Position numbers and translations under genes: made by a program. The notes under the pieces are model-generated. The model made no database searches. It worked only from the letters and a program-made list of their open reading frames with translations, and had not been told where the DNA came from. A DNA stretch of 64,000 bases from Flammula alnicola (Eukaryota > Basidiomycota > Agaricomycetes > Agaricales > Strophariaceae): contig JADNRV010000004.1 in NCBI GenBank assembly GCA_015499995.1, positions 124,001 to 188,000 of the forward strand, given 5' to 3'. Every line of letters begins with the position of its first letter. Positions within the stretch are counted from its first letter, which is position 1. Positions 1 to 64,000 of this stretch are shown here, one piece after another.

Positions 1-2201
1 ATTTTTCTCAATGGAGCCCACCGAGACGCGCTCTGCCCACTGTCCTTTTCCATGCCACTCAATCAGCATAACCATGTACTTCCAATCCTCGCTATCTTCC
101 TGTCCACGGTCCACACTCTTTTCTCTTCCCTCACACAAGAGAATGAATTCATGCTTGCCCGGAACATGACCCTTGCGCCAGCTCTCGTTCACGAAGAGAG
201 TGCCGACTTCACGGCCATTTCGACCAAAAAATCCAACACGAGAGCGCGTGTTGAAAGTCCTGCTTGTATTGGCTTCGCTCGTCGGTGTGTCGAGGTTGAA
301 TGTGACGGAGACGGTCCAGAACTGCAAAAATCCCGATCGAGGAGCAGAGTTGAGGATGTCTTTGGTGTACTCTGGTGCATCGACCAATTTCCGAGGTGTC
401 GGGAGTGTGCGAGAACAGTCGAATGCGAAACGTTTCTGAACAGGACCACCGTAAAAGTTCGTCGAGGATGAGGGCTGCTTAGGGGCCCAGACACGGACAC
501 ATTCAACCGAGTTATGAGCAACCCGTTCATACCAGATGATCCATGTTCGCTTTGGCAGTGCATTGCGAATCTTCTGAACATCTGGATCATACCAGGACCA
601 CATTCTCGGCCACGACTCTCCAATCCAGCCAGACCACGACCAGCTCGGAGCACCCGGTCGGCGAGCCTGAGGCACCAATGACGTCCAGAGAAGAAACCAA
701 TCGAAATAGGCGTCAGGAATTCCGTGACACAAGTGTACTTTGAGCTCTGACTTGATGTAGTTAGAAATTCCAGCGAACGCATTATAAATGTCGGAGTTGT
801 AGGTAAGAGAGAGTGGTGAATAAGATTGGATCATTCCTTCGAATGTTGAGATATCGTTACTGTCCCTGTCGTCTTGTCCGATCGCTCCTGCAGCGACGCT
901 CTCATCTTCGAAAACCACGTCTTCACGCCATTGATCAACTTTGCTACATCTGAAGAGGACCTGCCCTCCAATAAAGACGAGGCTGCGTGGTGCAAATTGC
1001 TTCTCTTGAAAGCTAAGCAGTTCATGTTAGCGGAAGCCGAATAATACATCAAGAGAGAGACTCACGTCCAGGCCCTTGTATAATAGGGCGAATCTTTGAC
1101 GTCATTTTGAAATCGTTGTCTGAAAGCCAGTCTAAGCCCTGGCACAACCTCTTCGATAGGCTGGCGTCGCCCACGAGTACCGGGCCGCACGCCGGGCAGA
1201 CCAACAAAGGCGTCCCCTGTTGCCGCCATAATCATAATAAAGCATGCTCCGTAAACGATGTCCATTTTAGAGATCGCCTTCTCCTTGACTGTGGGATCGC
1301 CATCTTGGACAATACACAAGGAATCGACCCACAGATATCGCATTTTCAACTCCCTGACGACCTGCATGGAGTCCAAGATGGTCTGAGGAATCTTGTCGCG
1401 AAACTCCGGTAGGATGAAAGCGCCCGGTAGCTCTAGCTGGTCGATGTTGCTCTTCAACGCCAAGAGCCTGGGTTGTGGTCTGTGCTCATCGGTTCCCCAC
1501 ATGTAACTCAAGGTCGCATATGTGAAATTGTTGAGACCGCGTACGATGCAGTTGTCGACGACATCAATCAAACGAAAGGCCGGTACTTCGTCCGCTACAC
1601 TTCTGACTTCATGGCGGAATAGGGGAGATTTGTTGCAGGATGCGTCATGCCAATTTTCGCACATTGATATCCAGTTCCGTACCATCGCAAAGTCTATTCC
1701 ATCCTCTTTGATTGGCCGTACGAGCTGGAGTTTCGATGAGGTGGGCGCGTCGTTGGCAAGCAATGTGATTTCTGGGAAAACATTGAGCCTTCTACCACCG
1801 ATTCTTTCGCCGTTTCGCTTCTGAGCAGAGGGGCACAGAACGCGAAATTTAGGGGTCTGGTCCGCGGGTCCATCAAAATTGGAGTTTCCTCCATCCGTCA
1901 TCCAGCCTATGCTAGCAGCCAACGGCTGGCCATCTTCGAACGACGGGACGTCAACGCCTCCAAGCGCGGTGAGGACAAGCCGACAAAATGGGCAGTACGA
2001 TTTCTTCCGCATGTCTTCCACGAGCCCTAGCGGAATATCTGCGTCATCAGGCTGATTTTCTGTTTCATTGTCGCTCGGCAGGACCACAAATCGTTCGGCG
2101 CTGAGTTTGAGCGATTTGCAGACGTCACAAAGACGATCGGTCGGTGTTTTAAGTCCGGTAGGTACTGGTAGCAGGGGGGGAATTGCTGTGCGTTTTCCCA
2201 T
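1..2201 (-). CDS. HET-domain protein, 3' end cut by the window edge
   Basis: This is a heterokaryon-incompatibility (HET) domain protein of the fungal allorecognition type. The first exon (2201 to about 1066) encodes 379 residues. An early CDVCKSL segment and a CPFC pair are followed by the HET core: YATLSYMWG (about residue 229), RYLWVDSLCI, IMAATGDAFVGLPG and YYTRAWT. A GT-AG intron follows (about 1065-1013, ending CTTAG). The reading frame then runs to base 1, starting TFQEKQFAPRSLVF and including PSWSWSGWIG, a motif common in the C-terminal half of basidiomycete HET proteins. No stop occurs before the edge, so the protein is incomplete. In ascomycetes HET domains trigger cell death on recognition; that role is inferred here. 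The start is the first ATG of the open frame and lies 27 bp from an inverted-repeat element. Confidence 0.88.
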
Positions 2202-2227
2202 CTCGGAAAGCTTGGTTGTTTATTTTA

Positions 2228-2444
2228 CAGCTATATTCAAAACGATAGAGCTTTTCGACCGGCGTTGTTCCTCAGCGGTTTATTTATTTATTGATCCAGA
2301 TAATGCCAAATATGTACCGATCGGGACGATTTGTGCTGATGGCGGCCCAAATTGGGGACCGGGTAACTATTTGGCTACTTATAAATAAACAAACCGCTGA
2401 GGAGCAACATCGGCCAAAAAGCTCTATCGTTTTGAATATAGCTG
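2228..2444. mobile_element. MITE-like element with about 66-bp terminal inverted repeats
   Basis: The left arm begins CAGCTATATTCAAAACGATA and the right arm is its reverse complement. They match over about 66 bp with only a few mismatches, around a centre of about 85 bp. Both sides are flanked by TA, which fits a TA target-site duplication of a Tc1/mariner-type non-autonomous element. There is no coding capacity. It lies directly upstream of the HET gene start and may supply its 5' UTR or promoter. Confidence 0.75.
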
Positions 2445-3579
2445 TATATTGGAAGGGATGTGTGGTTGTAATTCATGCAGTGGGATGCTGAGTAGTGGTC
2501 GAAGGAGCGAAGGAGAGCGTACGGGAATCAAGTTACGATAGATATGGCTGTGCGTGGTTGGCTGAACAACGAATAGTCGTCGAAGAAACGGTGTGGACTG
2601 GTGCTGAAACGTTAAGAGTCCAAGAGTGATGGAGCGAAATCTGTGGCGAATGATTTAGAGAACGGGAAAGGACGCGGCGTTGATTCTGCAGAGGAAAGGG
2701 GGGGCTCGAAATCCGGTGAGGTTTAAGTTGCGCATAACATTTTGCTTGTCAACCTCTGCATTTAAAAAAAGATCGACATAGGTAGAAAACTCTTGCCGAC
2801 AGAGAGAACTTGCACCATATACAGACGACAGCGTGCCGATGCTGTGGAGCCCAAAGTTATTTAATCGCCTTTTCTATCAGCTTGGAGTCTTGTGAACTCG
2901 TGAGACGAAAGACGTGAGACGAAAGATCTTCCATCGCCTCGCGAGTTCTTCGTCTGTTTGTGTCGACATAAGTACACATACTGGTTTCTCAATCTCATGC
3001 TGAGGACTCAGAGACGCACCACATTCCTTACAATTATGGCCTTCCTCCAACGTCAAAAGGGACACCAGTGCTATATCCAAGATGATATACCGACGCTCCG
3101 ATTTCTCACAACCTGTTATTCGGCGACATGTTCTCATAAGCGTCCCGGTGAAAATCCGACCCCTAGTTAAACATCAGCAAACATGATTGAAGGGTCTAAT
3201 ATAAGATAAGGAACGGACCTCCCATTGTTGGCTTATCTGTGCCTTCTTGCGTCCTTGATGTTAAGAGAAAGTAGCCGTTTCTTTTGTAACCATCATGTCG
3301 GAAACTTCCAGGTGCCGTTCCAACGGTAGGTCAAGAACCCACAACAAGGAATGTGACTATCAGACATGTTTCGGAAAAAGCTAAGATCGGCTTGACAAAG
3401 TCGTAACTGGGCGCCACATTTCATTGGATGGCAGTGGACGGCCTGCCAGAGTTTGACCGGATTATAGAGTGACGTCATTAGGACCTCAGCATTGTCGGCG
3501 TCTTCATCAAGTCGGAAATTTGATATTGTATATAAATCGTTATATGGATACACGGGACAATATGGATTGACGAGGTAGC
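2445..3579. other. intergenic, no supported gene
   Basis: About 1.1 kb between the HET gene and the end of the GH47 pseudogene. It contains only short open frames. One of 86 codons on the minus strand (3137-2877) has a C..CG pair but no recognisable family or splice context. I see no gene here. Confidence 0.5.
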
Positions 3580-5840
3580 TTAGAAGAAGCCTGTCCGAGT
3601 CGAGGGAGTGAAAATAAGGAGTGGATGTGCCTAAAAGCAAAGAGATCAGTGTCAGGCATGAAAAAGGTTTGATAGGACTGCATACCTCCGTATTGAAGAC
3701 GTATTTTATGAAGAAAACAAGATTAATTGCTGAGTAGAAAAGAAAGAAGGGTACTTACCATCCAGAGGTATGACGCTTGCGTCCGAGAACAGGAAGTACA
3801 GGTATTTTATTGTCTCGCTCTGTTTGGGAAAATCAACATCACTGAAATGAAGCAAAAGTAGAAGAGATGAACCAGGAAAAATGTCTCCATTTTGTCAATA
3901 TGGATGCTACGAACACCGTCGACATTGAGTATAGAAGCATAACCTCCACTTTCAAGCCGGCAGTGCTTTTGAATAGATCGGAATCTCTTTCATCCATACT
4001 CGCGATACTTAGGGTTGACGTTGCCTGCTAGTCGATAGGCTATGAAAAGCGATTCGACTGTCCCTGACCTGCGCATTAAGTACAGTCAGACAAAATGATA
4101 TTGTATAATGAATGCAACTTACCGCAGGAGGTAACGAGCGTCGTAAGACGGTTGTTCGGGGGAGCTGGGAATCGGGATAGAACTAAGTTGAGTGGGATTT
4201 AAGCCTTAACAAAACGAAGGGGACTTACTCGTTTCCCCTGATATACCAATCTCATTCCGTACTTGGCACGTTAACATCGTCTTTCGTCCAAAAGTGTGTG
4301 ATCTCCTGGCGAGAGTCCACTATTTGGAGGGATGTATCAGCATGTCATCCATGTTGCGAAGGTAGAATGGCCCTTACGTTGCTGTCGTATAGGTATCCAT
4401 ACAAGTCTCGATAAGTTCATACCCGAGTTTCCAATCTCGTTGCCCAGCCGAAGTAAGCTCGCTCGGCCATGGAGGCACCGATACCGAGGAACCCGCAGCG
4501 CCTGTGGTAGTTGTTCCTAGCATCAAGGAACCCCCTAGGAAGCAGACAAGGTGATCTTGCTTTGGATATAGTCGCCAAGAGCTGCAAAGCTTCGTAAGTT
4601 ATGGACTTGACTGAACAAACTAGAACGTCCATACACTTGTCCGTCACGTCGTCGTTTCGGAACAAATTCGGTCGTGAATATTAGTCCTTCATGCAAGCCT
4701 TTGTGAACAAGGGTTTTGTGGATAGCCTCCATAGTTTCTTCGTACATCTAGTTGAAATTGAGCGCAACTTGGCAATTTGTGCTTATGCATGCGTACCTCG
4801 AGATAGACCCTTTCTGATTTGTTCTTTCAAATGAACAACTTGAGCACCAGAAATACAGGATAACGTTCAAGTGGATTCACCGTCTCTAGATATTGTTTCC
4901 TTGAAAGAATATATACATTAAAACTTGATCGCAGAACCAGGAGAAGGTGATCTCACAATAGATATTCATAGTAAGAATCTCCCCGCGAGCCCAGACGAAT
5001 TTCCGATAGCAGGAACTGTCCAGTCTCCGCACTGAAGCTGACATTAACTTGCTCTACAGTTTGAGGTGATGAAATTAACCTTAGGTAGATCGGAACCAGG
5101 ACAGACGATAATTTTGCAGCCTTTATGACCCTCATGACCTGGGAGCATATCAACATCAACTTAGTTTTACTTGAAATTTCATGAAGGACGTACCTGTTCG
5201 GCTTTATCACAATAATCGTCATTATCTGTTAAATAGCTCAGGTATCGGAGCTCGAGCTGCAGAGTTGAGGCCTCGGCGGTGCGGTTAAGGCCGGAATACT
5301 AACTGAGATCATCAACGCCTTTGCGTTGTTTGGGGATTATCATGGATAGTGGTAGACCCGAAGGAGTGTCAAAAACTGGTAGCATACGGTCTGCCAGCTC
5401 CGTAGCCTTTTCTAGGATAGGGTCTTCGTTGGATGGATGGTATGCCATCAGCAGACCACCTAACACGCGAATAGTTGTCTGTGTAACTTCGTTAACAGCT
5501 GAAACAGGGAACACGGATAGCCACGCACTTCGAATGTGTTGAAATTCTCTCTCGCTCGAACGTCGAACTATTGGCAACCCAATCTCGTGTGCGTTTGTAT
5601 TCCTCTTCGAGGCCCATGATTTGCATCGTGTCAATAGAATCGACAACGGTGTAGCCTATTCCTCCTTCGTCTGTCAGGTTTGAACCCTTTTTCGACAGAG
5701 GATGATACTCGTCGTTGCCCATAGCGTCTCTCTCTGCACCCAATTGGCTTCATAAGAATGACATGGTCGCCGAGAACGTGAAAAGGGCTGACCGTACGCT
5801 GCCCATACATACTGGTGTGAACGCTCCGAGTTAGAAGGGG
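3580..5840 (-). pseudogene. Decayed GH47 alpha-1,2-mannosidase
   Basis: Class I mannosidases (GH47) trim mannose from N-glycans in the ER and Golgi. The family blocks occur in order on the minus strand: AMGNDEYHPLSKKGSN and GGIGYTVVDSIDTMQIMG (about 5720-5600), TIRVLGGLLMAYH, VFDTPSGLPLS, LQLELRYLSYLTD, SEIRLGSRGDSYYEYLL, EETMEAIHKTLVHKG, PKQDHLVCFLGGS, DWYIRGN, TVESLFIAYRLAG, HCRLESGGYAS, TIKYLYFLFSD and KYVFNTE/AHPLLIFTP, ending at a stop at 3582-3580. The blocks are joined by several canonical short introns. The frame is broken repeatedly: a shift before the AMGNDEY block, a 1-nt loss between FERE and NFNTFE, an in-frame TAG after KGVDD, a stop after YYEYLL, a 1-nt insertion after GLSP, a TGA just before DWYIRGN, and a TGA in place of the Trp codon after REYG. 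A functional enzyme is not possible from this copy. Confidence 0.88.
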
Positions 5841-6067
5841 CCTTTAGCTCTAAAGCTTCTCGATCTAAAGGCTTACATAAAAATAGAATATGTTTCTCAC
5901 AGTCCGTTCCCGACCTCGGCCAAAGCGCACGAACCTCTGACCTCGTCATCTGCATCGCCGAGCACTGCGACGTGCGATAAACGTTTCAGCCTTGGCTTTA
6001 TTTCTTGAAAATGACGAGCGTATTTCTCTTACTTTCTTTGCCACACACCTCAGATGGGTTAACTACG

Positions 6068-9057
6068 ATGCGGCCGACTGCATTGGCAGGCCCCATGGAC
6101 GATGGGTCGGGTTCTCCTCCTCGCAAAGTTGCTCGGTTGGCCGCCGAGTCTGATTCCGCTCCTGCTTCTAGGTCCAAGGCGAAGACTTCCAGCTCTCACA
6201 AATCCGAAGGGCCGATTCAGATCGAAGTAATTGGGGATTACAGTGAGTCTGCTCTTTCGACGGGGGACAAGTAATTGCTGAATTTTGGCCAGAGAGTAAA
6301 GCCCCTGCTGCAGAGAAGCAGCTTGCGTTGCTTCGGCGGTGCATTAGGACCATTCTGACTCGCGATCCCGGCCCACATGACACCATTCCTGCTACCTACG
6401 AGGGCATTTATAATGCCTGTCGCTCGGTCGTTACGGTCTCGAATCTCGGGGAGAATCTGTACAGCATCCTTAAGATAGAGCTGGAGCAATCTATTGGACA
6501 GATATCCAAATCTCTGGCCACGTCTACAGAGAAGGATACCGCATGGATTGCGTCATTCAATAAAGCATTTAATTGGTTCGAAGAACAAATTGTACGTGCA
6601 TGTCCAGCAGGTGTTCATAAATGTTATTCTGAAAGAGTATTTTTTAGGTCCTTCTCAAATCGCTTCTGACTTATCTAGACCAAGTATATGTGGTGCACGA
6701 AAAAAACGTCCATTATGTCCAGTGAGAATCTCACTACTTGCATGTCTTTGGCTGAACCTTACGTTATTGACGACAGCGATCTAGCATACCAACTTATCAC
6801 TGAGCGGGTTTTCGGGTTCGCAGAGGTCGTTGAAAGGCTACGAAGCGGAGTAAACGCATGGTTGGACTCAGAGCGTCGCACAAGGTTCATTCCTTCTATC
6901 CTACATTGAGTGACCTTTTCCTTACCTGAGCATACCAACAGCACAGCACACCCCGATCAAGCTGTCATGCCCGCTCTGATTCAACATCTTCTTCGACATA
7001 ATCAATACTCTGCATTCGAAGAGCAGTACCTCCAGCTGACACAGTCTTTCTACCTTGAGGAATCTGCAGCACAGGCCGAAGCACTCAAGGCCAAGCCAAA
7101 GGCATTTTTCGAGAAAGCCCGTGCTCGCATCCAGGAAGAGGCCAGTCGTTCCAAAGCCGTCCTTCCAATTGCAGCTTGGGGCATGGTGAGAGAGGTCACC
7201 GAGAAGGCCTTATGGAGTGGCAGAACGGAATGGCTTGCGAATACCAGTACGTATATTTCCGACATCAAGCTGAAGTCTTGCACTTATTTTCTTTTCATTG
7301 TTAGCATTGTCCAGCTACGTGGAGGGCAAAGATTTCGCGACGCTGGGTGCAATGTATTCGCTTTTTGCCAGAGTCAATGGAATCAAGGCACTATGTGATG
7401 CATTCCGCGTCTACATCAGAGTGCGTCGATCCAGGTTATTACGAGCTGATTTTACTTATAATTAATTCCTCTCTTCAGACAACGGTTTCGACCATCGTGA
7501 AAGATGCCGAACGAGATGATGAAATGGTGCAAAGATTGCTGGACTGCAAAGAACTCGCGGACAAGACTGTGTCTACGTCTTTCCTCTGCGAGAAGGTCGA
7601 TACAGCCCCTGCCGCTTCGACCAACACCGCGGCTTCGCGCCAATCGCATCTTCCAGTCAATTGCCGACAATGCAACCAGATCAACAGTTCTTATATGCCG
7701 TCACAGACGCCTTTTCTACAGGATTCAAATCTCGCCGATCGAAGCCTGCGGAAATGATTGCCAAATACCTCGACAAATCCATGCGCAAGGGACAAGGCAA
7801 AGCTTCCGATGCCGAGTTCCAGACACTATTGGACAAGGTGTTGGCGTTGTACCGATTCACGGACGATAAGGATGTCTTTAGGACTTTCTATCATCGCAGC
7901 TTGGCGAAGAGATTGCTCTTGGAGAAGAGTGCTTCAGACGACTTCGAAAAGGGCATGTTGAAGAAACTGAAAGAAAGTAAATGTTTTTCATATATCTTGT
8001 CATTATGACTATGAGCTGACGATGATGCATAGAATATGACCCCGAGTTCGGAATGGGCGAGGACATGTTCAAGGATCTGGCGCTTTCGAGGGAGTCAATG
8101 CGGGAATATCACTCCAAGCTCGAAGAGGACAGCCCAGGACTCAAGCTGAACGCGATGGTGCTGCAGCGCAGTGCCTGGCCATTCACGGTGCAGAAGCACA
8201 CGGTCGACCTGCCTCCTAACGTATGTCTTGTGTATCCTTTTCAGAAGTCTAGCTCGACATAATCTCGAACCGATTTCCGTTGTAGATGCAAGCAGAATTG
8301 ACCAAATATGCAGACTATTACAAGTCTAAGCATTCGGGCCACGTACTGGACTGGGACCACTCTCTTGGCACCGCTACCTTGAAGGCAGGTTCAACCCGGG
8401 TGTGAAGGAACTCTCCGTCAGCTTGTATCAAACTCTCGTGTTGCTCCTCTTCAACGAGGCCACGGACATTCCGTTCGCGGACGTTAAAGAACAGACTAAT
8501 ATGGGTGCGTTCCTTTTCTATGTATGTTCCCCTCATAGTCTCTGACGTAGTTAGCGACCTAAGACGATGCTGAGCTGAGGAGGACACTACAAAGCCTGGC
8601 CTGCGGAAAGAAGAAAGTCTTGAAGAAGATTCCGCCTGGAAAGGACGTCGACGACGCCGATGTGTTCAGGTTCAACGCCGACTTTGATGATCCTCACGCC
8701 AAGGTGCACATTAACTCGATTCAGGCCAAGGTTACGGTACGTCGCACTTCCACTCCGTTTCTTTCGTGTTTTCTTAACTTTCGGTTTCACTTTTTTTATT
8801 AGCCGGAGGAATCCAAGCGGACCAATGCTTCGATAGAAGACGACAGGAAACACTACCTCGATGCGGCCATTGTGCGTATCATGAAGGCCCGTAAAGAACT
8901 GACATACGAGCAACTCAAAGCCGCGACGATCGATGCGGTGAAGAGTCACTTCGTGCCTCAAGTCGAAACGATCAAGAGGAGGATCGACTCGTTGGTGGAG
9001 ACTGAGTATTTGGAGAGAGATCCGGAGGATAGAAACAAGTATCTGTATGTTGCTTAA
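6068..9057 (+). CDS. CUL4: Cullin, CUL4 type; two apparent frameshifts
   Basis: Scaffold subunit of a cullin-RING ubiquitin ligase; the CUL4 class binds DDB1 at its N-terminus and RBX1 at its C-terminus. About ten exons with 50-70 nt introns can be followed: a Ser-rich N-terminus, cullin repeats (LLRRCIRTILTRDPGPHD, LIQHLLRHNQYSAFEEQYL, FATLGAMYSLFARV), then QQFLYAVTDAF, KPAEMIAKYLDK, VFRTFYHRSLAKRLLLEKSA, the CUL4-diagnostic AELRRTLQSLACGKKKVL, and the neddylation region IVRIMKARKELTYEQL. The protein ends NKYLYVA at 9057. Two places do not read through: in the Ala/Ser linker near 7640-7655 the frame shifts without a usable intron, and at about 8385 one base is missing after GTATLKA. Because this ligase is usually essential, assembly error or a very recent lesion should be considered. 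The start is the ATG at 6068; an upstream in-frame ATG at 6005 is possible. Confidence 0.85.
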
Positions 9058-9590
9058 ATTCCTGTATTGCTGACTTGGATTGTATTATATCTTCTGTGCT
9101 GTGTGCTGCTTCAAATGTGCGACGGTTAGACACAGCCGGACCAACGACTGTTTTCTCGAGGCGACAACAAACTCAATAGTCATTGAAGTTGGATCGTAAT
9201 ATGCAAGTTGTGATAGTACACACGTACATTGGTGATTGCTACAGTAAAGTAAGCACCCATATGACGATCGTAAAATGAACATAAGCTGAGTACAATCTCA
9301 TCCTGCCTCAGTCAAGGCCAACGTATTCACGAGAGAGGATTTTGAAAGTCTCTTCACAAGGCTCGCGCTTCTGCTTCAGTAAGCTCCAAGAAATCGCGCG
9401 CCTCGACAAATTCACCGGATTCAGCACCGTGAGCACCGCCGAATCTGCCGTGACCATGCTCATGCTCGTGGCTACAGCCACTTGAGAAGCGACCGAATCC
9501 ACCGCGACGAGCCTCGAGGTCATTGACTTCCTCAAAGTCGCGCTCAGAAACTGCGGCGCTGCGTCTATGGGCTGCCTATCGACTTCAACT
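9054..9590. repeat. Direct duplication, left copy (CUL4 3' end plus 3' end of repeat-protein gene)
   Basis: This stretch matches 10083-10600 in the same orientation. Shared blocks include TAAATTCCTGTATTGC at the left end, ATCTTCTG.G.TGTG, TCTCGAGGCGACAA, CTACAGTAAAGTAA and TTCACGAGAGAGGAT. The left copy includes the CUL4 stop codon and 3' UTR. The right copy repeats that 3' UTR, so the duplicated unit spanned the CUL4 tail and the neighbouring gene's tail. Confidence 0.8.
9308..9590 (-). pseudogene. 3' fragment of the Arg-Arg repeat protein gene
   Basis: On the minus strand this reads as the last repeat and C-terminus of the gene at 11557-10342: NDLEARRGG, a His/Gly-rich stretch, GEFVEARDFLEL, then ETFKILSREYVGLD and a stop at 9310-9308. 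A frameshift separates EARDFLEL from ETFKILS. There is no start or signal peptide. It is the left product of the local duplication. Confidence 0.75.
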
Positions 9591-9900
9591 CCCCAATTAA
9601 ATCATTACTGCTTAGCACGAGATATTCTCTGCATACCTGGTATGTCTCCTCGTCAATTGTCTTCAAGCCCTTGCTAATCCCAAGTTCTCTTATTATAGGG
9701 TCTGCCGTTGCAGTGGAGAGAATTTTCTCGGGTGGCCGTGCCGCTATATATCTCTGCGTCGCGCAAGTTTACGCCCGACCACCATCCGAATTCTGATCAT
9801 TCTCAAGCAATCCATCCGCGGCCGTGAACAGGAGCACCAGAACAAGCGTGCAAAGGAGATTTTTTTGGCTCCCATAGAACGACTTCTTTCACATGTATAG
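9566..9900 (+). mobile_element. hAT transposase C-terminal remnant
   Basis: The plus strand carries the end of a hAT-family transposase dimerisation region: a WAAYRLQLPN segment, ARDILCIPG, a 60-nt intron-like GTATGT...TATTATAG, then GSAVAVERIFSGGR and, after a frameshift, ISLRRASLRPTTIRILIILK. A stop follows at about 9900. Only the C-terminal part is present and the frame is broken, so it is a dead fragment. It sits between the two halves of the local duplication. Confidence 0.8.
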
Positions 9901-10082
9901 ATTCTCTGCTTGCCTCAATAGCAATTGCTTTACGTTGATCTATAGGCAGATGTGACTCGAACCTTGTACGAGATTTCACCGTTTGCACCTGTGGCCTTAC
10001 CGTACCGAACCTGTCTGAATCCTTGCACATACGGAACGGGTAGGACACCGTGCTGAAACCGTTTTACATCCGTGGTAGGCAC

Positions 10083-10600
10083 CTTAAATTCCTGTATTGC
10101 CAACTTGGACTTCATAAGCAACTATGCATTGTATCTTCTGCGATGTGTACTGGTTAACCGGAGCAGAAAAAATTATCGTCTCGAGGCGACAAGAAACTCA
10201 AATAAGATCAAAATTGGATCGGAAAATGCAAGTTTTGATTGTAGATACTGTACGTTGTTGATCCCTACAGTAAAGTAAACGCCCGCATAATCGTAAAATC
10301 GACACAATCTAGGTACAATCTTCATCCTGCCTCGAAATTGCTCAGTCAAGGTCGACATATTCACGAGAGAGGATATCGAAGGTCTCATCATAATCCCGGG
10401 CTTCTACTTCGTTCAGCTCCAAGAAATCGCGCCCCTCGACAGCTTCTGCAGATTCAGCACCATGGCGGTGACCATGCTCTTGCCCATGCTCGTGCCCATG
10501 GAAGCCACGCCCACCTGAGAAGCGACCACCGAATCCACCGCGACGGGCCTCGAGGTCATTGACTTCCTCAAGGTCGCGCTCGGAGACTTCTTCAGATGCG
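10083..10600. repeat. Direct duplication, right copy
   Basis: Counterpart of 9054-9590. It starts with the CUL4-like 3' UTR block (TTAAATTCCTGTATTGCC) and continues into the 3' part of the functional repeat-protein gene. The hAT remnant lies between the two copies. Confidence 0.75.
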
Positions 10601-11557
10601 CCACCGTGTCTGTGGCCGCCATGTCCGCCGCCGGAATGGAATCCACGGAATCCACCACGGAATCCACCGCCGAACCCACCGCGGCGAGCCTCGAGTTCGT
10701 TGACTTCCTCAAGGTCACGCCCGTCGAAGCTACTGGCGAATCCTCCTGCGACGGCACCGGCAACGTGTCCAATGCGGCGTGCGCTACCGCCATGCCCACC
10801 ATTGCGGCGGGCTTCGAGGTCATTGTTCTCCTCGAAGTCTCGGGCCTCCAATTCGAAGTCCTCAAGGTCGCGCTCAGAGACCTCTTCGGATGCGCCGCCG
10901 TGTCTGTGGCCGCCATGGCCGCCACCCGAACGGAATCCACGGAATCCACCGCGGAATCCACCGCCAAACCCACCGCGGCGCGCCTCGAGTTCGTTGACAT
11001 CTTCAAGATCGCGCTCCGAGTAACTATTGGCGACTTCTCCTGCGGCGGATCCGATGTGATGCGCATGGTGTCTGATTTGGCTTGTACCGCGTACTAATTG
11101 ACCAAGTGGAAAACGGCGGGCCTCGAGTTCGTTGACATCTTCGAGATCACGCTCAGAGTAACTATTAGCGACTTCTCCTGCGGCGGAACCGATGTGATGC
11201 GCATGGCGTCCAAAGCGGCTTGCACCGCGTACTAATCCACCAATTGGGAAACGGCGAGCCTCGAGGTCGTTGACATCTTCGAAATCACGCTCAGAATAGC
11301 TATTGGCGACTTCTCCTGCGGCGGAAGCGACGTGATGCGCATGATGCGCATGGCGTCCGAGTCGGCTTGCACCACGCATTAATCCACCAATTGGAAAACC
11401 ACGAGCCTCGAGGTCGTTGATCTCCTCCTAGAATTAATGGATTCAGCCGAATTCTAGTGAGAATAGAAAACCGTGTACTGACATTGGCGAGAACACTGGA
11501 TGCACCAATAACGACGGAAGCGAAGGCAGCGGCTTGAATTTGGGTAGAGAAACGCAT
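10342..11557 (-). CDS. Secreted repeat protein with periodic Arg-Arg sites (candidate Kex2-processed repeat protein)
   Basis: Exon 1 (11557-11483) encodes a 25-residue signal-like peptide starting MRFSTQIQAAAF and ending SVLAN. A 55-nt GTCAGT...TAG intron (11482-11428) leads into one long exon ending at 10342. The mature part consists of tandem units, each closing with an acidic stretch plus LEAR or LEARR. Three or four units carry GRHAHHIGSAAGEVANSYS-type sequence. Others are Gly/His-rich (GGFGGGFRGGFRGF, GGGHGGHRHGG), and one carries RRIGHVAGAVAGG. The C-terminus is DILSREYVDLD. I see no Cys in the repeats. Regular spacing of dibasic sites after a signal peptide is the signature of fungal proteins cut by Kex2 into several peptides; that processing is inferred. 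A non-cleaved wall or surface repeat protein is the alternative. Confidence 0.75.
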
Positions 11558-13454
11558 ATTGATGAGGCGAAGTTTGAGTTAGGGTTTAGAACTAGAAGTG
11601 ACGATGAGAATCATTTCGAGTGGATATTCTGAAAAACTGTCGTACCGAAGGATGGATGTTTTTAAATGTAAGGTGCAAGATTGCGAATATAGGACCAGCC
11701 TGGGTTGTCATTCACAATGGTGAGCATCGAAACTTGTTCGAAGGTGAGAGGAGAATAATATACCTAATGTTAGATTGTGAGATATGCACCGGGCACTGAA
11801 AGTCGTAGGAACACACTCGTCGCAATTTATAGTTTTGGCGTGTCCAATTTCCAATATCCGGTCTTACTGAATGGGCGAGATCAAACACGGGGAGCGCCCC
11901 CCATCAAGTGATCAAGCCTGATGGAGACTTGGACCCTGTAGTGGGAGTCCCACAAAGTTGTGTATCACAGTTGTATCACCCTAGATCTGCATAGATCAAC
12001 ATAATCCTTCCTTAATGCAGTTGCGGAACCATCCTACCCGAGTCGAGAGCCTAGCAAAATGTTTGATACAGCCTCAGTGGCCCCGCAGCTGCCCGTGGTT
12101 CAGACGACGCCATCAACGGCATGATGTGACGAGGGCGTTGTATGGAAGGGTATGTCGTCGGCAATCTTGGTCTTGCCTACAGGGGTTTGCCAAGGTCCTA
12201 TCAGATTTTTTTCTGATGTCGCAATGCAATCCTGTGCATCCAATTCAGCAGGAGAATCGAGTATTCAGTCGTTTCGTCATGCGCAGTAAGAGGGCTGGAC
12301 AGAGATTTCAAAGTCCAACCTGAGAATAGGTTCTGCGCGCGGAAAAAGACCATTGTAAGAACTCACATTGCGGAAGAGTAGCGCGACTGAATTTTTTCGA
12401 ACTTGGGGAAAGCAAAAAGTAATAGCATAGCCCCTGAACCAAATATAGACAAACTATCCTTTTTTGGAAGCATCGTAACCACCGCTGGACGACTCGGATC
12501 CTGAGTGATTCTTCTGTCTTTCTCGGAGCTTTCCTGGGTAGAAAAACCTGAACGCATGGCTAGTTGTGAGCCCGTTAATTTCTCCGTTCTTTTTTCTTGG
12601 CTCTCACCTGGTGGAAGAGTGATCTATTGCCACTTCATTGCTTTTGACTCTTTTAGCTGAGCTCAATACATAAGTATGACAAGCTTGAACTACCTCTAAC
12701 TTCTAAGTATGCCAGGCTCGTCAAAACAATGGAAAGAGTTGCAGGGAAGCCATGACAGAAGTTAATTCAGGATTGGTTGGATCACCTCGCTCATCGCACA
12801 TTACATAAATAAAATGATAGTAACTTGACTCGTCTCCAAGCCACATTTGAGCCACTTTTGCTCCGAACTGGAAGATCACAAGAAATACCACACGGTGTAC
12901 ATACTTTGGGTACTTATACTGAATGCTATCAGACCATGTCTAAATTTTTGGATCAAAAAATAGAATCAGCGATGTCGGAAATGCTCAAGTGCGCGACATG
13001 TAAGGACAGCTTTCTCCACATCTCACAAATAATGCATCATTGCGTTGTCTGCGCAAACTTACTTATAGTAACTCCGAGTCTAGATAAGTCGCCTTTTTCA
13101 TTAATTCCACTTGTAGCGGTGACTCCTCTTTCGCCGGTAAACCTTCGTATTAGCTTACTTGCCTGATCCTACGTGAAACAAAGGGAAAAAAACTGACCAT
13201 CACGACTGCTTGCGAACTTGATGCGACAAAAGCATACGTAGAGAGTTTGCCCATCATTGACATCCTTTTGTCGCATAGGTACACCGTACCGTCATAGAAA
13301 TAGTAGTCCGCTTGATGCGGCTTGATTGAACTCCTAGAAGCGGAATGCATCATGTGATAGACGGTCCCAACCCTAGTTACTGTTTACATAACGAGTTCCT
13401 CGACAGCTCAGCGCTCAGCGCTCATCCACGAGCGAACAATCTAAGCCTAAGGAC
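11558..13454. other. intergenic, no supported gene
   Basis: About 1.9 kb containing the promoter of the minus-strand repeat-protein gene and only short open frames. The longest plus frames (12015-12323 and 12825-13166) show no recognisable domain or splice partners. I see no gene, RNA or repeat that I can support. Confidence 0.5.
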
Positions 13455-14003
13455 ATGCTCAAACTGGGTCTCCCAAGGGTTCCTTCATTGTCCGGCGCTG
13501 TGACAAAAAAAGTTATTCCAATCGCGTTTATCTCAGGTCCTCTTGAGATTGACGCAGCTTATTTCGACACGCATTATGCTCCCCGAATCCGGGAGGCAAT
13601 CAGCCAAGGTCACCGCTTTATCATAGGGCCTTCACGCGGCATAGATACCTTCGCCTTACACTATCTACGTAAATCCGGCGTCCCAGCGAGTCGCATACGC
13701 CTCTATTTCAACACGAGCGAGGAGACTCGGCTCAAACCGATATTCAAGCGTTTCGAAGAATCGGGAGGAAGGGTCGTCGTGGTGAAAGGGGACCATACAC
13801 AGAGGGACGAGGCGATGACTCGTGCAAGCCATTATGACATCCTACGATACCGCACAGAGGAAGAATGTCGCGCGCTTTATGGAGCATCGTATCGGACACG
13901 GGTTAGTGGGACCGAGAAGAACGAAGTGAGGAGGAAATCAGGGATTGGGCTGGTATTACCTCCCGGCGCGATGAGCACGCCACTGCAGGATCTCAAGAAG
14001 TAA
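13455..14003 (+). CDS. SLOG-like Rossmann-fold protein, conserved hypothetical
   Basis: Single-exon gene of 182 residues from the ATG at 13455 to TAA at 14003. After a short N-terminus come a beta-strand-like VIPIAFISGPLEID, an acidic helix, and HRFIIGPSRGIDTFALHYL. The last segment resembles the glycine loop plus RGID motif of SLOG/DprA-like nucleotide-binding folds. RIRLYFNTSEE and GRVVVVKGDHTQRDEAM follow, alternating strands and helices. The tail is basic and probably disordered. SLOG proteins bind or modify nucleotides and include sensors and effectors; no substrate can be named here. Codon use and an intact frame suggest a live gene. The family call rests on motif resemblance only. Confidence 0.7.
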   Translation: MLKLGLPRVPSLSGAVTKKVIPIAFISGPLEIDAAYFDTHYAPRIREAISQGHRFIIGPSRGIDTFALHYLRKSGVPASRIRLYFNTSEETRLKPIFKRFEESGGRVVVVKGDHTQRDEAMTRASHYDILRYRTEEECRALYGASYRTRVSGTEKNEVRRKSGIGLVLPPGAMSTPLQDLKK

Positions 14004-14638
14004 AACAGAGAAAGCCGTTTTGCTAGAAGCTAGTATTCGAAGGAAAGGTGTATGATATTTGGAAGTGCATAGGTCGATCGACAATTCCCCAAATCTGTAC
14101 TGTAGTATGTATGTAACTCGCGGCTTAAATTGACTTCATTTCCACACTGTTGATTCGTTCTTAGAATTGAAGTAATATTACCCAGGATTCAACGATATCA
14201 TGCACGAATAAATTTCGCCATGGTTTTTTGAGTCTTGACCGGATAGTATGAGGCGCATCACATTTTCCTTATTTTCCCTCAGCCGACGGGCATCGGTGTG
14301 TTGGATCTTACGATATGTACGCTGAAGAGGAGCTACTCATCATCGAACTAAAGTGGCTGGCTTCCTTTCCTAATCGAACGCGCGGCGCACGCCACTGGTT
14401 GACCACTGTCTAATTCCGAGCTCATCGTACGACCTTTTCCTTCTACTTATACCACGACGGTCCCGCCTCAGTTGCCTGAATCGAATCAACCGGCTCAAGG
14501 ATATGTCTAGAAAGACACTGACAAGTACGCATTTTAATATTGTCGGTCTGGTGCATGACCTGAAATACGCGTTTCCCCGAAGACTTCATCCTCCCGTTAA
14601 CAATATTTCCAGCCCTCGTCGCCATAGGATGCAAATAT

Positions 14639-15724
14639 ATGTACATGGACCACCTAGAGGCAGGGATGGACAAGTCAATCGAGTCACTCTGCCTCCCCAT
14701 CGATTCGCCATTGTCGCGCAGTTCTCCGCCCATAACGTTGGCGTCTTCGAGAACATCGTATCTCGGCCAATACACATTTCTTCCCTTCATCGACAACCAC
14801 GATCCAGGGCCATGTGTCCTCGTTGTATTCTTCCACCTGCTCTTGGAATCCCCCTCTCCCATGCCACGCGATTTTTTGGTATACCTGTTAGGGACGGGCC
14901 TGCCGTGCGTCTTGGTGATGCTTGTCGAGGGATATCGATATCGAGAACAACATTGGCTCCTACGGTATCCCACTTTTTGGCTTCTGCTAACCCAGGTAGC
15001 GACCATTGGCATGACGTTCCCCTTTTATTGGCTTCTGCTCGTCATCTCGCGAGGAGGAGAGGCTGAGCCCGAGGTCGCCTCGAGAAACCAGAAGAGAGTA
15101 ACGCCTTCCACGGGTGGAATGCTCCCCCATCTTGCGAGCCTCGTGGGACCAGCAGAAACAGAAGCGCTCGCATTCGGACTCATCATGGGGGCCATTCTAC
15201 CATCCGCAGCGATGGTCACCGTAAACGAACCCTTCACGACTTGGACGTGGCAGTTCTATCCCGTGTACGTAGCTCTTGCGCGAACCGCGTATCTGCAGTA
15301 CATCAGGCCTATGGAAGTAGCGGGCGGCTTTGATCGCGAGGGTTCTGGCAACGCACCAAAATATACAATGGCATATAGCCGCACGATCCTCCGCGCAGTG
15401 TACCTCGGCTGCTTCGCCCTCTCATTCTTTACGCACATGCACATGGTATGGCCTCTCCTTTTGAAGCAAGACTTCGGAACGCTAGCAGAGCTGGTTCTGC
15501 CCACGGTCGCTCAACCCAACGGTACCCACCCAAGTCTCCAAGCCCACAACTTTCTCAAATGGGACTACGCCCTCGGGTACTCCTGTCTGTTACTTGGAAT
15601 GCTCTGGTCCGCGAGAAGTATGCGGCAGGTTGGGGCGATGTTGTTATGGTATGCTTTGGCGGTACCAGTCCTCGGAATGGGTGGTGCAGTCATGGTTATT
15701 CTTGGTTGGCGAGATGTATTGTAG
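14639..15724 (+). CDS. Multi-pass integral membrane protein, function unknown
   Basis: Open frame of 361 residues ending TAG at 15724. Hydrophobic segments suggest about seven or eight membrane helices: around FLVYLLGTGLPCVLVMLVEG (about residue 83), FWLLLTQVATIGMTFPFYWL, ALAFGLIMGAILPSAAMVTV, the WQFYPVYVALARTAYL segment, AVYLGCFALSFFTHMHMVW, LGYSCLLLGMLW, and LLWYALAVPVLGMGGAVMVI at the C-terminus. It resembles an unnamed family of fungal membrane proteins with a conserved PTFWLLLTQ..G...P.YWLL segment. The start is uncertain: the ATG at 14639 gives the longest form, and an upstream exon (near 14503) is possible. No enzymatic motif is visible. Confidence 0.7.
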   Translation: MYMDHLEAGMDKSIESLCLPIDSPLSRSSPPITLASSRTSYLGQYTFLPFIDNHDPGPCVLVVFFHLLLESPSPMPRDFLVYLLGTGLPCVLVMLVEGYRYREQHWLLRYPTFWLLLTQVATIGMTFPFYWLLLVISRGGEAEPEVASRNQKRVTPSTGGMLPHLASLVGPAETEALAFGLIMGAILPSAAMVTVNEPFTTWTWQFYPVYVALARTAYLQYIRPMEVAGGFDREGSGNAPKYTMAYSRTILRAVYLGCFALSFFTHMHMVWPLLLKQDFGTLAELVLPTVAQPNGTHPSLQAHNFLKWDYALGYSCLLLGMLWSARSMRQVGAMLLWYALAVPVLGMGGAVMVILGWRDVL

Positions 15725-16265
15725 ACTGCAGAGAATTGAAGTTGACAAAAAAAAATTCGGTTCATGTCGGTGCAAGCACTCGTCAAGGGTGTTATACGAG
15801 ATTTGCGGGGATGGTAGTCGCAATCAAACATGCATTTCCCGATTATAATTGCAAGCAAGCAAAATCAAGCTGAAAAACGAAGGAAAATAAAGAAGAAAGA
15901 ATGGTTCACCGAAAGAATACTTAAGCTCGTGGTCAGTGCCGCCTGTCCGCCTTCGATCACTGATGCCCTTTTTCTCTTTTCGTTCACATCAATTATGTAA
16001 TATTTTAAATTATCTAATACACGGATGCTGGTGACAGAGTCGCGAGTCTACTACTCATCACAGCCTTCAAGTTCTGTTGTCAGATCAGGCAAGCAGTGTT
16101 TATTAATTCTTCCCAAGAAGCTCCCTGGGGGCTTATAATTCTGAGTAAACTGTGACATTCGTGCTGTGCTGTCTGGTTAACTCAGACTGTTGGTGCGCCA
16201 TCCAGACACTCCGACTCGCAAAACCGCAATTTCGCTTGCCGTCTTGATTAATCTTGTCTGCAAAA
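15725..16265. other. intergenic
   Basis: About 540 bp between the membrane-protein gene and the first family A gene. It contains AT-rich sequence and no supported gene. Confidence 0.5.
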
Positions 16266-18207
16266 AATGCCCTGGAACGGTACATTTTCTACTTCTTGGT
16301 AATTCAAAGGACTCTCATTTTCAATCTTCAGGCATATGGCGCGCTGGACGCCGGGAAAGGTGAGAAAAACGCTCCTCCCTGTTATCTGGGCCCTTTAATA
16401 GCTGATTATAATTATGCTGGCAGATCCTCCACAAAGCAAGATGTAAAAGTCAATAACGGCAACTATAAATCGAATATTCAGAACTCGAACGTAGAAGGCG
16501 ATAAGAATACCTACAATATTTACAGTTTTCATTTCCCAGAGACAAGAACTCCCAAGCATGATCGCACCCAATGTGCGTTTATCGGCTTGCAGAATGCATT
16601 ATAAATGCTGATAGCAAAATAGCTCTGACCGTGCAATACTTGGAAGAGACATCACCAGGAACCTCCAGCGTAAGTATTTATTTTGCGCAAGCTTCGGACC
16701 CAGCCTCTTATCCCTTCCCCTCAATAAGCTAGAAGGTCAAGCCGCTCTTCCAATGCTCTCAGACGGTATGTTACAAGAATTGGTCAATTTCTATGATGCT
16801 TACTGCAAATACACAATTCGTATCAATACACGGTCCAGACCCCGCCGCAGAATCGCTTCTTGCACAAGCTCAGACTATTACGAAGACGGTAGATGGAATA
16901 CTAGCTGGAGAGAGCCCGACCGGAAACACAGAAACGTCCTCCAGTCTTCGATCGGCTGGTAATCAATCACTGGGTATGGTTTATGACTTATTTCCGCTCT
17001 CTTCAAGATTTTGGCTGAAACCTACATGCTACAGTGTCAAGCTCGGCGTTCCCTCGGCCCAGAGTGATACAATCTGCGGTAAGGGTTTTGTTTAGGTCTG
17101 GTCGTGACAAATGCTCATAGTCTACTCAAGGATTTGAAAAACCATCTCCCAAAAGACACAGAGCGTTACATAAAGCGCTACATGGGCACAAACCTTTTTG
17201 ATTCGAGTCGAACTATCCCTTTTTGGGATCCTTCACCGCGTTTCGGTCGAGTGGAAACATGGGCGAAGCATGTCTACATCGGAGATGTCGGACTCTTTGA
17301 CAGTAATGGCGGTTTCAATACACTTTTTAATATATTTCAGACAAAGGCTCAAAATATTGCTCGTGGATATAACCCACCCGAAGACTTTGAACCTTACCAC
17401 AAACTGCTCCCAGACCTTCGCGTCGAGATCACCCGTGAAATGCCACCAAAAAAATGGAAGCTTCATGGATTCGAGAATGACAAAAGGTTAGTCATCTTGC
17501 TGCGTTGTATTTGACTGACAAATTCGAGCTCACGCATATGTATTCTACCAACCAGCAACACCCGCCCCCCGGACCAGGTAGTAATTCGATTTCCTGAACA
17601 AATCAATGCCACTGAATGTTCAGCCATTCATATGGCGCATGGTTATGTCAAAATCGATATAAATCAATGGGAAGAACCCGGAGTACTCGAATACATGAGA
17701 GGGCAACAGGAGGCGTGGCAACGCCATTTGGATAAAACGTCGGCAACATATTTTCACGACCGCCCCTTTGTAATCATTTTCACCTCCTATCGAACAGAGA
17801 GTTGGGCTTTGGCAGCAGCAACCAAGACTCTTTTGTCAAGCAAAACCTTGACAGTGACGTTACGAGAGCTGGTGCACGGTAATCGCAAGAGGTATTTCTG
17901 GGAAAGCGACGACCATCCTATCCGGAGCAGGTTCGGTCCATCTGACGACCATATGGACAACATAGAGTCGTATTTCAACGAAATGGATACAGGGGCCAAA
18001 CCACAGTGCGATGACAAAGACCGTAGGGCCACAAGAGAATGTCATTGCGTCGCAGTTCGGGCATATTCTCTTCAGAAGAAGAGATGGCTGAAAGGGGGAT
18101 CTGTCATGTCAAGCACTAGTAGTCGGAGTACGGTCAGAGCGAATGCCTCGAGACTGAGTATGCCTACGCGTTTTACTCCCAGTCTGTCCGAAGGAGCAGC
18201 TTGTTGA
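16266..18207 (+). CDS. Family A protein, copy A1
   Basis: Multi-exon gene with very small 5' exons: exon 1 is 13 nt (MPWN plus one base), exon 2 is 28 nt, and exon 3 brings in the Asn-rich motif NNGNYKSNIQNSNVEGDK. Later exons encode a linker (PAAESLLAQAQTITKTVDG), DLKNHLPKDTERYIKRYM, HVYIGDVGLFDSNGGFNTLF, and a final exon with SAIHMAHGYVKIDINQWEE, FVIIFTSYRTESWALAAATK, YFWESDDHPIRSRFGPSDDH and ECHCVAVRAYS. The tail is Ser/Arg-rich and ends at 18207. No known catalytic domain is visible. The same blocks recur in four other genes of the window, all with the same intron layout, which supports the model. Function is unknown; the N-terminal motif resembles amyloid-signalling motifs (inference). 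Confidence 0.72.
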
Positions 18208-19599
18208 TACACTATACTTCTATACTTCTTTAATACACGTCTCTGGCTCGGATATGTATAAATAATCACTGTAGCCTTGATTGTATTCAGTATGGACATA
18301 GTACGTCAGCACTACATCTACGTTACGCCTGGAAAGAATTATAAGTGTCATGGAAATATTCTAGATCTGTAAGGCAAAATGCTGTTGATGCCTTTTAATC
18401 GTCAGAACATCATCCAGACTTCGAGGAAGTGCGAGAGGACATACCAAAATGCCAACGACTCCCTTAGCAATTTTCATCGGTCTCTGCTCTTGAGGGAACA
18501 TCTCATCACCTCTGCGTTACATCTTATAATCGCCTTAGTGTCTACGCACATCTTCATCGAGTAGACCTCGACTTTGCCGGGCCTGCGATGGTTGCCAAAT
18601 ACAACAATGAACTATGCAAACTTTAATTCAACTTCAACACCAAAGAGAGGCAATAACGTCGCTCATTACGCACCGCAACTGTAAACCCAAACCCGCAGCA
18701 GATAGGTAATAAATCGAAATGACTTAGGCCTTCTTCGACAAGACATCACCGCCGACGGAAATATTTGGAAGTATAGGTTCCATATTTACTGGACCAGAGT
18801 GGGGGCAGGGCTGCTGGCGCAAGGATGAAATGATGCTCTAAACAAGGCGGGACTTCAATATCTCGAACGGTCATGCTGTCTGCAAAAGAAAGTATATAAA
18901 AGTCATCAAGCTAAAGCAAAATTATAGAGAGGCAATAAACCAGCAAACGTTGCGACCGAGTTAACACATCGTGTGTCGTACAACTCGTTAGATAAAGGTG
19001 AATTCAGCCGAAGAACGAAAGCTTGGATTTCAATTTGTCGGCATGCTTTTTGTATTTTCCAACAGCATGGGGGCGAGAGCACCCTGGGATTATGTATGCA
19101 TGTAATGGCAGGAAAAGAGAGGAAAATGTTTCGAGTTTTGTTGTGGTGCACGTGTTGCGTGGAGAAATAACTTGAACACGGTCAACCACTTTCAAGTACC
19201 CAACTCATCTCTTGACACAAACTGCTCATCATAACGAAGATGATCGACAAGAAGGCGAAGTACGAGGATTCTACTCATTCATGAATTTTGCATGATTCTA
19301 TTCCTTATGGTTGTGGTTCTTGCCTTCATTTGCGAGCGGGGTTATTTCTAGAGAGGTAAGAATTTCTCCCAGTTTCCAAGTTGTTAGTTGATCATTTCTT
19401 CCCCTATATTCCAAGTGGGGAGCGTCCCAAATTCTGCTGCGTGTAATGAATTCCTGGCCCCCGAATTTTGTTGCCTGCCAAAAAAAAACATCTTGTGCAA
19501 GGCATCCGCCGATGAGCGTGTGTGAAACCTTTCGACGTGGCTAGTACGTACATATTATGTCCACAGAGGTCCGAAAACCAACGGTTTAGTTGTTAGGTT

Positions 19600-20520
19600 G
19601 TTAAGACTTCCACTGACGTTCTCTGAGACGATTTTACGCTCCCTTGAAGTTCCGAAGGCGTCTTGGACTATGGTGAGTAAAACCCGAGCTGTTCTCCTCC
19701 TCTTGTCTGAACTTTTGTGTTGTCATTCAGTCAATTATCTGTTTGCCCTGGAGTCGTCATACCCCTTCAGTGCAATTGTGTAAAGTGGAATACTCCTCCG
19801 GACTCTTCACTGCGCCTTTTTCATTTGATCAACAAATGCAGCTTTAATATTGGAAGCCCAGATTAGTCGTTTGGAGGAAAATGGTGCGTCCTTGTCAATA
19901 TCTTGGCTTGCTCTGTCGGGCTCAACGTCGGCGATACAGGTACCTGTTGAATAGTTATTATGGACTTCTGAACAGGAAGCTAAGATTACGGATGGGCAAA
20001 ATACCAAACCTCAGTAATCGACTAATCGTCAGGTGTTCTGCGCCCTGGTACAGACCGTCTGCACCTACGACAACCTCATCCAAGCTCAAACATAATTAAT
20101 CATAATTAATCTCCTTGTTGATAAACCCTACGTGCCATGGAAAATGAAGGTCCTGTCCTGAAAACAATAATGAAGGCAATTTTCTTTACCTCCACAGTAT
20201 GGCGCTTCTCGTCGACTACAAGCACCCAATGACCAAGCCCCCAAGTTGTCGTTGTAGACCCGCGCCACCCTCGATCCCAAGCTGCAGAAGAGCAAACAAA
20301 GAAGATAAAAAGGGACGAAAAAGAACGGGAAGAGGGTCTCTCAGAACAGGTTTCGAGGTGATTACTTACTGTGCGCCTCTCCTTTCACTTGCGCCTGAGT
20401 TTGGCATGCTTTCTAACAGCACAGTAATAGAAGTCCTGCCTTGGTCGATCAACGCGCTACCATCACGAAAAACCTCTCGAGATTCAGAACTTGTTCCTGC
20501 AGTCAACCTGTAATCTAGGA
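19600..20520 (+). pseudogene. GPALPP1-like 3' remnant in duplication copy 1
   Basis: On the strand opposite HELL1, a Lys/Glu-rich stretch (KSKQRRK-type sequence around 20280-20330) is followed by an intron-like segment ending TTTCTAACAGCACAG and then CCTTGGTCGATCAACGCGCT. The last two elements match the final intron and exon of the intact GPALPP1 gene (TTTCTAACAGC and GCCTTGGTCGATCAACATGC, at about 62330-62280). Downstream of ALVDQ the protein match is lost. Equivalent remnants occur in copies 2 and 3. What lies 5' (19600-20200) is conserved between copies but not recognisable as GPALPP1. Confidence 0.45.
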
Positions 20521-20599
20521 CTGTCGCGCAACACGGGTCCTAATGATGTAACGGTTAGAGGCCAACATTGGAAGAGAGTCGACTTGTGAGTCTCTCTGC

Positions 20600-22500
20600 C
20601 CGGGATATATATCGCAATATCGAAATCTCACAAGAAAATCCAGAGACTTAGATGGCGGTAGCAACGACGCAGGATTTCTTGTATCATCAAATTACGTAAA
20701 CATTAAAGTGATAATTCAACGTTACTTTTTTTGCTCTTTCTTGTTTCTCCTTTCCCATTGTCTCGCTGGAGGCCACTGGAACCGTTCGACGCCTTGCAAC
20801 TCTTGAACGACATCGACTGCTGTCCAGCTAGCTTTTATCGCGTCCTCAACATTCAGCTCCGCATTCGTTGAATCCCCCACCTCAGTTCCGTTACAAGTCC
20901 GTACTTTAGCTCGGGCGACGTGAACGCGACGGAGAACTTTTGACTCGCCTCATTGAGCGACGTTGCACAAATCCAGATGTACGTCGTCGTCGGCTTCTTT
21001 CTATCCTGGGACGTTGCCTTCGAAACTCGCGTCAATCCCGCATACAGCGACAGGGGCGACGTCATGTTGTCGTGCCACACTCAGTGGCACCCTTTTCCTT
21101 GTCTGCGGGACTGGCTGATGCGACTTTTGTTACTGTCTCTCGAATCACAGCTATCCAGCTGGTCGTGCTCACCCAGGGCTCAGACAGACTCAGACTACCA
21201 GCTGATTGGGGCAGCAGGCCTTTTCCAGTCTCTTAAATCGTCTGCTTCCACACTCAGCTGGCCTTTTCCTCGAACTCTCACTACGACTTATAGGACTCCT
21301 CTGCTGGCTCATTGGAGTTCAAATATGGCGAGACAAAACGGACGGCTCGTGATAAGGCTCTAACAAGTCCTAAAATGTCACAACGTGAGTGGCTCAGCGA
21401 TTTTCACCTTTGGGGTTAATATATGCGCTTGAATTGGAGGTGGTTTACTTGAAATATGGTGGTTTAACCACCCCGATTACTGGACTGTGCCGCCTGGTAC
21501 ACTTTACACCTATGGAACGTGGAGGATCTTCCCCAGCACACCGCATCCTACAGGGTTGTCTTCTACCCCTTGGAGGGTAATGCCCATTTCAGGGTGTAAT
21601 GAGCTCGCGAGGAGGCGCCTCATTGGATCCTGTTGGGTATGAACGTAGGTGCGTCGCGGTCCTGCGCTTATTATGGACGTTATGGAGGGCTGGATCCTGC
21701 TTGGAGACGTTAACCTCACTATGACGTGCCTTCGGACTTGACTTTGCAGGTAAGTTGTTTTCAATATGAGCGAATGAACGAGTCGCAAGTGTGCGACTGC
21801 TACTGGAACGGATGAGAGGTTATTGGAACTCTTCACGACATGATATTTCGACAGGCTCCAGCTCGCTGAAATCCCGAACTCCAAATACCCTCTATTGAGA
21901 GTATTTATTGGAAGGAGACTAGCTGGCCGCTCGCATCTCTGCAGACATGAAAAACTATGCCTTGATGCGGTGTTCGCGAGGATAGAGTCTTGCAAGTCTT
22001 TTGCGCCATCTCTCTGGCCTTGAGGAGTCGATTCAGCACTGGTATTCCATTTGTGTTGGTATTCAGTCACGCATCTAGCAGTCGACGAAACCTTTACTTC
22101 TTGTAACTTTCCAAAGGTGCAAACTGGAAGACCAAATCTGTATCGTTGGCCTATGAGATCAGGCATGAAACTCATGAATCCCGTGTATAGCGACCACACG
22201 ATTCTAGAGATCGTGTGGCACGGTACCTATTTTCAAGTTTCAACACTCGGATCGGCTTGGCTCCAGTAATTTTCTGTGCTCGGGATATAAGTGATGCCGC
22301 GCTTGAAGCTTTTCATCGGAATTTTTTTCCTAAACTTGTACGTGTCCGATGATATTCATCAAAAGTTCCACAGAGCAATTTTTACAGGATGTGTAACTGA
22401 ATAAATACAGTAAGTGTGAAGTCCCGCGTCGAGTCCATATCTCGTTACATCTTGAATGGTCTGTTGCCTAGTGTACTATTCGCAAAGACCACCCTGGGAA
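20600..22500. other. Conserved but unassigned part of the duplicated segment
   Basis: This stretch recurs in the other duplication copies but I cannot assign a gene. Short conserved peptide blocks exist on both strands. On the HELL strand there are TTYIWICATSLNEASQ and, further on, AELNVEDAIKASW plus VERFQWPPARQWERR. On the opposite strand there are DYWTVPPGTLYTYGTWR and a GTAAGT donor after CTTTGCAG. Every copy contains stops or frame changes between blocks. It probably holds one or two decayed genes. Confidence 0.5.
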
Positions 22501-22529
22501 TCTAGGTCGTCAGCTTGGTGTGCATGGTT

Positions 22530-23644
22530 TTACCGGCGTCGGAATTTGACGACGTTTGTATTCGTCACAGGGCCCTTGAAGATCTGGTCTCCATAATAGG
22601 CTTGAATCGGAGTGGTACGACTCTCTGCGGCAGGGTCGTCGTCGATGTTTCTGTTGTTCACCAATTTCTCGAACATTTGTGAACCGTGGTAGAGTTGTAC
22701 ACGAACTGGACTAACAGACGATTTGGCAGGGGGTCTGTACAAGGACATGTCCCGGAGCGAGTCCAAAACCTCGCGTATTTCGCGTAAAAGGCATTTATTG
22801 TCGTTCCTACAAGCAGCCAGGAAGTGTACCTGTGATACCACCGCGCTGACCTAAACATATTACATGAGTGAGGGTCAGTTCTCTATATTACATGGAATAA
22901 TATGCGATTACTGACGTCAAATAGTTTGAATATATGTTCTAGCTTTGCCCTAATTTGCGTTATGTTTCGCTTCACCAAGCTTTTTTTCATGAACTTCATG
23001 AACTTGGACTGGGAGGTACATGTTTTGCACAAGCTTTCGACCTCTTGCAGCGCGCTGAAAATCCAGAGACATCGGTAAGGCGGTTTGAATTGTTGTAGTG
23101 AAGAGTAACTAACTTGACCAGAGCTTCAACCATTGGCGTGAATTCCTTAGGCATTGATTCGCCGGATTGTTGGAACCTTGCGCATTCAGAAGATATACAG
23201 ACCAGTAATTGGCAGATCTCTCGGATGACGTTTTCAAGATCTTCGTGGTTCTGATTCACATTCTACCCCAATCGTGAATATTTATCTAATGTTGGAAGTG
23301 ATAGTTGTCAGCCAAGAGGGGCGCACCTGCACCATATCGACCAGCGAAGACGCGAGGTCAATACTGTCCTTTAAAAATGGGACGGGGGCCAAGGCACCAA
23401 CGCCTTTCAGCACTGTAAGAATAGTCTGTGTGGTGCTCAAGACCCTGTCCGTACGCGACTCGGAGATACCAGGTCCCTCTATGTTCGGAGTAGGCGGGAC
23501 GGGTATATCAGATGTCGACGGCGCAATGTCCGGTGAGGCGGGTGTATCAGAGGTTGCCGTGTTTGCTGAGGTAGCGGCGGCGCGGTTCGACCTAGGTAAA
23601 ATCCTCTTCCGCTTGAAAGATGCGAAGAAATTGGACTTGGGCAT
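22530..23644 (-). CDS. HELL1: HeLo-like/MLKL-N-terminal-like protein with two C-terminal repeats
   Basis: Four exons joined by GT-AG introns give about 308 residues with no lesion. Residues 1-70 are a basic then Ser/Thr/Pro-rich tail (KSNFFASFKRKR, SDTPASP). Residues of about 72-235 look all-helical: TILTVLKGVGALAPVPFLKD, NHEDLENVIREICQLLVCIS, VKRNITQIRAKLEHIFKLFD, and CLLREIREVLDSL. The APVPFLKD start and helix pattern match fungal four-helix HeLo-like/MLKL_NTD domains, which permeabilise membranes in regulated cell death. The C-terminus has two aligned segments, VQLYHGSQMFEKLVNNRN and IQAYYGDQIFKGPVTNTN, separated by an acidic linker of about 10-13 residues, then a basic FRRR end. Paired repeats after a HeLo-like domain are the architecture of HET-S and HELLF prion-controlled effectors. 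The domain call is from motif pattern; cell-death activity is inferred. Confidence 0.78.
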
Positions 23645-24878
23645 TGTACGTGATCTCTCGGGGTGAGGGGGCCTAGTGATAATTTGGTGGATTGTATCTT
23701 GCGTTGTAAGGCCTAATTATTTTCCTTTATAGCGCAAAGTAGATGCTGGCATGTACATTTGAGGAGAACCTTGTAAGGAAGAATTTGTCGACTCCTAAGG
23801 GATTATCGAGGTTGCTGTGTTGCTGTGTTCCAAGAACTTCCGGGGTCTTGACATCCTTCGTCGTTAGCCAAAGTTGGTACTGTGTAGATGTAGATTTGAA
23901 CGTGCAATCGAGTATCCATGAGTGACCCAGGTAGAACAAGGCCGCTAGAGATAAAACAATGAAGGTTCATTTACCGAGTCAAGGCTGTCAAGCACAGAGG
24001 GTATTTACGTATTTACGTGTCATCGGCGTGCCACCATGCGTTCCTATTTTTACTTTACTTTGTTCACGAGTCTTCAAATGGGCACGAGAACCTGGCTTGT
24101 GGGCCCCGGCTTTGGGTGTCCGTGATTGCAATCTTCCCATGAATTCGCACCGAAGAACAATTAGGTACGGAAACAGGCGGAGCCCACAAAGATGTGTCAA
24201 GACTTATTGATCTCTGGAATGTGTGGGTGAAAAACCTATCGTAAATCTACCGCACTGTTGTTGTTAAGGAAGGGCTCATGCACGTTCAACAACTTCAACT
24301 TGGCCGCGTGACATTCAATATTTGAATAATAAATTCAGCGAACATATTTCTCGAAATTCTGTTCACCAAGTGTCATAAAGAATTAAATTTACGATCGAAA
24401 CTCGTGAACAGTACTTTAAAAAGCACTTGTAGAAAGTGGAAGTTCGATTTCAAGTACCTGAGGGCAAAAGCTGATCGTCATGAATCAGGCTGCCAATTTC
24501 TGATCTCATGGAGATCTAGTCGTAGCCCGTCACAGCTCGTTGATCGAGCGTGAGCCCTACCTTATGTATAGAGGACACAAGGACGTACGGAAGTGTCACG
24601 GAAATGGGTTGAACAATGAACGGGATATCCGTTGCATTTTCATCCAGGGTTGGATCGCCAGATTCACGACAAAAATGGAGAGATCTCAAGAAGCGATTTC
24701 TATCCTGTCCAAAGTATTGTTTAACAGCTCCAGAATGTTTCCCTAGGTCTTAGTGTATGAAGAATACCTCCGGGAAAGATCTAGCTAGTTTTCAGGTGCA
24801 TAGAACATTAATGGTGCGCAGTAATATCGAAACACAGATGTATCCACGCCAGTAACATTAAGGTGTGAAATATGACGA

Positions 24879-26671
24879 TCACTGTGATATAGTAAGGACC
24901 TTGCACATATTCTGAAGCGTTCGGGTTCTAATGCTATCGTCCTGGGGTTTTGCGACCCAGGGTATAAAGTGGCGAATGTACGAAGTTGCACCCTTCTGCC
25001 AACGATTTGGAGTTGTAACCTAAAAGGTAATCAAAAAGCGTTTCGCAAGAAGAATGTCTGCCATACTGTTTGATCTTTTCTTGTTTAGGAGCAAATGTGA
25101 CCACACCTGAATGTCGAGAGTTAGTCATGATAACTCGTATGGACTAGAGATGAGCCTACCGTCCGTATTCACAATATCAAAATTGTCTATGACCCTGCGT
25201 ACCAGCTTCACGACTTCTGGATGTGTTAAGTGCCGCTATGTCTGCTGTTGGCCTTGAGTAAGCAGAATAGAAAGAATGGAACATACCTCGCTCAATTGCG
25301 ACAGCCACACAGAGTCTGCAACGATACCTACTACTGCTGATGGATCCTATTGAACGTCAACCTCATCGCATAAGGTAACAGACGAATATCTTACCGTCAG
25401 GAGCAAGATATGCAGGAGAATTATTGACGGATAAAAAAAGCACTACGCAGGATGAGACGATGTTAAAAGGATAAAGTTTGTTTTCACCTGTGACTTCTCG
25501 GGTGATTCAGAAGTGGGTTTCGCAGAGCCCCTGATGCGAGCCAAAGCTTGTAGAGCCCATGCATGTACACCCAACGAGGAATCTGAGAGAACCGAATAAC
25601 GTGGAACAGACTCGGGGGGACGTATCTCACATGTGACGACCATTGAGATGGGCTTAAAGCCACAGCCAACACGCGTATGAAGATGGGACCGAGGGTGGAA
25701 TCGGAGAAGGATCCCAATCGAAAGCGCGGCCTGTTTTTACCTTTACTATTCCATTCCCAGACCTTATCAGAATCTCCATCGTAAGTGAATCGCGTATATT
25801 TTCCAGAATTTGATGTACCAGTTCCCTCTGCAGGAAAAGTCGCCAAAGCCCACGATTTAACTCGGTCGACTCCGGTCACAATCCAAATGGTACCGTTCGC
25901 AGTAGGCAGTTCACATGTGCTTTCGCTGTCACCGTTGAAATATTGATACCAAGCGACGGCCTGTTCCTTCACGTAGGGGTAAAATTTGGAAGGGTTGACG
26001 ATATTATGCACAGGAAAGTCGATTTCGAAACGTCAGCTCGCGAGGGAGCGGCTCTCGTTCTTCTTATTGGCGTCGCAAGTGACAATGAGGGAAATGTGCT
26101 TACAATGGTGAGTCTGATGTCGGAGATACCGTGATTCCTTCGCTGTCAATAATCGTTCCCGGAGGAAAGTAATCGGCAGTCACAACAATATCTTCCCTCA
26201 ACCTCCGGATAAGCCACGGAAAAGTTCTGTGGTAGCTTGTGTGGTTGAATGGCATGATTCAGAGGGCAAAACACATTGAAGCAGAAGTCAAAGACATCGC
26301 TTGGGAGGATGTAACCGACGTCACCTATGAGGGCCCCTTGTTCCAGATGTTCTTTGGGGCGTGCCAAGTTTCCTTCAATGTTGTATAGTCCAAAGCCGTT
26401 TCCTAACGGTAGAAGCGAACGAGCATAGGTTTCAGCTTCTCGATCCGGAGTTTCGACTGTACGATACACAGGAAAGCTGGTATCGCTCATGCCTTCACGA
26501 TAAGGACCTTGAATGGAGCCTGGACACTCATGTTTACTATGCTGGCGGCACCAAAGATGACATGAACTCACTATGACGGGAGATGCTTCCTTCCGAATCA
26601 GACGAGGAACCTGGTCTTCGCCCTTCCTCGCGCCCTGCGCCCAGGTGTAAGCCATGCAGAAAGGAATGCAT
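24879..26671 (-). pseudogene. Family B, copy B1, broken by frameshift and micro-inversion
   Basis: Exon 1 (from the ATG at 26671) encodes MHSFLHGLHLGAG and ends GSISRHS. A 50-nt intron leads to SIQGPYREGMSDTSFPVY, YARSLLPLGNGFGL and ALIGDVGYI. A frameshift follows NFSVAYPE near 26205. The next exon start (KVDFETSAREGAALVL) lies on the opposite strand in about 25998-26085, so a short piece containing the splice acceptor has been inverted. Downstream the gene resumes in order: FYPYVKEQAVAWYQYFNG, IVTGVDRVKSWALATFP, RVLAVALSPSQWSSHV, IILLHILLLT, then RWQKGATSYIRHFIPWVA and a stop at 24881-24879. Its divergent neighbour is family A copy A2. Confidence 0.78.
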
Positions 26672-27625
26672 GGTGCGCAGAAGAGAAATGCTTCGTCTTG
26701 ACTCAAGAGAGGAACTCAGAAAATATTGAATGGTTCAAACGTTCAAACGTTCAAGCTAAAGTCAAGCGTTGTCATGTTCAACTCCCTGTGAGATCCGATC
26801 GGGCGGACTAAATAACATCCCGAAAGGTTCTGTTCTCGGCCCGGCAACCGGTCACTCTACCTCCGTCCTAGAAATCAAGATTCTTTGAAGATTCTTAAAT
26901 AATTGTCCTGGAATTTCGTGTCAGTAGAAATCCTTTAAATAAAAATTTGAACAAGCAAACTGATGATGCAAAAATGGAAAAATTCTCCCAAGTATATTCC
27001 AAAATTGTCAAATCCGCCAGTGAAACGACATACGACATTTTCCTTGACAAAAAATCATTCCGTGTTCTCAAAGCCTGCCATCCAGGTCGCTCACTTAAAA
27101 GCGGCGCACCAACCTGTAATTTCATTATCAGTATGCTCAGTGTGATTTGGAGGTCAAAACCTTTACAATTTGAGGGTATTCAATAGAGCTAATTCACCTC
27201 ACGGAGTTGCTGAAAATTTCCACATAATGTTCTTCAGCTACATAAACGTAACAATTCGTGGAGAAAGGAGCACTTCCTCATTGGAATTGGACCGATTTTT
27301 ACAAGGCCGGCTGCAGTATTGCAGGTTGACATGCCTGTTATCATCCCCTTTTGTTGTCTATAAGGCAAGAATTTTGTAGGTTACTATGTACAGTCTGGTA
27401 TCGTTGCTTTAATTGAATAATCACATATGAGGTCCCTGGGGGTTCGATAAACTTAAGGTGAAACAGTCATATTGGGATTCGGATTTCTCACCACTTGTCA
27501 ATCTAACTTGACTTACACGCCGCTCGACAGCTCAAAACCAACTCACCTCAACTGCAACTTCCATCCTTGACTCGGTTTACCGAATTTACACTTGACCACA
27601 TCTCATTCAGCTCATTTTGGATTAC
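26672..27625. promoter_or_regulatory. Divergent intergenic region between B1 and A2
   Basis: About 950 bp separating the start codons of B1 (minus) and A2 (plus). Short open frames only, and I see no gene. The head-to-head A/B arrangement recurs at three other places, so the region probably holds both promoters. No specific site is recognisable. Confidence 0.4.
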
Positions 27626-29543
27626 ATGAAGAAAATCTTGAGCAGTATGTTTCCAACTTTCCCTATTATCAACGAAGTCAAAGGTCGCTCACTGTCTCCG
27701 CGGCCAATGCCAAGGTGTATTGCCCACTGGGAAAAGAAGGTCAGAAATCTGTTCATCTCCATAGCATGGCATGCTTATAGCGTATTTTTTTGCCACCAGA
27801 ACTTCGGGAGAGAAAACTGTCAGCAAGAATAACAACAACTTCAAGTCGAATAATCGGGATACTACAATGGCAGGCGATAATGTGTTCAAGGATATACGAG
27901 CTAGGGGGCATGTCACTATAAACTCCACCACTTTCGTTATGTCTGGGACTGGCAGGCAGCCTCAGAGTTCCCTTTGTAAGCCTCCTGTCTTCAAGTAAAA
28001 CAACATTGTTCCGATAATTTTGCAAGTCGCCATTCTGGAACAGGGCCCCTCCAAAGTGAGGGCGGAGGAAGGCTCGAGCACCACGGTAGGTGCGGATATA
28101 CATCTGCTTAAAATTCTACGCTTTACTCTTTCCCTTCACTCAGTCCGAAACCACAGCAGTCTCGTCGATACTTTCAGAAGGTAAGTTCTATGTAGTCGAA
28201 ATAACATTTATCTTCAATGGCATTTACCCCCATAGCAATGATAGCGACAGAGACTACAACTTCCCCGCTAATCGACGACAATGTAAATCAAGCAAGATCC
28301 GACCTCCCTCGATCTAGCTATTATAAGAATACTACTTCCGACGCAAGGAGTGGACGTTCTATCACTTCTATTCGTTCACTAGGTATGGATATGACCTATT
28401 CAATCGAACGACCTCAACGATTTATGAACCCCACCATAGAACCCTCAAGGTTCAAACATATCTCAATCACGATCATGGTACGGGATTTCTATCTTGTCCT
28501 TTACTGGCAACTGCTGAAGGCCGTACATTTAAGAATCTGAAAGACCACGTCTCTAAAGACATCCAACCACACGTCATCAGCCATATGAGGAGCAGGCTAT
28601 TCGATTCAGATACAGTTATTCCGCTCTGGACGCCTTCTTCATCCCATGAAAACAACTCTGTCTACGTCGGAGATGTCGGAATATTCAACGAGCATGGCGG
28701 TTTTGAAACCTTTTTCAACGTCCTCCGGACAGAGAAGGAAAATCGCCAGAACGGATACAGGCTACCTAGCAATTTTAAACCGTATGATAAAAACATATCC
28801 GAGCTTCAACTGCTTAGGGAATATCAACGAGCTGATTTCAAGGATGAGGTGACAAAAATCTCAGGATTTGAGATGGACTGGAAAAGGTCAGACGTCTTGT
28901 ATAGGACTAATAAATTGTGGCTTACATTCTATCGACGTCAAGTCCCAACGAGTCCCAATATTTGCTCAAAATCGATCTTCCTCCCAGCAAACACAAACGT
29001 ATCGACTGCTCAGCACTTTATATGATGCATGGATTTTTCAAGATTTATCTACGCACTTCTGATAAACTCGGCATAGAGCGGTACATGAGAGAACACCATC
29101 AGAGCTGGCGCGAGCATGTGGATGACATCACGGACACTCGGCTGCAAGACTGCCCCTTAGCACTCATTGTCGCTTCCTACCAGACAAAGTCTTGGTCTTT
29201 GGCAGCGGCCAATTGGCCTCCTTTCTCAAAAAAATCACCCGGTGCAACGTTGCGAAAAGCGGACAGAGACGGGGATGATTCAGATATGTATTTCTGGTCA
29301 AGCAGTGACCCCCGGTTAGTCCGGACAAAAAGTGCTCAACCTATTGTTGAGCTCCAGGATAGAGACGAAGAGACCGCAGCATGTCACTGCGTTGGCGTTC
29401 AGGCCACATTTGTTCAAGAGCAGAAGTCGTGGCCACTGTTAGGAGGATCTCTTAGAAGTAACAGAACGGTCAGACCAAACACCTCGGCTCTCACTTTACC
29501 TGCATATTTTCCCTTCCGTATAGACGAGGTCCAAGACAACTAA
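27626..29543 (+). CDS. Family A protein, copy A2 (5' exons possibly damaged)
   Basis: Family A layout: a short first exon (MKKILS, from 27626), a second small exon near 27715-27740, then exon 3 with the Asn-rich motif NNNNFKSNNRDTTMAGDN. Downstream come LKDHVSKDIQPHVISHMRS, VYVGDVGIFNEHGGFETFFN, an intron, and SALYMMHGFFKIYL, LIVASYQTKSWSLAAA, MYFWSSSDPR and ACHCVGVQATF, ending TAA at 29543. The second small exon is about two bases shorter than in A4 and A5, which would break the frame unless other splice sites are used, so this copy may be impaired. Function unknown. Confidence 0.62.
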
Positions 29544-29609
29544 ACATAAATTACATTGATTTGGCAACGCTATTACCTTACATCTATGAATACTTTCGCC
29601 AAAGAGAAC

Positions 29610-30505
29610 CATTAATATAAGACTCGATGTCTTTATTCACACCATCGAAATTGTCAATAACCCTGCGTATAAGCTTGACGACTATTTAGCATTAGTTCAT
29701 ATAAGAGATAGAAAAGATGTAATGTACTTTACTCAACTGCGAACACCGTGCAGAATCCGCAACCAACGCCGATGGTTCCTATTGAGGTCAAGATCGCAGC
29801 AAAAGAAAAAATGGTGTCGTCTTGTCAAGAGCAGAATGTGTAAGAGGATTGTCATGAACCAAAAAAGTCCTACGAAATGACAAGATTAGATATATTTTCA
29901 GCGTTAAAATTATGTCACTTGGCTTCGTCCGAAGTACCATTTGCAGAGCATTTGATGCAGGCCAAGGTTTGAACTCATGAACGTTGACCCAGCGATGGAG
30001 CCGAGAGGAAAGGAGAGTATTGCACAGAGTCAGGAGTTAGGCGCACACGTAGAAAGCCGTAGAAAGATAGCGCCGTTGTTGCCATCGGAAGAATGTTTTG
30101 TTCAATACAGTGGTCTGCATCTACCGCTGGGAATTTTCTGCATTGTATCTGAATCGCGTGGATTTTCTTATAGTATATCCGATGGTGGCGTGTTGAATGC
30201 AGGAAAAGTTGCCATAGGCTCATAGCCCAAGAACTGTCACGATCGACTACGGTAAAATAGACAGGCAAGCTATTGTCTATGCTCTCACGATATGGACTTT
30301 GAAGTGAGCCTAGAAATCTGTTCAGCAGTAGTCTCGAGTCAACTCTTCAAATTTGAAATAGATAGAAATAGATTCCGCAGACGCACCATGTCGGGAAACA
30401 TCCTCTTTGGCCCTCTTCCAACTTCTCGGACAAGGATTCTGCTCGTTTGAACTTCTGCTCGTTGTTCTCAGTACCGGGGTGTAAGCGACGGAGGGAGGAG
30501 GCCAT
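29610..30505 (-). pseudogene. Family B remnant (B') with central deletion
   Basis: The first exon starts at 30505 (MASSLRRLHPGTENNEQ) like other B genes. After the intron the frame reads GSLQSPYRESIDNSLPVYFT and jumps directly to VDRDSSWAM, a block that in intact copies lies several hundred codons further on. The IGDVG module and the SAREGA module are therefore missing. A C-terminal trace, VVKLIRRVIDNFDGVNKD, is found at about 29690-29640. The copy cannot be functional in its family form. Confidence 0.72.
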
Positions 30506-31770
30506 AGTATGAACTTGAAGAAGAGAAATAGCAAAGAAATAGCTCTTGTCGAAAGAGACCGTCACGGTGACGCGTTTGGATTGAAATCAATGAGTTGTAA
30601 CTTGTCACGCCCAACTTTGTTCAAGTGCTCCCGGTTTGCGGGGGCCCGCACGATCAATTGCCGCCCAGGAAAAGGCTAGATGGGTAGATTAGAATCATTA
30701 GATTCTATCAGCGGCTGTGCAGGGTCTTGTGTGCTTGTCCACACATTCCGTTCTTAGCCTGCGACGCTGTACCGCACGGCGTGCTCGAGAGTCGACACAT
30801 ATCCGAGCCCTCACTATCTCCACTTCGGTCAGATTGGACTGCACCACCGTCTGGAAAACAAAGTGGCTAAAGGGAAAACAATGGCCGCCCGTCTCCAAGT
30901 GAGAATGGACATTTACGTACATTTGCACTCTTTCTGTGTCATACACCCTAAATTTAAATACTTTCCGCACAACGAAAAAGAACAAAAGAATGTGCTTTAC
31001 CTCAGCCTGCATTGTGCAACTCTGGGCAAGCCAAGATCAAGCACAAACGTCCTGTTTGGTGCGAGCTTGTATACTCTTACATAATTTGTGGGCGTCAATG
31101 ACAGTGATGCTCTCACAAGTTCGCAAAGACGCGGAGAATATACTTAGAGGGAGCCCACGCAATATTTCAAGGATGTCTTTAGCAAATTGTGGCTAAAGAA
31201 CCTACCCACTGTCGCTATGGGACAATTTAAGAACCCACGAAATCAAGGCGGCGATGCACTTATTCAGTAGAAGTAGTATAGCACTAATACACAGCTTTAT
31301 TCACTCGCTGAACGCCGCATTCTGAGAGTATCGGATGGAAAAGATAACTATTGATTCAGATCTATGGGCGTACTTGGGCACCAGATACATGTACTTATGC
31401 CACCACTATACCGCCGTGTTTTGATAGGCACTTCCGGCCAAGTTGTTGGGTCATATAGGACCGAAATGCCGGAATCGTTTCCACACTAACGGCAACACGG
31501 AGTTTGATGACTCGCGCTGTCGTTGTAGTTTACGTAGGATGGCTCATCACAACGGCATGAAACAGTAACCGATCCCGAGTTCGAGTTCGACAAGTCCACC
31601 GAGACGGTTGGGTGGTACCTTTAGCCCTTCTGCGGCTCTCTCAGCCTCTCATCGCCAACCAGGTTCTAGAATGGCACATTTATCAGAATGAACAATAGTG
31701 GATTGGTAAATAGTGGTATCGAAAATGCAGTGATATCTCATATCCATCTAGAAATGAACTCGTATGATGC
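30506..31770. other. intergenic, no supported gene
   Basis: About 1.26 kb between the B' remnant and the 3' end of B2. Only short frames with no family resemblance. Confidence 0.5.
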
Positions 31771-34257
31771 TCACTCCGGTATCCAGAGAACCTTGCACAT
31801 ATTCTGAAGAACTGGGGCGTTAGGTTTCTCATCTGGTCGCTTGCCCACCCAAGGAAAAATGCGGGCGAAGGTTGAAGTCAAACCCCGCCGCTGACGACTT
31901 GGAGCTGCGATCTGAAGGAAATCAATAAAGAAAGGTTTTCTTAAAATGTAGGCGCGACGTACCAGCCCATTCTCACTAGGCTTTTTGGGAGTAAATGTTG
32001 CGATTCCTAGAGTGTGAAGGTAAGCATGATGGGACGCCAGATCGACCCAGTGACCTACCATCTGTATTCACAACGTCGAAGTTGTCTATCACTCTGCGGA
32101 CCAGTTGGATAACTTCGGGGTGGGTCCAAAGACGCTGCGGCTGTCGTTGGCTCCCATGATGAAGATATAGAAAATCTGACTTACCCCGTTCAACTGTGAG
32201 CACCACACGGAGTCTGCAACTATGCCGACCACAGCTGATGGATCCTATTTCACGTAAACATAATACCAAAAGAAAGAAAGGTTGATGTTGTACCGTCAGG
32301 AGCAAGATATGCAAGAGAATGATTGAAGGATGAAAGTAACCCTGACATACAAATAAAAAAGCGACGAGAGACAGCTAAACATTTCAACATTGGCTTTACC
32401 ACTGGGTCATCGCGGGAAGGCGGCTTTATGGTGCCCATTATACGAGCCAAGGCTTCTTGAAGCCGTGCTTGCAGACCCAGCGATGGAGCTGGGAGTACAG
32501 GGCAATTGCGAACACATTTGGGAGGAATGTACGCAACATGTCGCGACCACTGGGAAGGGTTCAGTGCTACGGAGAGCACACTTAGAAGGACGGCACCGAG
32601 GACACCATCAGAAAAGCGTCCGGCATCATACCATAGTGGCCTGCTTTGGCTGTCACCTTCCCAAGCTGAATTAGAATTTTCTTCATTGTATTTGAATCGC
32701 GTCTGTTTTTCGGCGTTCATCCCAACAATTTTCTGCGCCGGAAACGTCGCCATAGCCCAAGAATCGACCCGATCGACCCCCGTAATAACCCACAGCGTGC
32801 CGTTTGAGATGGGTGTCTCGGCAATTTCGCCGCTGTCACCGTTGAGCCACTGATACCAGGACGCGGCGTGTTCCTTCACGTAGGGGTATATCCGGGAAGG
32901 ATCGATGAGCTCTTCACGAGTAGCTCCAGTGGGAAGAATCAAGATTGCTCCTTCACGAGCCGAGGTGACAAACTCAACTTTTCTGTAAATGACTTTCAGC
33001 ACTGCTAGGTAAAATGAAGTGATATATGCATTACAGCGGGGAGTCCGATATTCGGGATACTTCGATCCCTTCAGTGGCCATGACCGTGCCAGAGGTAAAA
33101 TGATTTGAGACAGTGCGAACCTCCTCTGGGGATAAGGGTGGCTGAATTGGTGAAAAGTTCGGGGGCACCTCCTTCCTCTGGATGGGATGATCGGAGGGGT
33201 AGAGCACGTTAAAGCAGTAGTAAAAGCCACCGTTCTCGTTCATATACCCAACGTCGCCGATGCAGGCCCCTTGGTTCAAATGAAACTTCGGCCGTGCTAT
33301 GTCACCTTCGATATGGTGAATGCCAACCCCATTCCCCAAAGACAGAATGGATCGAGCGTATACCCCAGGTGTTCGAAACTGGGTCTTGACCGTGCAATAG
33401 ACAGGAAAGCTGGTATCTATGCCCTCACGGTGGGGACCTTGAATTGAGCCTATAAATTTGTATTCAGTATTCTGAAGATATGCAGCATGAATAGTGATGT
33501 GCCGGCTCCGGCCTGAGGCCAGAAGCCGAGCCAAGCCGGGCCCAAAGAAGCCGGGCCAAGCCGGGCCAAAGGTATTGGCCTGGAGGCGGCTTTGGCCCGG
33601 CCTGAAGTTTTGAAAAGCCCGAGCCGTCGGCCCAGGCCGGGGCTTTCTGCAGAATTTTTGTTGAATTTAAACGGAGAAAAATTGACCTTTGAGTAACCAA
33701 AACTCACTTTTTGTACTGTACTTTCACGAAAGTTTAGTCTAATAATAGTTTTAAAGTCAGTTTGATGATGACTTGATCGTGTGGTAATGTGGCCATGCAT
33801 TGACGGACAAGTCCGGCTGAGTTTGAAATACCATCAATGTTCATTTTGGTTGCGAAAACAGGTTGCAGGTGGTATTGCACATTGACAACATGCCTTAGGC
33901 ACCCGTATATTAGTTAAATATGTAGTTTAGAGTTGCATCTATGTGTAGATATCAAAATATATTTATTATATTATGTTTTAGCTAATTTGTCAGCAAAGCC
34001 CCGGCTTGAGCCAAAGCCGGGCCGGGCCAAGCCTGATTTCCGGCTTTTGGCCCGGCTCGTGATTTGACCAAGCCTGAGCCACCCAAAGCCGGGCCAAAGC
34101 CGCGGCTTTCAGGCCAAGCCGGAGCCGGCACATCACTAAGCATGAAAACAGACGCACTATGACGGGAAAAGCTTCCGTCCGACTCGGACAAGGAATTTGA
34201 CCTGCGGTCCTCATCGCGACCAATACCCAGGCGAAAATTCCTCAGAAAGGAGGTCAT
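31771..34257 (-). CDS. Family B protein, copy B2, with a transposon in intron 1
   Basis: Exon 1 (34257-34158) encodes MTSFLRNFRLGIGRDED and ends GSFSRHS. Intron 1 (34157-33450) is 708 nt because it contains a 647-bp transposable element; without element and duplication it would be 53 nt, like other B copies. Exon 2 onward reads GSIQGPHREGIDTSFPVY, ACIGDVGYMNENGGFYYCFN, KVEFVTSAREGAILILPTGA, IYPYVKEHAASWYQWLNGD, WVITGVDRVDSWAMATFP, LSVALNPSQWSRHVAYIPP, a short hydrophobic exon IILLHILLLT, AVVGIVADSVWCSQL and VIQLVRRVIDNFDVVNTD. It ends at 31771 after APVLQNMCKVLWIPE. The frame appears intact. No catalytic domain is recognised; this resembles a large uncharacterised agaricomycete family with GPYREG and IGDVG blocks. 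Confidence 0.75.
33492..34138. mobile_element. Non-autonomous hAT-type element, 647 bp, with 8-bp target-site duplication
   Basis: Both ends begin with the inverted sequence TAGTGATGTGCCGGCTCCGG, and the termini are GC-rich with repeated AAGCCGGGCC-like units. The element is flanked by a perfect direct repeat AGCATGAA (33484-33491 and 34139-34146). An 8-bp duplication plus this kind of end is typical of hAT transposons. The AT-rich centre has no transposase. It lies inside intron 1 of B2. Confidence 0.9.
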
Positions 34258-34591
34258 AACGTTTGGGACAGAAATGCCGCGTGCTGATGAAGGATGGTAC
34301 AATTCGAGAATGGTCGTAACACCATATGTTTTCCACAAAATATCTATATTATAAAACGACATGGGGGACAAGTTACGTAAGACATAACTTATGTCATACA
34401 CAAACGAGTGGCGGTGCACTTACGCGTCAAGCCGATTTGGAATCGATGGGCGGTCTAGCAGGTCTAGCCGATGCCTGGCGCATACGGCTCGATCTCGCAC
34501 GCGCAGGTCTCGCCGTCTCGCGTCCACTACTGCACATCTCTGGGTCACGGGTAAGGGGTGCTAAACATGGGCCAGGGTTCCCGGTATGCAA

Positions 34592-34680
34592 GTAGGAGTC
34601 CTATGCATGGGTAGGTGTACTATGCATAGCCCCATGGGTAGGGGTACTATGCACAGGTAGGAATACTATGCATGGGGTAC
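34592..34680. repeat. Short minisatellite
   Basis: About four imperfect copies of a GTAGGNGTACTATGCATGGG-like unit of about 20-27 bp. It lies between B2 and A3. Confidence 0.7.
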
Positions 34681-34863
34681 AGCTACAGGTATTACTATTA
34701 CTTCCATTGGTTACTTCTTGCAAGTTTTTCTGCTTTAATTTAGTTGGAAATCAAATTAGACAATTCTTTCCATTCAGAGTGTAGCAATCTGTTGAGTAGT
34801 TTAATGACACATATTTTGAACTCTTTTCAAGGATCAAGCTCAAGATTTACAAACATTGAAAGA

Positions 34864-34891
34864 CCGTGCGAAGCACGGGTCCACAGTCTAG
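34864..34891 (+). mobile_element. Candidate Helitron 3' terminus
   Basis: A perfect 6-bp-stem hairpin (CCGTGC, loop GAA, GCACGG) is followed after nine bases by CTAG and then T. This is the usual 3' end of Helitrons (hairpin, then CTRR, inserted before T). The 5' end (TC...) is not identified, so the extent and orientation of the whole element are open. Confidence 0.5.
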
Positions 34892-35939
34892 TATTATTTA
34901 CATTTATAATCTTTGTGCTCACCCACCGGTTTTGTCATGTTCAACTTCGCTTAAGTGAACGTGAGATTGATCCTATATATTATCTAATCGATCATTGCCG
35001 AATTCGAACTTGGCAACTTTGTTACAATTGTTACAATATATGACATCTACCTATGCTTACAGGAAGCTAAGGTTACTAAAGTAATAACCTCGATAGACCG
35101 TTTGTATATAAAATTGGTAGTCTGAAGAAAAAGAAGATGTCGCTAGTGCCGGGTGCATCAAAAACCCTGTGGGAAAAGCTACCGGTCTGCGGATAGAAGT
35201 GTATGTATGCAAATGGGCTCGGGACGGTTCAGGTGAGGGAGAGTCAATGGCAAGGGAAAAGTTGGACGTGACTGGGAGAGGGTAAAGGTTTGTGATGGGA
35301 ACATGGTCCTTGCTTGTTAGTGCACACAGGCTGTCAATGTCAATAATGTCATCACCGCCTTTTGTTGTCTATGTACAAGGGAAGCACGTCCCGGCATCGT
35401 CGTTCAATTTTACTGGACTCCTGGGAGCTCTGTGGGTGAACCAAGTAAGTATATTGGATTTTCAGATTCCATCGTTACATAATACAACAGAGTTTGGCAC
35501 GCGAGTCAACGACTCGGACTCAGATTCGCTTGCCATTAGGACTCCTTTTCTTACCTATTACCTCAGATTTTGCCATAAAGTTTACTGGTATATATACTCC
35601 TTCTGTATGGAACCCCTGAATCTGCAGACAGAAAGCGGTATGTCTTCGACTCGTCCCTTTTCAAGTCATTGAACGTCCCTCATGGTTCAGCATCCGAAAT
35701 GGGGCCCTCTGTTAATGCAAGGTTGGATACCGCTGGTCTACACCACTCTTATCTTGTTCTTATCTGTCTCCCAGACCATCTTCCGCAAAGAAAATTACGA
35801 CCCTCAATCGCAAGAACGACGAGATGAGCAACATCAATGCTAGTCCACATACAGAGCATACTTATTCGGCAAGGTTGAACACTCCTCCCTTTTGCATAGA
35901 TCGGTAATTCATACGAGCTTTTGCTTATTTTTCTCGCAG

Positions 35940-37478
35940 CGCATCTTCCGGAATGGTCGCTACAAGCTGCAACAATAACAACGTCAACTCGGGTAATGAG
36001 AATTCTATAGTTATAGGGGGCAATACGGTGGATTGTATGGTCGTAAACGCTGGCGGGAACGTGTTTGTGAGCATAACTCAGGGGGCAGGAAGTAAATTCC
36101 TTGTTTCTACATTTAACTCCAGTTTATTGATGTCCGGACCTCAGGATCTATGAATCTCGACAGCTTGAAAGAGGAATTGCCAGAAAGGTCTGACCATCAG
36201 CAGCCTTATGATACCGGAGTGGACAAATTCGATGCTGAGATCTGAGAGTTCATTTGATTGCGAATCAGTAGGTACGAATTTATTACAAGCTTCTTGGTGG
36301 TCGTGAATGTGATTTGAAAATGTGGGTTTTACAGCGCCAAACTCAAGATCCAGTCTGAAAAGGATAACACCTGAGGTATGAATTCTCTTTTCCCCGGCTG
36401 TTGGGCTGGTTTTCGGCAGCTGCTAATGATCTCCCTTCAAGAATCTCAAAAATCATGTTCCTGAATCTATCCACGATTGTGTCATGAGCTACATGTGCGC
36501 ATCAGGCCTTTTCCGTTCAACAATAGCCATTCCTCTTTGGAGGCCTTCACCATCTCTGTACAACTCTCGAAAGAACCAAACTCGACATTGGGGGAAGAAT
36601 GTTTACATCGGAGATGTTGGAGTCTTCAACGGTGATGGTGGTTTCGACACCTATTTCAACGTCTTCGAGACGAAAGAAGAAAACGAAAGCCGTGGACGCA
36701 CACCTCCAGCAAATTTTGTACGCTATCCCAAGAAGCTCTCTGAGATGGACATAGTGTCGGAACCGCAAAATGATGGGCTGATGATTATTGGATTCGTGAA
36801 AGACAAGTCAGGCGAAAGGTCAGGCCTGCCTATTTTTAAAAAAAGAATTCAAGCTTACATTTTGCTCAAAGCGGAGAGCATTCTACTTCATTTGCTATCA
36901 AGTTCCCCCCGCCTCCACACAAGCAAAAAGATGCATCAGCTCTTCATATGCTACATGGCTTCCTCTCCGTCAAAATGAATTCCTCCGAAGAAGGCAGGCT
37001 AAAAAACTATATCAGACGACAACAGACCGGCTGGTATGAATCATTTAAAGACGTCCTCGAAGGCCGCTCTTTAGTGGTCATAACCACCTCCTATCGAGCA
37101 AAGACTTGGGCATCGGCAGCAGCCAAGCTTTCGAAGAAAGAAGGGAAGATGAGGTTAATACACCGGAATGTCGAAAAGAAAGATGTATGCTCCTGGGTCT
37201 CTGATGATGCCGATATCTCTACGAAGAATGGTCCATCCCGCGACCACATTCAAAAGATTGAATCATACTTCCGAGCTTTGGGTGACGAATCAGGCCGTGA
37301 CGAGATTGAAGAATGCCATGCTGTTGCCGTTGAGGCGTTCTATCTTCACGAAAAGAGCTCAGGGATAGGAGGATCTACTAGAAGCAGAAGGACCACACAA
37401 ACAGCAGCATCGTCACGGTCGAAATTTTCTATAAAATCTTTTAGTACTATAAAGCTATTTAGTAGGAGAGCCTCGTGA
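35940..37478 (+). CDS. Family A protein, copy A3 (5' exons not located)
   Basis: From exon 3 at 35940 (after a CTCGCAG acceptor) the gene encodes ASSGMVATSCNNNNVNSGNE, the family's Asn-rich motif. Later come NHVPESIHDCVMSYM, VYIGDVGVFNGDGGFDTYFN, KKLSEMDIV, then after an intron SALHMLHGFLSVKM, VVITTSYRAKTWASAAAK, IQKIESYFRALG and ECHAVAVEAFYLH, ending TGA at 37478. The usual tiny first exons are not clearly recognised. An extra exon-3-like stretch (RPSSAKKITTLNRKNDEM, about 35810) lies just upstream and may be a tandem duplicate. Its 3' end is about 170 bp before the decayed HELL2. Confidence 0.62.
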
Positions 37479-37649
37479 GGTCAATGCTGTTAAATAGCAC
37501 TGCATTGGATATACATATATTTACATGCAGTACATGTATGTGGGCAATTTTTCTTTCGATTGGTGCAGGCGGTAGGCTTACGTAGCGTGGCAGGGGCAGC
37601 GTGCAGTCGACGTCCTACTGACACACACAGCCACTGAGCCACGTAATCT

Positions 37650-38577
37650 GGGGGCCTGTGTCTCCGAGTCGCTTACGGACAGGGCCTTGAGCACTATCCT
37701 TACAGTGTTGAAAGGTGTTGGTGCCTTCGCCCCCGTCCCATTTTTAAACGATAGTATTGATCTGGCGTCTTCGCTGGTCGATATGGTGCAGGTGCGCCCT
37801 TCTTGGCTAACTACTATCACTTCCAATATTAGATAAATATTCATGTTTTTGGGTAGAATGTGAATCAGAACCACGAAGATCTTGAAAACGTCATTCGGGG
37901 AATCTGCCAATTACTGGTTTGTATATCTTCCGAATGCGCAAAGTTCCAACAATCCTGAATCAATGCCTAAGGAATTCACGCCAATGGTTGAAGCTCTCTG
38001 ATCAAGTTAGTTACTCTTCACTACAACAATTCAAACCGCCTTACCGATGTCTCTGGGTTTTCAGCGCGCTGCAAGAGGTCGAAAGCTCCCAGTCCAAGTT
38101 CATGAAGTTCATGAAAAAAGGCTTGGTGAAGCGAAACATAACGCAAATTAGGGTAGAACTAGAACATATATTCAAACTATTTGACGTCAGTAATCACATA
38201 TTATTCCGTTTATTATTGAGAACTGACCCTCACTCATGTAATATGTTTAGGTCAGCGCGGTGGTATCACAGATACACTTCCTGGCTGCTTGTAGGAACGA
38301 CAATGAACGGCTTTTACGCGAGATACGCGAGGTTTTGGACTCGTTCTGGGACATATCCTTGTACAGACCCCCTGCCAAACCGTCTGTTAGTCCACTTCGT
38401 GTACAACTCTACCATGGTTCACAAATGTTCGAGAAATTGGTGAAGAATAGAAATATCGACGACGATGACGATCTTGCCGCAGAGAATCGTACCACTCCGA
38501 TTCACGCCTATTATGGAGACCAGATCTTCAAGGGCCCTGTGGTGAATACAAACGTCGTCAAATTCCGACGCCGGTAA
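37650..38577 (+). pseudogene. HELL2, 5'-truncated and frameshifted
   Basis: The N-terminal start and most of the Ser/Pro tail are missing. The bundle begins STILTVLKGVGAFAPVPFL, continues with NHEDLENVIRGICQLLVCIS, and breaks at a stop after AKFQQS, where two bases are missing relative to HELL1. A further in-frame loss removes LCKTCT-equivalent residues. The last exon is intact, with LLREIREVLDSF, both terminal repeats (VQLYHGSQMFEKLVKNRN and IHAYYGDQIFKGPVVNTN) and the FRRR end at 38577. Confidence 0.8.
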
Positions 38578-40399
38578 AACCAGGCAGACTATGTGGAACT
38601 TTTCATGCATATCATCGGACATGCACCAAGTTCAGAATCTTTTTTTTCCGATGAGGAGCCGAAAGCCCGGCATAACTTCCATGCCAAGCACCGAAGACTA
38701 CTCGATCCAAGTCGATCCGAGTGTTGAAAATAGGTACCATACCGCACGATCTCTAGAATCGTGTGGTCGCTAGTACTACACACCTCCGAGGTTCATTAAG
38801 GAGTCTTATGCCTAATCTCATAGGCTGACGATCAGTCTTGTTCTTCCAGTTTGCGCCTGTGGAAGGTTACAAGGAGTAAAGGTTTCGTCGACCGCTATCA
38901 AAAGCAGGATGCGTAACTGAAAACCAACACAAATGGAATACCAATGGTGAATCGACCTCAAGACAAGGGAGATGGTGCGAAAGAGTTGCCAGATTCTAGC
39001 CTCGCGGACGCTGCGCCGAGAGATAGTTTATATCTTCCCAGGAGAGATGGAAACGGCGAGGTAGTCTCCCAACAATTACTTTCAATAGAGACTATTTGGA
39101 GTCCGAAATTTCAGCGAGCTGGGCCCTGTGGATCCCTGCCAAAATGTCGTGCAGTGGAAAGTTCCAATAGCCTAGAATCCATCGGTTCCAGTAGCAGTCG
39201 CACACTCGCGACTCGTTCACTCGTCATGTTGGATACACTTACCTGCAAAGGTAGGATCCGGCTCTCCATAACGTCCATAATACCGCGACGCACCTATGTT
39301 CATACCCCACAGGATCCAATGAGGCGCCTCGTCACGAGCTCAAAACAACTGAAATGGGCGTTGCCCTCGTAGGGGTAGAAGATAACCCCGTAGATGCGGT
39401 GTGCTGGGGTAAGATCCCCCACGTTCCATAGGTGTAAGGTGTACCAGGTAGCAGTCCAGTAATCGGGGTCGTTAAACCACTATTTTCAAGTAAACCACCT
39501 CCAATTCAAGCGCATATATCAACTCCAAAAGGTGAAGGTCGCTGAGCCACTCACATTGCGACATTTTAGGGCTTGTCCTTATCACAAGCCGTCGGTTTGG
39601 TCTCGCCATATCTGAGCTCCAATTAGCTGGTAGAGGAGTCCTACAAGTCGCAGTGAGAGCTCGAGGAGAGGGCCAGCTAAGCTTGGAAGCAGGCGATTCA
39701 AAAGACCGGAAAAAGACCTGCTGCCCCAATCAGCTGGTAGTCTCAGATTCCCTGAGCCCTGGAGTGCCCACGGCAGCCCACCTAGCTAACCTCGATAGCT
39801 ATGATTGGAGACAGACAGTAACGAAATTCACGGCAGCCAGTCCCGCAGACCAGGAAAAGGGTGCCACTGAGTGTGGCACGACGACCCCTTTCGCTGTATG
39901 CCGGATTGACACTAGATGAGGAGGCCACGTCAGGGGATAGAAAGAAGACGACAACGTACATCTGGGTCAATGGAACGTCGCTCAACGAGACGAGTAAAAA
40001 CATCTCCGTGTCGTTCGCGTTGTCCAAGGTAATGTACGGACTTGGGACGGAATTGAGGTGAGGGATTCAACGAACGCGGAGCTGAATATTGAGGACGCGA
40101 TAAAAGCTAGCTGGCCAGGAGATGTCGCTCAAGAGTTGCAAGGAGTCGAACGGTTCCAGTGGCCTCCAGCGAAACAATGGGAAAGGAGAAACAAGAAAGG
40201 GCAAAAAAAAAAGTAACATTGAATTATCACTTTAATGGTTACGTAATTGGATGATATAAAAAATCCTGCGTCGTTGCTATACCGCCATCTAAGTCTCTGG
40301 ATTTTCTTGTGAGATTTCCATATTGCGATATATATATCAGGCAGAGAGACTCACAAGTCGATTCTCTTCCAACGTTAGCCTCCAGCCGTTGCATCATTC

Positions 40400-41300
40400 G
40401 GAACCGTGGAGCGCGACCGTCCCAGATTACAGGTTGAATGCAGGAACAAGTTCTGAATCTCCGATAGGTTTTTCGTGATGGTAGCGTGTTGATCGACCAA
40501 GGCAGTACTTCTATTATTGTGCTGTTAGAAAGCATGCCAAAGTCAGACGCAACGGAGAAGATGTGAAAGGAGAGGCGCACAGTAAGTAATCACCTCGAAA
40601 CTTTTTCGTCTCCTTTTCTCTTCTTCGTTTGCTCTGCTGCAGCTTGGGATCGAGGGTAGCGCGGATCTATGAAGACAACTTGGGGGCTCGGCCGTTGGGC
40701 GCTTGTAGTCGAGGAGAAGCACCATACCGTGGAGGTAAAGAAATTTGCCTTCGTTGTTGTTTTCAGGAGAGGACCTTCAAAGTTCATTCTCCATGGCACG
40801 TCGGGCTTATCAACAAGGAGATTAATTATGTTTGAGCTTGGGAGAGGTTGTCGTAGGTAGACGATCTGTAGCAGGGCGCAGAACACCTGACGATTAGTTC
40901 ATTACTGAGGCTTCAAGGGTATTTTGCCGAGCCGTAACCCTAGCTTCCTGCTCGTAAGTCCATAATAACTGTTCAACAGGTACCTGTACCGCTGACGTTG
41001 AGCCTAACAGAGCAAGCCAAGTTATTGACAAGGACGCACCTTTTTCCTCCCGACGATTAATCTGGGCTTCCAAATATTAAATCTGCATTGGCTGATCAAA
41101 TGAAAAAGGCGCAGTGAAGAGTGCGGAGGGTATTCCACTCTACACAATTGACCTCAAGAGGTATGACAACTCTGGGCGAACAGATAATTGACTGAATGAC
41201 AACACAAAAGTTCAGATGAGAGGAGGAGAACAGCTCGGGTTTTACTCACCATGGTCCAAGATACCTTCGGAACTTAAGGGAGCGTAAAGTTGTCTCAGAA
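40400..41300 (-). pseudogene. GPALPP1-like 3' remnant in duplication copy 2
   Basis: On the minus strand an open stretch (PRYPRSQAAAEQTKKRKGDE, about 40690-40610) is followed by an intron-like segment and TGCCTTGGTCGATCAACACG, as in copies 1 and 3. The family resemblance to GPALPP1 is limited to the last intron/exon junction and the Lys/Glu-rich stretch. No full frame survives. Confidence 0.4.
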
Positions 41301-42178
41301 AACGTTAGTGGAGGACTCAACAACCTAACAACTAAACCGTTTGTTTCCGGACCTCTGTGGACGTAATACGTACGTACTACTACTAGCCACGTCGAATGGT
41401 TTCACACACTCTCATGGGTGGAGGCATTGCGCAAGATTTTTTTTGGCAGGCAATAAAATTTGGTGGCGAGGAATTCATTGCACACAGAATTCAGTACGCT
41501 CCCTACCTGGAATATAGCGGAAGAAATGATTAACTAATAAGTTGGAAACTGGGAGAAAATCTTACCTCTCTAGAAATAACCCCGCTCGCAAATCGAGGCA
41601 AGAATCGCAACCATAAGAAATAGCATCATTCAAATTCATGAATACGTAGATGCCTCATACTTCCCCTTCCCGTCGATCATCCTCATTATGACGAGCGGTT
41701 TGTGTCAAGAGATGAGTTGGTGCTTGAGAAAGTGGTTGTCGGTGTTTAATAAAACAGACTTATTTCTCCACGCAACACGTGCACCACAACAAGACCCGAA
41801 ACGTTTTCCTTTCTTTTCCTGCCACTACATACACACCTAATTCTAGCCTACTCTCCTCATGTCGTCGGAAAATAAAGAGCATACCTACAAAGCCACCGAA
41901 TGGAAACCAAATTCCTATTGAAACCTCCCTTTACGTCAAGGCCACCACCGTGCAGATGCAGATTAGATGATTGTGTTAAAGTTGGCTCGGGTGTTCGTTG
42001 CTTTATTCCATCTCTATAATTTGATTTCAGCCTGCTAATTTTGTACGACCATTCTTCGCAGTCGGCCTGGCCGTTTGATACATTGCAGCTGCCCTTTGAT
42101 ATTTTAACTTGCGTCTTTCTAACGGTATGTCTCAAGAGTTTTCGGACTACAAGTCATAACCACTAACGTCAGGATTAG

Positions 42179-42776
42179 ACCGCCTACCTAAATGTACCAC
42201 TGCGGAGGCCGGTTGTTTAACCCCATCTTCTGAATCATTCAATGCTTTTATGCCTTGACCTGGTGGCAATTCCCTCGGGTTCGAGCATGAGTGGAAGATA
42301 GCGACAATCGCGGAGGATAAGGATCCCAAGCAACACACGCCAGAGGCTCCATGTCACTGGCCAAGCGATTTTGTCGAACATTCGCCGCCTCATGCCCTGG
42401 GTCTCGAAGTCCTCGAAGACAAGCTAAAAACTCGGCTCCTTCAGATCATGCACAAGGTCCTCTCGATACACAATGTCGGACATATAACGCCTCGAGGCAA
42501 ACTACATACACACTACAAGACACACCATATAAATCCTTGAGTCTAGTTTCTATACTCAATGCCCATTGTGGAGGCTGCCAACGTGCACACTTCGAGCACA
42601 CTCAACTACCTGGCTATCTCTGTGCTCATAAGCTCCATCTGATGGGATCTTAACGTATTCGCATAACTTGGGTATATGTACAGCACGTACTATTTATTAT
42701 ACTACTCATAGGCTAGGCAAATACATATCTGAATCAGAGCTTTATGCGAAGATACTATTTAATTTCGCCCTCGTGT
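42179..42776. other. Junction region, possible family B tail fragment
   Basis: About 600 bp between duplication copy 2 and A4. One plus-strand stretch near 42415-42475 reads LKTRLLQIMHKVLS, which faintly resembles the last residues of family B proteins (LQNMFKVLS). Otherwise I see nothing. Confidence 0.25.
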
Positions 42777-44709
42777 CTATGGTCTTATCGTAGTTCGAGA
42801 AGAATTTCTAGACGATCCTCGCCTCGAAGCCTCCATTTCATCTTCAAGAAAATCTGCCTGCACGGCGACACAGTGACACCATTCAATTTCTTCACGATCT
42901 TTTTTATTGCTGATGGTCTGTAAATATGATTGCATCTCCTTAATATCGAGGTCAGATGGACCACTGTTCGTCAGGATATCGTCGTCATCGCTCTCCCAGA
43001 ACGACATATCCGGGATTCCAGACACTGTTCGTAATGTTGCCTTTCCTTTCCTGCTGGATAAACGAGGCTTTGTAGCTGTTGCCAATGCCCAAGACTGGGC
43101 CCGGAAGGACGCAACAATGATCACGAAAGAGCGCGCGCGCGTTTCATCCAACGCGTTCTCCTCCAAGTGAGGGCGCCAAGTCTCCTGATATTTCTCCACA
43201 TATTCGCTTATGTGGGCTCTTTCGAATTGGCCTATCTTGAGCCGGAGAAAGCCTTGTGACAGATGCATCGCTGAGCAGTAGACACGATCGGGTTTACTCC
43301 TCAAACTATCAGGAATGCGAATCCTGGGACGGTCGTCACTGTTCAGGAGAATGTCAGACAAAAATCGCTTTGATGGGCTGTACGCACGACGCGATTCCTG
43401 ACCTTTCTTTCCTTTTATCTTTGTTAAATCCACGGATATACAAATTCTTTTTTGCGCGGGAGAAAATCAGGTTCGTCTTCAAGGTCTCGGAGAGTTTTTT
43501 GAAGTAAGGCACAAATCCTTTCGGGGGGTTGAGACCACGGCTAATGTTTTCATCTTCCGTCTCGAAGATATTGAATAGGGTGTCGAAGCCTCCATCTTCG
43601 TTGAAGAGCCCGACATCTCCAATATAGACATTCTTCCCCCATCTTTCAATGTGATCATGTTGAGTTGGCGAGGGGTTCCAAAGCGGAATCGTATCGGCTT
43701 CTGCGGAGAAAGGGCTTGTTTTCATATAGTTCTTTATGTGACGCTGCGTGGTAGTAGGAATGTAATATTTCAGATTCTTGTAAACAGACAGTCAGTGATT
43801 GTCATATTCCGTAAGACCGAAACACATACCGGAGCGGTTATAGCTTTAGTGCGAAGTGAACTTGATTGTGAGCCTGTAACATACATATTTCAAAACACAA
43901 AAATCGGAGGGGGTTGAAATGAATCATATCCATACCCAGTGATCTAGACGAATATCTGCTTCGCGAGGAATTTCCTACTCCAAGTGAGTCAGAGCTTTCG
44001 GTCAGGGTTACACTAACGTTGGATCGAGTTCGTAGATGACCAGAAGGCTTCTGTAGGATACTTGTGAGTTTCCCTGCGGAGGGACCTGGTAATACATTCC
44101 GATTTGAAGTGAGCGATATTGAAGCCAAAAGATACATAAATCGGAAAGTACCATTTAAAAGTTGTGGAGCTTCTAGGCTTTGTGACTGATTAAGAAAAAG
44201 AAAAGATTTAAGATTTCGAGTTTCAAGTTGGTACAGATCTGTGCTTACTCTCGAGCTTTCTAGATCTGTGGCTAGCGATGCCTCTTCCAACGGTTGGCTG
44301 ACACCGGTCAGTTCAGCGACCACTGCTCGATCATCAGTTTAATCAGTTTCGTGCGAAGATGGAAAACTTACATCTATGAGTATCAGGAACAGAAATGAAG
44401 TTGGTGTGGCTGATATATTGAACGGTACCCCTCGAAGCATTGTGTATAGTCGTACTGCCTTCGATAACTGAATGGTTGTTACCGCTGTTAATATTCTCGT
44501 TATTGCTTGTTATGATTTGCTTTCCGGAAGGTCTGGCGACACGAGGATAAGCAGGATTCTCCCAGGTTGAGAGGACTCATAGGATGTCTAACCTGGCTCC
44601 AACTGTGGACTGTATGCCTGGACGTCGATCGGGCTGAGAGTGAGCGACCTTCGAATTATTTCATGAAGCAGAGTTTTAGACACATACTTTTCCAGGCCTT
44701 TCCGAACAT
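42777..44709 (-). CDS. Family A protein, copy A4
   Basis: Exon 1 begins at 44709 (MFGKAWK; an ATG two codons upstream at 44715 is also possible). A 25-nt exon 2 follows (SIQSTVGA), then exon 3 with RPSGKQIITSNNENINSG and HSVIEG. The body has VYIGDVGLFNEDGGFDTLFN, VPYFKKLSETLK, SAMHLSQGFLRLKIG, SFVIIVASFRAQSWALATAT, MSFWESDDDDILTNSGPSD and WCHCVAVQADF, and ends TAG at 42779-42777. The frame is plausible throughout. It is divergent from B3, with a 390-bp inverted-repeat element between them. Function unknown. Confidence 0.72.
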
Positions 44710-44895
44710 GTCCATATTTCCCAAATGCTAGCGTTACGAGGACTTGGAGAGCACGGAAAATGAGTCTAATGCGAGAAGAATGCAAGGGAAGCGAGTGGAC
44801 TGAGCGTTGCGCCAATATAATTGTTTCCAGAATTAAAAGCCCCAAGGAGCTACTTGTAGCTGAGAACGATAAGTAAACTTGAACAACGTTGGGAC

Positions 44896-45285
44896 CCCTG
44901 AAAGTACCCTCAAATGTCATGTCCCAGTCCGGACAGGTTTTAAATTTTGGCCTGTAGGGCCGGACGGTCCGGACCCGTTTCGGACAGCAAAAGTCGAAGG
45001 AAGTGGAAATTTGAAGGTACTCAAAACTATTTTATGTCAAAAACGTGAAATTCCAGCCCAAATCAACGTAAATGAGCGCCACAAGCTCAAATTTCGCGTT
45101 TTTTGGTGCCAAATTTTCTCCACATGAATTTTTCGGTAACTATATGTATGTAGTAGTGACTCTGAGAAAGCTGATTTTTGGCTCGGAGGCCATATCCAAT
45201 CCGGGCAGGTTTTTGGAAAAGCGTGCGGACAGAACACCCGAAATTAGGGTATTTTGGGATACGACCTTTGAGGATACTTTCAGGG
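44896..45285. mobile_element. MITE-like element with about 30-bp terminal inverted repeats
   Basis: The left end CCCTGAAAGTACCCTCAAAT and the right end, which closes with TTTGAGGATACTTTCAGGG, are inverted repeats of about 30 bp with a few mismatches. The 390-bp interior is non-coding. I could not identify a convincing target-site duplication. It lies in the shared upstream region of A4 and B3. Confidence 0.7.
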
Positions 45286-45500
45286 ATTATAATAGTAACG
45301 TCGTTTTGCACCAGTCCTGTTGGAACGTACTTGCCTTATAGGCAACAAAAGATGACATAATTACGTAATGTGTGACCATTCGATCAGTGGACCCAATGAA
45401 CCTGGACTCGGAACGTCCACGGGAACAAAGTCGAACATAGCAACCGTGTCGTGTTCATAATCATACACCACGTTCCTGAGGCATTTCTCTTCCTCATTCC

Positions 45501-47255
45501 ATGGCATTCCTTCTCCGTCGCTCACATTTGGGGACGGGTCACAATGAGGATGAAAGAACAAGTTCTTTTTCCGGCTCGGAAAGGAGAATCTCTCGGCATA
45601 GTGCGTCTCTGTCATACTAATTCTCTCCAGGATACTGAACAGACATCGCTAGGCTCAATTGAAGGACCTTACCGTGACGGCACCAAGGACACCAACTTCC
45701 CTATCTATTGCACAATCGAAAACCCATCTGCGGAGCCCCGTATATATGCTCGCTCTTTGTTGCCGTTGGGAAATGGGTTTGGATTGAATGTTGCTCTAGG
45801 GAGCGAGTCGCGTCCCAAGCTACATATGAGCCAAGGCGCCGTCATCGGCGATGTTGGTATCATGGATTCAAACGGTAGCTTTGAGTTCTGGTTCAATTTG
45901 TTTCTCCCACCAGATCACCCCAATCAACCAACAAAGACCATGCCACCAAATTTTTCCCCGCTACATCCCCCCCTATCCAAAGAAGAGCTGCTCACTGTTC
46001 CTGATCATTTTCCTCCTGGAACAGTCATTGCCAGCGATGGAGTCAAGATATCTCGCATATCATCTTCCCCATTGTAATGCTCATTTCTTTCTTCTTCCTT
46101 TTGTCACGCTGATTAAATATTATTCAAAGGAAAGTTGAATTTGAAACATCCGCCCGGGAAGGCGCGGCTCTCGTTCTCCCTACAGGAGCTTCTCGTGAAG
46201 ACATCATCGATCCTTCCAGAATTTACCCCTACGTGAAGGAGCATGCTATTGATTGGTACCAAGGCTACAATGGTAACGGTGAGATTATTGCTGGTGAACC
46301 TGTTTCGAACGGTACCGTGTGGGTTATTACGGGCGTTGATCGGAGCACTTCATGGGCAATGGCGACCTTTCCGGAGGATAGCTCAAATTCAGGGAAGTAT
46401 ACGCGATTCAAATACAATGGGGAAAACTCGGAGTCGGTCTGGGAAGACGACCAAAGATGCAGCCCAGATTACCAATTGCAAAACTTCTCTGACGGCACCC
46501 AGGGCGCTATCTTTCTTCGTGTTTTGGCTGTGGCTTTAAGTCCTTTAGAATGGTCGGGACACGTTACACATATTCCTTCTGACTGCGTTCCGCACTATAC
46601 TGTCCTTTCGACTCCCCGGGTGGGTCTACGTGCATGGGTTCAACGGGCTATGGCTCGCATCCTCTCCAGTACTAGCCATGCTTCTATCGATACCCCCCAG
46701 GTTCGAGACAGCTTATACCTATATGTCAGTTTTTCACCCTCTTCTTTAGGTTTTCTTTCATCCGTCGATCATTCTCTTGCATATCTTGCTCCTGACGGTA
46801 TGACCATCGCGATTTCTCATATAATATCCTGCTAATGCCCACTAGGATCCATTAGCAGTGGTGGCGGTTGTTGCGGATTCTGTGTGGTGCTCGCAGCTGA
46901 GTAAAGTATGTCCCATCGTTTCTGCGCTTCATACACAAGCCAACGCCGGACATAGCGACACTTGAATCACTCAGAAGTTATTAAACTGATGCGGCGGGTT
47001 ATTGACAATTATGATGTTGTAAATACGGACGGTGCGTCTCTCGTTAAGTTTCCTAATATTTACGCTCATGTTCGCCTTGTAGGAGTGGTCACTTTCTCCC
47101 CTAAGCAATACAAAGCCGATACGTCCCATCGCTGGCAGAGAGGATTGACTGCCTCTATTGGCCGCATTATACCTTGGGTCGCTAAGTACCAGGAAGAAGA
47201 GCTCAACGCTCCAATACTTCAGAATATGTTCAAGGTCCTCTCGGTGCCCGAATGA
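45501..47255 (+). CDS. Family B protein, copy B3, apparently intact
   Basis: Exon 1 begins at 45501 (MAFLLRRSHLGTGHNED, ending RRISRHS). After a short intron: GSIEGPYRDGTKDTNFPIY, YARSLLPLGNGFGL, AVIGDVGIMDSNGSFEFWFN and DHFPPGTVIASDGVKISR. Next exon: KVEFETSAREGAALVLPTGA, IYPYVKEHAIDWYQGYNG, WVITGVDRSTSWAMATFP, LRVLAVALSPLEWSGHV. Then a short hydrophobic exon (FFHPSIILLHILLLT), AVVAVVADSVWCSQL, LNHSEVIKLMRRVIDNYD and a last exon with VVTFSPKQ and APILQNMFKVLSVPE, ending TGA at 47255. This is the best reference copy for family B. No enzyme signature is visible. HELL3 lies 1 kb downstream in the same direction. Confidence 0.8.
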
Positions 47256-48255
47256 CCATTACAGATAGCACCTTATTATTTCTGTTGACGTAGATGCATT
47301 TGTGTTCTGGCCAGGGATGGCTTTACTACTACAGTATAATTATATCACATGCAGCTGCCGTGTGAGCACTAAGCTCAAAAGCAGCAACGGGTGTTCGTGC
47401 ACTTTGACAGATTTTGAAATACTGCACTCTGAGCAAAACCGGGGCTTGAGATCCTGAGATGCCATCACTCGTTATTGTCTTGCGACGACAGGGCGATGTA
47501 GGAAACTGCGAGTCATTGTTCATGTGTAAGTTCATCAGGGCAGATACACAAGCGAAGGCATTAAGGCGCATCTCTTTCAAAATTCCCGGTGTACGAATCT
47601 TGAAAAATACAGTTTGTGTGTCCTTATGTCGTCTACGACAACAGAATTGGCACTTTACCCGTTCCTTCCGACAGATGCACACATTTTTATGGGTGCCGTC
47701 AACTTAAATCTGCATGGCCCACCCGTTACCGAATGGGAATTCGAGGGACGATTGCCAACTTGAGCGCACAATAATCAATATGGTACCGGTTACGCATACA
47801 AACAAAGTGATATGACGCTTTTCGCTCTGTCTCGTGTGGCTGCAAAGTAAAGTAAACTTAGGACACATGGCATACAGCGACGACGAAACGTACACACGTA
47901 AATTTCCTTTCTCGCTCAACTCGGAGATATTGTTGCATCTTGTGGGCCTTGTTCTTAGGAAATCTAAAAGTTGTCCATGGTCCATGGATACTTCGTTGTA
48001 CGTCAGAGCCTACATGATACATCCACAGTGTGAACACTTGGCTAACAATGAAGCATGCCAAGACCCCGGAACTTCTTGAAACACAACAACATCCATAGCC
48101 CCCACGAATCGACAGATTCCGCCAGATTCCACCTTACAAGGTTCTCCTCAAAAGTCCATGCTGGTGTCTCCTTTGCGCTATGTAATTAGACCTTATAATG
48201 CAAGATAAATTCCGCCAAATTATCACTAGCCTATCAGCCCGAGAGATCATGTACA

Positions 48256-49356
48256 ATGCCCAAGTCTTTCTTGGCACCTTTCAAGCGCAAGAGGATTTCA
48301 CCCAGGTCGAACCCTGCCGCCACCGCTACCTCAGCAAACACGGCAACCTCTGATACACCCGCCTCACCGGACGTTGCCCGTCGACATCTGATACGCCCGT
48401 CTCGCCTGCTCCGAACATGGAACCCAGTGTCTCCGAGTCGCGTACGGACTGGACCTTGAGCACCACACAGACTATCCTTTCGTGCTGAAAGGCGTTGGTG
48501 CCTTGGCCCCCGTCCCATTTTTAAAGGACAGCATTGACCTCGCGTCTTCGCTGGTCGATATGGTGCAGGTGCGTCCTTCTTAGCCGACTACTATCATTTC
48601 CAACGGCATTAGATAAATATTGATGATTTTGGTAGAATATGACTCAGAATCATGAAGATCTTGAAAACGTCATCCGGGAGATCTGTCAATTGCTGGTCTG
48701 TATATCTTCTGAATGCGCAAGATTCCAACAATCCGGTGAATCAATGCCTAAGGAATTCGCGCCAACGGCTGAAGCTCTGGTCAGGTTAATTAGTTACTCT
48801 TCATTACAACAATTCAAACCGCCTGACCGCTGTCTCTGGATTTTTAGTGCGCTGAAAGCTTGTGCAAAACATGTACCTCCCAGTCCAAGTTCAAGAAGTT
48901 CACGAAAAAAGGCTTGATGAAGCGAAACACAACGCAAATTAGGGCAAAGCTAGAACTATTCAAACTATTTGACGCTAGTAATCGCATATTATTACTATAG
49001 AGAACTGACCCATCGTTCGTGTAATATGTTTAGGTTCGGCGCAGTCGTATCACAGATACACTTCTTGGCTGCTTGTTGGAACGACAATGAACGGCTTTTA
49101 CGCGAGATACGCGAGGTTTTGGACTCGCTCCGGGACATGTCCTTGTACAGACCCCCTGCCAAACCGCCTGTTAGTCCAGTTCGCGTACAACTCTATCATG
49201 GTTCACAAATATTCGAGAAATTGATGAAGAACAGAAACATCGACGACGATCTTGCCGCAGAGGATCATACCACTCCGATTCAAGTTTATTAGTATTATGG
49301 AGACCAGATCTTCACCCGTGGTGAATACAAACGTCGTCAAATTCCGACGTCGGTAA
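48256..49356 (+). pseudogene. HELL3, multiply frameshifted
   Basis: The start is preserved (MPKSFLAPFKRKR and SDTPASPD). A 1-nt loss after PDVA shifts the frame, and another lies just before the bundle. NHEDLENVIREICQLLVCIS is readable. A deletion of about 10-11 nt destroys the start of exon 3. The final exon reads SQIHFLAACWNDNERLLREI and the first repeat VQLYHGSQIFEKLMKNRN, but an in-frame stop precedes the second repeat, which itself has lost about 10 nt. The copy cannot make the family protein. Confidence 0.82.
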
Positions 49357-51239
49357 AACCATAGCTGGTGCATGTAACGAGTGATATCGACTCGACGCGG
49401 ACTTCACTCTTACCGTATTTATTCACTTACACATCCTGTAAAAGTTGCTCTGTGGAACTTTTGATGAAGATCATCGGACACGTACAAGTTCAGAAAAAAT
49501 TCTGATGAAAAGCTTCAGGCTTTCAAAATTTCAAGCGTGGCATAACTTAAGTCCCAAGCGCAGAAAATTACTGGAGCCAAGCCGATCCGAGTGTTGAAAT
49601 AGCTACCGTGCCACACGATCTCTAGAATCGTGCGCTCGCTATACACGGGATTCATTGATTTTAATCCTGATCTCACAGGCCGACGATACAGTGTTGGTCT
49701 TCCAGTTTGCGCCTTTGAAAAGTTACAAGGAGTAAAGGTTTCGTCGACCGCTACATGCGTGACTGAAAACCAACACAAATGGAATACCAGCGCTGAATCG
49801 CCCTCCTCAAGACAAGGGAAATGGTGCAAAAGACTTGCAAGAGTCTATCCTCGCGAACACCGCATCAAGGCATAGTTTTTCATGTCCGCAGAGATGCAAG
49901 CAACCAGCTAGCTCCTTCCAACAAATACTCTCAATAGAGGGTATTTGGAGTTCGGGATTTCAGCGAGCTGGAGCCTGTCAAAATATCATGTCGTGAAGAG
50001 TTCCAATAACAATAACCTCTCATCCCACACTTGCAATTCGTTCATTCGCTCGTATTGAAGACGACTTACCTGCAAAGTCAAGTCCGAAGGCACGTCGTCG
50101 TGAGGTTAATATGTCCGAGTCGGATCGAGCTCTCCACAACGTCCATAATAAGCGCAGGTCCGCGACGCACCTATGTTCATACCCCACAGGCTCCAATGAA
50201 GCGCCTCGTCGCGAGCTCAATACACCCTGAAATGGGCGTTGCCCTCCCATAGGGTGCGGTAAGACCCCACGTTCCATAGGTGTCAAGTGTACCAGGCCAG
50301 TAATCGGGTCGTTAAACCACTATTTTTCAAGTAAACCTCCTCCAATTCAAGCGCATATATTAACTCCAAAAGGGGAAGATCGCTGAGCCACTCACGTTGC
50401 GAAATTTGAGGCTTGTTAGAGCCTTATCACGAGCCCTCGGTTTTGTCTCGCCATATCTGAGATCCAATGAGCTGGTAGAGGAGTCCTACAAGTCGCAGTG
50501 AGAGCTCGAGGAGGGGGCTAGTTGAGTACGGAAGAAGGGGTTTAAGAGACTGAAAAAGACCTGCTGCCCCAATCAGCTGGTAGTCCAAGTATCTCCGAGC
50601 CCTGGGGCGAGCACGACCAGCTGACCTGGATAGCTGTGATTCCAGAGATCGGTAAGGAAAGTCGCACGAACCAAGACGAACCAGTCCCGCAGACAAGGAA
50701 AAGGGTGGCACTGAGTGTGGCACGACAACAAGACGTCGCCCCTTTCGCTTAACGCGGGATTGACACGAGATTCGGAGGCAACGTCCCAGGATAGAAAGAA
50801 GATGACGACGACGTACATCTGGATCTGTGGAACATCGCTCACTGAAAATTCTCCGTCGCGTTCACGTTGTCCGAGCTAATGTACAGACTTGAAACGAAAT
50901 TGAGGTGGAGGATTCAACGAATGCGGAGCTGAATATTGAGGACGCGATAAAAGGTAGCTGGCCAGTTGATGTCGCTCAAATGTTGCAAGGCGTCGAACGG
51001 TTCCAGTGGCCTCCAGCGAGACAATGGGAAAGGAGAAACAAGGAAGAGCAAAAAAAAGTAACATTGAATTATCACTTTAATGTTTACGTAATTTGATGAT
51101 ACAAGAAATCCTGCGTCGTTGCTACCGCCATCTCTGTCTCTGGATTTTCTTGTCAGATTTCGATATATCCCGGCAGAGAGAGACTCACAAGCTGACTCTC
51201 TTCCAATGTTGGCCTCTAGCCGTTGCATCATTCGGACAA

Positions 51240-52130
51240 GTGTCACAGTCCTAGATTACAGGTTGACAATGACTGCGGGAACAAGTTCTGAATCTCGAGA
51301 GGTTTTTCGTGATGGTAGCGCGTTGATCGACCAAGGCAGAACTTCTATTACAGTGCTGTTAGAAAGCACGCCAAACTCAGGCGCAAGTGAAAGGGGAGGC
51401 GCACAGTAAGTAATCACCTCGAAACATCTGAGAGAGAACCTCTTCCCGCTCTTATTCGTCTCTTTTTATCTTCTTTGTTTGCTGTTCTGCAGCTTGGGAT
51501 CGAGGGTGGCGCGGATCAACAACGACAACTTGGGGGCTCGGTCGTTGGGCGCTCGTAGTCGAGGAGAAGCGCCATATCGTGGAGGTAAAAAAAATTGCCT
51601 TCGTTATTGTTTTCAGGACAGGACCTTCATTTTCCATGGCACGTAGGGTTTATCAACAAGGAGATTAATTATGTTTGAGCTTGGACGAGGTTGTCGTAGG
51701 TGCAGACGGTCTGTAGCAGGGCGCAGAACACCTGACGATTAGTCGATTACTGAGGCTTGGGTATTTTGCCGAGCCGTAATCCTAGCTTCCTGCTCGGAAG
51801 TCCATAATAACTGTACAACAGGTACCTGTATCGCTGACGTTAAGCCCAACAGAGCAAGCCAAGTTATTGACAAGGGCGCACCTTTTTCCTCCCGACGACT
51901 AATCTGGGCTTCCAAATATCAAAGCTGCAATTGCTGATCAAATGAAAGAGGCGCAGTGAAGAGTGTGGAGGGGTATTCCAATATATACAAATGACCTGAA
52001 GAGGTAATTGACTGAATGACAACACCAAAGTTCAGACAAGAGGAGGAGAATAGCTCGGGTTTTGCTCACCATAGTCCAAGACGCCTTCGGAACTTCAAGG
52101 GAGCGCAAAGTCGTCTGAGAAAGCGTCTTA
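51240..52130 (-). pseudogene. GPALPP1-like 3' remnant in duplication copy 3
   Basis: Minus-strand counterpart of the remnants in copies 1 and 2: PRHPRSQAAEQQTKKIKRDE (about 51510-51452) and a downstream TGCCTTGGTCGATCAACGCG at about 51340-51321. No complete gene survives. Confidence 0.4.
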
Positions 52131-52980
52131 ACAACCTAACAACTGAACCGTTTGCTTCCGGACCTCTGTGGACGTAATATGTACGTACTAGCCACGTCGA
52201 ATGGTTTCACACACTCTCATCGACGGAAGCCTCGTGCAAGATGTTTGTTTTGGCGGGCAACAAAATTTGGTGGCGAGGAATTCATTGCACACAGAATTTA
52301 GTACGCTCCCTACCTGGAATATAGCGGAAGAAATTTTCAACTTGCACTTGGAAACTGGGAGAAAATCTTACCTGTCTAGAAAGAAGCCATGATTGCAAAT
52401 CGAGGCAAGAATTGCAACCATAACGAACAGCTTCATGCAAAAATTCATGAATGCGTAGAAGCCTCATGCTTCCCCTTCCCGTCGATCATCCTCGTTGTGA
52501 TGAGCAGTTTGTGTCAAGAGATGAGTTGGTGCTTGAGAAAGGGCCAGTTGTCCGTGTTCAAGTTATTTCTCCACGCAACACGTGCACCACAACAAGACTC
52601 GAAACATTTTCCTCTCTTTTTCTGCCGCCACATACACACCTAGTACTAGCTCTCCCTACTATGTTGTCGGGAAAATAATAAGCATGCCGACAAAGCCACC
52701 AAATGGAAAAGCAGACCCCTCTTGAAACCTCCCGTCAGGTCAAGACCACCGTCAAGATGCGGATTGGATGTTGTATCAACTTGGTTAGGATGTTTTTTTT
52801 GGTTTATTCCATCTTTATATTTGATTTCAACCTGCTGATCTTTTTACGACCATTTTGCACTCGATCCGCTCATTTGATACATTGCAGCCACCCTTGGACA
52901 TGGTAATTTAAGTCATTGGAACGGTATGTCTACGCAACGTCTTTCGGACTATAAGTCAAGACTAACGTGAGATTTAGAAT

Positions 52981-54102
52981 ATCCTTTGCAGCTTTCATCC
53001 TTGGGTGTACTGAGGGTCCAGCAACGTATCCACAACTAGGGTTGATTATGGCCATGGGTCACTATCATTTTATTAGGTACGTGTATGTAAATGGTCTATG
53101 GGACCTATGCTGATGTTAGCTAATAGCGACCGACTATTCACGGCTGCACCAATGCAAACCAGCTTCGTTTTTTGAAATACTGCTGTCGACGTTGACATAT
53201 TATGGAAGAGGACGTGTGTTATTTTGATGACCTCAATATCGTGGTGATTAGTGATCGGCCTATGGAGGTTGTTTATTTTCATTGGGTTTATAGTGTGGTG
53301 CGTATGAGCCATGTTAATGCCGCCTATTTGCCACTGGAGTTAACAGTAAATTATTGTTTGCACAGTTCAATTGCCGTTTTGTGTTCCAAAGCAATAGCCT
53401 CGCTAGTGCTTATTCGAAAAATTCTGCTGATTACGACAGGCGAGGTAGACTATATCTTTGGAAGCGAAGTCGAGGGCTTCCTCAGTAAGGTTGTACTCTC
53501 TGTCTCCTTGGTATATTCAAGTCTCCAACCCAGAGTATTGCTCGAAAAGATCAGAGAGTGTTGAGGACATCCTCTACAGCGGCATTTTCTCTGCTCTCTT
53601 TCCATACACCAATAAACTTACCACTCCACCTGGGACCTTTGCCTCCAAAGTACATACTCGAGTAGAGCCCATGACAATTATGAGAGGAACTCGATCTCGA
53701 TTGGATGATGCGAAGAGGGTCCGCCTAGGTAGGAAAGGCTGAGAGATTTTTTAAAGAGGATCGTTGGCGTTTTGGTATGTCATCGAGTGCTTTTCGGATG
53801 TTCTGACGATTGAATGGCATCTATTCTTACAGATGCTCCACTGGCCCTTATTCACTTAATGGGACTTTTGCCGAACGCTCATCCCGATCTACATTTCGCT
53901 GCATTCTCCGTTGAGGATTCAAGACATTCGCGCCTCCGCCTGGAGGAGATGTTGCACACGATTGTATTAGCTAAATTACTTGCTCAATACTTGCTAATTA
54001 GGCAGGAGGAAATAACGGCGGACGACACATAGCGGCTATACTAAGTCCAGTCGAAGATTACTTGTGCATATTCGAGCCAGAACCATGTAACGAAAAAGTA
54101 TA
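52981..54102. other. Unassigned region between duplication copy 3 and A5
   Basis: About 1.1 kb. Two plus-strand frames stand out: 53202-53564 (hydrophobic, 120 codons) and 53814-54032 (LALIHLMGLLPNAHPDLHF). They have no recognisable family and no convincing splice links. I see no supported gene. Confidence 0.4.
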
Positions 54103-56075
54103 TCAATAACCTGCTTCCTTAAATACACTTGGAGTAAAACGCGTCGGCATACTCAGTCTCGAAGCCCTGGATTTCACCGTACTTCGACTACTACCTTTAG
54201 ACGTGAAAGATCCTCCTCGCAACCATCTCTTTTTCTGAAGAGCATATGCACCAACGGCCATGCAGTGACATTCTCTAGTGCCCTTGCGGTCATGTTCATC
54301 ACACCGTGGTTCTGTCCCCGCATCCATGTCCCTGAAATACGAATCTATATCGTCCATGTGTTTGTTAGATGGGCCAAATCTGCTCCGAATGCGACAATCA
54401 TCGCTTTCCCAGAAATACCATCTACGGTCGCCCTGGATCAACTTCTTTAGTGTCACTATGGCTTGTTTACTGGATAGAAAAGACTTCGTGCCCCCAGCCA
54501 GAGCCCAAGTTTTTGCTCGGTAAGAGGCGACGATGACTACAAAAGAGCGGTCGTGAAATTGCCCTGCCGTTATTTTATCCATGTGACGCTGCCAGGCCTC
54601 CCGTTGTTCTCTCAAGTATTCGGTTAACCGGGGCATCTCCCACTGATTTATGCTGATTTTTACATAGCCATCTGCAAGATGAATGGCCGAGCACTCAGTG
54701 GAGTCGACTTTATCAGGAAACCCAATCGTGACCAAGTCTGTGGAGCGGTCGTCGCTGTTTGGCAGAATCAGAGAGAATTCGTTTAACTGCAGATACGCAA
54801 TGTGATATCTGACCTTTGTTTTGCGTGAGGAGGATCCTTCACGAACCCAGAAGTCATCGTCGTCGTCGATGATGCCAACATTAAGTCCTGGATGTCTATG
54901 CCGATCTCGGAGAGATTCTTGTGGTAAGGTATAAAGTCATCGGGCGGATCACGTTTACGTTCACGATTTTCCGCCGCCGAATGGAAGATATTAAAGAGAG
55001 TGTCGAAGCCACCGTCATGATTAAAGATTCCAACATCTCCGATGTAGACGTGGGTCCGCCACGTTCGGGCGTGGCCTTTACACGGTGAAGGATTCCAAAG
55101 TGGAATGACGTGACTTGAATGGAAAAGCTCTGTGCTCATATAGCTCTTGATATGACGCTCTGTGTGTTTAGGTACATGATTTTTCAGGTCCTTCAAATTG
55201 AAAGCGGCCAATCAGCGTTTGTTGCGAATGAATTAAGACAAAACCCATACCGCCGATTCTATCGGTTTTGGGAGAGGATATTCTGAGCTTGGGACTATAG
55301 TATGCACGTTTCAGTCAAAAGGTTCGAAAAGGGATGCAAAAGTCATAAGCCATACACAGCGATTGATTACTACGCGTTTGACGGTTTGAGGGTGCCTCCG
55401 AGTTTGCAATGGAAGTCGCTCCAACCGGTATTTCGCTCACAGCTTTCTGAATAGCACTAACATGTGCTTTGATTGCCTCTGCAGTGACCGGCTCCGTGTA
55501 TTGACTTGAATTATCTAGATTCGAAGTGAGTCTCATGGAAGGTAACTGACATTTAAGGCAGCATACCATTCAAGAGAAATGGTTGAGCTGTTTGAACTTC
55601 TGGCTGGTTGAATCAAAAGAATAAGACATCGGATTTCAAGCTGGTACGAAACTAGCACTTACGCTGTTACTTTCCGGTGGTTCTTCCGACAGAGCCGCCC
55701 CTGTCTGACTTTCAGTAACAATGTCCTTTCCTTCAGAAAAGATGCATAGATGCATACAGGTATCCAAATTAGAATAGGGATCATGCGTCGCGGGGATGTG
55801 TAAATTGTCGATATAATTATTGATCGTCACATTCAAATTATCGCCTTCGATTATAGCGTTGCGATTATTCGACTTATGATTGCCATTATTGATTTGTACT
55901 GGTCGCTTTCCCGAAGATCTACTAGCACATTGTAAGAATATTATCCTGAAGGGTGGTGCAGGAGTGCGTGACCTACCTTTCCCTCCCAGGGCGCCAAATG
56001 CCTGAATGTTGAAAAGAGGGATCTTTGAATTGCACGATAACAGCCTGGGCAGAAAAACATACCTTTCCAGGGCAT
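54103..56075 (-). CDS. Family A protein, copy A5
   Basis: Exon 1 is 13 nt (MPWK plus one base, from 56075); exon 2 is 25 nt (GIWRPGRE); exon 3 holds NNGNHKSNNRNAIIEGDN followed by LNVTINNYIDN. Later exons: PVTAEAIKAHVSAIQKAVSE, LKNHVPKHTERHIKSYMS, HVYIGDVGIFNHDGGFDTLF, then a final exon with SAIHLADGYVKISINQWEM, FVVIVASYRAKTWALAGGTK, WYFWESDDCRIRSRFGPSN and ECHCMAVGAYALQ, ending TGA at 54105-54103. It is closest to A1 and reads without lesions. It is divergent from the B4 pseudogene. The Asn-rich motif and repeated exon layout make it the best reference copy for family A. Confidence 0.75.
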
Positions 56076-56496
56076 TTTCGTGATATTGCAATAAGTAGAA
56101 AAATAATGAGGGATGCGTCAAAATGAATCAGGAACGAAAGCGAAGAGATAAGTTCAAGGGAAGTTGGGGTTTTACGCGCGTTTCTTCAACTAAGGCTGAC
56201 AAAGCCGGAGTTGGTCATCATCGCGGTAGCGTCTCTCGTCTTTCCCAAGTCTTGCTGCATTCACTCTCAATATCATCCTCAGTTCGGCCTTAATTGAGCC
56301 TAAAGACTTTTCACTATCCCCCAAATTTGTTGGTTAACTTTTCTACGAGCTTTTCAACAACTTTTCAAAGCCTCAAAAAGATGTGTCGGAGTTTCATTCT
56401 CGCAGGCTGCCGCGAACCTGGAAAACGTGAACGTGACAATAATTTGTTACCTTACAGTACTCTCCCTCGACGCGCTCCTCAGTCAGCACGAACACC

Positions 56497-57596
56497 ATGG
56501 TTTCCTTTCCGCGTCTCTTACACTTAGGCAGTAGTAACAATGAAGGTCAAATGACAGACTCCTTGTCTGAGTCGGAAGGGAGCATATCCCGGCATACTAG
56601 TGCGTGTGCATTATACTAAACGCATCCAGAAGTGCTGAACACGGTTTGAAGGCTCGATTCAGGGTCCTTACCGTGAAGGCATGAAGGACACTGGCTTTCC
56701 TGACTATCGCACAGTTCAAGTTCCATAGAAGCGGCGGAATATACGCCCGCTCCCTACTACTTTTAGGAAATGGGGTTGGTTTACACAGTGTCTTAAGGAA
56801 TCTATCTCGGCTCAAAAAGTATTTTACCAGTGGGGCCTTTCTCACTGACGTTGGTTCCACTGACGAAAACGGCAGCTTTAGCTTTTGCTTCAATGTCTTT
56901 TCCCCTCCGAATCATTCCATTCAGCCAAAAGAGCTACCGCAAAATTTTCTCCAGTTCATCCAACTTTTTTCAAGGAGGCTGTCTTCACCCCCAATTTCTT
57001 TGCTCCTGGGACAATCATGGCCAGTTCATCTTTCATCCGTCCATCGTTCATTTACATATTTTGCTCCTGACGGTATGATGCCTGTATATTCTGCTTCAAT
57101 TTCATCCTGATGTCCAATAGGATCCATCTGCAGTGATAGCCGTCGTTCAAGATTCTGTGTGGACGTCACAATTGAGTGGGGTATGTTGCTTTCGTTTCAA
57201 CCTTTACTGCATGAGCCAACGCCAGATATAGCAGCATTTAACACACCGTGAGGTCGTGGAGCTAGTACATAGGATCATCAACAACTTTGATATCGTGAAT
57301 ACGGACGGTAGGCCTACCTTTAGTCGATGCTCATGATTTTAGCTCGCTTTCGCCTTGTAGGAGTGGTCATGTTTGCTCCTAAGCAGCAAGAAAGCATAGA
57401 CCATGCGGCACGTAAAGCCTTCATATTACGAGATCCATCTGTATTGATTGCCTATAGGTTGTCACTCCGAGTCGTTGGAATGTAACCTCGTACATACATA
57501 CGCCACGTTATGTCCTGGATCTGGGACTCACAAGACGAAAGCATTAGAGGCCGGGCGCTTTAGAATATGCGTACGGTACTATCTATATCACAATGA
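56497..57596 (+). pseudogene. Family B, copy B4, stop codons and central deletion
   Basis: Exon 1 from 56497 (MVSFPRLLHLGSSNNEGQ, GSISRH). Exon 2 starts GSIQGPYREGMKDTGFP, then meets TAG after RTVQVP; the remaining blocks are in shifted frames (IYARSLLLLGNGVGLH, TDVGSTDENGSFSFCFNVFS). The sequence GGGACAATCATGGCCAGT is followed directly by the hydrophobic late exon (TTTCATCCGTCC), so several hundred bases of the central module are missing. The C-terminal exons (AVIAVVQDSVWTSQLSG, VVELVHRIINNFDIVNTD) survive to a TGA at 57594-57596. Confidence 0.8.
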
Positions 57597-58673
57597 CCGG
57601 TATATTCAAAGTCTTAATGTTGCTGGTATGGACACATTTATACCAGAGTGTTATCACATTAATATTTTGTGCACCAGAATGCACGTGTCGAGAAGCACAG
57701 GTTAGGTTATGCTCGAAGGGGCTGTTCATACCTTGCGAACCCGCTGTGGGACATGGAGGGAAATATTATAATTCCCCAAACAATACTGTGAATAAGATGG
57801 AAGTCACCCAGTAGGGATCTAACTACCTAACCACCTACCTTCGTTTATTATTCCCTGGGTAAAATGTCGACCAAACAGCGAAAACAGGGTCATTTAGCGT
57901 GGTGCGGTTGGTATCGCGTTCTCGGGTTCTCTCAGAATCTCATGTCCTTACACAGGGTAATCGGGCCTCCAAATCTTGAGTATCGCGGAATCTCGAGAGA
58001 TCATTGATCATTGATCAGCCCTTGAATGAAAATGCCTATTCGAGCAGCGGATATCCCGTTATCACATTTCCGTCATTTCCGTGACACTTTCTTGAGTCAT
58101 TGTGCTTTCTACAACAACAATGCGGCGTAAGTTGTGTTCGGCTCTTCGCCCACATATTCTGCCAGCGGAGATACACATGACCTTGACAATTTTTTTGGGG
58201 CTGCGCCCACAAGCAAAGTGTCATTTGAAAATGATATGGCAACTAAAGTAAAAATAGGATGTTTGGCTGCAGCGGCGATGAGGCGTGCGTAAATATCCAT
58301 ACTAGAGATGATCAATGAACAGCGGTGTCGATTTTCGCTCATTGTTGTACTGTCTTTTTGTCCTTGTTCTTAGGAAGTCTAGCTGAGTTGTCCATGGAAA
58401 CTTAATTGTAAGTTCGAATCCGTGTCTGTACATCGCCTAGTACTAATGCACATCAAGACCCCCAGAACCTTTGGAAACAAAGCAACGTTGACCTAGATAT
58501 AGTGGACGCTCAGGAGTCAACGGAATCTACCTTCCGGGGCTCTCTTCAAAGTTCCCGTGCAGGGTTTTTTCAAAGTTTACTTTGTGCTATAAAGGCAAAC
58601 GCAACTGACCTGTGCAATCCAAGATAATTTCTATTAAAACCTTCCCCTTTCTCACCCCAGAAGATCACTTACG
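57597..58673. other. Intergenic, upstream of HELL4
   Basis: No supported gene. From about 58230 the sequence resembles the upstream part of duplication copies 1 and 3 (CTTGTTCTTAGGAAGTCTA), so the HELL promoter region was co-duplicated. Confidence 0.5.
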
Positions 58674-59923
58674 ATGTCCAAATTCCTCTCGTTGTTCAAG
58701 CGAAAGAAGAACTCGGCTAGACGGAACTCTCCCGCCGCAGCGGCTGCCTCACCAAATATGCCAATTTCTGATACTCCCGCCTCACCAAGCCTAGCAAATT
58801 CTGATACGCCCGCCTCACCTGACATGGCGGCGACGATATCTGATACACCTTCCTTGGCACCTGGCGTGGCGGCATCGACTCCTGATACACCTGCCTCACA
58901 TATCGTGGCGGCGCCGACATCAGGGACAACCACCTCGGCGGCGACGTCTGATGATATACCCGCCCCGCCTGCTCAGACCACGGAGGGACCTAGCTCCGAC
59001 TCACGTACGGACAAGGCGTTAAAGACCACACAAAGTATCCTTAAAATACTTCAAGGCGTTAGCGCCTTGGCTCCAGTCCCTTTCCTAAAAGATTGTATTG
59101 GTCTCGCGTCCACTCTCATTGGTATGGTGCAGGTGCGATCTTCTTGGTTGGCTACTATCGATTCCACTAGCTGATTATTCACGATTTTAATAGAACGTGA
59201 TTCAGAACCAAGGCGATCTTGAAGGTATTGTCCAAGAGACCAGCCAATTGTTGATCTGTATATCTACGCAATGCGAAAAATTCGAAGAATCTGGTCTGGC
59301 AATACCAGAGGAATTTACCCCAATGATTGAAGCTCTGGATAAGTTCGTTACTTGTTTTACGACGACTTAAACTGCTTTACTGACGTCTCTGAACTTTTAG
59401 CGCCCTAAAAGAGATTCAAGGCTTGTGCGAAAAATGTACTTCGCAGTCCAGGTTCACGCAGTTCATGAATCAAGACTTGGTGAAACAGAATATAGCGCAA
59501 ATTAGAGGGAATCTGCAATATATATTCAGGGTGTTTGACGTCAGTAATCATATACTTAATATTCCACGTTCATAGAGCTGATCTTCATTCATTCAATATG
59601 TTTAGGTGAGCGCAGTGGTATCAGAGATACGCTTCCGGACATCTTGGAGGAGCGACAATGAACGCCTGTTACGCGAGATTTTGGACTCGCTCCGGGACAA
59701 ACCCTTGTACAGGCCCGCCACCAATTCCCATGTTACTCCAGTTCAAGCTCGTGTACAAGTCTACCACGGTTCGCAATCGTTCGAGAAAAGGGTGGACAAC
59801 GAAAACATCGACGATGATAGCGACGGAGAGAATCGTACGGTACCGATTCAAGCCTATTCTGGAAATCAAGTATTCAAGGGTCCTGTTTCGAATAAAAACG
59901 TCGTCAAATCGCGTCGACGGTAA
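58674..59923 (+). CDS. HELL4: HeLo-like/MLKL-N-terminal-like protein with two C-terminal repeats
   Basis: Four exons, no lesion. Exon 1 (to about 59131) has a basic start (FLSLFKRKKNSARRNS), a Ser/Thr/Pro/Ala-rich tail with several SDTPASP-like repeats, then SILKILQGVSALAPVPFLKD. Exons 2-4 give GDLEGIVQETSQLLICIS, VKQNIAQIRGNLQYIFRVFD and NERLLREILDSLRD, a helical bundle like HELL1. The C-terminus carries VQVYHGSQSFEKRVDNEN and IQAYSGNQVFKGPVSNKN, separated by an acidic linker, and ends SRRR at 59923. Although the tail differs strongly from HELL1, the spacing and key residues of the two repeats (Y.G.Q.F, V.N.N) are kept, which indicates selection on them. By analogy with HET-S/HELLF it would be a membrane-targeting cell-death effector (inference). 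Confidence 0.8.
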
Positions 59924-62102
59924 ACTCATAACTGGATGTCAGAGTGATTGGTCCAGTCCTGACGATCAACCGGGCTTGTCACGGTGGACTGACAGGACTA
60001 AATATTCTTCGCTAATACTGCAACGCAGTGCACGATTCTGCATGTGATTTCTCGTTGAACCATGTATTCAATTAGACAAATAACTTAGCTCTGAAAATTT
60101 TCAAGATGGTTACATGTTCAGCATCTTTTGCGGTGGAGTGCTGCGAGCCCGCGGCACATTTTTGAAGCACGGGAAGTGCTGGATCAAAGTAAATCCATAC
60201 ACTTCCTCTGAGTTCCATGTATCACAATTTTCGTAGCTGGAATGGAGAAACCCCTGGTAAACAGGGACAAGGTATCGGCATTCCGAGAAGACTTGTGCGC
60301 AGTAGAAGGCTGAATTTGAATAACGCCCTCCACATGGTCGTCACAATACCAATGATTGATCGACCTCCACAAGAACAAAGGATATCCAGACTTTGTCCTT
60401 GCGCACATCGTGCAGCAGCATTTTTGTTCCAGAATTGTTTCAGGAACTGGTGACCAACCCGCAGAGATTTTATCTGCCAGAAGATACTGCATCTAGCGGC
60501 GACGTAGTCTCCATTCAGAAACAGTTTTAATGGCCGGGTTGCAATCCGGGAATCGCGGGTTCCTGGCTTAAGTTATATGTTGAGCACAAAAGACTGACTT
60601 ACATGCACGATCAAACATGAAGGCACGTTGTGGTTGGTATAACATACGCGAGATAAATGTGTCTCTCCACGAGGCAAAGATAGCCCTGATGGAGTGCAAC
60701 GCGCCTGCGTTCGCAACCGGCGAGACCCCATGACATCCTAAAATGCGCATGGCTCTCTGGAGGTTCAACGGCAGTCTCGCCAAATTGCTATACAGGAAAT
60801 TTAATTGAACCATTGAACCCGAAGTACGAGTCGTCCTGATTCGAACTTTAGATGTAGCTCTCCATGGGAGGTCGAAGGTAACAACGACGGGCCGGTGTAC
60901 CATCGGCAAATCCGAAAGGTACATCGGTACGAGGAGCCTAACACACCCACAAGATGAATATGGCTCTCCAAAGAGTCAAATATAACCCCGGAATGCGGCG
61001 CTCTAGTGAAAAATGCACGAGTACCAAGTGGCACATAGCGCACCCAGAATCGCTGGCGGCGCGCCTGGGCAAAATTCCCTTCAATTTTCAAAGCGCAGAG
61101 TATATGCATACTGCGTGGCACAATCCAATAGTCGAGGTGGATTTTCCAAGTAAACCGCCTACAATTCAAGCGCATATATTAACCCCAATGACGAATATTG
61201 CTGAGCCACTCACGATGCGATATTCTAAGGCTTGTTAGGGCTTTATCACGGAGCCGTCTTTTTGTCTCTTCATATCTGGGCGCCAATCAGTCGGCAGAGT
61301 TCTCCCGCTCCGAGGGCGGCTGAAAGATCAAGGACAAAAGGTTTGAAAGAATGGGGAAAAAAAAAACCTGCTGTCCCAATCAGCTGGCAGTCCCAGATTC
61401 TCTGAGTCCTGGTGTAAGCTCGAGAAGCGAGCCAGCTGACTGGGATAGCTGTGATTCGAGATAGAAATTAACCACAAATCTTGCGAGGCTCGAGCCAATC
61501 GCGTAGACAAGGAAAAGGGTGGCACGACGTCATGACGCTGCCCCTTTCCCTGGACACGAGATTGACACAAGGCTCAAAAGGGTTCAAAGAGGTTCGAAGA
61601 AGACATGTCATAACGGAAAGAGAAAGAAGAAACCGCATATGTGGCGCCGCCAAACGCTGCTCGACGTAATAAGTACGTAAAGAGAGGGCCTCCGTCGGAC
61701 TACCGTGGCACGGAAGTACTTGACACACGGGATCGGGGTGGGTGGATCCGAACGTAAAGCTGGGCGTCGACGATGCGATAAAAGCTCGTTGGGCGGTACG
61801 GTTCTATAGTTGTATGGGGTCGAAAACTTCCAGTGGCGTGAGTGAGAGGACGAGGGAAGAAGAATTAGGGAAAGAACAAAAAGGCAACGCTGAAAGAATA
61901 TCTAATCTTTACGTAATTTGATAAGAAATTCCGCCAGTTCAAGTTATTGGCCGCCAATTGGCAGCAACCACCAGAGGTTTTCGAATTCGCGTGACGAGAG
62001 ATTCGCATTAGCATGTACAATATAACAATACAGAAGGCGATAGCTGGAGGTCTCTTTCAGCCTTAGCCTTCCAAATGGCACCGTTCCAGCGTCATCGTTA
62101 AT
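59924..62102. other. Unassigned region between HELL4 and GPALPP1
   Basis: About 2.2 kb with no supported gene. A minus-strand frame of 124 codons (61175-60801, LDYWIVPRSM near its start) aligns with the DYWTVPPG block of copy 1. A plus-strand piece near 61749-61790 (GVDDAIKARW) corresponds to the EDAIKASW block. Both appear to be fragments of decayed or unrecognised genes. Confidence 0.45.
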
Positions 62103-63378
62103 TCACAGGAAACCGCCACTCTTTCCGCTTCCAAATCGATCCCCAAGTCCCTTCGCCTCTTTCAACATCTTATTCCGTTTGTCATCGTCCATTAACCTGC
62201 CTCCTAGACCCATGTCACGCGAGTGGTCCCAGATGCCTGGAACCTCTGACTCGCCAGGAGCTTTCTTCGGAACGGTGGCATGTTGATCGACCAAGGCTGC
62301 GCCTCGCCTTTTGCGCTGTTAGAAAATATGGTGACTGTCAGCCTACTGCCCCAACCCAAACGCTAGAGAGAGGAAGAAAAAAAAGAGAAGAAATACGTAC
62401 AGTATGTTCCTCGACGCCTTTTCTGATGGTTTCTTCCTCCTCTTTTCTCCTCTTTTTCCTTGCCTTCTCATCCGCGTCCTCGTCCACTGGCGCATCCGTC
62501 ACCCGCCTCTTCTTTCCGGAGACTTCATCTGCAAGCCTTTGTTGTCGCTCCGCAGGGGTTTCGGTCCAGAGAGAGGTGTCCTTCTTCGAGTTTACTGCAG
62601 AGGGTGTCCCCCGCGAGAATTGGCGGGCTTTTAGTTTTGTTGGATCGAGGTCTGAGTGAAAGAAGAATGAAGGTCAATAAATTGCGAAGAATGTAATAAA
62701 AAGAGACCTACTCCCGAGAAGACCTGATGTCGTAGGTGGAACGAGCATCCATTCGTCGCGTTTGGGTGCTTTGGGTTTTGCCGCTTCCTATTTCAATCAA
62801 TACTTTCAGCATATGCATCCAAACTGCACAACCATAATACAACATACCTCAGCTAGCTTTCGCCTCTTCTCTTCCCTCTCAATAAATTCTTTGACAGCGT
62901 CCGTCTGCTCGTGCTGCATACCCGCAGGCAGAGGTTTAGGGCCTATATCGTCGTCGTCACTATCATCTTCATCTACATGACCGGAAGTTGGGTCATACGT
63001 AGGCGCATAACCAGGAAGAGAAGGGCCGAGAGTGCGTTTGCCTTGCGACTGCGCTGTGGATGTGGAGACCTTAGGTGGTGGCATAGAAGGACCAGCGACC
63101 GGCCGGGGTTCGGGAACGCGTTTCGTTGACGCATTCAAAAATTGTGGTGGGATAGATGGACCTATACTGGGCCCTGCTGGCGGACGTGGTCCTTCGTCGT
63201 CGTCGTCGTCGTCAAAGACTTGTATCTTCGGCTCTGTGGATTTCGCGCTGAGCAGGTGGGCAGGTATTTGGGGGCCAATATTGGCACTGGGTTGAGGACC
63301 GTCATCATCGTCATTGTTGTCTTCTTGGTGGGATTGGTTGAGAAGGTGAGGAGGGATTTGAGGGCCAATGTGCGGCAT
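62103..63378 (-). CDS. GPALPP-motif protein (DUF3752)
   Basis: Four exons on the minus strand. Exon 1 (from 63378) carries the eponymous motifs IGPQIPPHLL, IGPQIPAHLL, IGPSIPPQFL and LGPSLPGYAP between Asp-rich tracts, then FIEREEKRRKLAE. Exon 2 has PKRDEWMLVPP. Exon 3 has LDPTKLKARQFSRG, TSLWTETPAERQQRLADEV and a basic coiled stretch. Exon 4 has ALVDQHATVP, PGIWDHSRDMGLGGRL and KRNKMLKEAKGLGDRFGSGK, ending GGFL at 62103. The C-terminal block is the DUF3752 signature of GPALPP1-type proteins, probably nuclear and of poorly known function. The frame is intact. Confidence 0.88.
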
Positions 63379-64000
63379 CGTCGTTGTAGGAGAGCCTCAA
63401 GTGACCAAGGTTTCACCGGAGCCCGCCAGTAAGGTCGTGCGAAAGTGGCGGTGTTGCCGCACGGCAGGATACGGCAGGCCTCGCACTGACACACACAACT
63501 CGTCTTATGGTCACCTTACTCCCTGCAGTGTACTACGGGAAGTCGTCCACTGTCAGACGTCAATGTCGTAGTCGCTTTTTATTGTCTTCAAGTTACGCTC
63601 CGGTGACGCAGCTCCCGGAGGGCCTGGGCCTTCAGCAAAAACTCAGGATGATATTGAATTTCCAGAATTCAGCTGCACGGGAACTCCAATTCGCCTCGAC
63701 TTATTTCACTGTACAGCCGTCCCACCGGAAATTTTGCATCTTGAAAGGAATTTCGCAGTATGTTTTCGAATTCAATGAATTGTTCGAAAGTCGCTTACCT
63801 GATCCGGGCTTACAGCCCATATTATCGGTCCCCCAGCAATGAAGAGCATTACGCTTGTCCTGGTGCTATCAGACGTTCTGGAAAGCAAGTTGGAATGTCA
63901 ATACTAACAGCAATAACCGCATGTCCATGATTGAAGCCTCGATGTTTGTATATGCTGCTGGGGGTTCCATCCATATCACCAACAGTCGCTACTATTCTAC
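63379..64000. other. Upstream of GPALPP1, no supported gene
   Basis: The last 620 bp hold the GPALPP1 promoter side and a plus-strand frame of 111 codons (63507-63842) with no recognisable family. Another gene may start beyond the edge. Confidence 0.4.

Follow-up and report, generated by a model that had tools for sequence, protein, structure and literature searches.

Amyloid-controlled cell death is established in ascomycetes. The HET-S/NWD2, HELLF/FNT1 and HELLP/PNT1 systems of Podospora, as outlined in PMC7889193 and PMC9815663, use effectors in which a membrane-targeting helical domain is followed by a C-terminal amyloid motif, and the effector genes adjoin the gene of an NLR that bears this motif too. 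HET-S and HELLF carry two pseudo-repeats of ~21 residues with a conserved glycine (PMC7889193). For mushrooms, the idea is founded on a handful of computed cases in PMC9815663, where amyloid signalling was already proposed for Agaricomycetes with BaMLKL or HeLo effectors and where, in the cases described, amyloid-like motifs are present on the NLR side also. The BaMLKL effectors of Moniliophthora roreri and Fibularhizoctonia have an MLKL-like bundle, to which an additional helix is prefixed, and end in a short motif (~18-25 residues) that is common to many NLRs of their own genome. Other effectors, of Sphaerobolus and Gymnopus, join HeLo to a double HET-s motif (PMC9815663). The link to MLKL forms the subject of a review (PMC12881547).

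We analysed a window of 64,000 nucleotides that is part of contig C334 in the 74.4 Mb assembly of Flammula alnicola. This wood-dwelling species belongs to the family Strophariaceae. The window encodes proteins with a comparable layout, in which a predicted helical bundle precedes a pair of C-terminal repeats. Unlike for the Podospora genes as described, no adjoining NLR gene that shares the motif was found for the Flammula genes of the window, and both the bundle family and the repeat consensus differ. Compared by description only, the Flammula repeat differs from the M. roreri and Fibularhizoctonia motifs in being paired, in occurring in no NLR found and in its presence in bundle-less proteins. 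The paired motif of an Agaricomycete effector recalls Sphaerobolus and Gymnopus, but there a HeLo domain is combined with a HET-s-type motif, whereas the Flammula proteins have an MLKL-like bundle and a different consensus. The alternating G/Q of the PP (NxGxQxGxN) and PUASM (FxGxGxQxxGxGxF) motifs given in PMC9815663 is also found in the Flammula repeat (QxFxGxQxFxGxVxNxN), although the order and spacing of conserved residues differ when compared by pattern rather than by profile. The repeat may be identical to one of the motifs published as figures only, such as NLR20 of Agaricales. A search of titles and abstracts, outside most subscription journals and all of bioRxiv, retrieved nothing on the Flammula family or on mushroom bundle-less repeat proteins.

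Two intact genes with a shared layout

The spliced models of genes D and A are letter-identical to deposited F. alnicola proteins (Table 1). A preliminary description of this DNA had recognised D by two aligned C-terminal segments separated by an acidic linker and followed by a basic end; its coordinates and strand proved exact, and the two segments are the repeats listed in the table. The second gene that it named HELL1, our gene A, indeed has the D-type layout in four exons. In contrast, the bundle does not start at APVPFLKD as had been proposed: in the predicted model of D, the helical region begins earlier, near residue 110, and residues 1-109 contain neither helix nor strand (pLDDT <50). 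The basic start of this N-terminal tail is absent from the relatives E and P0005 introduced below, and we therefore rejected it as a defining feature of the family. When one mismatch is tolerated, the TATA-like element upstream of D and A has three matches, where chance would give 0.02.

Table 1. Positions of the effector genes, their parts, related copies and the Y family (window positions unless a contig is named).
Feature	Location	Strand	Description
Gene D	58674..59923	+	exons 58674-59132, 59194-59342, 59401-59539, 59606-59923; 354 aa, intact; deposited as P0001
N-terminal tail of D	58674..59000	+	starts with basic FLSLFKRKKN, then Ser/Thr/Pro/Ala-rich
Helical bundle of D	59001..59539	+	residues 110-249, two introns within; MLKL-like
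Repeat 1 of D	59747..59812	+	residues 297-318
Repeat 2 of D	59840..59905	+	residues 328-349
TATA-like element upstream of D	58580..58594	+	CTTTGTGCTATAAAG
Gene A	22530..23644	-	exons 23644-23327, 23262-23114, 23054-22916, 22850-22530; 308 aa, intact; deposited as P0002
Repeat 1 of A	22641..22706	-	residues 251-272
Repeat 2 of A	22548..22613	-	residues 282-303
TATA-like element upstream of A	23725..23739	-	CTTTGCGCTATAAAG
Copy B	37657..38577 (approx.)	+	5' end gone, frame broken, both repeats still open; partly annotated as P0006
Copy C	48256..49356 (approx.)	+	frame broken, stop inside second repeat; partly annotated as P0004
F	C24/C779		3 repeats; P0009, bundle-less
G	C31 and C334:31.6 kb		2 repeats; P0007, bundle-less
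H	C25		2 repeats; P0008, bundle-less
Y copy	25487-26715	-	
Y copy	45400-46832	+	
Y copy	56685-57107	+	
Y copy	G000:C334:34309-34674	-	
Further Y or Y-like copies	17515-18204, 28327-29540, 36430-37475	+	by eye
Further Y or Y-like copies	32253-33666, 42780-43466, 54106-55211	-	by eye

Residues 108-354 of D, searched against 5.8 billion proteins, retrieved only D and A among 696 candidates at E 10. A three-sequence profile, scored on 7997 candidates, retrieved at least five proteins at E 1: A, E, P0004, P0006 and P0005. E (P0003) is a 301-residue Flammula protein encoded on contigs C45/C46, with introns at positions matching those of D and A; it shares 29% identity with A, 31% with D and 54% with P0005. 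The latter, a 278-residue protein of Pholiota conissans, also of the Strophariaceae, retains bundle and repeats, so that the paired repeats with a consensus of their own, as put forward earlier, are kept in a homologue of another genus. Between E and P0005, 106 of 170 bundle residues are identical (E residues 33-202), as are 7 of 21 linker residues (203-223) and none of the last 30; repeats 1 and 2 share 59% and 41% identity. With a Flammula-only repeat profile, just one P0005 repeat exceeded 5 bits (9.3; best of 2000 shuffles 6.5), and the assignment of the P0005 repeats therefore draws chiefly on the full-length alignment.

We favour, with modest confidence, the reading that D and A are basidiomycete MLKL-like death effectors whose repeats serve as an amyloid-like signalling motif that joins a template. 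The helical bundle would be the membrane-attacking part and would be kept inactive, while the two 22-residue repeats would form a homotypic β-strand signalling motif, probably a β-arch and amyloid-like in nature. We infer that these repeats stack onto a pre-assembled template of the same repeat, which would gather and activate the bundles and lead to death of the cell or of a fused compartment.

Bundle-less repeat proteins and the search for an NLR

Queries of the Flammula genome with the repeat tails revealed three carriers of the repeat, F, G and H, in addition to the effector genes and copies D, A, B, C and E. All three lack a helical bundle; their repeats come after a brief N-terminal stretch rich in Ser and Thr, which is basic in G and H. 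As the sole other repeat carriers found, they are the best present candidates for a template, a relay or a brake: they could seed the assembly, relay the signal or soak up effectors.

Seven protein queries of the Flammula genome (A tail, D repeat 2, F repeats, E tail, an F-like single repeat, P0005 tail and consensus repeat), listed to E 10, yielded no NLR with the repeat; their 16, 9, 12, 14, 14, 7 and 18 matches all lie at known repeat loci on one or both haplotypes. Matches to a degenerate repeat pattern on contigs C33, C301 and C851 looked like chance when read and were discarded; the pattern also matched C612, C778 and C812, the C778 letters being those of C33. NACHT domains gave 87 matches in the genome (87 of 235 candidates scored), none of them in the window, and 30 of the 90 window open frames of >=110 aa contained neither NACHT nor NB-ARC. 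The proposed equivalence to HET-S and HELLF holds for the paired C-terminal repeats, whereas a plain HET-S/HELLF-type pair is disfavoured by these searches, which returned neither a repeat-bearing NLR nor a NACHT match within the window.

A somewhat unlikely alternative is that a hidden NLR with a diverged, single N-terminal repeat acts as the template of D and A, in the way that NWD2 templates HET-S, and that the bundle-less proteins are side products. The many NACHT genes in the genome are consistent with this, as are the published Agaricomycete NLR and effector genes, which are not neighbours in the cases described (PMC9815663). Because the repeats of HELLF and HET-s are only 17% identical (PMC7889193), a partner repeat that had diverged as far could escape detection. 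Against it stands the confinement of all matches to known repeat loci, given that the queries were sensitive to single repeats of about 60% identity.

Of the bundle-less genes, H clearly resembles D and A in its 5' sequence. Around the start codon, alignment scores of 29 (D-G), 41 (D-H) and 41 (A-H) exceed the best of 1000 shuffles (27, 28 and 29, respectively); for A-G, 26 of 1000 shuffles were equally good, and for the C779 copy of F equally good shuffles numbered 753 (D-F) and 329 (A-F). Over the 260 bases upstream of the start codon, D-H, A-H, G-H, G-F and H-F score above all 300 shuffles, whereas D-G, A-G, A-F, D-F and all E pairs fail to beat them. At the protein level, the starts of D and G are more similar than all 2000 shuffles, and 72 (D-H), 42 (A-G) and 15 (A-H) of 2000 shuffles were equally good for the other pairs. 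An exact CTTTGYRCTATAAAG lies upstream of A and D in the window and is also present in loci with the C24 copy of F. Common ancestry of A and D with H is, on these comparisons, well supported; that with G is partly supported, and that with F is suggested only through G and H. Since H shares the 5' region of the effectors and G their protein start, effector and bundle-less genes plausibly derive from one ancestor, with the bundle either lost or acquired on the way. Between G and H, dN is lowest in the repeats (0.11), compared to 0.28 in the N-terminus and 0.61 in the C-terminus, with H taken as an unspliced frame whose end is unlike that of deposited P0008.

Conservation pattern of the repeats

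A repeat-1 profile built from four proteins scores repeat 2 at 24.5 (P0003), 14.4 (P0002), 11.8 (P0001) and 7.3 (P0005) bits, compared to 8.5, 6.0, 8.4 and 7.9 bits for the best of 1000 shuffles each. Repeat 2 is therefore above all shuffles in three of the four proteins, the exception being that of Pholiota. The 15 repeat copies of D, A, E, F, G, H and P0005 form a gap-free alignment of 22 positions, with Q4, G8 and N20 identical in all 15, an aromatic residue (F/Y) always at position 6, and Q/H10, F12, V16 and N18 almost fixed. Over positions 3-20, mean entropy is 0.57 bits at even and 2.44 bits at odd positions; because the copies are related, the permutation p of 5e-5 should not be taken at face value. 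In a control on the four effectors, the parity difference stays at <=0.65 in 114 bundle windows (mean 0.20) and reaches up to 1.0 in tail windows. An alternation of this kind is characteristic of an extended strand that is conserved on one face. The low-confidence model of E gives each of its two repeats strands at positions 10-12 and 16-20, which form an arch with the turn at 13-15; the model of D, also of low confidence, has a strand at positions 16-22.

Conservation of alternate residues would also fit a β solenoid that is not amyloid, or a strand that extends the sheet of a partner protein. It is nonetheless unlikely that the repeats are such a soluble, β-structured module for oligomerisation or partner binding, with the effector clustered by ordinary protein interaction: in length, pairing, conserved glycine and hydrophobic-polar pattern, the 22-residue pairs of D, A, E and P0005 agree with the fungal amyloid pseudo-repeats of HET-S and HELLF as described in PMC7889193. 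Among the PDB matches of the repeat profile to E 10 there was no chain of HET-s, HELLF or RHIM (its four weak matches, none of them an amyloid motif, were set aside), and no amyloid-motif family of Pfam was matched. We read the repeat as a new candidate amyloid-signalling motif, as judged from its sequence.

A probable MLKL kinship of the helical bundle

The model of D has helices at residues 111-132, 136-154, 159-186, 192-216, 220-225 and 227-248. The MLKL_N family PF22215 matches D at residues 143-246 with an E of 0.092, below the cut-off. All four intact members are matched at the equivalent position, with 12.7 (D), 17.0 (A), 14.4 (E) and 13.8 (P0005) bits; none reaches the 27-bit cut-off, and the bundle is therefore termed MLKL-like rather than a member of MLKL_N. 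HeLo (PF14479) matched none of the four, and HeLo-like (PF17111) matched E alone (E 0.083; its 12.7 bits lie below the 27.2-bit cut-off). Structurally, the models of D and E, at low pLDDT, contain a four-helix core alignable to MLKL and an extra N-terminal helix. The alignments to MLKL span 113-126 residues with Z within the noise of helical bundles, and MLKL is the recurring natural domain among the structure alignments, at 15-18% identity. Of the HeLo-like or MLKL_NTD fold suggested previously, the MLKL side is thus retained by the position of the sub-threshold PF22215 matches, by helix order and by alignments within bundle noise, and the HeLo and HeLo-like cut-offs were not reached. We regard the MLKL kinship as moderately supported. 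The bundle fits better with the basidiomycotal MLKL-like domains of PMC9815663, which have an extra helix ahead of the bundle, than with HeLo-like domains. Compared to mammalian MLKL, whose executioner domain has the four-helix core, the Flammula proteins have an extra first helix, no kinase domain and a C-terminal repeat tail as the proposed control.

A role of the bundle confined to structure or signalling, with no ability to kill, appears distinctly unlikely, considering the shared position of the sub-threshold PF22215 matches, the recurrence of MLKL among the alignments and the extra helix ahead of the core, a feature of BaMLKL as described in PMC9815663. Foldseek returned no PDB match to the D model at E <=0.001, and NCBIfam gave no credible match. 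An effector profile searched against PDB sequences had 12 weak matches (best an S100A4/annexin/p53 fusion, E 0.00047), with no MLKL and no HET-s among them; PADLOC matches, to A only (E 0.0023-0.0072), fall on coiled-coil-like parts and were disregarded.

Elsewhere in the genome, locus L055 (G000:C126:75000-83000) holds further genes of this bundle family. Their tails are quite different, being rich in Gly, Asn and Thr (such as GGISFNNINGSAISLG), and may represent a separate group of assembly motifs. MLKL_N itself has four genome matches (G000:C21:116482, C723:104579, C80:76426 and C823:126982), three of them above the cut-off; near that on C823 is a P-loop frame on the opposite strand.

Degraded copies, haplotypes and selection

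The window contains two further effector copies, B and C, which the preliminary description had missed; both are degraded. Contig C31, taken as the second haplotype, carries counterparts of G, A and D in the order and orientation of the window contig and with different spacing; gene D is intact there too, only a fragment is present at B, and no match to C was found. The D alleles differ in 20 of 354 codons with three amino-acid changes, none in the bundle (dN 0.004, dS 0.070), and the A alleles in 31 of 308 codons with 15 amino-acid changes (dN 0.022, dS 0.081); between D and A, dN is 0.22 and dS 0.60. D and A are maintained under purifying selection. The tail is the fastest-changing part of A between haplotypes, with 10 of the 15 changes (dN 0.066, dS 0.167). 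The degraded state of B and C, together with the mere fragment at B and the lack of a match to C on the second haplotype, could suggest a decaying family with no present function, but this is highly improbable, as D and A are intact on both haplotypes with the dN and dS given above and the Pholiota homologue retains bundle and repeats.

Neighbouring genes

A family without Pfam match, here called Y (GDVG...FNVF / WAMATFP), has copies 1.4-3 kb upstream of A, C, D (degenerate) and G, on the same strand. Over both haplotypes it has 42 genome matches, many distant from repeat genes; for this reason we rejected Y as an effector partner and treat it as a side observation. When Y genes were joined into one query, the PDB yielded no relative at E <0.1. 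By eye, Y and Y-like copies are interleaved with the effector copies in the manner of a birth-and-death cluster. An open frame with a HET domain (PF06985, E 2.3e-25) lies at 1065-2219 (-), ~20 kb from A. Beside F, protein-kinase-like exons were seen by eye (L035 41-1084 +, L036 25-1154 -), tail to tail with F on C24; next to the C779 copy their orientation is reversed.

Discussion

The Flammula family is real and conserved, and in all likelihood it represents the HET-S/HELLF kind, or a close variation on it, in a mushroom; its motif is distinct and its partners are unusual. New is the presence of the repeat in three bundle-less Flammula proteins (with two, two and three repeats), possibly a gate that replaces the NLR. 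A fairly unlikely extension of the effector reading is a receptor-less amyloid death circuit, in which MLKL-like effectors would be armed or restrained by the separate bundle-less repeat proteins and the NLR would be dispensed with. If true, a non-toxic template or decoy would exist as its own gene, in a role comparable to that of the [Het-s] prion form.

With a compact motif of clear consensus, effectors that are intact on both haplotypes, a homologue from a second genus and separate bundle-less repeat proteins, the family makes it directly testable whether mushrooms employ prion-like death switches. If the bundle-less proteins are a trigger or a brake, amyloid signalling could start without an NLR.
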